The notes below the pieces were generated by a model, which was not told where the DNA came from, did no database searches, and saw only the letters and a list, made by a program, of their open reading frames with translations. The translations under genes were made by a program, and so were the position numbers. A DNA stretch of 64,000 bases from Bryoerythrophyllum caledonicum (lineage: Eukaryota; Streptophyta; Bryopsida; Pottiales; Pottiaceae): assembly GCA_963971425.1 (NCBI GenBank), contig OZ020514.1, positions 27,888,602 through 27,952,601 on the forward strand, written 5' to 3'. Shown piece after piece: positions 1 through 64,000 of the stretch (position 1 is its first letter; every line of letters begins with the position of its first letter).

Positions 1-2674
1 CGCTTCATCGAAATGGTCCATGCTCGCACTGTCGTGGACACGGCAAGGAGTCATCCAGAGGATTTCGTTCGACAGTGGTGTGCTGCTGATAAGGGTACCT
101 ACGAACACTGGGATACCCTGGACGAGAACTGCTTGGCAAGGGAGGATCTGGACTTCATGTATGCCGGCTACGTTCCACGTAAGATTTATCCAATAACCCC
201 GTCATTCATCTAACTGTTTTCTTCCTCATTCTTGGTATCTCCGTTATTTTCCTGTGACTAACGATAAGGCTTTTGCAGGCACTGTAGATCCTACCGGGGC
301 ACGCGAAAGGGATCTTGCAGAGGCAAATTGCAAGAACGCCGTGTCGCGTCTGGTAAAAAGAGAGTGGGATCGGCGAGAAGGGCATCCAGTGACTTCACAT
401 GACGAAATTCGGCGGGAGACGTCTACCCAAACAAGGGACCTCGAGGGTGCAGCCACCCTCCTTCACATGGACGAAGGAACCTCGAATGAATTCCGCGTCC
501 AGAATCGGTTCCCGGGGAGTAACGAAGACGAAGGATTCCCCGACAAGTGTATGGACGAAGTTACGGAGGAAGCACAAGAGGGGCCTAGCGACGAAATACG
601 TCAGGGAGGTGTTCCCGATAGCGTCGAGGAAGAGCCCGCTTCTACAACGGTGAAGTCACCGGGCCGTCCCGCCGATAACCCATCTCCCATGGAAGTTTCG
701 TGGACACAAGCTATGAATGACCCTACCCTCGGCTTTCCGGAGTCTTCACAGTCGCTGATGGGGCTATCTCAATTCGACACCCCTCTTCAGCATGTTGTGT
801 TTGGGGGTACGGGGGAGACGGAACCCGGCATTAAATCCCACCGTCTATCGTTTCCTTTGTCGAGTCAAGGTATTGAAAACCTGGACTGTACTGACAGTCC
901 CCCGGTGGTTCCCGAGGCGCCTTCCGTGACACCCTTCGAAAGTCATCCAATCCCAGAGAAGGCTCCCTCTCCGGACTCCGATTACGCTCCTCCGCCAGGG
1001 CCCGATAACCCTGCTCCTCCGCCAGAGCCCGAGAACCCGCCAGAGCCCGAGAACCCTGCTAGCCCGCCAGAGCCCGAGAACCCTGCTACCCCGCCAGAGC
1101 CCCAGAACCATGCCAGTCAAACAGAACCCGTTGAGCCTGCTTCACTGCCAGATCCTGATAGCTCTGTTCTGATATCTGAGCCCGATAAGCCTGCTCCTTC
1201 GCCAGAGCTCGATATGCCTGCTCCTCCGCCAGGACCCGTTCAGGCTCTTCCTCCGCAAGAGCCCGATAACCCTTCTCGAAAGGAGATGGACCCCGAGGAG
1301 ATCAGACTGGCATTGCGCTTTACCAAGGAAGCACAGGAATCTGGGATGTCTAGTATTTGGGTTTATCCTGGACTCGAAGAGCGTGTTATGAACAGAAGGG
1401 AAGGACAGAAGGCGGCGTATACGTGCATGTCGAAGGAGAACCGCGGAGTATGTACGTCAGACTCTGTGTCCTAGGAGAAAGAGCCCTCGCTCTGCTACGA
1501 AGCCGAGGAGCATGACGCATCCATGATAGAGAAGAACCTCGACATTATTGTAGAGGTCCTAATGCGGCGGTGAGTGTCGTCGTCTATGTTATCGTGTTCT
1601 CTGACACCTACTGTTTATCATCACCTGTTGTCTAACGTCCGCTTTCTTCTGAATTGCAGGCCTCGTTTTTTTCACCCGAAGGATCTGACTGGAGGTATGA
1701 GGTTTTTCGGTCCAGACCTTCGGCAAGCCGTGGATGTCTCGCTCGCACTACAGGACTGGCATTGTGTGCTAAAGGACAAGCGGGAAATGGAAGGCACATT
1801 TTTGGATTTCATCCTTAGGCATGTCGTCTACCGTGCGAAGGAGCATGTTCGAATCCAGTATCATCACACGCACAACTGGTTATCGGCGACTTTGCAGTGC
1901 TATTTGGCGGATGAAGCGAAGGGTTGGGATGACATCGTGAGCTTTCTCAGCCGCTCGTTCCGTAGCACCACCAAGATGCCGAATACCCTTATCGTCCCTT
2001 ACCACGATAAGGGTCACTGGAGCGTATTCGTCGTGGAGCAAAGGCGAACGTATCACCTGGACCGAGCGAAAGGCATGCACAAGGGTCGGGAAGTGAACAA
2101 CTTCATCTTCCTTGTGCACATGGGATGGGCAACCGCGAAGGGCGTGAGGATCGGATCTCGGAGTTGGACTGAATGGCAGAGTCGATCGCCGATAAGGTTG
2201 CCTTTGCCTAGTCAGAAAGAAAGCTGGGAGTGTGGTTTCATGGCAGGCTTGGGCTTCTGGCAGTACCTGATCGCACGTGGTGGGCGCAAAGAGGCGGAGG
2301 AGAAGACCGTGACGGAGACCAAATATCTGGACTGGGACGGGAAGAAGGCGTACCGATGGTTCATGCAAGCGTTGTATACGGAGATTGTCGCACCGCTTCC
2401 GTTCCACGATGCCCTTAATCTATGTGGTCAGGATACGGTGGAGTTCGGAAGCGGAAGTCCGGACGTACTTTTCGTGGAAGCCGGTACGGAGACGGTGAAG
2501 AAGAAGGAAGTCCCAGTTCTTGGTATTTCGGAGACAGTGGGGGATCGTGATCTTCAGGGCTTCAACATGCTCACAAACCCACCAGTGACTCGAGGAAGGC
2601 GGAAGAAGTCAACCGCGCCGAAAAGCCCGAAAAAAACGAGAAAACCGAAGGGCACCACCAAGACGAAGAAGTAG
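1..2674 (+). CDS. Ulp1-like C48 cysteine protease gene of MULE copy 1 (5' end missing, one in-frame TAG)
   Basis: Three exons are visible: 1-178 (partial), 279-1569 and 1660-2674. They have GT-AG borders and agreeing phases, giving 824 codons counted from the ATG at 13. The true start lies upstream: the equivalent ATG in copy 2 is at 50317. The C-terminal third shows the Ulp1/SENP triad: His in KGHWSVFVV (about base 2015), Asp in YHLDRAKG (about 2060) and Cys in SWECGFMAG (about 2230). The middle is an acidic, proline-rich linker and the end is a lysine-rich tail. Ulp1 enzymes cut SUMO or ubiquitin-like conjugates; in MULEs the role is unproven. A TAG at 1472-1474 interrupts exon 2, where copy 2 reads TGG (Trp, 48180-48178). 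It converges with the transposase, leaving about 375 bases between stop codons. Confidence 0.85.
984..1285 (+). repeat. Proline/glutamate codon repeat in the Ulp1 gene
   Basis: A degenerate repeat of roughly 24 bases encodes variations of PPPEPENPA and EPDNPAPP. The counterpart in copy 2 (about 48370-48660, reverse strand) differs in unit number and order, so the block expands and contracts. Several units contain the element-wide hexamer CGATAA as the codons for Pro-Asp-Asn or Pro-Asp-Lys. Confidence 0.75.
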
Positions 2675-3051
2675 GCGATAAGGGGGGGTGTTGTACATAG
2701 TCGATAGACTCCAGGAATTTGTACAGATTAATAGGATGCCGATGTTGTACATTTCATTCATTGTAAATGACAAATTTTTCGATAGCGTACATAAACGAAT
2801 TTTGGGACCCCCTTGCAGAGGCTTGTAAGCGGAACTTAAAATCCAGTCTTTGCCGATTATATTGAATGTTGAGTTTTAACTTTCAAACTAAAGAAATATC
2901 ACTTCAGTGGGAATTTCAGCCGATGCATGGAACTTAATCTAAGAGCATCTTATCGGCAGTATTCTACCGATAAGATTACTAATGGTTATCGGTGCAGGTT
3001 TGTAGCTGAAATCCTCTGCCCTTTATACTCATCCACATCGGTGCCGATAAC
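2675..3051. other. Convergent intergenic region with nested CCGATAA inverted repeats
   Basis: Between the stop codons of the two MULE genes sit two inverted repeats built on the same word. ATCTTATCGG (2947-2956) pairs perfectly with 2967-2976. GGTTATCGG (2984-2992) pairs with 3044-3052, which ends on the transposase stop codon. They could act as 3' processing structures or as protein-binding sites. The first pair is partly kept in copy 2 near 46409-46440. Confidence 0.6.
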
Positions 3052-6000
3052 CTAAGTCGTTTCTTGAGTTAGTCTTTTCCTAGGTGGAACGGACCTCACC
3101 CGAAAACCTCTGGAATCGTGGAAGTCATGCAACCTTCGGAGCCTCATTCCAAGACCGTCTTCATTTGTGGGGAGCGGTGCAGCTATATCCTGGAGTGGAT
3201 GAAGCATTCCGGCTTCGATTTCAGCCTCCAACCTTGAGAGGGTGGCGTCGGTGTTGCGCAAAGCTGCATCCAAGTGTCTTGCTAGCAATGGTTGGCGATA
3301 AGCCTTCTCGAGTAGCTTCAGGACAAGCTGATGCATACGATCAAAGTCGCATACCCATGTCTCCCCTAATTCTTGAAGGTTGGAAGTCACTGGGGTTACA
3401 TCTCCGGCTTCGGTATCGGAGGGAACATCATTATCGGGGAAGCCCTCGGTATTCCGGTGTCGACCATTGTCTTGGCGGAGAAGATTCGTCATTCCTCCTT
3501 GGATTGTGCCGCGAAGGGAGCCCAGATATCTAGCAATTTTGCCCTCCGCGAGGTCCGATCTTGTCATTTTCAGGACCTTAACCTGGTGCTTACAGATGTT
3601 ACCTTTCTGGGAATGAACACATTGGCAGACGGCCCATTCGGTGCATGGATTGTATACCGCATACGTAATGTGTCTCCTATTCGAGGATTTAACGTATGCA
3701 GGACCTCCCGACCACTCGGGCAAGGTGACCACATTATCGGGAATTGTGTTTGCTTGGTTGATTGCATTGACCATGATCTGCCGCTGCCTCTTGTTCTTTA
3801 TAAAACCGTTTAGCTTACACCAGTGACTGTAATCATACTTCTCGATGACATTTCCAGTGAGCTCATAGATAAGCTAGTCCATCCTTCGGCCGATAAGCTT
3901 CCTTTTGGATTGCCGGAGCACTGCTTTCATGTTAGAATGGTATGATTCGATCGCTGCAGTGGTGTCCTGGCCAGCATGGGGGATTTTCCGGTCTCCCACA
4001 ACCCACATTTTGATTTTCGGGAGCCATTCCTTGTCGAAGTACTTCCAGTATGCATCAGCGTCTGGCAAGAGAGCCTTAGCTTCGCCGTAAACGTGCCGCA
4101 CCCACTCTACCAAATTCCACACCTTATCGCCGGGAGCTCTCGCCGAAGGGTCTTGGAAGTCACTAGGTGTCTCTGATACGTACATAAGTGAGCCCACAAT
4201 TCGCAAAGCTCCGGCCCTCGTCTCCATATCTTTCAACTTAGCACATGCATTCTTCTGCCACGCTCGACGAACATGCCAGAGACATAGAAATAGATGCGAG
4301 TGCGGCCAAACCTCCCTGCGATAACCCGACACGCCGATAAGTACAACTCGCTGAAGCCCCTCACCCGATAACGTAAGAATGCTAAATTGCTTACCGAAGA
4401 GAGTTGATCTCATTATCAGCGTCGTCAAGTACAAAGGCAGTGGGTCTCCAGTCCGGCCTTATCTGCACCAACTTCTGGTTCAGAGCGCGCATCCAAGAGA
4501 CGAGATCTGCTTGTTTGGATTTCGCAGTGATCACGAAAGCCACTGGAACACCGTTTCTCCACTCGTCGAATACCATCATCGTGAAGAGCGGATACTGGAC
4601 ACGCAAGCAAGGAATTAAGCGGTATGGGAGTGAGTGCTCCTAATTTTTATACGGACCCTACATGGAGCACAGTAAAGGTATGTGTACCTTTTTGTTGTTC
4701 ATTGCGAATGTCCCGTCTATAGCAATAATGTTATCGTGACTGTATTTCAGCATCATGTGCGTCTGAAATGGGGTTTGAATCCCAATTACGAAGGGTACGT
4801 TATCGGCATTCAGCACTCCGTCGACCTTGCTGCCCGGGTCTTGGTAGTAAAAAACCGTACCTCGGTTTTCTCGGACCCACATTCTCACACTCTCAGCGTC
4901 GTTGTCGTGTTTCTTGTATAGTTCCTGCGTACGGACTCCGCATATGTTGCGGATGTTCTCTATGCTAAGGAAACAATCCCGAGAAGGCGTAAGAGTGCCC
5001 TCATTGCCTGCCTTCAGTACCAGCTTCTGGTGCTTCTGTATTATAGTTGCCATCGGAACTTGCTCCTCAAATTGCCTGAGAACCCAAAGCCTTACTTCCT
5101 CCGACATGTACTTCCCAAAGCGGAGCTTTCCCCTCTGCACATTGTCCTTATCGTGGACGATGAGGCCCTGTGTGTCGACATGCTCCGAGCAAAAGTACCC
5201 TATCTCGGCGATATATGGTAGAAAATAGTACCTCTTTACGTAGAATCGACATTGGCAGCCCACTTTCATAGAGCCCCCCTCCTTCGCATCAGTGGCACGA
5301 GGGCCTTTCTGGCCAGCGCCGGACGTAAGTTGCTTCCCTTTGTGATTGTATTTCGATGGCGTTGGTGTCATTTCGGGCGTGATAGCTTGGATCTTGTCCC
5401 TGTTGTCTTCGGGACCGTATTGACAACGCCATCTGCTTATCGGCGTTGACCATCAGAGATACGTGCGGTACTGAAGAGATGTAATGGCACAGCCGATAAG
5501 CAGATCTACCGTGTATATTGAATGTGATATCAGAGGTCGTGATTCACTTACCGCTGGTACTCGATGTGGCAGTTCCACCGATAGTGCGTCTTCTCGCCGA
5601 CGTTTGTGGGGTCGTTCTTGTCGCGGACGAAGGTAGTCTCTACATCCTTTCGGCCAAACTGCTCACCCTCCACGAAATCCGAGACCCTATCCCAGGGAAT
5701 GTAGGCGATAAGCTTGGACTGCTTCTTCTTCGATGATTGCGGATCGTCTACGAACCTCGTATCATTCTCGGCCTCCATGTTCCACCTAAGACATTTCCAC
5801 GTCAAAATCCCTGGAGGAGGGTTCTGTAATGAATCGCGCATCCGAAGAACCTTGTGACCGTGTTTCTTCAGGTAGTCTGCATGCTGGCCTTCTCGGAACG
5901 TGGCATCAAGGTCCTCCACCCCCTTCTCACGCACGCCAGCCGGTTTCTTTCTCCCTTGACGCCTCCATTTCCTCCCTGCTGCCCCGTTATCGGCAACGGT

Positions 6001-6072
6001 TGGTGCCGCCGTCTCGCCAGAATTCCCATTCGGCCTGTCTTGGATGGGGAGATTGAGATCGAGGAACTCCAT
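3052..6072 (-). CDS. Mutator-like (MULE) transposase with SWIM zinc finger, copy 1, one in-frame TAG
   Basis: Four exons: 6072-5552, 5432-4688, 4594-4395 and 4315-3052. The introns are 119, 93 and 79 bases, all GT-AG. The summed length is 2730 bases, exactly 910 codons, so every phase agrees. The DDE core is visible: first Asp in AIDGTFAMNN just before intron 2, second Asp in FVLDDADNE, Glu in TTAAIESYHSNMK. The C-terminal SWIM finger reads CQCVHSQKGNICKH, as in plant MuDR/MURA relatives. It would cut and paste the element in the nucleus. One TAG at 3876-3874 interrupts exon 4, where copy 2 has TGG at 45512-45514. The ATG at 6072 is chosen because it opens the exon; copy 2 has lost it. Confidence 0.88.
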
Positions 6073-6384
6073 TCACGCGGAGACAAGCACTCCCCTTCCG
6101 GCAAGGTGCTACACGGTACAATAGATCGTGCAAAAGACGGCGCTGTACGAAACGATGTGGATGACACTTCGTGCCGGCATCCGCCGAGAAGGGCGGGTCA
6201 TTCTGGAGTACACGTGGCGGGGGCGAGAAGGTGACTTCGGTGATCCGGAGAAGGCGGGGGCGAAGGGACTTTTCGGCGAGAAGTGCCGAAAAGAGAGACG
6301 GGCAGCGCGAAATAATTGAGGGCGAGAGTGGCAGTTATCGTGGGAAGGAGGCGAAAAGGCGCTTGGGGAGAAGGGTCGGTCTTC

Positions 6385-6419
6385 GCGGTGTCAGGGCTAA
6401 AACCAGGCCCTGACACCGC
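6385..6419. repeat. Terminal hairpin of MULE copy 1
   Basis: GCGGTGTCAGGG (6385-6396) is perfectly complementary to 6408-6419 across an 11-base spacer. The same structure lies in copy 2 at 40471-40482 and 40496-40507. A palindrome only 7 bases inside the conserved terminus suggests a transposase recognition or end-pairing structure. Confidence 0.75.
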
Positions 6420-6425
6420 AAACCC

Positions 6426-6446
6426 GGATTGACTGTAGTGACCGGG
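6426..6446 (-). repeat. MULE terminal sequence, copy 1
   Basis: The 21 bases read on the minus strand begin CCCGGTCACTAC and are identical to the start of copy 2 at 40445-40465. Flanking bases then diverge completely between the copies, which places the element boundary within a base or two. Confidence 0.8.
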
Positions 6447-7845
6447 GAGTTTCAAACAAGGGTAAAATATTTAGACCTTGCATATTACATAAATATGATA
6501 CAAAGTGTTGTCAAAGTCTCAGTGTCTCATGAATATGAATCAACGCAGGGAAGAGAATGAGTTGTTGTTTGGATTGTAAACCCCATGATTTATTTATCCG
6601 TGCGATTGATAGGAACCAAATATATGAACACGCCATACTGTATCAGTTGCAATCTTTCGCACGAATCGATAGATTATAGTATCTAATGTGAAAATAATGG
6701 TTGAGTTTTCTTCCCGGGTTCGTAGACTTTGACTTCACTTTCTATGTAATGTTTGAAGTACAGAAGTTCCAAATCTTTTACCATAGTCTTAAAAGTTAAG
6801 CATCATGTTGATACCCAATACACCAATTTCTAGAGGTAAAAGAGGGATGTAGCATCTTCAATAAAATTCAACAACAAGTGGAGGTTCAAGAATGGCCAAT
6901 TCACGTTACAATCACTTGTGAACTAAATATATTTTAAAATGCTTATCCATATTCCAATTGGTCAATAAAAGGGTGTACATCACATCTTTTAGGAGGACAA
7001 AAGAAGAAGTGAAAAAAAACATAAAAATTTGTAAGTTTTATTGGGGAAAAGAAGAATTTTTGTTGCACATAGCACAAAAAATGGTGAAATTATTTTACTT
7101 CGATTAAAATGCGAATTTACAATGAAGACAATCATTTTTTTGGAAATCTTTAAAGAAAAAATATTTGAGATGAGTATGAAAAACCTCAATGTCTATAGAA
7201 AATTCTATAATAGGATTTTAGATGCCCGTGCTCCCCATTTTTTACTATGGGTGGTACTAAATTTGAAACCACAAATCCAAGAAAAAATTAAATTAATACA
7301 TTCAAATAGCTCTTCCCAGGGACAAACTAACATAAAATTTTCGAAAGTTGTTTCTTCATGTTCGCAATCTAGAAACCTGCCCAAAATTGAAAACTCGCCG
7401 TGAAGGAGATTTAGTCATGTAGAGGCCAAAAATCCTCCCATTCAAAGTTATGCCTATGCCGTGGGCAATGTACCTTTGGCCCTTGGAACATTGTGCCCGT
7501 GGGCCATTCCAATTTCTTCTTGATAAGTCAAACATAAAAAAAGGATACGAGCATCTCTTACATGTTATGTAAGATATTTTAAGTGGAACCATTATTAAGA
7601 AACTATATAAATATGTGTTTCCATGCGCACAATGGAATATCCTCTTGAATGCACATAAAATCTTCCCGACATTCTTCCGACCATTAATGCACGTGACTAG
7701 ATCTCCAGATTTGGATTGCACAGGCAATGTCAACTGTCCCAGAAAAGGAAGTGGAGGACAAGGGAAGGGAGTTGATAGGGGAGAGAGTGGGAAGGGGAGA
7801 GGGCGTAGAGAAGTGGAGGAGCGAAGAGGGGAGGCCGACCAATCG
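6447..7845. repeat. AT-rich spacer with an inverted copy of the 12.1-12.5 kb repeat
   Basis: No supportable gene. The minus strand of about 6655-6905 aligns by eye with the plus strand at about 12190-12440. Shared blocks include a stretch around GAACCTCCACTA, one around CATGATGCTTAA, one around GTCAAAGTCT, and one around ACTATAATCT followed by GTGCG. It is a diverged dispersed repeat of unknown class. Confidence 0.5.
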
Positions 7846-8040
7846 AGGTCGGCCCCAGACGGACTTGATCGGACGGCCTCGACCGTCAGATCGGACAGCT
7901 ACGACCAATCGGACGGCTGCGACCGTCCGTGGCGGCATCGTGGCCGTCCGATCAGGCGATACGCCCGAAGTCGTCCGCCATCGGACGGCTCGGACAATTC
8001 GCTGACCGTCCGCCGATGCCGTTAGCCACCCGCGGTCGGC
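7846..8040. repeat. GC-rich CGGACGG/CCGTCCG cluster, left
   Basis: About six copies of CGGACGG or its complement lie within 170 bases, mostly as ATCGGACGGC, in both orientations. A matching cluster lies at 14985-15245. The pair stands out sharply from the AT-rich surroundings and may mark subterminal repeats at the two ends of one element of about 7.4 kb. I found no clean terminal repeat or target duplication. Confidence 0.5.
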
Positions 8041-8200
8041 GTAAAAAGCAGACGGCCGACCATTCTCCTACACTTTAGTGGGCAAGCTGGTCGCTTTGGC
8101 ATATTCTGCCGAATCGCTTGCGTCCCCTGGGGTGGCACATTATATTTTAATTTATTTAATTTCCTTTCATTCATTTATTTCTTGGTTCTATTTAGGGAAG

Positions 8201-9196
8201 ATGCCAAGGTCTAACCGGCCCGTTGCTCCAAACGGGAAAGCCCCCGAGATGGATTGGGATGCAACGGACAATCCAGTTGTTGTTGCGGAGGACGGATGGG
8301 AGGATGAGGAAGAGAGGCTGTGGACTTGCACCATGTGCAAGAGATACATGAAGATGAAGCACCTCATGAAGTTGTGGCCTTGGGCACAAGCGAGGATATC
8401 AGGGCCGCGATGCGAAGGTCTACCGAGTAGTTGTCACAGCGACCATTTCCGCCATCGATATCATGAGGTCACTGCTACAGTGGGTGTGCGCAACTCAAGG
8501 TCGGAGATCATGTTGTACTCAAACATTGCGATGGTTTGGGCGGAAATTGTCCTACACAAGGATGTGGACTAGCACACCGTAGTGGGTTGTAATGTCAGCC
8601 TGATGGATCGAACCGCCCATTTTATACCAGTCACCTGGAATCAACCGAGTGGTTGTTGGCCACGTTGGTCAAACCGAAGATCCGGGGACGATTCTGATGC
8701 CCCCCAACAACGGCGGACACCTCCACAAGAGTACGGGGGCCATAATTGCAATGACTACGATTATGGCAATGATATGGGTTCCGCGTCTGTATCATTTGGT
8801 AGGGGGAGTGGCAACCATTACTATGAAGGCGGCCAATGTGATACAAGGACCAACACCCCTCAGAGCTATACGCCAATGCATCCAAGGGATACGCACGAGT
8901 CTGGTCGTAATTCCCCCGGAAAAGAGGAAGAACACGACACCCCAAACTCTGCACACGTCTATTACGACGGATATGGCCGTGCTTACGATGGATATGGCCG
9001 GAGCTTAGATGGGAGTGACAACCCACCTCCATCAACGTTTCGACCTCGTCAGAACGAAGATGTCGAGTTTGAGAGACAAATGTATGGAGCCACTATACAG
9101 ACCCATAACGAGTACATCCGCAGACTCGAAGATGAGTCTCGCTACATGAACAGGTTGTACAATAATTTATATGATGTTTATTCAAGCGGGCCATAA
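8201..9196 (+). pseudogene. Uncharacterised gene inside the GC-rich-ended element, one in-frame TAG
   Basis: A single frame runs from the ATG at 8201 to TAA at 9194-9196 (332 codons), broken only by TAG at 8570-8572. A possible 3' splice site (TTTAG) sits 6-10 bases before the ATG, so an upstream exon is possible. The N-terminal half has a lone CTMC Cys pair. The C-terminal half is low-complexity, with Tyr-Asp-Gly-Tyr-Gly-Arg repeats, then a charged, possibly helical end (FERQMYGATIQTHNEYIRR). I do not recognise a family. Its position inside the paired GC-rich clusters suggests an accessory transposon gene. Confidence 0.5.
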
Positions 9197-11447
9197 TCAA
9201 GTGGCGCTGGGCCAAGTCAAAGACGTGATACTGATACAAATTCTGATTAATCATACATGGGCACGTTGTAATGTAATCCATGTGGATAATGTCTTCCTGC
9301 GAGAACAATGTTGACTATTTTGTAAATTTAGAAGGTCATTTCTTAAGATCTTCAAATTGATGTTTATTAAATATTTCTACGTTGCGGCCATATAAATGTG
9401 GATGATGAATGTACAATGCATGTTACGCGTTTCCAAATGAATTTTATTGATAATTTTTTGGTATAAGTGGATGTGTGGAATGAGAAATTTTTATACATTC
9501 CAACTTTTCATTCACTTCATATAAGTTCAAGAGTATTTCATATCATTACATGTTCAACAAATTTCTTTTTACAACTTGAACCCCTAAAGTTCCTTGAGTA
9601 TTTATCACCCAAAAGTTAAAGCAAGAAGAAGAACGCCGGTTCGCGAAGGGGCCAGCGTGAATAAAGGGTCTGTTCGTTCCATTACTAAGACCATGCCCAC
9701 CAGACACCGTGTCGGTGAGGGCTTGGTTGTTTTTCAATTTTGCGTTGGTGTAGTAGAATGGACATGGCCTCTTGAATGGCAACAGTGTTAATAATATTGA
9801 AAGTGTGTGAAATTGTTTTGATGGAGATTTTAAAGGTAATCCAAAGGATATTTATAGATGGGATAAAGGTGGTGGCACGAGCACCGGCAATGATTACAAT
9901 AAGCAGGTCCATTTTCCATCCCAGGGCAACGATGTCATTAATAAAGGATTGCCGGGTTGGTATTCATTTATTTTGTTTTTAATTGTTTCCGGGGAGAATC
10001 TATCATTACAATATGTGAATTCGATGAATTGAATGGTATAGTCTTGGTTAATGTGGTCGGATGCAGGGTCATTGTATGGTAAGCCCCGATTGCAAAGTAT
10101 GTCTGCTTTGAGTCTAGCGTTACTGTGACAACTCTAAGTTGCGCATGTACATGGGACTCGGGAGTAGCCAAGGGGGCACTGCATATCCTTGTGGGTTGTA
10201 ACTTGTTATTAAAGGTGACTTGTTATGAGGATAAATCATCGTGATTTGTTATGGTAGGTAAATAGTTTTCGAATTTCCCATACCACTTTGTTATGTCTTT
10301 TGACAATTAAGGAGGTATGTGATGATTTTGGCATTTTGAGTCATTTGTCATGGAGCCATTTGTCAGGGTCTGAGACAGTGTATATGGGGCATGTTACATA
10401 TGGGAATTTTTCTATTCCAAATAAGAGTTGTTTTCAGGCGTTTCCCTTATGTTGACTATTACGGAATTTGATGATGCATGTTATTTGTGAGTTCGGGATG
10501 ATGGGATTCTTCCAAGAATTCGTAGAGAGTTCATAGTCTATTTTGTTGTTGCCAACCCATTATTCTATATTAGGGAAGTTTTCTTCGATTGTGCCAAGGT
10601 TGTTATAGAGGTCTTGTTTCTTGAGATATTTGTTCAAGAATAAAACCGGCCCTTTTTTGGGGGTATCCTCTTTAGAAGGCCAATCTTCTTTTCGGAAGTA
10701 GTATGGGGTAGCATGTGCATGTTCGTACGAGTCTATGGCATTTCCATGCGAATTTTTTCGAACCTCTTTGCCAAGTTTATTTGCTTGTTCGTTTCCATCG
10801 ATATTGGCATAGCTCTAACTTTGTGAAGGGTTGTTATATGTGTTCAGTTATGTAACATGTGGACCAACGACATTAAAATAGTTTGGTCGAGATGGCTATT
10901 GTAGAGGATAGGGTTTGTTATTTGGATGTTTAGTAGATAAAGTGCATTGATACAGTCAGTGAATATGTGTGCGGGTTCGTTGTTGTGTTGTGTTGTGTTG
11001 TGATGATTTGTAGTGTTTAGGGTATGGCCATAAGTTCTGCTCTAAGGATATTTCAGTGTGTGGAAATTACTCCATAGGGTACACAAAATACTAGACCAAA
11101 TAGATTGTACAATATCAATGAATACAACAAAATCTTCCTATAAGCATTTTTTCTATTCATATTTGGATGCCTTTGCATTTTAATGTATGCATGTTTGTAT
11201 TAATGATTGCATATACTTCATTGCTTCAAATTGTTATGGTTCTAGATGACCGAGTAAATATGCCGTAGCAATCTACCTACGGAGTTAGGCATTGAACTTC
11301 CTTAAAATGCTTTATAAACACTCACAAGAATGTGGTTTTTGAAAAACCTTCTACGCAATTTATTTTTTCTACTAAATCAAAACCCTACTTAGAGAGCCGA
11401 TATCCACTATTAATATAATTTGGCCAAATTACAGTTTCATCCACTAC

Positions 11448-11535
11448 GGATGAAAATAGTCAGCGGATGGAAAAGCAGTCCGTGGTTGAAAAAATAGTCC
11501 CTGGACAAAAAACAGTCTTTGGAAGAAAAATAAAA
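11448..11535 (+). repeat. Minisatellite of about 18-20 bases
   Basis: About five degenerate units start GGATGAAAATAGTC, GGATGGAAAAGCAGTC, GGTTGAAAAAATAGTC, GGACAAAAAACAGTC and GGAAGAAAAATAAAA. No coding or structural role is evident. Confidence 0.6.
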
Positions 11536-12066
11536 ACGCGAATGACTATGGCAAAGTGTTAAGAATCATCAAGAAACGCTTAATGTTTGTAACCCGCTCC
11601 TTCTCTACTCTTAAATTTTCTTTTAAAGTAATTTTGAAATGAATATTTTTCCTAATATTCGGTAATATAGAAAATTCATTAAAATGGTTGTTATAATGCG
11701 TTGGAAAACAAGCGCGAACCACTACTAAACTTCTATAGATGCAAATGGGTCTGGAAATTACTCCACACAGGAGTTTCAAATTCTCGTATAGTTAGACGTG
11801 TATTGAAAAGTATATAAAGAGACAAAAATTTAGAATATTTTGACACAGTAAAAATGTTGAAGTACAAATATTTAACTTCTAAGGCAAGTAAGTATATCCC
11901 CTAAAGGATCAAGTGTAAAAAATGGGGTTTTTGAAAGTTTGGTTAGGTTCCTACGGTGTGAAATTCCAACATTCTTCTTTGAAATTTTTACTATAGAAAG
12001 GCACACATTGTCACTCAATGTCACTCAATGTCGGGCAAGGTACCAAAAGATCTTATTAATTTTCAC

Positions 12067-13025
12067 ATAAAACCTACATATCTTTGTATTTGTTACATTT
12101 TATTTTCTCCACATTAATAAGTGGTGTAAACCTTCTTATTGACCATTCCGATTAGTAATCCAAAACACATTAAGTTCACAAAAGATAAAAGTTTGAATTG
12201 GCATATTTTGAACCTCCACTACTTGCACGGTTGTTTTGAATATGCTACACCTGTCCTCTACTTCAAAACATTGTTGTCTAAGGAACTAACATCATGCTTA
12301 AGGTAGTGGATTTAGACCTTGTGTAGTTCAAAATTTTGACACCAAGTAAAGTCAAAGTCTGCTGATCCACTAAACACCCTGAAGAAAATGAACCATTTGC
12401 TTCACTTCATACACTATAATCTTTCAATCTGTGCGGTCAAAGTTTATGAAATTTTGTAAACATATTTTTTAATAAGTCTTAATTGAGATTCTACGGTCAA
12501 AACTAGAAATCAAACTTTTGGTTTCATTCTATGGTCATTGCACTAGAATCCAACAACTTTGAAGTGTTTTCGGTTCAAAACTGTCACGATACCTCAGGGG
12601 ATATGGGAGACATGTTGTATGAGTAGGGAGTCGGGACTGGGGAGGTGTTTCAAATGGGGGTAATTTCTAGAAATGCTAAATTATATTCAAGAAACATAAA
12701 ATGGTTGAGGTTATGTATGATTTAGTACCATGGGCACTATGATCTATCCAAAAAATTGGAACCCAAACTCGTAAAATTTGATATACGTCTTCTCTACATA
12801 AAACCTAGAGATCATCATAGTTTACACATTTTGATTTTTCAACATGTAGTGAAAACCTTCCTAAACCTAGGTTTGGATTATTATTTGAAATCAAATTTAG
12901 TTTACAAAAAAATAAAACGTGCAATGGCAATTTTTAAACTCTAGTATTTGAGCATTTGATTTGAATATGCTACAGTTCTTCTCTACCTCTAAAAATTGGT
13001 GTGTAGGAAAATATCATCATAAGGT
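12067..13025 (+). repeat. Two diverged direct copies of an AT-rich repeat
   Basis: About 12067-12300 and 12796-13020 share an ordered set of blocks: ACATAAAACCTA, a GTGAAAACCTTC or GTGTAAACCTTC block, and GAATATGCTACA followed by a CTCTAC run. A third copy is inverted near 6655-6905. Family unknown; it could be part of an old non-autonomous element. Confidence 0.5.
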
Positions 13026-13321
13026 TGCATTTGGATATTTTGAGGTGATTTTTTATAAAAAAAATTCTACAAGAATTCTGAAATAGAATACATTGATAAG
13101 TTAAAAAATCGTAACTATGCCACAAGCAAAACCATATAAAATACATAAAAAATCGGTCTTTGCACGGCTATATAAAAAAAGGTTTTTTTACTTATTGTGC
13201 CCAAATTTCAAAGGCATGCAGTACATATTAATCTAAGACTTGATATAGTTACTTTAAAACCTGCATGCTATCTAGTAGAGTCTCATAATGCCGGAAGGAA
13301 TAAAGTAAAACCTATGTATTA

Positions 13322-14821
13322 CTAATACGTTGACTGAAAATGCTCATGAGGCGTGGGCCAATTGTATGTGCCGCTGTAGCGTGTAATGATATGAAACAAT
13401 CCTCCAGTGCCCTCCCGGTTTTTGTTGCAGACTCTCTCCATGTACATATGAAATGCATCCGTAAATTCTTGATTTGAGAATACTACGGAACTCTGAGATT
13501 CTCGTTGCAAATTCTCGTAGTCTATGGACATTGTCCACCCATTGATTCGTTGCCCTATTTAGGTCGTAGCGAACTCCTCCGAAGCCATCGATAACTTCAG
13601 AATTATTTGCACATCCGCATCTGGTTTATGCAAGTGCACAACCCGCCGATCCACCCACCATCGCTTTCACAGAGTCTTGGCCATGTCTTCTCAATTCGTG
13701 AACGTATAAAGAGACTACATTGGTTCGTTAACCTTCGTGGTCATGCCCCAATCGCATACTCCAATATACACTCGCGATTCATCTGGAAGGAAGTGGAGGA
13801 GGATATTGTACGGAGACAAGTCGTTGGGGAGATTGTTACTCTTGTAGACCTCGTTCATGATGCGCAACAACGCCCACGCGAGCTCGGTCCGTTTTTTGCA
13901 AAAACGAACCAACTGATGAACTCGAATAACCTCATCCTTGGGGAATCTCCCATAGTTCGAATGTACAAAGACATCGTCACCGAACTCGATATCCCGGTTC
14001 AACATCTCTCGAATTGTCCCGCCATTCTACCAATACGCATAGTCTACGTACCTGTCCGGATGAATGGCCACGAAACGGATGACACCTGGATGTGATATCC
14101 TCACCGCCATCGACTCGTTCTGATGCTCCACTTTTGCCAAGTCCGGCCGTGTCTCCGATTGGTTGGACAATTTGGCGGCAAATTCCCAGAATGGTTCGAT
14201 GCCTGGAGCACCCTCTATGCGGACTTTGCGAATGGTGGCGTATCCACCTCTCCTGTTGGCATTGTCCATTCGTATAATCGTGGCTGTTGTCGGAATGGCA
14301 ATGAGATGGGCTTTTCGTAGCAGGTCTACTTGGTGCCCCTCTATCGAGTTCCACCATCCCACGGAGCCACGCCTGTTTCGATTCTTGGCAAATGGCTTCA
14401 TCTGGGCCACAAACAAATCAGCCTTCAACAGCACGTCGTTGAAATCTCCATCCGCCGCACAATTGAACCTCCCAAACTTGGTCAACAAGTTCTTGGCATT
14501 CCAGAGTGCATCGTGCGCTCTGGCATCCAAGAACTTCAAAAACCCCCGCTTCGGGGTCTCCGTATTCCACATCAGGGCTTGAAGCGCGTCCATCATGTGC
14601 TGCCGTATGTCTGTCCGAAACTTCTTGAGGCCTTCATCCCGATATTTGACGTACTTCTTCTCCAATGATTGAAGAGTATTTGCCTCATAGAATCTGACAG
14701 TCAGTTCTATGAGGAAATTCTTGCAAGCCTCAGATGGAACGTCGTGGATTGGATGAAGCTTTACTCCGAAGTCCGCAACCTTCTGTTTCTTTTTAAGACA
14801 AGCTTCTAGAAAACCTTTCAA
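13322..14821 (-). pseudogene. Protein-kinase-like pseudogene
   Basis: Read right to left it opens MKGFLEACLKKKQK at 14821. A helical region is followed by kinase landmarks in order: a glycine-loop-like RRGGYATIRKVRI, the catalytic-loop-like NDLSPYNILL (in place of HRDLKPENILL), CDWGM at the DFG position, and a downstream KRWW block. The Asp of the catalytic loop and of CDWG are kept, but the loop is atypical, so activity was doubtful even before decay. In-frame stops follow YAYW (TAG) and NEPM (TAG), then two TGA codons come before a last open stretch ending at 13322. Its family resembles a multicopy kinase-like group of early-diverging plants, by recollection only. Confidence 0.6.
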
Positions 14822-14984
14822 AAAATGGCAAAACCTCCTCCTCCAATGTGAATCACCTTTTCCCTCTCAAAGATGAAGAGCCAATGGATGGAAAAATGCC
14901 AGCCAAACCCGCTCCGCATCCACTCAAAAATATATTCTTGAGAGGGGAATGAAAAAATGACAGAGAGAGGAGGGCGGACGACCT

Positions 14985-15245
14985 TTGATAGGGTGGCGGA
15001 CCGCCATGAGGCCGACTGCCACCATGGCCGTTCCATCGGACGGCTGGCCGGCCTCTTCCAATCGGCCGTTCGATCGGTCGGCCGTCGGCCTGATCGGACG
15101 GCCGTCGTGCGCCTGCGCGATTAAATCGCGGCCGTCCGATCAGACCGCTGGCCGTCCAATCGCCCCAACGACAGCGACCAATTAGACGGCCTATCGCAAT
15201 TTGATGGCTACAATCTGGCCGCGTGGCACTTCGTCTAATCTGACG
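14985..15245. repeat. GC-rich CGGACGG/CCGTCCG cluster, right
   Basis: Counterpart of the cluster at 7846-8040, with ATCGGACGGC and GGCCGTCCGATC words in both orientations in a 200-base GC-rich island. Together they bracket the unknown gene at 8.2 kb and the kinase-like pseudogene. Confidence 0.5.
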
Positions 15246-15360
15246 GTCCAAATACTTACCAGGGCCTTCCGAAAATGCATTTCCCTCCTAGACGGTGCGC
15301 CCGACGTGACGTTAGGACGTCCTCGTCATAAGACGTCCTAGGACGCTCTCAGACCCCCAA

Positions 15361-16150
15361 GGATGTCGGATTGGTAACCCTACTGATGACATTTTCAAGC
15401 TGTGGGAAGATTTTCTCAAGAAACACGCGAAAGGCGAGATCATCAACCTGGACACAATGGTCTTGTATTAGGAGACTAGAGGTTTCAGAGCCTCTCCCAT
15501 CCATTGTGATTTTTTCAAGAGATTGGGCTTCTTCTCCGATAAGGACTTATAGGACCTGTTCACCTACCTGGTTGACAGTGAAGGCCCAAATGGGTACCCA
15601 AAAGTCACGCTCCGGCGGACAAGCGTGGTTCATGGGTCTTGCTATCACTACGAGGAGTGGGCAGATCGCCGGAAGAGGAAGCGCATTGTCCTTCAGGAAT
15701 TGATCGCAATTGATTCTTCCTTAAAGTTTCTGATGCCAGACGGGTCCACAATCGACAAGGTTTAGAAGGCATCGAAGCTAGAACACTGCGTGTCTTTCGT
15801 GACGTACAATATGCTCTTTGTGAGGCCCGACAAGGAGTTTTTCTCCATGAGGCTCACAAATGCTGGGAAGCTAAAGCGAGCGTCTCAGTTGGTGGAGAAG
15901 TTTCCGAACGTGTTTCCATTCTTTCGGAAGTTTTTGTACGTGAAGAGCCACATCGACCCGGTTGTTGGACCAGCCAAGCTTTGCGATTTTGATGGGGAGA
16001 AAATGGAGTTCTCCAAATATATTGATCCGCCTGCGGAGGATAGAGAGTGTTCTTGATCAAAGTGTTCTGAGGTTTTCCTGTTGTTCTTCATAAGGGACGA
16101 CCATCCTGATTCTCCTACTCTATTGAAGATGGTTGATCTGAATTACTCTG
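15361..16150 (+). pseudogene. Broken gene of unknown function cut by the 16.15-kb element
   Basis: One frame reads on for about 790 bases with stops only at 15469 (TAG), 15550 (TAG), 15763 (TAG) and a TGA near 16054. The intervening peptides look like real protein, for example DLFTYLVDSEGPNGYPKVTL and LRLTNAG-like segments, and there is no frameshift. No start codon context is evident, so the 5' exon may lie elsewhere. The frame runs straight into the TGTGGGA that opens the next element, which suggests the gene was interrupted there. I do not recognise the family. Confidence 0.5.
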
Positions 16151-19100
16151 TGTGGGACTCCGTTCCCCCATGTTGCCGGAAGTTAACCTTAAATTCCGGC
16201 TAAAATAAAAAAATAGTTAGTTAGTTATTATAGTGTGTGCTAGAATGCAGCCTATAATGTTGATGTAAGAATAAAGTCGGATGGGCCAGACTGCAAATCC
16301 TAATTAAGCCTAAAACTGTTATTAGCGGGGCCGGAGCAGTTACCGGAATTCCGGGGCAGTTAGATATCCGGAACCGTCAGCCGTAACTGTCGCCATCAAC
16401 TATCATCATGACTCCGTACTAACAGCCGGACTACTTAAGGCTGGGGTTCGGGGGGGAAACTCTTTCTTCTCCATTTCTTTCTCGCGTACTCGGGTTTCGC
16501 GTTAGAGTTTTCTTCTTCTCTCTCTCTCTCTTATACAATTTTCTAATTGTTGGCCGTTAGGTTTTGAAGCTTAAGCGGTTAGATCGGACGTGCGTCCGTT
16601 AGGGAGAGCTTTTGTGAGGACGGTGCGTGCAGGGACTACCTTGAGAGATTGTGAGGTCGCAGGAATTCCCATGAAGTCTGTACCGATGGCGAAGAAGAAG
16701 CAGACGGACAGAGACGGGCACGGCCGGAGAGACGAAGAGCCGGCAGTGGTGCTCCCACCCTTGGCCCGCATTCTTACGGATATTCCAGAGGACGTGGACG
16801 AATTTAACCTCCTGAAGTCGAGCTTGAAGACTATGGGCTGTGGGGGTTTGCTCGAAGTCCCCTGGGGCATGCGGGAGGAGGTCTACGTCCGGGAACTCAT
16901 AGGCACCCCGGACGAAAAGTACAAGGGGTTGATGAGAGCCCATCCGGAAAACTGGGGAGTCCCGGAATTGTCGCAGGCGTACGATTTCCGGGGCGGCCTT
17001 ACCAAGGTGGTGGAACGGCGGGACGAGTTCTTGACGGACGAGTTTGCCGGACCGGCGGACCCGAAGGACGGCTACAACATGCAGGATCTTAAGCACCTGG
17101 ACGCCCAGCTTGTGCTAGGGTTTTTAAATCCTATCTTCCATCCGGAAAAGCCGAAGAGGGTGGTGGCGAAGTGGGCCTGCACCTTCCTCGGGGCACTCCG
17201 GGAGAAGATAGTCGTAGACCGGGGGACGCTCATGACGGACACGATCAACCGTCTTGTAGCCAACCTCCAGAGGGTGAAGAAGACGGCAACCCCCCTGACA
17301 TCCTATGTGGTGCACCTCTACGCGCACCACCAGCAGCTCACTCCGGCGGAAATCCGGAAGTACGACGAAGTCCTCAATTTCCAGAAGTACAGAGGGGACG
17401 AGTCCGAAGAGGATGAATCTGGAGAGGAGGAGCCTGCTCCGGAAGCAGCCACCACAAGCACTCCGGAAGGCCGGAAGGCCCCGAAGAGACCTCGGGGGAA
17501 AGAACCCAAGACGGAGAATCCGGGCATCCACAGCTCATCCGCGTCGTCCGAAGAAGACGAGTCCAGACCCTCAGAAGGGACCAGCCGGAAGAAGAGGAAG
17601 GTGGCCCAGGACGACTCCAAGGGTTAGCTTAAGCTGATGGATGAGCTCACCCGCGACATTGGCTGGAGGGTTGGGCTCCTTCAGGAGCCCAACTACATCA
17701 TCACCACTAGTGTGGAGCAAATCTTCCGGAGCTTGGGTGTCGAAAGGCTGGAGGAGGCCATCAACAGAGTAGAGGAACTCTGGAGCCGGGAGATGGGCAC
17801 GAAAGCGCTGCACACCCAGATCGCTTCCTTGTACAAGGCCAGTAATGATTTGGAGCGGAAGATGAAGCAATACCTTGCGGAGGCAGCTCTAGCGGTGACG
17901 GCCCGGAAACTGGCCGAGGAGAAGGCCAACGCTTCTGCAGCAGCCTTGCTTGAGGTTCGGGCAGCCCTAGATATTCCGGTTGACGAGGTCAACCGGAGCC
18001 GGCTCTTCACCGAACTGGTGGAGAAGAAGGAGAAGGTCACCCGGGCCAACATCATCCGGTTCCTTCTCGATCAGGCGGATAAGATGGGACGGACCTGGGA
18101 GCAGATGAAGCTATCGGTCGACAACATCGTCCTCGAGTTTCCGGAAGAACCAGCCGCACCTGAACCGGAAGGCACGCCAACCCCAACGGAAACCGCAGCT
18201 CCTCCGGAAGCACCGGCCAAGACCACTCTAGCTCCGGGCACCTCAACGAACCCGGAGTCTCTCGACACTCCGTCACCTCGGACATTGACGGAGGGTATCG
18301 TACTCCCCAATCCGAGTACGAGTGAGATCCTGAAGATCCTTCCGGATATTTTGTCGCCGCCCAACATACGCCTGCTAGATCCTCCGGCGGAAGGCAGCCT
18401 TCCGGTACCCCCTAAGTCTGTGTCCCGAATGTTGGCGCCCGGACCAAAGAGTCCGACCGGAAGCTACAGGGACTTGGTCCAAGAGACCGAGTCAGCTTCC
18501 ACTGCGGAAACACCAGCACCTCCGGTTCCGGAAGGATCACCACAAGAGCCTCCTCCACCGCCAGACGCCAGGACTCCGGTGGTTGTTGTCCCTCTGACGG
18601 CTAGACTGTCGACCCGGAAGACCAACCTTTCGCCGGCAACGTCAAAGAAGGCAAAGGGCAAGGCACGCGTTCCAGAGATCTCCCCCTCCTGCCGGAGTAG
18701 GCAAATCGGGGACCAGGAGCTCCAACTTAGGATTAGTTAGGCTTTGTATCTCTTTTTCTTCTTTTCTCAGGGTTAGAGTCCGGATCAGCAGCGACTAATG
18801 ATGGGGCCCCAAGGTCACCCAGCTGCTGCCGGAATCAACAGCCAGTTTTGTAGTTAGAGTAGGAATTCCGAGGACAAAACTATACCACGATTTCTGGATC
18901 TGAGATCCGATCTGGAACTTTTCCGGATTTCTCGGATCTTTTAGATAAGATCTAGCGGACTTTCCGTGGGTGGCTAGGAGGAAAGCTAAGTTTAGACAGA
19001 ACTTAGTTAGTACTTAGTATTAGGGTTTTGGGCAAAACCCTTTTATCTTGTCTTCTCACTTGGAAATATACATTACTTTTCGTACCAGTCTTGCTATTTC

Positions 19101-19944
19101 GTGCTTGTAAGTGGTGTGTGGGACTTCGTGAGTGGCACATCCGTTCTTGTGGGTATGGTTGTGTGAGTATTTCTTCCGGATTAGTGTAACTCGTTGTTTT
19201 GCTAGAGGGGGAAGCTATCTAGGTCGGTGTTAGGAGATCGCCTGGGAGAACTGGAGAGAGCTATTGCAGAGGTGTTCCTAGTAGTCTCCAGGGTCCGGAA
19301 GTAGCGAGGAGGGGAGGAGATGAACTGGAGAGGTGTTCCTGGTAATCTCTAGTTCGCGGTAGAAACCGTGCAAAACTGGATTCCAGTCAATTCCGGAGTT
19401 CTCCCCGAAGATAGGAAAAAAAAAGTCTGATACCAATACCTAGACGGAATAACCATAGTGAACAGTGAGCCTCTATTCCGGAGAATTGCAACCGTACCCA
19501 CCGGAATGTCGTTGTAGTTCGGACTTGTCTCTTTGTGACCGCATCCGGAAGGCCTTCCGGATGTCGTGAGAGCCTACGTCCGGCAGCAACAATCCAATCA
19601 CCAGTTAGTAGAGTAGGAAGAGTGGTGTTCGGTCACTATGAGTTCCGAACAGTGGGTGCCCAGCCACTTAAAGTCACAGGGGAGTGGAAAATCCAGCCAC
19701 TTACACAAAACAGGATCAGTGGACTCCGGCAACTCGCTTAAAAACTCCAGGAGACTCTCTGAGGAGGAACAAAGATTAATCAAACTACCCTTCTACGTTC
19801 CGGAAACAACATTCCAGCCGCGATTGTACAATATCCGGCTCCGGAAGGATCCGGATCTAACTTACGTAAGTAAAGACTATAGCTAACTCATAAACGGACT
19901 GCTGGGATAAAAATTAGTAATCCGGAGTATTGGAAAGAAGAACA
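16151..19944 (+). mobile_element. LTR-like block A carrying a coding region
   Basis: It starts TGTGGGACTCC and ends ...GAACA, then TTAGGTCTCTGTGGGAACGA, which looks like a primer-binding-site junction. Block B (35086-31958, reverse) has the same start (TGTGGGA), the same AGTTAGTTA-rich leader, homologous coding, the same conserved 3' stretch around GCCACTTAAAGTCACA, and the same ACA/ATAGGTCTCTGTGGG junction. TG...CA limits fit a long terminal repeat of 3.8 kb. I did not find a second LTR or target duplication, so the class remains an inference. Confidence 0.5.
16671..18740 (+). CDS. Element-borne coiled-coil/proline-rich protein, family member A, one in-frame TAG
   Basis: From the ATG at 16671 (alternative 16686, MAKKKQ, matching MAGKKGK of member B) one frame reads to TAG at 18738, broken only by TAG at 17625-17627: about 690 codons. 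Order of parts: basic N-terminus; a conserved block around MGCGGLLEVPWGMREE; a block around LGFLNPIFHPEKPKR and a His-rich LYAHHQQL; an acidic and basic low-complexity linker; a long coiled coil (about 17800-18110); proline-rich repeats; and a conserved GSYRDL motif. Members B (33-34.8 kb) and C (28.8-30 kb) keep these blocks. It could be a gag-like or plant-mobile-domain protein; no catalytic motif is visible. Confidence 0.6.
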
Positions 19945-20221
19945 TTAGGTCTCTGTGGGAACGAAACCGGAGCGGTTTCTCTTGAAAGCGCTTACTGACG
20001 ATTGGGTGCATTCCGGAGGGATACTGTCTCTATAAACTGCAACACTCTGCCGTGGAAACTCCATACTACACCGAGAAAAACAAGTATTTGGAGGCATGTT
20101 TCGCAACTTACGGCTACGAGTTGCGGATGGAGTTCTATCTTGAGCTCCTATCACCCTTTTGCAAGCCCGAGAGCAGAGTTTTCGGAGTTTATTGTGGCTC
20201 TAAGCTGGTGCTGGCAAATAA
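19945..20221 (+). pseudogene. Conserved exon downstream of LTR-like block A
   Basis: After the GGTCTCTGTGGGAACGA junction, sequence homologous to 31586-31957 (reverse) continues to GGCAAATAAG and a GTAGTT splice-donor-like site. Part reads CFATYGYELRMEF and LELLSPFCKPESRVFG. Member B's version reads NPYKHVFNDPENVLLAD and later LLPWLQK. Frame agreement is poor, so it is decayed in at least one copy. Confidence 0.4.
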
Positions 20222-20246
20222 GGTAGTTGATCCCCTTCATTACTTA

Positions 20247-20370
20247 GTTTATCCTCGGGTCGAGGATAAACCCTATGAATCACCCATTCACATTATTTTG
20301 TTTTTGGTTATTCTAAATCATGCCTCTTCATGTATTTATTAGTATTTGTTTATCCTCATGTTGAGGATAA
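20247..20370. repeat. Paired TTTATCCTCG hairpins
   Basis: GTTTATCCTCG (20247-20257), spacer GGT, and its exact complement (20261-20271) form an 11-3-11 hairpin. A second, TTATCCTCA-TGT-TGAGGATAA, lies at 20350-20370. Decayed versions recur at 21655-21681, 23277-23294 and 23351-23367. They sit in what look like introns or spacers of the genes behind block A. Confidence 0.7.
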
Positions 20371-20429
20371 CTCTCATGCAAGGCTTTCAGATTCTCATTG
20401 CTTTAGTTGTTATATTTAACTGATTAGTT

Positions 20430-21870
20430 TTGTCTTATCTTTCGCAAATGTTTGGAACGTCACTTTACTATCTAGTGGTCAAGGACTATTGCATGTTATA
20501 CAAACACAATCCAAAAAAAATTGGAAAGTATGACATAAACGGCTTCTTCCATAAGGATTGCGCGTATGTTTGTCCCTTGCCGCCGGATTCCGATGTTCCC
20601 GAATCAGCACGAGCACTCAACACTTTAGATCGCAAGCCCTCAAGGACCGCTGCTGCTCACACAAGCTCTGTCCAGAGGACTCTAGCGATTGCTGCTGCAA
20701 CGGCCTCTACCTCTCGAACCAAAGCTTCCATTAATCCGCCTAGAGCCAGGGCAGCTTCTGGAGTTCGTCCGTCAAGCCGCGAACGAAGCAATATCTATGG
20801 TACTAGAATCTGTCTGGATTCAGTCCGCATTGACGAAGAACCCGCGGCGGATGCCGAACCTCCACTCTTGCGTCGATCTCCTCCTCCGCCGAATCCCCCG
20901 AATGATATCGACAAGGATACCTAGGAATTGGATACTTATGGGAGTAATATTGGTGTGAACCTATTGTCTCTTGGACCTGATTCGGTTGGGCCATTTTCTC
21001 ATCATGCTGATGATGAAGGCAAATCACCGGTGCCATTCTCCTCTAGAATCGGCGTTGAGGTGCTCCCCCTTGAGGATCCTTCCCGTGATATTCCCAGTCC
21101 ACAAGGGAATGCCTCTGGTGTATTGGAGCCTCCATCTCAGGAGGCACGACAAGCTGAAGGGGGCACGAAGCGGAATGTTGCCATCATCCTACTTTCAGAT
21201 TCCAGTGACGACGAAGGCCCCACACCTCCAGTGACTAGCCCATTAAATGTTGATACTCCCGGAGAAGAACGTCCTTTGCGACTGACTATGATTGAGGCTT
21301 CCGACTTCCTTAACAACGCTGTTGGAGAAGCTCCGCCCCCTGGAGAGGTTGTGAAGTACGAACTTGGCGGTGATTTTTATTAGCATCTGGCATACAAACG
21401 CCTAATGGAGGAGACGGACAAGCAGGATATGTTGGATCGCTTGGAAGAGTCCAAGCGCAGGCAGACAGAGATGGAAGCTGCTCTTGAATAGCAGAGGCAA
21501 GAATTTGCTTTGGAGAAGGCGCGGATTGAGGTGACTATCAGGGCTGAGCTCAGCTTCAAATGAAGGTAGACCTAGCCCAGATGAACATGAGGAGCCCTGT
21601 GAATACGAGGGCAATATCATCTGGTCCTGTTCCCTCTGAGGTGCCTTTGAACACGAGTTATCCTCACGTCCAAGATAACTCAGGTTTAGGGCTCTCTACT
21701 CCCTTGCAGCCTTCGGCTGGATTACCTCAGAGTTTGCCGTCTGTTCGTGTTCTCGAACAGGATCCTTCTTGGCTGAGGATGTCAGTATAGTGGAGGAGGA
21801 TCAAGTGGATTACGAGCCGTCACCTGATGGCGCTGGAAACGAAGCGTCTGATTTTGATAAGGTTGGCTAG
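20430..21870 (+). pseudogene. Decayed gene of unknown function with proline-rich and coiled-coil parts
   Basis: One frame continues from 20430 through TAG stops at 20922, 21381 and about 21489. It then shifts frame near 21555 and reads on to about 21868 (ending ...SDFDKVG). The first part has a Cys/His cluster (DYCMLYKHNP, FHKDCAYVCPLPP), then Ser/Pro-rich text, an acidic LLSDSSDDEGP motif like a SUMO-interaction site, and a coiled coil (KRLMEETDKQDMLDRLEESK). The family is not recognised. It lies directly behind block A on the same strand. Confidence 0.5.
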
Positions 21871-22260
21871 CTCTTTTTATTTATTTTTTTCAAGGATATT
21901 TTACGAGCTGCAGCCATGTATTTTTTGAGTTCCTTCTCATAGTCTCCAATAGGTCTTATATGGGTGTGTTGGACTGCAGGCATCGGATCCATATGAGTTT
22001 TGATGTACATTAGGCGGAGTGTATATATTTGTATAGCATTTGCTTATTATTTATCGAATTGTTTAACAATTTAGTTTTCTTTAATTGTTTTCTCAGATGA
22101 GAATGGATGATATTGTACATTGACCTCTTGCACTGAAGCCTCGGATTCGGAATGATTTACAGAAGTCGCTATGTAGGAGAGAATTGATGCAATCTATGAC
22201 ACTTCCTTTGCATATTGCTCAATGTGCATTTCATCACGTAATTTCCGGTTACTTTAGTGT

Positions 22261-23073
22261 GTGTTCGTCTTGTCCCAAGACTGTCTGCGGAGGAGTTTGT
22301 CCGCTGTCCTCAGCCGGCGGCCACACAAGTGGCTTAATATTGTTCTGGATATTAATGGCATCATGTGCGAGACAGAGCATGTCCCTGGGTTGTCTAGAGG
22401 CTCAGGGAGTCAGGTAACGTATTCTTGCACCGGCCCTGCATACATAGGTCCCAAAGTTGTATATACTTGCCCTGGAGTTTGTACGTTTGTAGCGGACATC
22501 CAAAACATTACGAACACTATTGTCGTCTAGAGCTCGATGAAGAAGTCCACTGTTGTTGCAATCTCAAAGTATCTTTTTTTGGACATGCCTTTTCCAACTT
22601 TGGTTCTTGGTCAGTAGAGTTGTGAGTGAATTGAAACCTCGCCCAATAAGTTCTTGATGGATGAGAATAATTCGAACAAGATGATTTTTTTGAAAACCCT
22701 GTCATCAACTTTATTTAGGCGCCGACTTGAGTCGATGGTCCTACATTCGGACAACACCCTTCTCATCAAAGATAGCCCGGAGAAGAGCAACTGTAATCAT
22801 ACCGGAAATGCCATTTTTCTTCGTTCGTGGAGACATGCGGCTTGTGAGGACTAGTTCCTTACTTAGGAACTTGTACCTTGGCTGAGACGTTTGGTTTCCA
22901 AATGCCCTGTTAGACAATTACATGATTATGTTAATAACAATTGCATAGGGGTTCTATTGTTGGCACGTAATAGTCCTTTTATGAAATATATTGTAGATGG
23001 GATGGCGCTCTCAAACAAGAACGTTGGTTTTGTCTATGAAATTCTACATGGTTCTACTTCATTGGCTTCATAG
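22261..23073 (+). pseudogene. FCP1/NIF-type (HAD) phosphatase-like pseudogene
   Basis: One frame shows the FCP1/NIF landmarks in order: LNIVLDINGIMCET (motif I, D-x-N in place of D-x-D), YTCPGVCTFVADI, VV*SSMKK where the family has VWSSMK, FLKTLSSTLF, NTLLIKDSPEKS with the acidic motif replaced by KDS, GNAIFLRSW, and LVPWLRRL. Stops are TAG at 22528, 22615, 22852, 22864 and 23071, and TGA at 22627, all in one frame with no frameshift. Members of this family dephosphorylate proteins such as the RNA polymerase II tail. This copy is dead, and its active-site aspartates may have been lost earlier. Confidence 0.7.
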
Positions 23074-23429
23074 TTTCAGAGGCTTCTTTATTGTAATATA
23101 GTAGGCATTTAGTATCGACATTGTAAACACCCTTTTACATTTTGAATATAAAAATATTTTACAACTTCAACAAGTTTTTTGCAACTTATTGGCATTGTCT
23201 CCTGCTTTTCATTCCCTATGTGCTTCTATTCATTTTTCGGTCGGTCCTAGGATTTATCATTGTTTTTAGTATTGTTGTTTATCCTCTGGTCGAGCTTACT
23301 TTTTTTTGTGGATTCAAGGTAAACTATAATCCTTCGGGCCTGGTTTCATATTTATCCTCGGGTCGAGCATGCGTTGGATTGTTGTGACTGTTGTTATGTC
23401 CTACTCATTGCTTCTTTTATCTCGTAAAT

Positions 23430-24310
23430 CTTTTGCAGGTTGTGAAGGCTACCATCCCTCCTCTCTGTAGGAGTTCTCGTATTAAACCGCCCTCCAATTG
23501 TGGCTCGTTTTTTGAGTACTCTGGATCTCCTCTTGGAGGTTTTTCCCAATCCCACCATTCAAAGCCGTTTCTTATATGCAGTGCAACCGATGTTGCCTCT
23601 GCTATCATAGACTTTTCTACATAGAAGGTCAATGATGGTGTTGTTGATAGCCCTCCTGAGCGGAGGGTTGAATTCCTCGTGTGGCATCTCCTTCGCCACT
23701 CAAGCGGATGCGTGCTTCTGTAGAGCGTATTGGCGATTGTACTCCTAAACGGCAACTCTATGTTAATGGTTCAATTAGTGTAAATGAGGTGAAAGAGTTT
23801 GAGCCTATCCCTTCCGATTTGATAATTCCGCCTTCATTTATTCCTGTCCACCCTTCTCCTACCCCCGCTAAGCGGAGGCGGCTTCCTAGTTCAAGATCTG
23901 AAGGTATTGAAGGAGTTAGTAATCCTCCCATACGTTTAACGGGATAGCATATTGAATCTATTGGTTTTAAGCCTACATCTTTGAGATCCGCATCTTCACA
24001 GTTTCGTCGGAATTCACTATGTTTGAGTGGAGGTGGTGGTTCTAGGGTTGATAGTGGTCAGTGCCATCAATCACGTCATTCAAGTCTGCTGAAATCCGTG
24101 AATTATTTGTAAGTGGGTGATTACTATAAACCCTATTCTTGCATGAAGGAAAATATGATTGGGTATGCGAAAGTGAAAGCGCAGGAGGCCTTGCTTCTCA
24201 AGATACGAGGAGGTGGTTCAACCATTCCTTCTAGTGAGGGGGGTACTCCTAAGTAGGAACAGTTGTATATGCTTCAGGAGTCCTTCCTTGTTTTGTTGTC
24301 GAGACGATAG
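23430..24310 (+). pseudogene. Decayed proline/arginine-rich coding remains
   Basis: Two overlapping frames (23430-23690, then 23681-24310) read as plausible protein, for example LKRMRASVERIGDCTPKRQL and PTPAKRRRLPSS, with TAG stops near 23623, 23945, 24255 and 24308 and one TAA near 24107. KRRR and KRMR clusters suggest a nuclear protein. It may be the 3' part of the gene set behind block A. Confidence 0.35.
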
Positions 24311-24660
24311 AATAGATCCTAGACTACTATAAATAGAAATTTGCTTGTGATTACCTATTTTGGTAAACAATGTCATGAAAATAAAATTTTAGTATTATTA
24401 TTTTCCATTGTACTCACTCCTCTTTGACTATGGTAGAATCATTTTTTCTCTGACGATCTATTAATAGTATGTCTTGTGTAATACAATTATGGAATGTCGC
24501 AATGATCATGTTGTTTTGTTGTTGGATTTGGGATGTTTCTCGTGTGTTACATGATGTATGCCTCCGTTTGCAACAACTTTTCATGATATTTGAATCCGAA
24601 GTAATAGGCTTTTAGTCTTAAATCTCAGGATTTGTCTCATTTTAATGAATATGGTGTTTA

Positions 24661-25265
24661 AGGGGCAGACATGCTTTTAGTGGTGTGAAATTCATGTCTA
24701 CAATGAACCCAACTTCCAACTCGTACACGCGAGCGATTCTACAAGCGTGCGCACCTTTCCCTCTATGCGCGCACCCAATCCTTATTGATACACGCTCAAC
24801 TCATATTCGTACGCGCCTAATTTATATCGATACGCGCTTGACCCATTCAGTGGTGTTAAATGGAGTGACGCTTATGCCCACAATGAATCGAACTTTCAAG
24901 CCGCGCCTGTGCTTAGCCCCCTGCGCTCGCCCAACCTATTTAGGTATGCATTTAACCCATTTAGTGGTGGTAGTTGTGTGAAGTTCATGTCCAAAAAGAA
25001 CCCAACCTTTAATCCACGCACACGCATGACACTCCAAGCGTGTGCGTCCGACCCCTATTTGTACACGCCTTGACCCTTGCTCGCGCGTGCGCCCGACACC
25101 GATACCCATGTGCTTGACACTCGTACCCATGCGCCCGACCCTTGTGCATGCGAGCCTTACCCCTCTAGATGCGCACTCGAGCCCTATGTGCGCGCGCCTA
25201 AGCTATCCGCATGCGCGTTCAATCCCAGTTGGTATTCACCCGACCCATTTAGGTAAGCGCCCTAG
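24661..25265 (+). repeat. Degenerate CG-rich tandem repeat
   Basis: Three units open with the phrase TTAGTGGTG (24675), CAGTGGTG (about 24848) and TTAGTGGTGG (24960). Each is followed by a CAATGAA or AAAGAAC phrase, then runs of ACGCGC, CGTGCG and GCGCGC words. The last unit continues with many 8-30 base sub-repeats (ACCC + TGCGC). It is sharply bounded by AT-rich DNA. Confidence 0.6.
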
Positions 25266-25399
25266 GTTTAAGGGTTTAGGTTGCCCTTCAATGCTTGTAG
25301 GTATTCAAGGAAGTCATTCTTAGGTTTATTGTGTGCCTTGTCATCAACTACGTTGGCCATCTCACTTGCATACCTCTTGACAGACAACGGGCGCTCAAA

Positions 25400-26930
25400 C
25401 TTTTAGTCGTCTCTGTGTTTGATGGTATGGTGGATTTACATGTGGTGTTTGTTAAGTAATTGTGGTCCAATCCAAAATACAATTCCTCATCCTCCATAAT
25501 TATGTTGTGTAGGATTACATAACATTTCTATATATGGTCATCACGGCTTCTTCCATTGTTGTGCATAATTTCTTAAGATTCTCCACCATGGCTATAAAAC
25601 TCCAAAGGTGCGTTTGATATCATCCCGTGTGTCCTCCCGCGCCATTGCATACCACATGTTCTTTTCACCTTGAGGATCAACAATGGTGCCATGAAGATAC
25701 TTCAATTTAGAGAGATTTCATTGGCTAGGAGGTAGCAAATAGTTGTATTCATGATCATTGACGGTGAAGTAAATAGAAGGTCCTTTACATTGTATGTAAT
25801 TCACCTTTGTAAGCCACTAATTAGACTCGCAACTTAGTTTTTTGGGAAAGATATACAAAATATTATGTAATTAAGAAGTAGCAAGTAATTATGTGGTATT
25901 TATTGCACAAGATTGGAGTTAGTAGAATTGGTACAAAAGATCAAGGATGTTGATAGAGCAATTGTTGTGGAAATATTTGAATCCATGTTTGATGGAATTC
26001 AATGAAAAGATTGAGAACGGAAATGATGGAGTTCAATGGAAAGATTGAGAATTGAAAGGTTTATAGGAGAAAAATATAGTAGATATGACAAGACCAAGTT
26101 GAAGATTGACATGAAGATGAAGTTGAAGACATGTCCAACCTTGATGCGTTTGAAGCAACAACAAAAGATTGATGGCCAATTAAAGGTAAGAGGCTCTGCT
26201 GCCAACACATAATTGGAGCATCAACTTTGGAAGCCCATTTCTTGTTGTTCAAATCCAACATCTCAACTAAAATATACCCAAACCATTGATTTTTGGAGGC
26301 AATTGCCTCCATAAAAATGGATCTACTCTCATCTTTGTTGTAGTATTGCCCTTGCCAAGCCATAGGGCAATTTTTCAAATCCCAATGGGTGCAATCAATA
26401 GATTCAAACATTCTAGAGAAGCCCCGGAGCTTGTTAATATGAAACAACTTCTTTATTTCTTCATCCAAGAGCTACTTTAAGTACTAAACCTCAAAAACCT
26501 TTGCAGCAACCGCTATAAACCTCTTGAATTCTTTTAGGCCATTGACTCCAGTATGCATACATATTTGCCAACAAAATTTGCCACTATGCCAACAAAATCC
26601 ACCGTTATGCCAACACGCAAGATACAAAAGGCGACCATTATCTATTGAATAGAAGATAATCCAAGCCGCTACATTACACTTGGATTTTGCTTGTAGTATG
26701 GATCATAATCCATTGCAACATTATGGATTCTTAGCAGTGGGGCTTGCGCATGCAAAAATGATAGTGGAACAATATCTCCTTAAAAATCCCATCTTCAACA
26801 AAAGAATCTTTCCAAATCTATTCATATTCACAAGCATGATTGGTCTCGATGTTTGGTGCCTTCCCAGATCTTGATCCACCATGTCTTGTCTCCTAGATTG
26901 TTGCTCATTCATCCTTTGTTTTTTGTTTAT
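25400..26930 (-). pseudogene. PIF/Harbinger-type transposase relic
   Basis: On the minus strand, pieces of the plant Harbinger transposase occur in order. Around 26912-26720: SRRQDMVDQDLGRHQ followed by MGFLRRYCSTI. Around 26470-26290: FSRMFESIDCTHWDLKNCP, then AWQGQYYNKDE and MEAIASKNQWFG, holding the first DDE Asp. Around 25700-25590: an ARED..DDIKRTFGVL segment. Around 25520: VILHNIIMEDE. Stops and frameshifts separate them. The right-hand part of the second and third motifs is lost, so it is inactive. Confidence 0.75.
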
Positions 26931-28550
26931 ATTCTAAATATTGTACATTATATGAAGTTCAAGAAATTTTACTACTTCATTTTGCATTGAGATACAATCT
27001 TGCATCCATTTTGAGAACTCAATGCCCATATCTATAGATACCCATAGAAGCTAAAAACAACCTATATTATTGCACTGACAAAAAGACTTACAAAATATAA
27101 GGTGGAAGCTCAACTACATCCAAGTGGGATGGCTTTCGTCTCTTTTATAGCCCAAATGGCACATCAAAAATAAAAGATGAGTTCATACCTAGATTTTAAG
27201 TTAAAAATAATATAAATTCTTAAAGTGAATGCAGAGTCATAATCAAAAAGAGAAAAAAAAATTGAAAAAAAAAGTAAAAGCTAAAGAAAAATGAAAATTA
27301 TGACAACATTGAATGTATAACCAAAAAGCAAAGTGAAGAGCAGAAGCAAATCATAATATAAAGTATAAAAATGTGTTCAATGAATTTATAATTTGTATGC
27401 CTACTTTAAAGTTTACATTTCCATTATAAACAATGTGACTTGAAAGAAATGTTTAGAACATTGAAGTAGAAATTATTAGTATTTGGACTTTGAATAAATA
27501 TTCAATACATTTACATTTTAATGTCGTACATGGAAATTTTTTTATATATTAAGGATGTTGTTCATTGTCTTCTCTCATCTCTAAACTTGAATGGTTTCAA
27601 TGGGAACACTATTATTCAGTAGGATTTTATTGTTACAATGCTATATTTAACTTTTTTTGGACTTTGCAAAGTCCTAAAATTAGGAAGAAGAGTTTTTTGT
27701 TTGTTAGAAGAATGGCACCCAAGAAATTGAAAGGGATACTCAGATAATATATTTTGATCAATCATTTGGATATCTCTTGATGATTTCAATAATACAAAAC
27801 CAACCCCTGTTAGTGATGCATAGTATAGAACAAGCGTGGAATTTTCTAGGACGTGATCAATAAAATGATAACATGATTCACGCAAATATGTTATTAAAAC
27901 ATACCATGTAATATGGTCCAATGTACATTTTTGTGGTAGTATAGGGGAGAAGGACAAGAAAACCTTGGTTCAAGCCCAATATTTTTTCTGTGTACAATGA
28001 TATGTAAAGCTGTACAATAATATTATAGAAGTTATCAAAGCCTATAAAATTGATATGTAAGGAATGTCGTTTTGCCATCGAAGATATCCGGTTGGAAGTA
28101 GAGTACTGAAGATCCAAGCTGCTCGATCGGTTGAAAACGATAATGCGTTTGTAATTACACGATCTGCTTCTGTAGACCACCAAAATGAGATATCCAAGTT
28201 ATTAGCGGGTATGTTATATATTCGACGCTCTTGTGAAAGGGACGTGCATGTAAACCACACCGTTCTGAGAGTGTAGCAAAAGTCCCAGCCACTGTGATCA
28301 AAGCTCAATGCAAGTCATGGCAAACGCTATTGATAGTTCTAATGAATGTTCCATCCAAAGATCCCTGTGAGGCAGTGTCAGAACCTAGTTTTGCAATAAA
28401 TGCTAATCTCGTATAGTTTCCATGCTAAATGGATGATCTTTTTAAAAAAATGAGAATAGGTCCTTTTTTTGTAGGTAGATTTATTAAAACTACTAAAACT
28501 CCTTGTTAACTAAAATTTTAAACCTAAAAATCGTTAAAAAATGATCCGGG
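26931..28550. other. AT-rich spacer, no gene seen
   Basis: No reading frame with protein-like character. It contains a perfect 16-base palindrome GGACTTTGCAAAGTCC at about 27658-27673 and poly-A and poly-T runs near 27250-27300. Confidence 0.6.
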
Positions 28551-29970
28551 TGTCGGGAACTGCAACCGGGTCCCAACGGCCAAAATAGGAACCGGAATTG
28601 GATACAACGGTCATAACCTTAACGAGATTGGAGTAATGATTACCGGATGACTAAAAAATAGTTAGCCCGGGAGAGTCTTACCTCATCTTTTCTTAAGCAC
28701 AATTTTATGAGGGTTAGCGGCAAAGGGAGAGAGAGGGAACAACAAGTAGAGATCCGGGACTGAGCGTGAAAAATCTACGCGCCATTTACGGATTCTCAAC
28801 AAGAGGGGAAGGTATGTGTTTGCAGTGACAGTCGTTTATATAGGGAAGTTCACCGGAAAACAATCCTAAAGACGGGTTGACCGTGGCGGATTGTAAGGAT
28901 CCGATAGTGAAGAAAGTGATGGAGTTCTTGCTTCCAATTTTGTATCCGGATTGTCCCTCTAAGACCACCACTACGCTAGCCAACACCATTTACGGATCGT
29001 ACACTGGTGAGCGGCCGGTAGCGTGGGGAGAGATCGTAGGGATGTTAGTGGAGAAATTGACGACCGGGTTAGGGAAGGCCCAACCTACTCCAATCTTCCA
29101 TTGTTTGTACCACCTCTACCACCATTACAACCAGGTGCGCGACAATGAAGAAACCACCTACAAGACCGCCAAGGTGTTGGCAAGCCATGACTGGGTTGTG
29201 AACGAGGAATCGGACAAGGATCAAGAACCAGATTCTTTCGAAGACGATGTGAGACCTACGTCCGCCAGTGCAAGGAAGAGGAGGAAGCAGACGGAGCGTT
29301 TCGACACTACACACTCAACCCAAAAGAAGAAAATCAACAAGGAGGCAGACAAAGAGGACTTGTTCGACACTATTGGAACGGAATACGAGAGGGCAAGAGA
29401 GAACTATGTGCACATGGAGGCCATTCTTGCCCACCCGTGCCAGATTGCTATAGAGGTAAGTCCTGAGTAGCTTTGCGGCCACCTGGAGAGAAAGCTTCAA
29501 CCCTGGAACGTACAAGAGTTAGAAGCTCAGCCTACCTCACTTGAGAACCGGAGTCGGAACCGGAAACTCTAGGCAACTACGGAGAAGAACAAAGAAGAGG
29601 CCCCTACATCGGCCACGAAAGCAAATGAGTCTGCATTAGCCGTGGTCCGCATCACCAAATTTTTATAGCACTCGGGTGATGTAGTGATGAAGGCTAGACT
29701 CTTCAACAAGGGATTTGACGAAGCCCAAGAGTTGTTGGGATTGGTGGCATAGAAGTTCGTTGGCGTATTGGTGGCATACCACTTAAAGATGGAGAAGTGC
29801 TGGAAGGGTGCCAAAAGATCAATGGGAGGATCTCCTGGGAGATTAGAAAAGGTAGGAGAAAGGTCTCTTCAAAAAGGAAGCAGACTGAGGTCCTTTCGGA
29901 GTCAGTTAAGGGAAAGGAACCGGAAATCGGATTCCAATCCCGACGACCGGTACTGAAGAAGCTGAAAATA
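28551..29970 (+). mobile_element. LTR-like block C
   Basis: It starts TGTCGGGAACTGCAACC, which is like block A's TGTGGGA start, then an ACCGG-rich leader and a coding region homologous to member A. It ends near CCATATTCATTATATTGGGAG at 29971, a phrase repeated where block D ends (38526). I found no paired LTR. Confidence 0.45.
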
Positions 29971-30024
29971 CCATATTCATTATATTGGGAGATTTCCAGG
30001 GATTTAGGAGGTACATGCTCTTGA
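28771..30024 (+). pseudogene. Element-borne protein family, member C (decayed)
   Basis: The frame aligns with member A from PKDGLTVADCKDP and MEFLLPILYP (A: PKDGYNMQDLKH and LGFLNPIFHP) through the His-rich CLYHLYHHYNQ (A: VHLYAHHQQ) and the coiled coil. In-frame stops are a TGA and a TAG near 28.8 kb, then TAG at 29468, about 29569, 29667 and 29749, with no TAA. The frame otherwise holds for more than 900 bases. The last 200 bases read better in another frame (KINGRISWEIRKGRRK), so there is one shift near 29.8 kb. Confidence 0.6.
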
Positions 30025-30345
30025 GTAATCCAATCATGTTACCATAGTGATGAAGCAAAACATGATTAGAATGGAAGTACAATACCATTTTTGTAAGATA
30101 ATATGAAGATTTATGGGCAAACAACACCCAAATTGGAGAATCAAATGAAATAATATCTTTAATTGTAGACTTTATTTATAATATGATAGAAGTATTCCAT
30201 ATACAAAACAAGCATCATCCTTACCATGCAGGAAAAGGCTTCTACTACGACCCAAAACATACACATTAATTCCTAGTCAATGCACATTCATGTATAGCCA
30301 AGCTGAATGTGCACTTGTACCACTCAGATCTTAAATCTACTTGTT

Positions 30346-30964
30346 CTACTCCACGTCATCAAAATTTGACTTCCTCAACTCATCCCTATCCCTCTGAAGT
30401 TCATCTTCGCAACTGTAACCGGTATATAGCATTTGACTAGCACGTATATGTTCTTGCTATAGTTGGCGTTGCATTCGTTGATTCCAAGTAACAAGAGGCA
30501 CATGAAGCGAGTGGCGAAGGCGACAGTGACGCTTTGAGTTTTGGTTTAAACCATGCTTTGGGGAAGCACTTCGAGGCTCTACAGTCAGTTGAAGCACCTA
30601 GCAAAAGAGAACACAAAAATCACCTTAAACCAAGCTGAATATGCAGCCACACATGCCAAAAAAACACAAATACCATGACGTGGAATCCATTCAAATAATT
30701 ATGTGCAATTTAGGTGTTCGTAAAACATACAAAATTAAAATAGTGTTGATTAAAAGGAGAAGATACGACACATATTGAACAATAATAAAAAATAGGACCA
30801 ACCTCAGTAGTAGAACGCGCATTTCGACTTAGAGATTGGAGCTTGTTCTCATCATTTCCGACCGTTGCAACAAGCCAACACGTAATAGGAATTGAGGGCA
30901 TCTTCTCTGATGGCACCGTCGTAGGTGGTTGAATTACACCAGCATGTGTTTGAAGCACGTGATC
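30346..30964 (-). pseudogene. Small spliced gene E1, one in-frame TAG
   Basis: Two exons with clean borders: 30964-30803 (162 bases, DHVLQTHAGVIQPPTT...) and 30597-30346 (252 bases, ending SNFDDVE then TAG). A TAG at 30459-30457 interrupts QRQL-QEHIRAS, where Gln would read naturally. A related gene, E2, lies at 38.9-39.9 kb on the same strand. The shared features are a penultimate exon of exactly 162 bases, the CCTAGCAAAA(G/T)AGAACA acceptor region, and a basic (R)RHSL block early in the last exon. Function unknown. Confidence 0.5.
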
Positions 30965-31585
30965 CTATGACATTGGGACAAAGGGAGTTAAAATGCAACC
31001 TATGCATATTTAGCTCTATTCGAGCTGAATGTGCACATTGCGAAAAAAAAACCTAGGACAAATATAGAGAACGGAAGGGGGGATTACCATGCTACAAGGG
31101 GGAAGAGACGATGATTCCTCACGACCGCGAACAAGCACTTGGTCACCTTTCAACAAAACCTATCAATACCGGGGGACCCTAAAATACGACAAAGTTGAAG
31201 AATAGAACGGGAGACAACCTTTCGAATGCAAATTTTTGGTGGGGGGCTGTTTACTTCATCTTCTTCAATTGGAGCCATCAAAGAGTCCATCAAATAATGA
31301 GCTGCTCCGGGGAGTACAAATCATTTTGTTTTTGTGGAATTGGATATCCACAATCTTCAGGCTTCAAAACGGGAATCCATGGAGGCAATACAACAATTTT
31401 ACATGAGAAATTGATAAATGGCTCTTTTTCAAACATGGAGGCAAATAAAGAACAAAAACTTACAAAACCAACAATAACAAATGAAAAATTACAAACAAAT
31501 ATCAAAGAACTGGCAATTGCCACTTGAATTATAAGATATGTACACTATAATACATCAACACAATTATGTTTGTTTCCAGTGAACT

Positions 31586-31957
31586 ACTAATTTGCGAGCC
31601 CATCAGATATCATAATCCCGTGCGTTAATTCCATGTATTCTAAGCTATATGGATCCGAGCAAATTGTCGGACGACCAAAGGGATTCTGTCGCCGAATAGA
31701 TTGTTGCCCTAACTTTGCACTACTGTGGAGCTTTTGGAGCCACGGAAGCAAGACATTGAGGAGGAACGTATCCTTCCATCCATCCCCTTTGTAGAACCAA
31801 GTATCCGCCAGAAGCACATTCTCCGGATCATTAAAGACGTGTTTGTACGGATTGTCATTGTTGCAGTTCGTAGAGTGAGTATTCCTTCGGATAGCATTTA
31901 ATTGGAGCTAAATGTAACCGGAATATCCGCTCTAAATTCGTTCCCACAGAGACCTAT
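31586..31957 (-). pseudogene. Conserved exon downstream of LTR-like block B
   Basis: Homologue of 19945-20221. It reads NPYKHVFNDPENVLLAD, then GDGWKDTFLLNVLLPW and ends SDGLAN at TTAGTAGTTCAC, matching the GCAAATAAGGTAGTTGATC edge of the A copy. Function unknown. Confidence 0.4.
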
Positions 31958-34900
31958 TGTTTCTTTCTTAAATGATAAGGACAACTAACTATTACCCTCC
32001 TATTCTCTACCAGTTAGCGTTTCTATTCATCCCTTGATCTACTAATCTGGATCATTCCGGATCCGGATGTCCCTTCTTTCAACCTCCGGACCCTTCCGGG
32101 TTCCAAATAGTTTCAGACGGAGTTTTCTTCTGGAGTTTTTAACCAAGTGGCTGGGTACCACTGATCCTCTTTTGTGTAAGTGGCCGGATTCCCCACTGTC
32201 TTGTGACTTAAAGTGGCTAGACACCCACTGCCCCGGATTTATAGTGGCTAGACACCCCACTCTTCCTACTTCGCTAACCGGTAGTTGGTTTGTTGCTTTC
32301 GGATTCACTCTCTCACATTATCCGGAAGGCCTTCCGGATACGATCACTCAGAGGCCCGTCCAGACTACAACGACATTCTGGTTGATGCTCACTGGTTCTG
32401 TGAGATGCGTATGGTAGATTTGCACTTAGACTTCCGTCTAGATGTACACCTCAGGCTTTTCCATCTATCATAAGGGGAAATTCCGGCCGCAACCGGAATC
32501 CGGGTTCACATGGATTCTTCGTGCCCTGGGAGCTACCAGGCTCACCACCTACAATACCCTCCCTCCTCCCTCCAGGCTTCTTCCGGTCACTGTGGATCGT
32601 CAGACTCTACCTAACCTCTCCTCCAGCTCTTCCGAGCGCTCTCCCAAAGCAAATCCCAACCAGTTGTACTAGGTGCAATCCGTGTAGCACTTCACATCAA
32701 GAACTAATTCACTAGACATCAACCACAATGGATCTTTTTCTCTATCCACAAAACTAGTACTCCATCACCATAAGTTCAAGAAGAGAAAATATACTAACAA
32801 AAAACACTCTTCGTGAAAGAGAAACAAGACCCTGAGCCGACTAAGACTCAGGTATTAAGTAACCACTAGGCCTAATCCTAAAATCTTATCCTATCAGCTA
32901 AAAATCCGGAAAATCCTATCCTAAAAGTAAAAAGGATCTTATTCCTTGAAATCCAGAATTCAAAACTCAGATCCGGAAATTTCGGATCTCAGATCCGGTT
33001 TTCTCGGATCTAACTCAAAACTTAATTTAGGGTTTTCTTTAGTCTACTGCGTGATAGTCGGGTGCAACCCTGAGCCCCATCGTTAGTCGCTGTTACACTT
33101 AAGCACTAGAGGGCCCTATCTACGGAGTAACCTGGTTCTTTCTCCTACTGCTACGGCGCGTAGGAGTGACCTCCACTGGTGCTGCGCTCGCTTCCAGATG
33201 TGCCGGAATGGTTGTTGGCGACTCGGGTACTGAGGGAGGTACCTGTGTCTTTAGTCCGGAAGGCTTGTCCGGATCTTTTGCCGTTGTGGTCCGGGCTGAT
33301 GGTGCGGCTGTCCGGACTTGGAGGCTCTGGAGGTCCCTGAAGCTACCACTGGGACTGACTACCATGGGCGTCGCCACAGAGCTTCCGGGTAAAGGAGCCA
33401 TCAGTGGTGGCACCGGAGAAAGAGACTTTGATGGAATCCGGAAGGGCAATGGGGATATCTGCATATCCTCTGGTGTTTTTTGCCACTTCTGAATACTCTC
33501 GGTGCTCGGAAAGGCCACCCCATTCCAATTCATCGGAGAGTTGAAGTCCGGCGTTCCCACGAGCTTGTTGAAGCCTCTGGTAGGGGTCTTTGGGGTTCCG
33601 GCTGCAGGTCTAGGTGAAGAGACGTCTATGGGTCAGGGCGAAGATCCGGCTTCCGGTCCGGATGGAGATCCGGACGAACCTGCAGCGGTTTCGGATGGAC
33701 GTGCAACGTCTGGAGCCGGAGGTGCTGCGTGCGGAAGTGGAGCTTCTGGTACTATGAAAGCCGCAGCAGCGAGATCTTTCGCCAACTCTTGCATCTTGGT
33801 CCAGGTGCTTTCCATCTTCCGGCTGTGGTCCACGAGGAACCGGATGACTTGCCCCCGGTTGAGCTTCTCGTTCTTCTCTAGGCTCTCAGTGTAGAGAAGA
33901 GCCCGGTTGACAGTATCCACCAGAAAGTCCAGCGTTGTGCAAATCTCTGTTAAGGTCTGAGTGGTTGCCCGGACCTTCGCTTCCGCCACAACTCTCGCAT
34001 GTTGTGCTGCATCTCTTGCGGCCTCCGCTTGTCGTACCTGTGCCCAGAGTCGGGTGTTGATACGGGTGACGGTGGTGTTTTCCTGCTCCAACCTCTCGAT
34101 TGAGCTCCCCTTGGCCTTCATCCGGGTGAGTCATGGAATGAGGTCATCAGAACACTCCGTATCTACCGCCTCCATGACAGCCAGGATCATGGCGTGCCGT
34201 TCCCGGATTTCTCCTTCCTGGATCCGGGTTTGCCAGACAATATGTTTGCAGAGCTCATTCACGTCCACCGGAATGTCGCCAATGATATTTGGGGCCCACG
34301 TTGGTCCCGGTTCTGATGCGTTCGTGAATCGTTATTCTCCCGCTTCCTCGGGTGATGGTGCCTCAGTCGGGCTCTGAGCTTCTACTGTTGATAGAAGCCG
34401 GCAGATTCCAGCGGCTTTCGGAGTCTTCTGAACCGAATGACTCCGCTTCCGGAGCGACATAGTCCAGACCTCCGGATGCGCCCGGACGTGCTTCTCGTAC
34501 TGGCTTGGTAGCTCTCCTAGGAGCTCCGCTACCATGGACTCGCTCTGGAACGCCCAGGGTGCTCCCAAGAGGCCTACGCATCCCATTATCTCCAGGTAGC
34601 TCTCCAAAACCCTGCAAATCTTGTTCGGTTGTGGGATCTGCGGCGTCACCTTCTGTAGCAGTTGGGTTCCGCATGCTGGAGCCTTGCCCTTCTTGCCCGC
34701 CATCCGAGCCCACCTCTCCGTGAACTTGCGCCTCGCAATGGTGGCCGGAAATCTTGCACGCATTGACCTCACCAAGTCCCTCGTGCTACGCTACCTCTGC
34801 TCTACCGTCCCAAACGAAGGCCGGACGTGAAAACCCTAAGGAAATGCGTGGAAAAGAAGAGAGACGAGACTTGCTGGAAATCCTAAAAGAATGGCGCCCA

Positions 34901-35086
34901 AGGCTCACAGTCGCATTATATATCTGACGCGCTGTACAGAAACCGGCTCAGCATTAAAACCTTATTTCTTTTATGAAACTATTTATGCTACTATGGTTAA
35001 CTAACTACCTAATTTTATTAATTTTTCTTCATTTCCTTCCGGATTCGGTATTAAGTTCCAGAAGTTAGTGGAAACGCCTTCCCACA
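31958..35086 (-). mobile_element. LTR-like block B (reverse orientation)
   Basis: On the minus strand it starts TGTGGGAAGGCG at 35086 and ends ...AAACA at 31958, followed by ATAGGTCTCTGTGGGAACGA. The leader, coding region and 3' third match block A in order, including a shared stretch around AGTGGCT..ACTTAAAGTCACA and repeated TCCGGA words. It is 3129 bases against 3794 in A; the difference is largely a missing central coding block. Confidence 0.5.
33120..34775 (-). pseudogene. Element-borne protein family, member B (central block deleted, stops)
   Basis: Open pieces 34775-34332, 34121-33633 and 33560-33120 line up with member A: MGCVGLLGAPWAFQSES with ELLGELPSQYEKHVRAHPE, a coiled coil with LDFLVDTVNRALLYTESLEK and IRFLVDHSRKMESTWTKMQ, proline-rich text, and the C-terminal PSGSFRDL motif. 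The FLNPIF/His-rich block of A is absent. Stops: TAA at about 34332, TGA near 34120 and TGA near 33633. The last 100 bases encode a basic tail (RRSSRRKN). Confidence 0.6.
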
Positions 35087-35527
35087 GTCATCTATAATGA
35101 TGGTATTCTCCTTCGTAAAGGATCCACTTTTTTTTGGTAAAAAGGTCTTTCGACAACGTCTTCAGAAATACCCCTTATCCGAGTTCTTAACCTTCAGATG
35201 GGAAAGAGTAGAGGTACATGTTACTAAACATTAAATAATATATAACAATAGAGCACACAAAATTATACAAAGAAGAAAGCACTGCAACAGACAGCACAAT
35301 CTTTTGCAATGAAGTGGTGAGAACTAAAGTTATACCAGTGAATTGATGGCCAAAGTAGTATCAATAGGCCTTGCACCAACCATAGGAGGATGCTCAGAAG
35401 GGCTAACATCAACTGTGCTGAAATCCAATTCGAGGCTAAGGGCATCTGAAAGTCAGCAAATTTGATTATAGGTTATGAATAAACTTGCCCAAAACATGCA
35501 AGCACAATTGATACTAAATAGGATCCA
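35087..35527. other. Spacer, no gene seen
   Basis: No supported gene between block B and the 98-base tandem repeat. There is only a short run of AT-rich text and one polypyrimidine stretch. Confidence 0.5.
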
Positions 35528-35860
35528 CATTCAGCTTGAGTCGAGTTGATTGTGCAAGTGTATGATTACTAAACAACAGGATGCACATAGGGGAGAGGAC
35601 TAGATGAATTACAAAGAGTAATGCATATTCCACTTGATTTGAGCTGGTTGTGCAAGTGAACGTTTATTGCATAACATGATGCACATAAGGGGGAGGACAA
35701 CAGGATATACGAAGAGTAATGCATATTTAGCTCGATTTGAGCTAATTGTGCAAGTATATGTTTATAGCACAACAAGATGCACACAAGGGGAGGACAACAA
35801 GATATTCAGAAAGTAATGCATATTCAGCTCGACTCGAGCTGAATATGCATTACTTGTAAG
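35528..35860 (+). repeat. 98-base tandem repeat ending in a 45-base palindrome
   Basis: The phrase AATGCATAT recurs at 35620, 35718 and 35815 (periods 98 and 97). Each unit carries an AGCTCGATTTGAGCT-like near-palindrome, TGTGCAAGT, and GATGCACA followed by a GGGGAGGAC phrase. The last unit ends in a perfect 22-1-22 palindrome: AAGTAATGCATATTC... (35811-35832), C at 35833, and the exact complement at 35834-35855. Confidence 0.8.
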
Positions 35861-37485
35861 AATGACTTTTGGAGAAGGAACAAACATCACAAAATAGAGA
35901 CAAATATTGTGGAAGTCTAAAACTCCTACTTGGTTGCCTCTACCAAAAAAATTAGTTAAAGTAGGGTTTTTAGTCTTAATAAACTAGAAAAGTAGTTAGT
36001 ATTGTGTGGAATTAGATTACTAGATAGTGGATAGTGAAAATAGGGAAATGCTTAAGTAGTTGATTAGGTTTATAGTGGTGATAAAATTGGGTCTTAAAAT
36101 CACTAGTTTCAGTCCCGGAAAATAATTTCAAAAGAGTCATGAAAGAAACCCCAGGATGTAGGTCTAAAATCACCACTTAATCTAAATTAACTAGTTAAGT
36201 ATAAGAGGTAGTTAGAAGTAGTTTAGATCTTCTAGACGCCAATTCTTGTTTGAAAGAATTAGTAGTTAGTTGTAGGAAGAAAAGAAAAGACAAAAAAGAA
36301 AAAGACAATAGAAAAAGAAAATAAAAGATAAGAAAAAAATAATGTTTTTTAAAAAAAAAATACAAAAAAAAAATACACACCCGAGTATAAATTCTAGTAT
36401 GAACTAGCCCGTGTACCAACCCGGGTATGGGCTGATACTCGAGTATCCGTGTATCACCCGGGCATGAGCCGGGTAGCTCCAGCCGCCCTCAAATCCCCTC
36501 TCCCGAAATTCTCCTCTGCTGAATTTTCCTTTTCTCCAGAACTTTTGCTTCTCCTCCAGGAACTCTTCTCTCTCTCCCTCCTCTAAAATCTTATCCCCCC
36601 CCTCAAATTTTCTCCTCTATCTCCCTCTCTAGTTCTCTCTCTCTCATAAGTTCTCCCCTTCTCTCTATTTGGTCTTTTTTTGGAATTGGGGTTTGAAGAA
36701 GTAGTCAAAGAAGTGAAAATAAGAAGATGCAACAAGGGTTTTGGAAGAGGAGGTGGTACAACTAGGGTTTGGAGGAAGAGGTGCGCGCTTCCTAGGGTTT
36801 GGTGGTGGTGGAGATTTCTAGGGGTGTTGGAGGTGGAGGAGATTAGTGGCTAATGCGAGAAGATAAAAGAGACAGAGAAAGGAGGTTGCGGGTGCAACGA
36901 ATAGTGGAAAAACAAAGGTGACTCCTTCCCATGTTGGGTTTCTCTTGTTTGTGCAAATTTCTTGTCTGTAAGTTTTTTTTTCTCTTTTCTACCGGGGTGA
37001 CTCCCCGGTAACATCCTCCCCGGTCTAGAGAAAAAGTCCTTGGTGGACTCTATCTAGACCTTATCGTGATCTAGTATACATGTGAAGTCTACATTAGTGT
37101 CACATTAATTGTTGTCAATTGTTCTAGCCTTGTGGCAATTCATTCTTTTAAGTTTTCTTCATCCTTCTATTCTTTTTAGGTCTTGCCTACATTTTCTATT
37201 TTTTTCTCGGTCTTCCCAGTCTTCCCAATCAACCAGGAAAACCTCTTTCCAAGTCTTTGACTTCCAAGACCTCTCTTTCTTATAATTTTATGTGACCTTG
37301 TATTGTTAGTATGTTGCTGGATATGTGAGACACCTATATCCACGTATTCTAGCAAAGTGTTCCGGAGTTGTCCACCGGTTGACCGGTAGACTTGTGTTTC
37401 CTGGCCAGATCGGAATTTGTGACAAGTTAATAGAGAGATTGATGGAAGTATAAGCATTTTGAGGATTTTGTCCACCCCAGACAAC

Positions 37486-37941
37486 ATGGCTCTACCGGTG
37501 AGTCAAGTGGATTCCCTATCTTCCAAGGAGTGGGGCGTGAAGGTCTACGAAAGAAAAAGAAACCTCCCGGTAACTTCAACCGGGAAGGAACCGGTCGACC
37601 TCCCGTCCTCAATCGCAGAGTCTTTAGTGGAGTCCCCTGTGGCCATACCAATTGAACTCAATGAGACTTCGCGTGTATCGATAGATATACCCAACCTTCC
37701 GGTGGATATCTCCACTCCACCGGTAGATCTCCCGGAGGATATTCCCGATCCACTGATAAACCTCCCGGTTGAGACATCCGACCTCCCAGTGGATTCTCTC
37801 GACCATGTGGGTACTTCCAACCGTAGTGAAAATCCCTATATGTATCAATCGGAAGAGTTTTTTGGTTTAGGCTTTGTTATTTGTTATGTGTTATTGTTGA
37901 TTTACCCCACCGGTTGGTGGGATGTTGTTTTAAGTTGCTAG
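37486..37941 (+). pseudogene. Proline/valine repeat coding remnant in block D
   Basis: From the ATG at 37486 (MALPVSQVDS) the frame encodes a repetitive acidic-proline segment: LPVDIS, PPVDLPEDIPDP, NLPVETSDLPVDSL. This recalls the C-terminal proline-rich part of members A and B. The last 40 residues turn hydrophobic and probably read into non-coding DNA. It is likely the 3' end of a fourth family member whose 5' part is unrecognisable. Confidence 0.35.
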
Positions 37942-38173
37942 ATTCAAACAATAGGGTGAGAGTAGTGATGTCGATGGGGCATATTGCGCACCCGGTCATT
38001 ACCACGTGTTTGTTTTTCCCGGCTACTTACTTTTGTTAGGAAAAGGTTCACCAGTTCCGGGACCGGGAGTCTTCCAGTTTACCGGTCTACCGGTAATCCG
38101 CTGGTGACTAGGCTATCCTTGGTTTTAAGATCTAGATGTTGTTTTGTCCTTTAGTGGGTCTACTTTTCGAGAG

Positions 38174-38310
38174 TAGCTATTGACTTTAGTGCACTCTCTA
38201 GATGCCATTTCCACCTTTTGGGGATCTGGTTTTAAGGGTAGCTATTGACTTTAGTGCACGTTCTGGATGCCATTTCCACCTTTAGAGGATCTAGTTTTGG
38301 AGGGTAGTTA
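38174..38310 (+). repeat. 65-base tandem duplication
   Basis: TAGCTATTGACTTTAGTGCAC recurs at 38174 and 38239 with the same continuation (GATGCCATTTCCACCTTT, then GATCTGGTTTT), and a partial third unit starts near 38303. It lies in the presumed 3' untranslated part of block D. Confidence 0.8.
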
Positions 38311-38915
38311 GTAGCCTTTGTATACTTAAAAAGCCTTGGGCTCTTGTATTCAGTACTCTTCTCTTTGTTGATTTGCTCGTATCTTGCCTTCATTGCTTGT
38401 GTCTGGAGTCTTTGTTGAGCTTGTGTGAGTAGACCGGGAGAGAGTTGAGTCCTCCTAGTGTGTCTATGCTAGGTGTGCAAGGTTGTGACTTGTTGTGTGT
38501 TATGTGATTGAGTGTGAGTAGAACACCATATTTATTAAATTAAGAGATTTCCGGGACTTTGAAAGGTATATGCGCACTCTTATGTTGGAGACCAGATGTA
38601 AATGGACAAAGCTAAACATGCACATAATACATAAACAACGTAAATGCTTAAATAAAGAAGGAATATACATTTTTCCTACGATAGAGAATGGAAAGTAAAT
38701 GAAGGAATGTTCTGTTATCACTTCTTTTATTGAGTAGTGTGTAACCCAGAAATACATACGTATGCCTGAGCGTCAGGAAATCCAATTCTCATCGAGCTAA
38801 TTAGTAGCTTCATTACACTAAACTCGAATTCATGAGCACTTATATGGAAGAACATTTGCAATACCGATCACAAATGTCGCACTACAAGAAAGAACCAATC
38901 TTACGCATCTCCTAT

Positions 38916-39858
38916 CTAAACTGAATCATTATCCGCATCCTCTAGAGCATCTAAACATGCCCACAACATTGCTGATCGACGGCTCGAATTATCGGCAGGG
39001 AACAAATTTGCTAAAGTAGTGGACCATTCCTTCTTACGATCAAGAGACTTAGGGTGTGGAAGCGAGTGGCGACGAGATGGAGCCGATGATGTCGTTCTAT
39101 TTTCTCTACTCTTCCTCGAAACGAGTCGAGGACGTCGCGGTTCCGACGTTGCATTCAAATGAGAACCTTGAAAGGGCACACACGAAGAAGGACTTGGATG
39201 CTCGACGTGTGGAACCTAGCAAAATAGAACAAAGAATCAGCTCGAACGGAGGTGAACATGCAATTAAGTCAAGCATCACAAGTTAACACCACGAAGATAT
39301 CTTATCAAATAATACAATGGCGCGACGGAATTCAAGAGTTTGATGCAAGTCTGGTAAGCATGATCTGCAAGGAATCAGCTCGAATGGTGTTGAATATGTA
39401 AATATATATCTCATTCAAAACAATGCAAGAGAATGGCAAACAAACCTTGGTTGAACAAGACGCGATCTCATGGGAAGAGAGAAGATCGGACCCCAAATGA
39501 TCAAGACTTATACCACACAGGAAGACATTAAGCCCGCCAAGCACCTTTGCACACATGTCAATGGAAGATAGTAATGCGACAACAACCTCAGATTCTAGGG
39601 CTGGAGCCTGCCATCAAAGAAGAAGCTATGTATTAACAGAAGTGCATGCAAACGTTGCATAATCACCTCTGTCTGAGCTCAAACTAACGCCTCCTCTACT
39701 TGCTGTAATGCCTCCGCAGAGGCATTGGCTTGGAGAAGAGCCTCTTTCTGCCTCTTCTTTGCCTCCAATGCCCGACTCTTCATCTTGGTCATCTCAAGGG
39801 TGAGCCGGTGGACCTTCTGCTCCATACTACGGAGGACACCCGCTCCTTTAATATGTTC
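38916..39858 (-). pseudogene. Small spliced gene E2, one in-frame TGA
   Basis: Three exons with GT-AG borders and lengths divisible by three: 39858-39667 (192, coiled coil MEQKVHRLTLEMTKMKSR...), 39607-39446 (162) and 39215-38916 (300, ending DALEDADNDSV then TAG). One TGA at 39681-39679 (VEEALV-AQTE). The coiled coil resembles that of members A and B (KANASAAALLEV against QANASAEALQQV). It is related to E1 at 30.3 kb by exon size and last-exon layout. An upstream exon is likely, since 39858 opens at a splice acceptor. Confidence 0.5.
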
Positions 39859-40828
39859 CTTAAAACACCATATTTGTTATATTGGGAGAATTAGCGACTC
39901 CCAAATTAATACATGTAGGGCATAAGAGCTAAAGTGCACATCTAAACTCTACAATATGGAGAGATATGAGTTTCCATTAAATTGGAAGGTAATGTTCACT
40001 TCAAAAATCCCTAGAAAAATAAGTACTACGGATAACATTACATTACAAATCTAACTATAATATTGAAAAGAAGAACACATTAGTTGACAATTCTTTTATA
40101 CCACATGTGTTCATTGAATATGAATAGCTAAATATTTACACTCGATCCTACTAAAGTGAGCTAAATGACGGACAAATATCCACTTGTAAGAGAATAAGCT
40201 AAACAAATTCTAATGAGCCTTTTCTTTATTTAAAAGAATTTCAGTTTACCGTGTGGAATACACATTGGCTAAAAAAATATGTAACGAGTTTCAAATGACG
40301 GTGTTCAGAAGTGGAAAAAAAATTGCACACACACTAGCTCTCTTCAAACTGAAGTGTCCCCATCACTTAGAGGTGTAATATACTCAAAATAGCAATTCCA
40401 CACACTTTAGCTCCACTTGACCTGAAGTGCGCACCATTACTAAGCCCGGTCACTACAGTCAATCCAGGTTCGCGGTGTCAGGGCCCGGTTTTAGGCCTGA
40501 CACCGCGAAGAGCGGCCCTTCTCCCCAAGCACCTAATCGCCTCCAAGCGCCCTTCTTCGCACGATAACGTCCACTTTCGCCCACAATTTTTTTGCGCTGC
40601 TCGTATCCCTTATTAGCATTATCGCCGATAGCCCCTTCCCCCTCGCCTTCTTCGGATCACCGAAAGCCCATTCTCGCCCTGCCACGTGTACGCTAGAATG
40701 ACCCGTCCTTCTCGGCGGCTGCTGGCGTGAAGTGTCATCCACATCGTTTGAGTTTGGCGCCGTCTTTCGTACGATCTATTGTGCCGTGTAGTACCCTGAC
40801 CGAAGGGAAGTGGGTCGTGTTGTCGTGA

Positions 40829-43800
40829 CTGGAGTTCCTCGATCTCAACCTCCCCATACAAGACACGCTGAATGGAAATTCTGGCGAGACGGTGCCACCA
40901 ACCGTTGCCAATAACGGGGCAGCAGTGAGGAAATGGAGGCGTCAAGGGAGAAAGAAACTGGCTGGCGTGCGTGAGAAGGAAGTGGAGGACCTTGATGCCG
41001 CGTTCTGAGAAGGCCCACATGTAGACTACCTGAAAAAACATGGTGACAAGGGTCTTTCGATGCGCCATTCATTAGAGAACCCTCCTCCAGGAATTTTGAC
41101 ATGGAATTGTCTTAGGTGGAACATGGAGGCCGAGAATGATACGAGGTTCGTAGAGGATCCGCAATCATGAAAGAGGAAGCAGTCCAAGCTTATCGCCTAC
41201 ATTCCTTGGCATAGGGTCCTGGATTTCGTAGAGGGTGAGCAGTCTGGCCGAAAGGATGTAGAGACTACCTTCGTCCGCGACAAGAACGACCCCACAAACG
41301 TCGACGAGAAGACGCACTATTGGTGGAACTGCCACATTGAGTACCAGCGGTAAGTGAATCTCGACCTTTGACATCACGATATGCACAATAGATCTGCTTA
41401 TCGGTTGTACCGTAATATCTCTTCAGTACTGCACGTATCTCTAATGGTCATAGCCGATAAGTAGATGGCGTTGTCAATACGGTCCCGAAGACAACATGGA
41501 CAAGATCTAAGCTATCATGCCCAAATGACACCAATGCCATCGAAATACAATCACAAAGGGAAGCAACTTACTTCCGGTGCAAGCCAGAAAGGCCCTCGTG
41601 CCACCAATGCGAAGGAGGGGGGGTCTATGAAAGGGGGCTGCCAATGTCGATTCTACGTAAAGAGGTACTACTTTCTCCAATATATTGCCGAGATAGGGTA
41701 CTTTTGCTCGGAACATGTTGACACACAGGGCCTCATCGTCCACGATAAGGACAATGTGCAGAGGGGAAAGCTCCGCTTTTGGAAGTACATGTCGGAGGAA
41801 GTAAGGCTTTGGGTTCTCAGGCAATTTGAGGAGCAAGTTCCGATGGCAGCTATAATACAGAAGCACCAGAAGCTGGTACTGAAGGCAGGCGATGAGGGCA
41901 CTCTTACGCCTTCTCGGGATTGTTTCCTTAGCATAGAGAACATCCGCAACATATGCGGAGTCCGTACGCAGGAACTATACAAGAAACACGACAACGACGC
42001 TCAGAGTGTGAGAATGTGGGTAAGAGAAAATCGAGGTACGGTTTTTTACTACCAAGACCCGGGCAGCAAGATTGACCGAGTACTGAATGCCGATAATGTA
42101 TCCTTGGTAATTGGGATTCAAACCCCATTTCAGACGCACATGATGCTGAAATACAGTCACAAAAACATTATTGCTATAGACGGGACATTCGCAACGAACA
42201 ACAAAAAGGTACACATACCTATATTGTGGTCTTTGTAGGGTCTGTCTAGAAATTAGGAGCACTCACTCCGATACCGCTTAATTTCTTGCTTGCGTGTCCA
42301 GTATCCTGTAAGCCCAAAAATAGACCCCCTAAGAGAATCCATTTTTTAACCTACAAGGTCCTATTGTTACACCACTTAAACCATTCCTTATGCTTAACTC
42401 TGGATAAATTTAAATAGGCCGAGTAATTATTTAATTAATTGTTATGTGATAATTATTATTATCATGTTTTGTTATTATTTATTGTTATTATTATCATTTA
42501 TTTATTTTTGTTTGTTTTAGTTTATTATTTTATTTTATTTTTTATTTTATATATTTTTTTTTTAATTTTTTTGTTAAGGTCGGCTGATCAGGCCTGATCC
42601 AGATCCTGTTTTGTAGCAGCAACTTCAACAGCCCTTATCTTTTGATTCGGGACTCCGAATTCAACAAAATTTCCTCTCAAAATGATCAGCAACTCAATTC
42701 CAACTTGAGTAAACCACTTAGAACCAAGATCAGCAGGCCAAGGACATAGAAACGATCATCACAAGCATTTTTCATGCACCAACGATCTCAACACATCATT
42801 ATGAACCAAAAGACGAACTTGTGCATACAAACAAAATCAATGGGCTGTGAACCGGTTCAGTTCCGGTGGAAGCTATGTGGTCCAAGACCTAATTCTGACC
42901 AAAATTTACCAACGCTTCCGCAGGAGATTCAGCCACCAGAAATTAAAAACCTAGCATCGCATGAATACACGCGGCCTAATATTGCCGTCTGGACTAGCAT
43001 ACCAATACACGAGGGAGAAATCAGGATTCCAAGGAAGGGTCACTCCCTGATTCGAGCAGTCGCGCAGCGCACGCACCGAATCCTCGCCTCCCACGAAGCA
43101 GCCAACCTCCCACTTCACGCACGAGCTCCTCACAGGTGCCACCCGATCCGCGCACCTCTCGTCTGGATTCAAGAACCCGACCTCGTGACTAAAATCACGG
43201 CCGCAGTCTCGCAACCAACCGCTCCGCCTGCACGCGCAACGCCTTCACCAAAAAAAAAAACACCCCCTACATGCCGGATTCTCCAGCTCGTGCGAGCTCT
43301 CCTCTCGCGCACTCAGGTGCGAACACAAAAAAAAAAAAAACCAGCTCTCTCGCGCACAGGAGCCCCTCGCGCGCACCGATGCGCCTTCCCCGAATTCGGT
43401 GCAGACACTCCCCAACACCCACACAGCGCACCACTCCTTGCGGGAGCTCTTCCCAGCTCTCGGTACACTCGAGCACAGACTCCTCGCTCCTCGCTCGCAG
43501 GAGCCAGCCTCCAACCCAACGACAGAACTCGCGCACTCAGGTGCGCACTTCAAAAAAAACGGGCTCCTCCCCAAAAACAGAGCCCTCCTCTCGCGCACCG
43601 ACGCGACCTTCAGCTCCAGGATCGCGTGCTCACAGGCACACACTAAAAAAACCGAAGAGCCTCTCCTCGCGCACAGCAGGTGCGCGTGCTCACAAACACA
43701 ACACAAAAAAAAAAACCCCCCGAGAGCTCCAGCTCTCCGAATCCTCCACTCGATTCCGGCGCACACACACAAAAAACAGAAGAGCCCACGATCTGCACAC

Positions 43801-46335
43801 TTACAGGCGCGTCCCTCGCGCACCGATCCCCGGTGCTCACGAGGAAAAAGAAGAAGAAGAAGACCAAAAACAGAGAGCTCCAGCGCTCTCGCCAGCGACT
43901 CAGCCTGGCTCGTTTCTCTCTTTTTCCCTTTTTTTTCTTTTTCTTTTGGTCTTTCTCGTTTTTCTTCCCCGACAAGACTCGCTTAGGGTAAATGAGGCAG
44001 CCCATGACCTCTCACAGAAGTGCAGGATTGGCTACTTACAGCCGTTTTTGCATGTTTTTAGTTTATTACTAGCATTAACTCGCCGCTTTGCTCCTGACAA
44101 GCCTCCCTAAAATTAATTCCATGGTGGCAAGAATTGTCATGTGGCATGTGCATGGGGAAGCACACCCAACCACCTTCTTTTCTTTTCTTCCTCTCCTTTT
44201 TTTTTTTTTCTTTTCCTTTTGATCTTTTAAAGACTATTACACTAGGTCTACTACTATCTACTGATGATTTGCAATTTACTTATAACTTCAAAAACTAACC
44301 ACACAGCTGGACTCCCAGCACCCTAATTAGTCTACCTTAATTTTCCTAGCATCTTTGGAGTTCCTTAAGTATTTTTCCCGAGTGGTCAAACCGTCGATCA
44401 ACTAGTCAACCCCTAGAATAAAATAGCAATTCAACTCGGAAAATTCTAGAAATTTTACCACTACTTCTACCTGCTAGGAGACACTCTTCTAATTTTTTCC
44501 CATATTTTTTTACCCATTTCTCAATTTTTGGTCATTTTCCAAGGACTTCCTTCCCATTTTTTATCTTTCTCTTCATTTCCATTCCACTTCCACTACACTT
44601 TTAAGTATATTAGTAGGGAGGAGGAAAAAATAGGGAACTTAGTGTCCCATCATGGCACTAGGCCTATTAATCTAGGACTTTGACTCTAATAGGTGGGTTG
44701 ACCACCAATTTTAACTAAAATTTGGTTAATACTATGAAGAAAACTCGAAAAATGAAGAAAAAAGAGTGAGGGCCCACTTTGGCCACTCACATATCCGCTC
44801 TTCACGATGATGGTATTTGACGAGTGGAGAAACGGAGTTCCAGTGGCTTTCGTGATCACTGCAAAATCCAAACCAACAGATCTCGTGCCTTGGATGCGCG
44901 CTCTGAAGCAGAAGTTGGTGCACATAAGTACGGACTGGAGACCCACTACCTTTGTACTTGACGACGCCAATAATGAGATCAACTCTCTTTGATAAGTGAT
45001 TTAGTATTCTTATGTTATTGGGTGACGGGCCTTCCGCGAGTTGTACTTATCGGCTTGTCGAATTATCGCAGGGAGGTTTGGCCGCACTCGCATCTATTTC
45101 TATGTCTTTGGCATGTTCGTCGAGCGTGGTAGAAGAATGCATGTGCTGAGTTGAAAGAGATGGAGAGGAGGGTCCGAGCCTTGCGAATTGTGGGCTCACT
45201 TATGTATGTATCGGAGACACCAAGTGACTTCCAAAGACCCTTCGACGAGAGCTCCCGGCGATAAGGTGTGGAATTTGGTAGAGTGGGTGCAGCATGTCTA
45301 CGGCGAAGCTAAGGCTCTCTTGCCATCTGTTGATGCATACTGGAAGTACTTCGACAAGGAATGGCTCCCGAAAATCAAAATGTGGGTTGTGGAAGACCGG
45401 AAAATCCCCCATGGTGGCCAGCACACCACTGCAGCTATCGAATCATACCATTCTAACATGAAAGCAGTGCTCCGGCAATCCAAAAGGAAGCTTATTGACC
45501 AAATGGTGGACTGGCTTATTTATGAGCTCACAGGAAATGTCATCGAGAAGTATGATTATAGTCACTGGTGTAAGCTGAACGGTTTTATAAAAAACAAGAG
45601 GCAGCGGCAGATCATGGTCAATGCAATCAACCAAGCAAATACAATTCCCGATAATGTGGTCACCTTGCCCGAGTGGTCGGGAGGTCCTACATGTGTTACA
45701 TCCTCGAATAGGAGACACCTTACGTATGCGGTATACAATCCATGCACCGAATGGGCCGTCTGCCAATGTGTTCATTCCCGGAATTGTAACATCTGTAAGC
45801 ACCAGGTTAAGGTCCTGAAAATGACAAGACTTCACCTGGCGGAGGGAAAAATTGCTAGATTCTAGGCTCCCTTCGCGGCACAATCAAAGGTGGAATGATG
45901 AATCTTCTCCGCCAAGACAATGGTCGACACCGGAATACCGAGGGCTTCCCCGATAATGGTGTCCCTTCTGATACCGAAACCGGAGATGTAATTCCAGTGG
46001 CTTCCAACCTTCGAGAATTAGGGGAGACATGGGTATGCGACTTCGATCGTATGCATCAGCTTGTCCTGAAGCTACTCGACAAGGCTTATCGGCAACCGTT
46101 GCTGGCAAGGCACTTGGATGCAGCTTTGCGCAACACCGACGCCACCCTCTCAAGGTTGGAGGCTGAAATCAAAGCCGGAATGCTTCATCCAGTCCAGGAG
46201 ATAGTTGCACCGCTCCCCACAAATGAAGACGGCCTTGGAATGAGGCTCCGAAGGTTGCATGACTTCCTGGATTCCAGAGCTTTTCGGGTGAGGTCCGTTC
46301 CAGCTAGCGAAAGACTAACTCAAGGAACGACTTAG
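40829..46335 (+). pseudogene. MULE transposase copy 2, interrupted
   Basis: Collinear with copy 1's four exons. Damage relative to copy 1: the start ATG is CTG at 40829; CGA to TGA at 41006-41008; a TGA at about 41168; one base lost (CCCGAAATG to CCCAAATG) near 41520; a 2485-bp LTR 5 bases into exon 3; the exon 3 splice donor CG|GTAAGC changed to TGATAAGT near 44993; CAG to TAG at 45130-45132; and one base lost with CTGG to CTAG near 45862. The SWIM motif (CQCVHSRNCNICKH) and the DDE Glu segment remain readable. Confidence 0.85.
42302..44796. mobile_element. Solo LTR (42307-44791) with TATCC target duplication
   Basis: The inserted DNA starts TGTAAGCCC and ends CCACTCACA (TG...CA) and is flanked by TATCC at 42302-42306 and 44792-44796. 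Copy 1 has the empty site (single TATCC at 4594-4590). It is 2485 bases with no internal gag-pol and no internal repeat of its ends, which fits a solo LTR left by recombination. It includes a homopurine/CG-rich block (43050-43900, with A-runs followed by ACTCAGGTGCG-like words) and polypyrimidine tracts. Its apparent open frames are low-complexity and I do not call genes. Confidence 0.85.
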
Positions 46336-47177
46336 GTTATCAACTCCGATGTGGTTGAGTATAAAGGGCAGAGGATTTTAGCTGCTAATCTGTGCCTATA
46401 ACCATTAATAATCTTATCGGTGGAATACTGCGGATAAGATGCTCTTAGATTAAGTTCCATGCATCTCCTGAAATTTCCAGTGAAGTGATATTTCTTTAGT
46501 TATGAAGTTAAAACTCAACATTCAATATAATCGGCAAAGACTAGATTTTAAGTTCCGCTTACAGGCCTCAAGTGGGTCTCAAATTCCGTTTCTGTACGCT
46601 ATCGAAAAATTTGTCATTTACAATGAATGAAATGTACAACATCGGCATCCTATTAATCTGTACAAATTCTTGGAGTCTATCGGCTGTGTACAACACTGCC
46701 CCCCCTTATCGCCTACTTCTTCGTCTAGGTGGTGCCCTTCGATTTTCTCATTTTTTCGGGCTTTTTGGCACGGTTGCCTTCTTCCGCTTCCTCGAGTCAC
46801 TTGTGGGTTTGTGAGCACGTTGAAGCCCTAAAGTTCACGATTCCCCACTGTCTCCGAAATACCGAGAAGTGGGACTTCCTTCTTCTTCGCCGTCTGTGTA
46901 CCGGCTTCCACAAAAACTACGTCCAGACTTCCGCTTCTGAACTCCATCGTATCTTGTCCACATAAATTAAGGGCATTGTGGAACGGAAGCGGTGCGACAA
47001 TCTCCGTGTACAGCGCTTGCATGAACCATCGGTACGCCTTCTTCCCATCCTTGTCCAGATATTTTGTCCCCATTATCACGGTCTTCTCCTCCGCCTCTTT
47101 GCGCCCACCATGTGCGATAAGGTACTGCCTGAAGGCCAAGCCTGCCATGAAACCACACTCCCAGCTTTCTTTCTGAT

Positions 47178-47450
47178 TAGGCACACAGGGTTGTCTACAT
47201 AGACGGACAGGGGCCCAAAGACAGCGGACGGACGGACAGTCGGACAGTCGGACAGGACGGACAACACCCTTATCGGACTGATGCCTAAAATATTCTAGAG
47301 AATATGCTCCAAATCTATAGGAATATTCTTGAATATACCCGAATTTTCTATAATATTCTCTACCGGACGGACAACAACCTCTATCAGACAAACAGCCGGA
47401 CGGACGGACACTACCGGACGGACGGACGCCGGAACAACCCTATAGGCAGA
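47178..47450. mobile_element. hAT-type MITE (47186-47442) with 8-bp target duplication
   Basis: A 257-bp insertion starts CAGGGTTGTC and ends GAACAACCCTA (imperfect inverted termini of the hAT CA/TAGGG type). It is flanked by TAGGCACA (47178-47185) and TAGGCAGA (47443-47450). Copy 1 has the uninterrupted site at about 2203-2211. Both arms carry GGACGGACA repeats, and the centre is AT-rich with AATATTCT palindromes. It has no coding capacity, so it depends on a hAT transposase elsewhere. Confidence 0.85.
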
Positions 47451-49851
47451 GGCAACCTTGTCGGGGATCAACTCTGCCATTCTCGCCAACTTCGAGATTT
47501 GTTCCTCACGCCCTTCGCGTTTGCCCATCCCATGTGCACAAGGAAGATAAAGTTGTCCACTTTTTCACCCTTGTGCATACCTTTCGCTGGGTCCAGGTGA
47601 TACGTTTGTCTTTGCTCCATGACGAATACACTCTAGTGACCCTTATCGTGGTAAGAGACGATAAGGGTATTCGGCGACTTGGTGATGATACGAAACGAGC
47701 GGCTGAGAAAGCTCACGATGTCATCCCAGTCCTTCCCTTCATTCGCCAGATAGCACTGCAACGTCGCCAATAACTAGTTGAACGTGTGATGATACTGGAT
47801 TCGAACATGCTCCTTCGCACGGTAGACAACATGCCTAAGGATGAAATCCAGAAATGTGCCTTCCATTTCCCGCTTGTCTTTTAGCACGCAATGCCAGTCT
47901 TGTAGTGCAAGCAAGACATCCACGGCTTGCCGAAGGTCTGGACCGAAAAACCTCATACTTCCAATCAGGTCCTTCAGGTGAATAAAATGAGGCCTGCAAT
48001 TCAGAAGAAAGGGGATGTTAGACAACAAGTGCCGATAAACAACACGTGTCGGAGAATACGATAACATAGACGACGAACTCATCTGAGTTTTAGGACCTCC
48101 ACAATATTATCGAGGTTCTTCTCTATCGTGGATGCGTCATGCTCCTCGGCTTCGTAACAGAGCGAGGGCTCTTTCTCCCAGGTCACACAGTCTGACGTAC
48201 ATGCTCCGCGATTCTCCGCCAACATGCACGTATACGCCGCCGTCTGTCCTTCCCTTCCGTTCTGAACCCGCTCTTCGAGTCCAGGATAAACCCAAATACT
48301 GGTCAAACAAGATTCCTATGCTTCCTTGATAAACCGCAGTGCCAGTCTGATCTCCTCGAGGTCCATCTCCTTTGGAAAAGGACTATCGGGCTCTGGTGGA
48401 GGAGTAGGCTTAACGAGTTCCGGCGGAGGAGCAGGGTTATCGGGCTTTGGCGGAGGAGCAAGGTTATTGGGCCCTGGCAGAGGAGTATGGTTTTTGGGCT
48501 CAGAAATCAGAGCAGGGCTATCACGATTTGGCGGAGGAGCAGGTTTAACGGGTTTTGGCGGATTCGCATGGTTATGGAGCTCTGGCGGGCTAGCAGGGTT
48601 TATTGGGCACTGGCGGAGGAGCAGGGTTATTAAGCTCTGGCGGAGAAGCGTAATCGGACTCCGAAGAGGGAGGATTCTTTGGGATTGGAAAATTTTTCAA
48701 GGGTGTCACACAAGGCTCCTCAAGAACAACCGGGGGACTGTCAGTAGAGTCCAGGTTTTCAATACCTTGACTCGACAGAGGGAACGATAGGCGATGGAGT
48801 TGCATGCTATGTTCCGTCTCCCCCGTACCCCCGTGTACAACATGAAGACGAGGGGTGTCAAATTATGTTAGCCCCACCGGCGATTGTGAAGACTCCGCAA
48901 TGCGGAGGGTAGCGTCATTCATTGCTTGTGTCCACGAAAGCTCTATATGAGATGGGTTATCGGCGGGACTCAGTGGTGACTTCACCGCTGTAGTAGCGGG
49001 CTCTTCCTGGAGTCTTTCGGGAACACCTCCCTGAAGTATTTTATCGCTAGGCCCCTCTTGTGCTTCCTCCGTAACTTCGTCCAGACCCTTATCGGAGAAT
49101 CCTTCGTCGTCGTTATTCCTCGTGTACCGATTTTGGACGCCGAATTCATTTGAGGTTCCCTCATCCATGTGAAGAAGGGCATCTGCACCCTCGAGGTCCC
49201 TTGTTCGGGTAGATGTCTCCCGCCAAATTTCGTCATGTGAAGTCACTGGATGCCCTTCTTGTCGATCCCACTCTGTCGTCAATAGACACGACACAACATT
49301 CTTGCAATCTGCCTCTGCAAGTTCCCTTTTGCGTGCCCAGGTAGGATCTACAGTGCCTACAAAAGGCTTATCGTTTAGACAGAGGGAAATAATGGAAAAA
49401 CCAAGAATGAGGAAGAAAACAATTAGATGAATGGCGGGGTTATCGGATAAATCTTACGTGGAACGAAGCCGACATACATGAAGTCCGGATCTTCCCTCGC
49501 CAAGCAGTTCTCGTCCAAGGTATCCCAGTGTTTGTAGGTACCCTTATTGGCAGCACACCACTATCGAACAAAATCCTGTGGGTAACTCCTTGCTGTGTCC
49601 ACCACAGTGCGAGCGTGGATCATCGCGATAAAGCGTAACACAGAATCTCGCTCGCCGTGCTTATTGTCGCGGAGGTGCTGTTCGGATGCGTCCCTTCCGA
49701 AGAGAAAGCGACTCAGGACTTCGTACATTTGAGACAACCCATCCTAATTTGTCTCTGGAGCGTCCACGTACATTGCAATGCTGGCAGGCTCGGGGATTAC
49801 GCTAGGGTTGCTCGTATTCCGGCCCCTGAAAAACAAAGGAGTCACGTTAGC

Positions 49852-49943
49852 CGATAAGGGACGATAAAAGACGATAAAGCCCGATAAGGAACGATAAGAG
49901 ACAATAAGAGACGATAAGGGACGAGAAGATACGATAAGGGACA
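49852..49943. repeat. CGATAA array in intron 1 of the Ulp1 gene (copy 2)
   Basis: Seven CGATAA hexamers lie in 92 bases, mostly as GACGATAAGGG or CCCGATAAGG with spacing near 10-13 bases. It is the densest cluster of the element-wide word. It falls in the intron between Ulp1 exons 1 and 2; the same place in copy 1 lies outside the window. Confidence 0.8.
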
Positions 49944-50400
49944 AGTCTGTGGCGAGAAGGAAAAACTTACACCCGAGAGAGCCCGTTGCAAACGAAGTAA
50001 CACTTCAACAGCATAGCTGGAGCCGGCGACGGGTCACGATCGATTCTGATCCGCCCTAGACGGTGCACGACCTCTCGAGCCTCGTCAATGTTGTGCGTCC
50101 ACGGCAGGGGGTGTAGCAATGGTTAAAGAATTTCGTTCATCGCGCAATACCCGAAGAGGTTGTTGAAGTCCCATTGAATAGCTTCTCTCTCCACCGCCCT
50201 TTCGGCATCAAATTTCTAAATCTCGTTGCAGACTAACCTCTCCCTTAACCGCTTTGTGCTCTCCACATTGGCTGTATACCTAGCTACATACTCGCCGCAC
50301 TCCTTCTCGTACGTCATGGGGAATGCTATTATGTGAGTGTAGAGCGGTGAGCTGTGAGCGGTGAGCAGAGAATTTTAAGCGGCGACGAGATGAAAGTTCC

Positions 50401-51399
50401 AAAAATTTAGATACTAGGGATTTATTACCGTGGATTATCAGAGGTTGGATGGTTTTTTTTAGTAATTAGAGGTTCTATAACCGTGGGATTTGTTTAAAGT
50501 GAGTGGGGCATTTTGACATTATATCTGTTGTATTGAAATTTTGAGAAAAAAAGAGCAAACAAAATGGTAGGAGGATTTGATTTTATTTGATTTTGTTTTA
50601 TATTGTTGTTGTTCTTCATCTCCATACATCTTTTTTTTCTTCTTCTTTGTTTTTTTTCTTCATTCTCTTTTCTTTTTCTTTTTCTCTTTCCATTATTTTC
50701 TTATCATTTTCTTTTAAATTTATTCTCTTCTTCTTCTTCTTTTCCATTTTTTCTCCTCTTCATTTTCTTTTTTTCTTCTTTTATATTTTCTTTTTATTTT
50801 TTTATTTTAATAATGTTTTTACCTTTTTTTCTTCTTCTATTTTTTCTTGTATAAAAATTTATCTTCTTTTTCTTTTTCTTCTCCTTCTTTGTCTATATTT
50901 TTATTTTATTTTTATTTTCAATTATTTAAAAACATGTTTTTTGCAATGAGAAACCTCAAGCTTTAATACTGGATAGTGATAACCAGTACAACTTCCATCC
51001 ATATCATTTCTCTAGATAAGTCACCGTTACCCACTAATACAAAATGACTTTGATAAATACAATCCTTGCTAAACTAGAAATTCAAATTTGAGTGAAATAT
51101 CTTTGCTAATCATATATACACATCTAATTGACTAACTAAGGGTAAATTCTCATAAATTCTACCAATTTATTTACTTTATTATATTTAATACATTAGTCAC
51201 TATTTATGGCCCACAAATAAAACTATGAATAGTAGTAGGCCATATACAAAATAGATAATATATAAAATAAATATATAGAAACACATGTAATGATTGTTAG
51301 CCAAATTGCACATAAAAAATATGCATGTTGGACTCACAAGTCAATGACACTGAAAATACAAATACTAGTATAATCACGGGCTACAAGTGAAGACCCTTC
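50401..51399. repeat. AT-rich spacer with polypyrimidine low-complexity tract (50590-50940)
   Basis: TTTTC/TTCTT microsatellite text over about 350 bases produces spurious Phe/Leu/Ser-rich open frames on the plus strand. No gene. Confidence 0.75.
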
Positions 51400-54300
51400 C
51401 TAACTACTATATCCCTCACTAACATCCCCTTCCGAAGCCTCAACATCCATAAATTGTTCCACACTGGAATGGAATGCGCGGCGGGGAGGAGAAGGAGCTG
51501 GAGAAGGAGTGTGTGCATATGCAATAGCCATATCCTCGGCATAGCTTGGAAGCGTGAAAGCCTCTGGAAGGCTCGAACAAAAAGCTCTGCATAACATACA
51601 GTTAGTGATCCGCTAACAAGTAGAGTATATGAATTACAAATATTTTAGAATGGATAAATAAAAAAAAACTTACGCACAGGCAAATCGATTGCGTTTTGGC
51701 TTCTTTGATGGGCGCTCCTCTAAAAGAGGCTAGCTAGCCTTCCTGACAGCCTTCCTGGCAATCGCCAGAGGAGGAGAAGGCTTAGCAACCAAAGGCTGGA
51801 GGATTGTAGTGAAGATATCCAGATCATCTTCAAATGCAACAATGTGCCTACCAGTGGCTTGGCAAGCACGAATAGAGGCACCTGCAAGAATTAGAAAACA
51901 TATAAATAATCATATGATAATGGTTAATAAGAAATCAAATTGCAAAAATAAATAAAGAGTTCATGAAAGGTACCAGTGGAGGCCTTCCAATCCAACATGA
52001 TGTCACCAAGTTTTGGAAAGGACTCAATCAAGACTTGCATGAAAAGGGGATCTTTTTCCTGTGCACCACGCCAGGGCAAACTCCCTCGCATGAGCTGGTT
52101 CTTGACGGTGGTGAGATTGAAAAAAGTTTCAGTCTGCTCAACTTCGAGATCCACATCCGAAAGCTCACGATTCTCTATGATAGAGAACTGTGATTGAATG
52201 GGTTCATCACGGACAAAGAGCTGGATCCAAAAGCGATGCGACGGCAATAGACCCAATCCATTAAAAATCACAAATGATAAAAAAAATTCCAAAAGAGAGA
52301 ATGGAATTGGAAAATATATCGTACCGTGGTCGAGGGGAACTTTGGAGATGCCAAGGCAATATCATTAATTCCCCACCAATCTTTACAAAGGTGGAAGCTA
52401 TATTGCTCCGCAACTTCTTCAACTTCGGAGCACAGTGCACGATCATCGCAGTGGAAAAGAAGAATGGGGGCGTCATCATGTAAATATGCATCACCAAACT
52501 CAAAAATGGACTCTACATACCGTTCAGGTCGTGAATTCCATTGTGGAATTGTCGAAGGCGGCGTTGAAATGCCAAGCACTGGCAAATTCTCTGGAATGTC
52601 GACGATGATGAGATCCAGACTGGTGTTCTTACAATGTGGAGAAGACACACAACGTGTTCGACCAGAACCAACCTGCATGAAACAATAAGAAATGAGATGA
52701 AATGATGAATAATCTGATCAATAGTCTAAAGAACTAAAATAGGTAATAAATATGAAAAAATACCTGGGTAATAAATTGATGAAGCGTCTCCCATAATTGA
52801 TCAGGGCCTGCTGGCCTACCAAGAGTCTCCATTACCGCAAAAAGGGACGCATTTTCCAACATCACCTCCAAAGGATGTATCTGTGCAAGAGAGGTGGAAG
52901 CAGAGGGCAGCTGGCGGACTTTCCGTTGCCCAAGGAGCTCCTCCATGGCTTGTGCAACACTTGAAGTGGTAGGGAACTGAGATAAAGAGTGTGGTAACAT
53001 ACCATGTTGGTCACTTGTTGGGGCAGTGATATTGCTAGGTAATACTGAGAATGTAGGAAGACTAGAGGTCGCAGCAGTAGTGGCATCTCCTACCTCCTTC
53101 ACTTGTGCAACCTTGTTTACCGCCTCCTTCTGGGCTTTGGTCAAAGGTTTCTTCTTCTGAGAAGAACCGTGGCCTCGAACATGAATTGGTTGAATGGAGT
53201 CTTCCTCAAGAAGGTCGACAACTTCGGCAGCTCCAATAGGAGATACAGAAGCAGCATCAAGGCTATTCCTAATGTGTACGTCATCGTCCAGAGTATAGTT
53301 TGGTGAACAATCAAGGTACCAACACCCAGCTTCGAGGTGATTGGCTGCGTACCTCTTTTGTTGCACTGGAGTATACATGCAAAGGTCGGAGGAAAGCTTG
53401 ATCCAAGCTTCAACATAGGGTGGGAGAGATTGAGATGGAATGGCATGTTTAGTAATGAGCTCCTGCATCATATATCTGCCAAAAGAAAAATATTTAGTAA
53501 GCTCAAAAAATTCAATGTAGTGAAAGGAGACAATTATAAATATATAAGTTAAGGTTCAAAAAATACCGATATAACACACGTCTCTCTGCCAATTGAGCTC
53601 CAGGATGATCATCAAATATGGATCCCTTCATAAAAGGAGGGGTAGCATTTGGGTGGAGAAAAGTTTGGAATGCTTTGTCCCAAAGCAAAATTCTCCAAGA
53701 CTCCACAAAATCTGAGGGCTTTTTGATGCCTCCAGATGCACTCCAATCAATATTACCCAATTCATCACCAGAAATCTCATTGAACTGCTTGACAACACGG
53801 TCTTCGATCTGCAATGAATATATATAATCAAGCAGTGGAATTAAATGAAGTTACAGAAGAAGAATAATGAATGCAAGGAAATCACATTACCTGAGCCCAA
53901 AATGTGGCTTTGTTGAGCCAAGTATCAAGGTCTGCCTCCTTAAAATTGGCAGGAAGGAAGCGGTAGGCAGCTCGCCGCATAGTGCTTGAATTCCACCACC
54001 GAAGCCATTTGGCTTTAAATTCTGGCTCCACCACAGATGTTGCAATCTTTTGAAGCTTCTCAATTGTCATCTCCGGCTTGGAATTTGTACTATAGTGCAA
54101 ATTGATCTGTTGCCCATAAAAAATATTTATGATAAATGACATGAAATAAAATATGAAAAGTCACGAAAGACAGTATATATAAATGACATGAAAGTAGAAA
54201 TAGAGTTGAAATGCTCTAACCTGATTGAAGAAATCCTCCCCATTTCTAGGATTCGCCACAGTCAAGTACTTCAGAAAGTCCTTCTGTTTAATGACTTTAA

Positions 54301-56848
54301 TGGCTCTTTCTGAAGCAGCCTGCATGACCCCCAACACGGCCTCCGCAGTCCTATCCTTCTCCTGAGTACGATCATTGTACTCACGGACAGCCTCATCAGA
54401 AGCACGGGATATGTCAGCCTGGGGACAAGATTCAGTTATCAGCAACGAAGTCTTTATTAATTAATGAGTGAAATAATCTTGAAATCTCAAATGTGATAAA
54501 AGAAAACGCACCCGATACAAAAAGGAGATGAAGACATCAACCGTGAGAGGGAACCACGCCGGCCTAGTATTTTTGATTTTTCTACAAGTTTTGTACTCAG
54601 TGGGAGTCAGCAAGTCACGAAAGTCCTCCAATGAAAGTGCTCCAAAATATCGCATCCGTGTCAATCGAGCAGAGAGACTAGTCTTGACATGATCATTTTG
54701 AGTGGACCTAATTTGAGAGTGGTTAAAGAAAATAAATGAAATAATGGAATTTGAATAAATAGAAATTTCAAAGACATACCAGTTAACGTCGTTCATTGCA
54801 TTCAGAAGAGGTCCAATGCGGCCTCGGGGGTCCAAGACGATGCAGATGACTGAGAAATGCCAGCGAGCCTCCTCAGAGTGATCGATGTTGATTTTGCGCC
54901 ACCAAGCGGAGAATCTGTGATTGCCATCCCAAACATAGAACATCTTACCTCTCAGATGAGCGTATAAAGCTGAAGACTCAAGCTGGGCGTCAAACCGGTC
55001 ATTTGCATCATGCCAATGATGACCCCAAGAAGTCTGATGCTCGTCTCCAACGTCAGTAGTGGTCTCCTTATCGTTGTAGATGGACACGTATAGAGCACGA
55101 TCTGCATCATCATATCCATCACAATCTTCAAAAAGAATCTCCAAGCGTCGGACATCCACCTCTTGAACTGGTCTAACTCGTGGCAAAGGTAAGAGCCTGC
55201 ATAATGGGATTCGTAACCCTGAAACCAAAGATCGCATGCTATTTAAAACAGAGTGATAGTCTCGCTTCTCCAACTTGCGCCGCAATCGCTCCCCTTCTTT
55301 AGCATCGTGGCAATTTGGTGGACACTTCACCGTTGTGCAGTCGTCGGAGTCGGCAACTGAATCCACCGAATCAGAGACCTGTATCCAAATATTAAAGAAT
55401 TCACCAAATCATAGCAATACTAGATAATGCCAAAGCTTTCAAGAAAACAAATCAAGGTAACACACATATCATGAAAGTAGAGTGGTCTCAATACATATCA
55501 AAATAGTCAGGGTTAACACATGCGGCACTTTAAACATGGGGCATGAAATAGGAAATCCATATTCAAATTGGGTCTATAAACTCAAGATTCAATTATTTGA
55601 TTTGGACAACAGCAAATTCCTCCACAGTAGAATCAAACGAGAGTCACAATCATAAGCACATTTGATGAATTACCATATATTGAACATGTCTTGAGCACAC
55701 GATAATTTCCATGAAAAGTCCAATTTAATTGACATTATTTCAAATCGAACAGAAGCACAAAGAGCATAGAGAGCAACAACACTTACATCCATATAAACAT
55801 AATTATAGTATGGACAATGTGCACAATTCAGGCAGAATATTAACCCCTAAAGTCGAAAGGCCTCTAAACTGCCAAAACCCTTAAAACTGCCCTCTTTCAA
55901 TGCAAGGTGAAAATCTTTATCATTTGACAGATTTTCGAGTATGTAACCGTAAGATCTAGTACCTAACTTGTACATGTACATGCATACCGAATCTTAGATT
56001 CAAATTCCTCACCATTTGTGAGATCGTTATGTTCAAAGTTGAAGAATTTTTTTTTTCCTTGTCGTAGAATGGAAAACTAATGTTTTGGGGGCCAAAAAAA
56101 CCAATTTTGAAAGGAAATTTGAAATGAGGCTCTTCAAATTCTTGTTCCTACGATTTTTACCATCTCAGGAACTATAAAACCTAAAGAAATGCTTAATTTT
56201 CCACATGGAGGTATGCTGAAATACAAATACTAAGGCATGAAAAAATTATTGTATTGACAATCCGAACGGTGAGATCATGCTTTACTACCCCTTTTACATG
56301 TACGAAAAACAAAATTCGAAAAAATGTAAAATCTCATTTTTTGGTGAATTTTTGAAGTTACTGCGATCTAACTGATTTTGGGCAGATTTTGAGAATTAAT
56401 GAGCATACACCACAGTTTTGGGCAGATTTCAGCATGCCCTAATAGTGTTTTCAAACTTTGACCGTGAATATCTCCTCAAGTATGAGGAATTTTGAAGCAT
56501 GAATGGTGTCATTTTAAAGGTATGGGAAAACTCTACAACCTTCTAAAAGTTGAACTTCATACGATCTTAATTTAGTAACTGAGAGCCTGACCCGAGTCGG
56601 ACTTATGATAGTACTTCGAGATCAAGACGTACATGGGCTTCATTGACGTGCAGAATTCGCATGCACAGACCATCGACGCGTTGATGCAGCTCGACCAGCT
56701 ACGTTTGAAGATCTCGACCAGCTAACTTTGACCGTGAATATCTTCTAAAGTAAGATCTCAATTTAGTAACTGAGAGCCTGACCAGAGTCGGATCGACCAC
56801 ATTCTGCTAGATTTCGAGGTCAAAGTCAAGGCTTACCTCGGTCGCCAT
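51400..56848 (-). CDS. ParB-like plus DNA amino-methyltransferase-like protein, 11 exons, one in-frame TAG
   Basis: Exons: 56848-56837, 55378-54780, 54707-54512, 54418-54221, 54106-53891, 53808-53567, 53475-52764, 52672-52325, 52220-51974, 51881-51674, 51586-51400. All borders are GT-AG, all phases agree, and the sum is 3165 bases (1055 codons). Near residue 155, YVWDGNHRFSAWW resembles the ParB/sulfiredoxin G-x-x-R segment. Residues about 745-755, LDLIIVDIPENLP, sit where amino-methyltransferases have DPP(Y/F/W). About 900-945, EKDPLFMQVLIESF then GDIMLDWKASTGASIRAC and TGRHIVAFEDD, match motif X, motif I and the acidic motif II, so the order is IV before I (beta class). The DPPY aromatic is replaced by Glu, so catalysis is doubtful. 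TAG at 51732-51730 (codon 974) truncates it before an in-frame last exon with KKPKR, a nuclear signal. The central part (about 600-720) is Ser/Thr/Lys-rich. Confidence 0.75.
56454..56793. repeat. Partial direct duplication in intron 1 of the ParB-methyltransferase-like gene
   Basis: AACTTTGACCGTGAATATCT occurs at 56454 and 56724. GATCT(T/C)AATTTAGTAACTG followed by AGAGCCTGACC occurs at 56563 and 56754. The second copy has lost about 80 bases between the two blocks. Confidence 0.8.
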
Positions 56849-59074
56849 GCAAGGGTTCGGTGCCAAAGGCTGCAGCTGCTCTCCGTCCTGTGTCATCTCG
56901 GCTCCCTCCTATGACCAACAAGAGAATCTCGATTCAGCTTGAACGATCCCGAAAGGTATCGAGCGCACTAAGCGCAAATACTGTAGATATACATATCCAG
57001 AACCGTAATCAACTGGAAGACTTACATTCGCAACAACAAGAGGGTTCGGTGCCGAACTCTCTCCGAGAGGGGCCTTCATTGTTCTTCTGTCAACTTCCTA
57101 TCACCGGCACACAACACAATTATCAAATTGAACGACCTACACGGAAGAAGTCGGCACCGTTGGTGAGATCGTGCTGCGGAGTGTCCTGCTGCAATTCCGG
57201 CACTAGCTACGAAGTGTCCAGGTGCAAGTCTCGCTGTAGGTCAAGGTGAGTGTCTCAATGGCAGTCCCGGCACTCTGTTCCGCGACGAAGAGTCCCGCTG
57301 CGTGTCTCGCCACTGGCTGTCCCGATGGAAACTGTCCCGTGGTGCCTAAAATTCGGCGCTGGGAGGTCGAGGTCTTGTCGCCAGGATGTCGGCGGAGATA
57401 CTGCGTTCTGCGCATCGAGAAGGCTTCAGCGCCGAAGCCTCCTCCGCTCAAAGCTCAATCATCCTCCGAGCAGTTCACAAATATGCAAATTTATTGGAAC
57501 CTTACGTCGCACTTTAAAACCTAACGAGACCTAACGACGCACTTCAAGACCTAACAAGACCCATAATCGATCTAGCGTTCGCACCAAGACACAACCACAC
57601 TACGCCAACAACCACAAGTTTCAACAATGACGAATCCAGCACACACACGACGATCACCACATACGCGACGAATCCAGCAACAAATCCAGCAAACTTCTCA
57701 CCAATACTGTGACGAATCCTGCAAACTTCTCTGACGAATCCTGCAAGACTGAACCGGCAAATCACCAAGACTGAACCGACGAATCCGTTTCTGCCGGCAC
57801 TCCGCCAGAGTTGGGTTCTGTGACAAAATCCAATGCAAGACCTCCAGATCTAGAACAGGTAAAGGTACATGCACAGGAACATCGTGCACAGAATAGTCAT
57901 CATCTACACTTCACAGGAACATCGTTGCGAAGAAATCTAGACAGCAGAGACATTTTAGACTTCAAATCTACAAATTACTTTATTCAACACTTAAGAGACA
58001 TGTATTAGTGGTAATATACTTGATGTCTCTCATTGTACACAAGGCTAAAATTCCATCTTGGAGTGCGAATCGTGGATTACGACGACGTGAGATTATAGCT
58101 GTGAGATTACACACGTCGTGAGAAGAAGCTGGCTCCCAGTGCGATGATTTTGAAAATTGTGCTAGCGGTAAAAACAAGCAGTTGAGGACAAAAGTCAGTT
58201 GAGGACAAGCGTCAGAAAGGTTCCACGTTCAGAGACCATATACAGTACACAGTCCTGGCTCCTCCCAAACCATATATCTTGTGTAACTTGCTTTCCCCAG
58301 GATTCCTTAGACCTTGTTTAAAATCTGATCTCTGGAAACGTTCACTGAAAATGTACATTTGGTGACACGTATTGATGGAAGAAGATACATTACAGTTGAA
58401 GTCTCTCATCGAAATTGTAATTTATTGAACAGACATAATTGAATGATTATGACTTGATTTTTTATCAACTTTTATTCTTCATTATGATAATTTAGCCCCA
58501 AGGACATTCAATTTCTGACAAACAGTTTGTCCCTCTCTTTTGAATTTAACATTACAGTTAATATAATTAATGGGTTCGACATTTGACTATGTACGTCAAA
58601 AGTTATGGTATGAAGTCTAATCACTGAAGCTCAGTAACTATTCTACCATCTAAAAGACCAAATGTATTTGAAGTTGTTGATAATGGCATCCATACATGAT
58701 CAAAATGTGACCCACATGTTGAGGGTATTATACTCTAATTTGTTCTCTAATACTAATGTATATTAAATGAAGTTTTACATCCAACAGGAAGCCAAAGTTG
58801 GTAAATATTTGACCAGTCAGGTTGAGATGAGTTGGATGAATGATAGTGGAAGTAATTTACAATCATATACTTTCATGATGATAGAAATTTTTGACTTTCA
58901 AATATACTTTTCGGTCCAACGACTATGTATTCCAAGAGTATATTGGTCAATTTCCCTAAAAAGAATATGTTTAGACAAGGCCCAACGGTTGCCCAAATGA
59001 AGCTTCGGCCCCGAAGCCTACCGAGCTCAATAACTTCCAATTCCTTGCCACCATTCCATGAGCATTCCTAATCA
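56849..59074. other. Upstream region of the 51.4-56.8 kb gene; no further gene supported
   Basis: The first several hundred bases upstream of the start codon should hold the minus-strand promoter. No clear TATA box was fixed. The plus-strand open frames at 56.86-57.5 kb lack protein character. 57620-57790 is a degenerate repeat of about 20-25 bases (GACGAATCCTGCAAACTTCTC-like). Beyond 57.9 kb the sequence is AT-rich with nothing recognised. Confidence 0.5.
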
Positions 59075-59632
59075 TTAATATTTGACCTGAGAAGACTTGC
59101 ATCTTAAACTCACTTTCTTAAACACACATGAAAAGTCCAAGCAAAGCAAGTCAGATCTTATCTTTCTCTTCTTTGGTTCTTCACTGCTTTGACTATTCAA
59201 TAAATCATTATGCTCCTCAGATTGACTTGAAGACGCTTCACTTGTACCTAACTCTAAAAGTGGCTGCTCTTCTTCCATCTCGTTTGCCTTCACCTCGGCT
59301 CCTCGATTCATCCCTTGCCTCCGCCCCTCCGAGTCACTGCTTCCATGATTACCGCTCCGAGCACCACCACTCCGCACAAGGTCTGATGGCACGCTTCCTT
59401 GCTCTTTGATAACAGTTCTTAAACTGCCCTTGATTCTGCAATTCTCAATGTCAAATGATAGCACGCGTGCAGTGTCCCCCACATCACAGTCTACCCTCGG
59501 AGCAACTCTCTTGCTCATCCTATACCTCTTTTGTTACTTTGTACTAGAGAAGCGCAAACCACGCCTCCTACGTTTCTTCTTCTGTGCAGTTGCCAAACAT
59601 AACAACTCATCTCTCTCCTCTGGCATCTAGAT
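59075..59632 (-). pseudogene. Short basic/acidic protein gene, paralogue 1, one TAA
   Basis: The frame starts MPEERDELLCLATAQ near 59632, reads KKKRRRRGLRFSSTK, hits TAA near 59540, then RMSKRV and CDVGDTARVLSFDIENCRIK and a Ser/Glu-rich tail to 59075. Paralogue 2 at 60566-60297 has the same order: KKKRRRQGILFSSRK, ARMGRRK and DISDTGRVLSYNLRQR. The KKKRRRR cluster is a likely nuclear signal. Function unknown. Confidence 0.5.
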
Positions 59633-60296
59633 CTGCAACTCTCAAATGACATTAAAACTCCCACCTTTGAGTATTCCTGCAAGTTGAAGGAAGAAAGGAT
59701 GGCTATGCTGAGTCTAGTCGATAGTGTTTGTCAAGCACAAATCTGGGGATACCTATCTTGAATCAAATAATCGAGAGGGTAAGATTTAGTCGAAAAATTT
59801 ACATTGAGGTAAGTTAATCACGCCGCATCTACTCACATAAATTGTGCCGACATGAGATGTAATGTGTTGTCAAGCTCTCATGCTTTGTGGCTAAATCCGC
59901 AGTCAAGTATCCATGTGTAATGTGCCTAAATCCCTCATTTTCTTTATCTTTGCCCTTCCTTCCTTGGCTCAATTTCAAATCCAAAACATCTTACATTCAC
60001 CCTCCCATTCTATTATTAATGATCGCCTACCTTACTTTCAGGTGGACGACTTATTTACAGAATTTTATGTAACAGAGAGGATTGCTATTCCTCGACTTTT
60101 TGAACAACTATAATTCGATAGTTCAAAAATTATCGTATCACCTACCATCTCCATTATTTTGGTGACCTTTAGTCATTACTTAATTACATGCATTGTCATG
60201 ACACTTTTTGCTTGTCTGGTCCTTTTCTAATTTTTTTGGATCGTATAGTTGTGATTCTAGTCTATTAAATGCTTGAGCCAGTGATTCATGTATATT

Positions 60297-60566
60297 TCAA
60301 ATACTACTTCGCCGAGCATTGTCCCCAAGAACGAGGTGTTGTTCTCCATCTCTATCACGTTGTCTTAGATTATACGACAATACCCTTCCGGTATCAGAAA
60401 TGTCAATGTCAGAAATATTTGCCTTTCTCCTTCCCATCCTAGCCCTCTGCAATTGCTTACGACTTGAAAACAAGATGCCTTGCCTCCTACGCTTCTTCTT
60501 CCTCTCACTTTCTACAACTAGACAATCTGTCGTAGTTTCCTCATTCCAACCTAATGACAATTCCAT
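60297..60566 (-). CDS. Short basic protein gene, paralogue 2
   Basis: 89 codons from a possible start at 60566 (MELSLGWNEETTTD) to 60297. It carries ERKKKRRRQGILFSSRK and DTGRVLSYNLRQRDRD, matching the broken paralogue about 1 kb away on the same strand. It may be one exon of a larger gene. No known domain. Confidence 0.4.
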   Translation of the reverse strand: MELSLGWNEETTTDCLVVESERKKKRRRQGILFSSRKQLQRARMGRRKANISDIDISDTGRVLSYNLRQRDRDGEQHLVLGDNARRSSI

Positions 60567-61240
60567 AAACCCAAGCGTACAAATGAATTTGAAAACCTCT
60601 CTTCTAAGGTTGTCAAAACACCTTTGAAAGACGCTTCTTAATTGAATTTAGAAGTTTCCAAGTCATTGTTGCTATATTAATTTGCATACAACTTGGCAGA
60701 AATATGATAGCTTCCTCTCTATCAGCCGCCGCCATTCACTTCAATAATTGTTGACACTTTATTTATAGCTTACATATTTATGAGTTGTTTGTCACTAATT
60801 GTTATTTTGGGTTCATTGCCGTCATTCTAATGCCTGATAATACCCAGTCACTTTAATTCATGAACATGATGGGTTGTCAACCTTTCAATCTTATTCCAAT
60901 CATATAGTGCAGTCAGAGTGCAATTATACACCGTGAATTGTGCCTTCGTCTATTCTTTAAAAGTTTCTCTAATTGCATCTATCCGCCGTCATTCACTTTC
61001 AAGAATGGGACTTGCAAAAATACCGAATATGAACGTTTACTTTTTCATTTACGGCTATTCTGTTAAAGAAATTTTATTCCTGGATTACTCCCAAAATTTA
61101 CTTCTAATAAATTGTTTACATTCGTCCATGTTAGAAGTTTTTGTTTGTGCAAGTACTTAATCTTTTGTGCCTCTGCTAAACTCCCTCTTTTGAATCGATT
61201 TCATTCTGTCTTTGTGAGGTTGCAATTTACTTAGACTACA
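60567..61240. other. Spacer upstream of the Cys-rich transposase-like gene
   Basis: No gene recognised. The repeated phrase CCGCC(A/G)TCATTCAC(T/C) occurs near 60727 and 60988 in similar context, so part of it is a short direct duplication. Confidence 0.4.
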
Positions 61241-64000
61241 ATGGCCTTCATTTGTGTTGATTTGCATTCTGTGCCAGTTACATTTTCGTTGGGTGAAGAT
61301 GGTCATGCCATGGTCACTTCCACAACCCTAGGTTTGAGGTTTCAATTTCGTGAAGAGTCTGTCTTTGTGGAAGAAGAGGTTTTTGACATTACAACGGGAC
61401 AAGTCTCGCATGCTATTGGTCAGTTGTCGAGTACGAACGATGTGGGGACATTCTGGTTGCTTAAACCCGGAAAGTATCGGGCATATGGAGTCTCTGAGTC
61501 AGTTTCAGCAGCTTCCACTGAACTTCTTACTCCTCGGGAGTCTTCCACTATTAGCATTAAGACCCCAATGCTTTCCAAAGTCAAAGTAGAGCCAGGTCTT
61601 GAGACCATCTATGAGCTTAGTGATGACTCGGATAGTGAAGACGTCCAGGGTTCACTGTTAGAACCAAAGTGCAGAGAGCAGAGGGCGCTATCTCCGCAAA
61701 CTATACGCCAAAAGTCAACTCATCCTATCAGTCCGTCACGCTCCAGCGAGCCGTCAAAAACTCCACCAAGTTACTCAATCTGCGTAGTTCAGTCCTTAAT
61801 GAAACTTAGTGCACGTAAGAGGTCAAAAAATGTCTTGTCCCGAATAGATTTCAATGCAATTAAATTAGAGCAGGTAGAATTTCTTCCGCCTCAATACAAT
61901 GGAGACATTGTTTTTGAATTTCCTCCGTTAGGAGTCCATGGCCAGCAAATTGTAGCCAAGCAGCTTCGTGGCATGGACAAACGTTATGATGGCCATGCTT
62001 GGTCTCGCACCATCACGTCTAATATTCAAAATGAATTGAAACTTACATTCCGTACCTCTTCCTGTCTTGGCCACCTCCGTTGTGACAATGTCGACTGTGA
62101 GTATCTATCTCGAGACCATAGAACGGCCGATGTGAATGAGACTGAGTGGGATGGAATATCTGTCAAAGTATTTGAAGTTGGATCCAGTCCTCCTACCGGT
62201 TCTACACTAGTTTGCAAAACATGTAATGTCCCACCTACATGTATTGCAGTTTGCCCTGCGAAGATATATGTGAAGCATAAAACCGAGATAGTTAAAATAA
62301 CTATTACTCAGCGAGTTCATCCCTAGGGAATTGAAAGTTATGTTTTGCCGTAATATTAGTGTCACTATTATATGTAAGTGTGGTCCGTAATCCTTACAAA
62401 GCCTTAATATAACACCATAATCCGTTAATAATCCTCCAAGTCAAATGCCATTAAATCTTCCATAACATCCTCCACATCCAAGTGCAAGTACTCTGCTCTT
62501 CCTATAACTTCCGTTGTCTCGTACTCACCTGTGTTCCATTCCATTGCTTCTTCTATTGTTATCAGTTCAGTGGGAATTCCATTCTTCTCCTCTTCCGTTC
62601 CGTACCTCATTAACCAGTTGTAATCTTCTTCTCATAATCTCGCCCCTATCTCCGTTCTTTGATTCGCTCTGATCCGTATGTAAATCTCGTGGTCGATTCT
62701 CTCCTTTTCCACTCGGTTTACGATTGTCACTCTTTCCTTATCGCTGTTCAACCATCCATACTTCAAATTCAGCCAACACCTGAATGCCTTGAATTTCTCC
62801 TCGTCCGTTAGTTCCAATCCTGGCATTACTTCATCTTCATAATCTGATTATGAATTATGTTCAATTCAAAACACACTTTTATTCTTATCATTATTTGATC
62901 GCTCTATCATCTACCACCTAAATTAACCCGCAATTGCGGTCCTCAGATTTATTTTCATATCAGTTTCTTATGATTTTCTTTCACTCGATTCACTCATCTC
63001 TCCTTCTCGGTGTCATTGATTTACTGCCAATTGACTTCATTCCCAGCGTAATCTTTCTCAATTCTTCCATATGCACAACTTCAATTACATTAAATTCCAG
63101 AAACAATACAGCAAAGAAAACAAAGAGATAGCACAACGCGTATCTCGGCACTACAACTGATCAACACAATTGGGCCCTGAGCTAGTTCCAAAAACTCCTA
63201 CTTAAGCACCCGCAACTCCCAACTGCCTTCCCTTTCATAGCAACCGACACCCCTTCCGAGCTCAAGTCCGTTGGAAACCCGGTATTTAAGCTCCTAGACC
63301 TGTAACTAACTTACTTTAACTACAAAAAAGGGTTAACTCAAAAAGAAGGACTATTCTACGTTCTACAATATACTATGTGTTTGGAACACCACACATGACG
63401 AGAGCATATGTGCATTTAGGATCTCACGACCATCCTGTCAAGACTGGTGATTACCGTGACTTCATTGAGCAGATAGAGAGCGTGATTGGTGAATAGGTGG
63501 AACAGACTCCATCAGCAACTTGTTCCGCCATTGTGCTTGAAACAGTGAAGGAAGTACTTGGCCCACTCCTTTTGGCTAGAGAAGGCGAGGAACGGAAGAC
63601 CTTGGAGCTCCCGGAGTTGTTGCCATTCTTTGATCGGTGCAAGCATCTAACCTCTCCCAATCTTCGTAATTCTGTGTCTACTTTTAGGCATCTGCGACGG
63701 TATGGAATCATGGACAGCATTACCAAGCTTCGGGGCTCGAGCACCTGGAATTTTGTTCAGGAGAATATGTTTCCAGGACAAGGATCAGACATGGACAAGG
63801 TCTTCGTCTTCAAGATGTCCGAGGTCGGGCCTGGCAACGGAGTTGACTTGGTGAAGCGAATGCAGTCTGGGGGTGACCTTGAGAACGCATGGATAATGTT
63901 TGACCATGTCAAACGTGTCAGATCCAGGACTACCATGGCTTGCCACGTGTACGACTCCACTTATTGTCGAGTCATGACAATCGCAGTATGTGACATGCAA
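61241..64000 (+). pseudogene. Cys-rich transposase-like gene, interrupted, continues past window end
   Basis: Exon-like frame 61241-62326 encodes a variable acidic N-terminus (IYELSDDSDSEDV), then a conserved Cys/His block: CLGHLRCDNVDCEYLSRDH, NETEWDGISVKVF, STLVCKTCNVPPTCIAVC, a GCM/WRKY-like zinc-binding layout. TAG at 62324 and a frameshift follow, with FCRNISVTIICKCGP just after. A second frame, 63395-64000, carries TRAYVHLGSHDHPVKTGDY, PNLRNSVSTFRHLRRYGIM, FPGQGSDMDKVFVFKMSEVG and CHVYDSTYCRVMTIAVCDMQ at the window edge. This resembles the DDE-containing part of a MULE-like transposase family of early-diverging plants (from recollection). TAG at 63494 interrupts it. The join between the two parts is not resolved. 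Confidence 0.6.
62425..62844 (-). pseudogene. Antisense open frame inside the transposase-like gene, one TGA
   Basis: The frame starts at about SDYEDEVMPGLELTDEEKF (62844), continues through RCWLNLKYGWLNSDKERVT to TGA near 62630, then EEDYNWLMRYGTEEEKN to a stop at 62425. Composition is balanced and charged, unlike the Ser/Leu-rich sense reading, so it is probably a real former gene or exon. Family unknown. Confidence 0.35.

Follow-up and report, generated by a model that had tools for sequence, protein, structure and literature searches.

We report here that an intron-rich minus-strand gene in a 64,000-nucleotide stretch of Bryoerythrophyllum caledonicum DNA (hereafter the window) is, with near certainty, the passenger of a transposon. 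Judged from the sequence, the stretch represents one copy of a DNA transposon that is large, abundant and recently active, with terminal inverted repeats, and that very probably belongs to the Mutator-like (MULE) superfamily. The gene encodes a protein with a beta-class amino-methyltransferase-like domain, which we take, at a probability of roughly 0.6, for an accessory protein of a MULE lineage that serves in DNA binding or anti-silencing and is probably not catalytic.

On one side, the gene adjoins the right transposon terminus at position 50318, where the gene-strand sequence ends in ...CATAATAGCATTCCCC, while on the other side the element extends past position 64000, its left terminus lying outside the window (a terminus-like sequence is found near + 66458, in L050). 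Another copy, element B, is 14,371 bp long, with imperfect inverted ends of ~50 bp (a 45-bp stretch at 87%) and a 10-bp target duplication. This duplication is perfect in all nine copies tested (A to I), and eight copies are 99.84-99.93% identical to copy B across 12-14 kb. Both the imperfect terminal inverted repeats and the 10-bp duplication agree with the MULE assignment, the target duplications of this superfamily being 8-11 bp according to PMC6446971.

The element is present in large numbers. A whole-gene search of the genome gave at least 226 matches (41 scored of 5,346 first-look candidates), and a search with exon 9 gave a match at each of the 150 scored places, the window included (1,655 first-look candidates), with 49 at 87-100% and 101 at 51-63% identity. 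Many copies are dead, since copy J has two coding indels and stops occur within exon 9 at 29 of the 150 places. The window copy is itself probably defective, because a search for matching duplications at its two ends found none, and because of a premature stop codon in the gene.

The gene model consists of 12 exons from 57079 to 51400 on the minus strand, with 1092 codons and a stop; splicing is in phase, with GT-AG at all introns, in a model based on the sequence and its conservation. This confirms the preliminary description as regards an intron-rich gene with agreeing phases, a structure that is retained in copy B. Its count of 1055 codons, stop included, is reproduced from the ATG at 56848, but its 11 exons have to be revised: an in-phase exon 1 (57026..57079) is added at the start side, with a matching stretch and GT donor in copies B and J, and exon 2 (56837..56908), which holds that ATG, is longer. 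The frame is also not open throughout as had been supposed, an in-frame TAG at 51732-51730 (codon 1012), near the C-terminus, having been overlooked. Copy B is open at the corresponding codon.

Exon 3 (54780..55378) encodes a conserved N-terminal domain with weak likeness to ParB. It is followed by exons 4 (54512..54707), 5 (54221..54418), 6 (53891..54106) and 7 (53567..53808), all placed by the splice model and by copy comparison, and by exon 8 (52764..53475), which covers the middle region and a linker of low constraint. The catalytic half of the methyltransferase domain lies in exon 9 (52325..52672), and exon 10 (51974..52220) contains motif X (PWRG..EK) and motif I (LDWKASTG, 51995-51974). 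The two motifs singled out previously were located, D-G-N-H-R at 54928-54914 in exon 3 and D-I-P-E, motif IV, at 52600-52589 in exon 9. Exon 11 (51674..51881) holds the remainder of motif I, motif II (AFE, 51837-51829), the in-frame TAG, and a basic KKPKRNR stretch that by eye resembles a nuclear signal, and exon 12 (51400..51586) the C-terminal tail and the final stop codon. Relative to the window copy, copy B retains all exon boundaries and splice sites, with zero coding indels. The intron positions of exons 9-11 are largely retained in eight copies that are 51-62% identical in exon 9, two of which have one acceptor without AG as placed.

The element carries two divergent genes, the methyltransferase-like gene and a probable MULE transposase, which were seen side by side in the copies read, i.e. 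the window copy and element B. In the latter, long open frames of 730 and 485 codons occupy the left side on the opposite strand, with the methyltransferase-like gene on the right. The divergent open frame in the window (61235..62326, plus strand) would be the N-terminal part of the probable transposase, and is 51% identical to that of element B over 348 aligned positions. We infer that this left gene is the transposase. MULE transposases have a DDE/RNase-H-like core, often with a SWIM finger; in the left gene an RNase-H-like region and a C-x-C...C-x-H SWIM-like motif can be discerned by eye, and Pfam scans of the presumed transposase matched zero families, so that the MULE assignment is based on the termini, the target duplications and these by-eye motifs.

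The position of the gene next to a probable transposase, and the DNA-binding type of its domains, would also fit a transposition factor without any epigenetic function, which binds the element ends or the excised DNA and assists integration. The second gene of MuDR offers the comparison for such a role. However, while the presumed transposases share only about half of their residues between the window copy and B in the part compared, the 5.2 kb containing exons 3-12 are 96.6% identical at the DNA level, which points to exchange between elements and not to tight co-evolution. We regard this alternative as possible, but rather improbable.

We now consider the methyltransferase domain, whose homology to the beta-class N6/N4 amino-methyltransferases is hardly in doubt on the basis of the profile searches. 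Eight of eight members match three PHROG (DNA) methyltransferase families (best 5.7e-8) as well as PF01555 (best 6.7e-7), both among matches listed at E <= 1. An hhalign comparison with six phage methyltransferases gives 98.1% and E 8e-14 over 207 columns, with motif IV aligned on motif IV. The beta-class motif order IV, X, I, II is present in the alignments and in hhalign, and the permuted domain of the preliminary description is thus upheld. Taken alone, the window copy falls under the PF01555 cut-off (12.0 vs 26.7 bits, E 0.2), and the whole-protein Pfam scan of its spliced product gave zero families at E <= 1. PDB profile matches for the domain are weak, and a PDB sequence search with a single sequence returned chance-level matches only. 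The whole protein had no match at E <= 10 among 8,000 scored candidates from 5.8 billion proteins, but shorter queries did find relatives. In the genome scan a sister clade exceeds the PF01555 cut-off, and it also does so as a contiguous translation of 105 residues (31.6 vs 26.7 bits), the only part counted of a 252-residue query that was joined by eye across frames.

The Asp of motif IV is found in all 22 sequences read, some of them near-relatives of each other (P0011, with motif IV uncovered, was excluded), and the fourth residue is Glu in 21 of them (mostly D-I-P-E) and F in one. The change noticed in the window copy is accordingly conserved across the family. The aromatic fourth residue of the catalytic [DS]PP[YFW] type is absent from the window copy and 21 of the 22 sequences, and occurs only in the sister clade, which has D-Q-P-F in motif IV and GIE in motif II. 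With Glu in place of the aromatic residue, the domain is not classed as an active methyltransferase, and the DIPE-clade domain is probably non-catalytic, while catalysis may persist in the DQPF sister clade.

Another option considered is that the protein is a catalytically active amino-methyltransferase that places N4-methylcytosine or N6-methyladenine in the DNA of the element (or of the host), either because DIPE works or because the DQPF clade writes with the DIPE clade as partner. The constant Asp of motif IV would fit this, as would the acidic residue of motif II, invariant in alignments A1 (without the damaged L055 and L058) and A4, and the motifs and PF01555 score of the sister clade; retrotransposons with Dam-like or DNMT genes are, moreover, described in PMC5890265. 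However, the Glu in motif IV speaks against it, and so does motif I, with ASTG at the place of the G-S-G type core found in the six phage enzymes. This makes an active enzyme unlikely.

The substitution patterns point to purifying selection on the coding sequence. Between the window copy and B, dN/dS is 0.43 overall, and the values for exons 1-2 (0.81) and exon 8 (0.75) mark parts under little constraint. For exon 9, dN/dS between subfamilies is 0.12-0.28 where computable among the pairs listed, with dS 1.4-2.3 and 12 pairs (window, B and J with L052, L053, L057 and L058) past saturation; the close pair L051-L055 has 0.48. A passively captured gene of the Pack-MULE type, functionless for the element, would be in line with the stops in many copies and with the tendency of MULEs to pick up host gene fragments (PMC6446971), but this scenario is rejected in view of the selection, and is further opposed by the intron positions common to the copies and by an exon 9 counterpart that can still be identified at additional places, where it is 26-44% identical to the sister clade. 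The preliminary description had instead favoured a single old acquisition that became a host-domesticated regulatory protein, in keeping with the many introns, the bacterial-type domain and the changed catalytic motif, but a single-copy domesticated gene at this locus is refuted by the at least 150 genome places and by nine copies that are almost the same in sequence and flanked by target duplications, although a separate single-copy host relative could exist.

A viral insertion is rejected, the flanks being transposon ends, and scans of viral_contigs (257 pattern matches) and prokaryotic contigs (212), with two peptide patterns each, having yielded no confirmed relative. The gene may have come from a bacterium or phage.

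We lean towards a ParB-like nature of the N-terminal domain. The GNH core is present in 35 of 35 aligned sequences, with R next in 31, and the ParB / sulfiredoxin-like domain motif is of the G-x-[HR]-R type, to which this core conforms. PF02195 was not found by the profile scans, phrog_1033 ('ParB-like partition protein') is matched by nine of the 35 members with a best E of 0.056, unnamed families having similar E-values, and the ParB exon has zero matches to phages at E <= 10. The hhalign probability for ParB is 2.3% unmodified and 17% once a hand-chosen insertion is removed. When the ParB columns were shuffled, the best scores were 17.75 in 40 shuffles (actual 20.13) and 18.18 in 100 shuffles (actual 26.01), and the controls gave 9.6 for reversed ParB and 15.88 for the phage methyltransferases. 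Of the ParB-methyltransferase fusion proposed earlier, the methyltransferase half thus stands, while the ParB half is weak.

Returning to the accessory protein that we prefer, it would be a DNA-binding factor that the element encodes and that acts in the nucleus by means of its ParB-like and methyltransferase-fold domains, the fold of the DIPE clade probably having lost DNA methylation or altered its chemistry. It could shield the element that encodes it against silencing by the host, or help to assemble the element ends; this specific role in anti-silencing or DNA binding is a tentative assignment with slightly less than even odds. That the element carries a bacterial-type methyltransferase domain with a conserved change in the catalytic motif hints at a protein for DNA binding or chromatin control which the transposon itself supplies. 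A more doubtful extension is that a DNA transposon lineage acquired a prokaryotic or phage ParB-methyltransferase fusion as an epigenetic machine, and that the superfamily later divided into the DQPF clade, a possible active writer, and the commoner DIPE clade, a reader, partner or anti-silencing factor with the fold retained and the catalytic aromatic residue replaced, with the gene being exchanged between elements with half-identical transposases and spreading as its own module.

Only a few transposons supply DNA-modifying or anti-silencing proteins themselves, and these cases (VANDAL/VANC, DNMT retrotransposons) are instructive. No description of the present family was found in the open-licence literature searched. 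The element would add a recently active DNA transposon lineage, at no fewer than 150 places in one genome, whose amino-methyltransferase domain is degenerate and yet conserved. Its natural series of active- and inactive-looking motifs raises the question of whether base-amino methylation, or only the fold, serves transposon survival. It is also a warning for annotation: what looks like a methyltransferase of bacterial type, or a ParB fusion, may in such a genome belong to a transposon.

In organisation the element resembles the VANDAL MULEs of Arabidopsis, whose second, non-transposase gene encodes the sequence-specific anti-silencing protein VANC (PMC10398659 and PMC5735166). VANC carries DUF1985/DUF287 according to PMC5735166, whereas DUF1985 was not found in the Pfam scan of the spliced window protein at E <= 1. 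The same paper gives the transposase as the more conserved gene in VANDAL, while here the accessory gene is far more similar between the window copy and B. DNA methyltransferase genes carried in many copies are known from Symbiodinium and charophyte retrotransposons (DNMT) and from DIRS elements (Dam-like genes), as stated in PMC5890265. The carriers there are retrotransposons, and the enzymes C5-cytosine DNMTs or Dam-like, while the present case is a terminal-inverted-repeat DNA transposon with a beta-class amino-methyltransferase domain and a changed motif IV.

Among eukaryotes, bdelloid rotifers likewise have a permuted amino-methyltransferase of bacterial type, N4CMT, which contains SPPY and a chromodomain and is involved in transposon silencing (PMC8885841). 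It is, however, a host gene, while the present one belongs to a transposon. The liverwort N4-cytosine methyltransferase DN4MT1, also a host gene, resembles it as an amino-methyltransferase in a plant nucleus, a comparison made by description alone. METTL14, the EPPL pseudo-enzyme partner of METTL3 in the RNA methylation complex, has also retained a methyltransferase fold with a changed motif IV, and may serve as an analogy only. Fusions of a ParB domain to an amino-methyltransferase in bacteria and phages are exemplified by Bce_0392 (PMC5512222) and, by annotation, by a Streptococcus phage Javan447 protein ('DNA modification methylase', L067), in which the ParB part is N-terminal. The phage protein has 310 residues, whereas the transposon protein has ~500 further residues between its domains, introns in its gene, and a weak ParB similarity.

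The methyltransferase-like split gene on the minus strand of the window, called the accessory gene here, is a transposon gene. When the spliced protein was searched against the host genome (437 Mb, 894 contigs), 5,346 first-look candidates came up, and the 41 of these that were scored yielded 226 exon matches. With exon 9 alone, all 150 scored places matched (of 1,655 first-look candidates), 49 of them at 87-100% identity to the query and 101 at 51-63%, and stops were found inside exon 9 in 29 of the 150.

We read 20 kb of sequence around each of ten further copies, A to J, and used copy B, which is intact in the accessory gene, as the reference. Eight copies are 99.84-99.93% identical to it across 12-14 kb, and these nine share the identical terminal base 3' of the accessory gene, ...CATAATAGCATTCCCC. 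The element in copy B is 14,371 bp long with imperfect inverted repeats of ~50 bp, and a perfect 10-bp duplication flanks all nine copies tested (B, C to I, and A, the last by eye). Since the identity is this high and the duplications are intact, the element has transposed recently. The tenth copy, J, has lower similarity than the others and two coding indels. The preliminary description had suggested a gene domesticated by the host, a view that we abandon given at least 150 exon-9 places and near-identical copies with 10-bp duplications.

On the opposite strand, copy B has two open frames, one of 730 codons and one of 485, with a gap of about 100 bp. By eye, these frames contain cysteine pairs, a region that looks like RNase H, and a C-x-C...C-x-H motif that resembles the SWIM finger of MULE transposases. 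A Pfam scan of this left gene gave no match. The target duplications of MULEs are given as 8-11 bp (PMC6446971), and the left gene is probably a MULE transposase.

The accessory gene of the window copy is predicted to consist of 12 exons with GT-AG splicing, running from 57079 to 51400 and encoding 1092 codons plus the stop. The earlier version started at the inner ATG at 56848 and had 1055 codons including the stop; its in-phase minus-strand frame holds, but in our model the gene begins at 57079, and an in-frame TAG at 51732-51730, read through by both models, interrupts it. The window-copy protein would therefore be short of the last 81 residues. In copy B, all exon boundaries and splice sites are conserved relative to the window copy, there are zero coding indels, and the frame is open as far as the final stop, which argues that the gene model is sound.

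The right end of the window copy is at 50318, and a terminus-like sequence lies ~16 kb from there, outside the window at about +66458. No matching duplication was found at these two ends, and the copy is therefore older or rearranged. Compared with copy B over 50318-64000, the accessory-gene half is 95-97% identical across its two longest matches and 84-92% in the sequence that separates them, whereas the left half reaches 74-78% where stretches match, and the left gene has 51% protein identity over its in-window part (61235-62326). Similar accessory genes thus adjoin partner genes that differ widely, which looks like exchange of the accessory gene, as a module, between elements.

Selection has preserved most of the accessory protein during the spread of the element. 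Between the window copy and B, the whole coding sequence has a dN of 0.022 and a dS of 0.052 (ratio 0.43). By part, the ratio is 0.81 for exons 1-2, 0.42 for exon 3, 0.24 for exons 4-7, 0.75 for the linker exon 8, 0.38 for the methyltransferase exons and 0.29 for exon 12. For exon 9 between subfamilies it is 0.12-0.28 where computable, at a dS of 1.4-2.3 that is near saturation, and for the close pair L051-L055, two divergent loci of this genome, it is 0.48.

We now consider the methyltransferase domain, for which exons 9-11 were read from eight divergent copies; two of these were damaged, and the other six were spliced and put into one alignment with the window copy and B. With hits listed up to E <= 1, each of the eight sequences in this alignment matches PF01555 (best 6.7e-7) as well as three PHROG methyltransferase families (best 5.7e-8), whereas the window copy by itself falls far short of the PF01555 cut-off (12.0 bits against 26.7, E 0.2). 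A profile-profile comparison of six transposon sequences with six phage methyltransferases gave 98.1% probability and an E of 8e-14 over 207 columns, and aligned D-I-P-E with the phage D-[ILP]-P-[YF]. The phage sequences were chosen among the best 30 of 647 matching records, which had been retrieved by similarity to the sister-clade motif X-I-II, and this choice therefore does not build in the agreement seen over the first half. Both the DNA amino-methyltransferase-like domain and the altered motif of the preliminary description are thereby upheld. Eleven more relatives of this part occur in public assemblies.

Among 22 sequences, partly near-relatives (the window copy, B, L051-L060 and the public relatives P0001-P0010), motif IV begins with D in all 22 and has P as its third residue in 19; its fourth residue is E in 21 and F in the remaining sequence. 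The glutamate therefore seems to be fixed in the clade, and not a sign of decay. The clade of locus L060 (C2:39067600-39069800) has D-V-P-E, and its frames equivalent to exons 7 to 10 are fused into a single 564-codon open frame; comparable long frames are also seen at several other exon-9-related places in the genome.

At the fourth position of motif IV one expects a residue that stacks on the target base, and because this residue is replaced, the DIPE protein would probably not methylate DNA. DNA binding is its most likely activity, given that the protein also retains a second conserved domain and a basic stretch resembling a nuclear signal. One main rival is active methylation with a sister clade as the writer: eight similar copies (e.g. 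locus L059, C3:24400-25600) carry D-Q-P-F, score over the PF01555 cut-off and are possibly active methyltransferases. The other is that the accessory protein acts in transposition itself. For the DIPE protein, the nearest working model is VANC of the VANDAL elements, which counteracts silencing (PMC10398659, PMC5735166).

For the second conserved domain, in exon 3, public assemblies contain 34 relatives (P0012-P0045) at 36-80% identity, some of which may derive from the host itself or a close relative of it; 20 lie on contigs <6 kb and the other 14 on longer ones (23-675 kb), and the family may reach beyond the host genome. G-N-H is present in all 35 aligned rows, followed by R in 31. The ParB-like assignment made earlier is weakly supported. 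The PF02195 (ParB) profile gave no match on the exon 3 sequences, the PHROG 'ParB-like partition protein' family matches 9 of 35 members with a best E of 0.056 (unnamed families reach 0.024-0.051), and DndB matches once, at E 0.26, amid other chance-level families. Using hhalign against eleven phage ParB domains, the probability is 2.3% with only the GNHR core matched, and the score is 20.1 against <=17.75 in column shuffles. When a 39-residue insertion, chosen by eye, is removed, the match extends to 58 columns (E 0.0014, 17%) and scores 26.0 against <=18.2 in 100 shuffles. A ParB-like fold is plausible on these grounds.

Some retrotransposons are known to carry C5 methyltransferases, and some DIRS elements Dam-like genes (PMC5890265). 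Amino-methyltransferases encoded by the host have been described in rotifers (PMC8885841), and a fusion of ParB with a methylase in bacteria (PMC5512222). We found no description of a DNA transposon with such a protein among the open-licence papers listed in literature searches, and pattern-based scans gave no relatives in viral or prokaryotic contigs. The element described here is mobile, and it codes for and has maintained a large protein whose methyltransferase-type domain is altered in motif IV.

The window also contains two copies of another large element in opposite orientations, at 1-6446 and 40445-49635 (85-92% identity). In the former, the ORF at 1574-2674 has by eye the look of a Ulp1-type protease and those at 3052-5452 that of a SWIM-type transposase; Pfam matches to the ORFs of this element were absent or sub-threshold. 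Long ORFs at 16575-18740, 28844-29470 and 33120-34130, of which the three scanned gave nothing over the Pfam cut-off, have a common look with coiled coils and proline-rich tails, and are perhaps another repeat-borne gene family.
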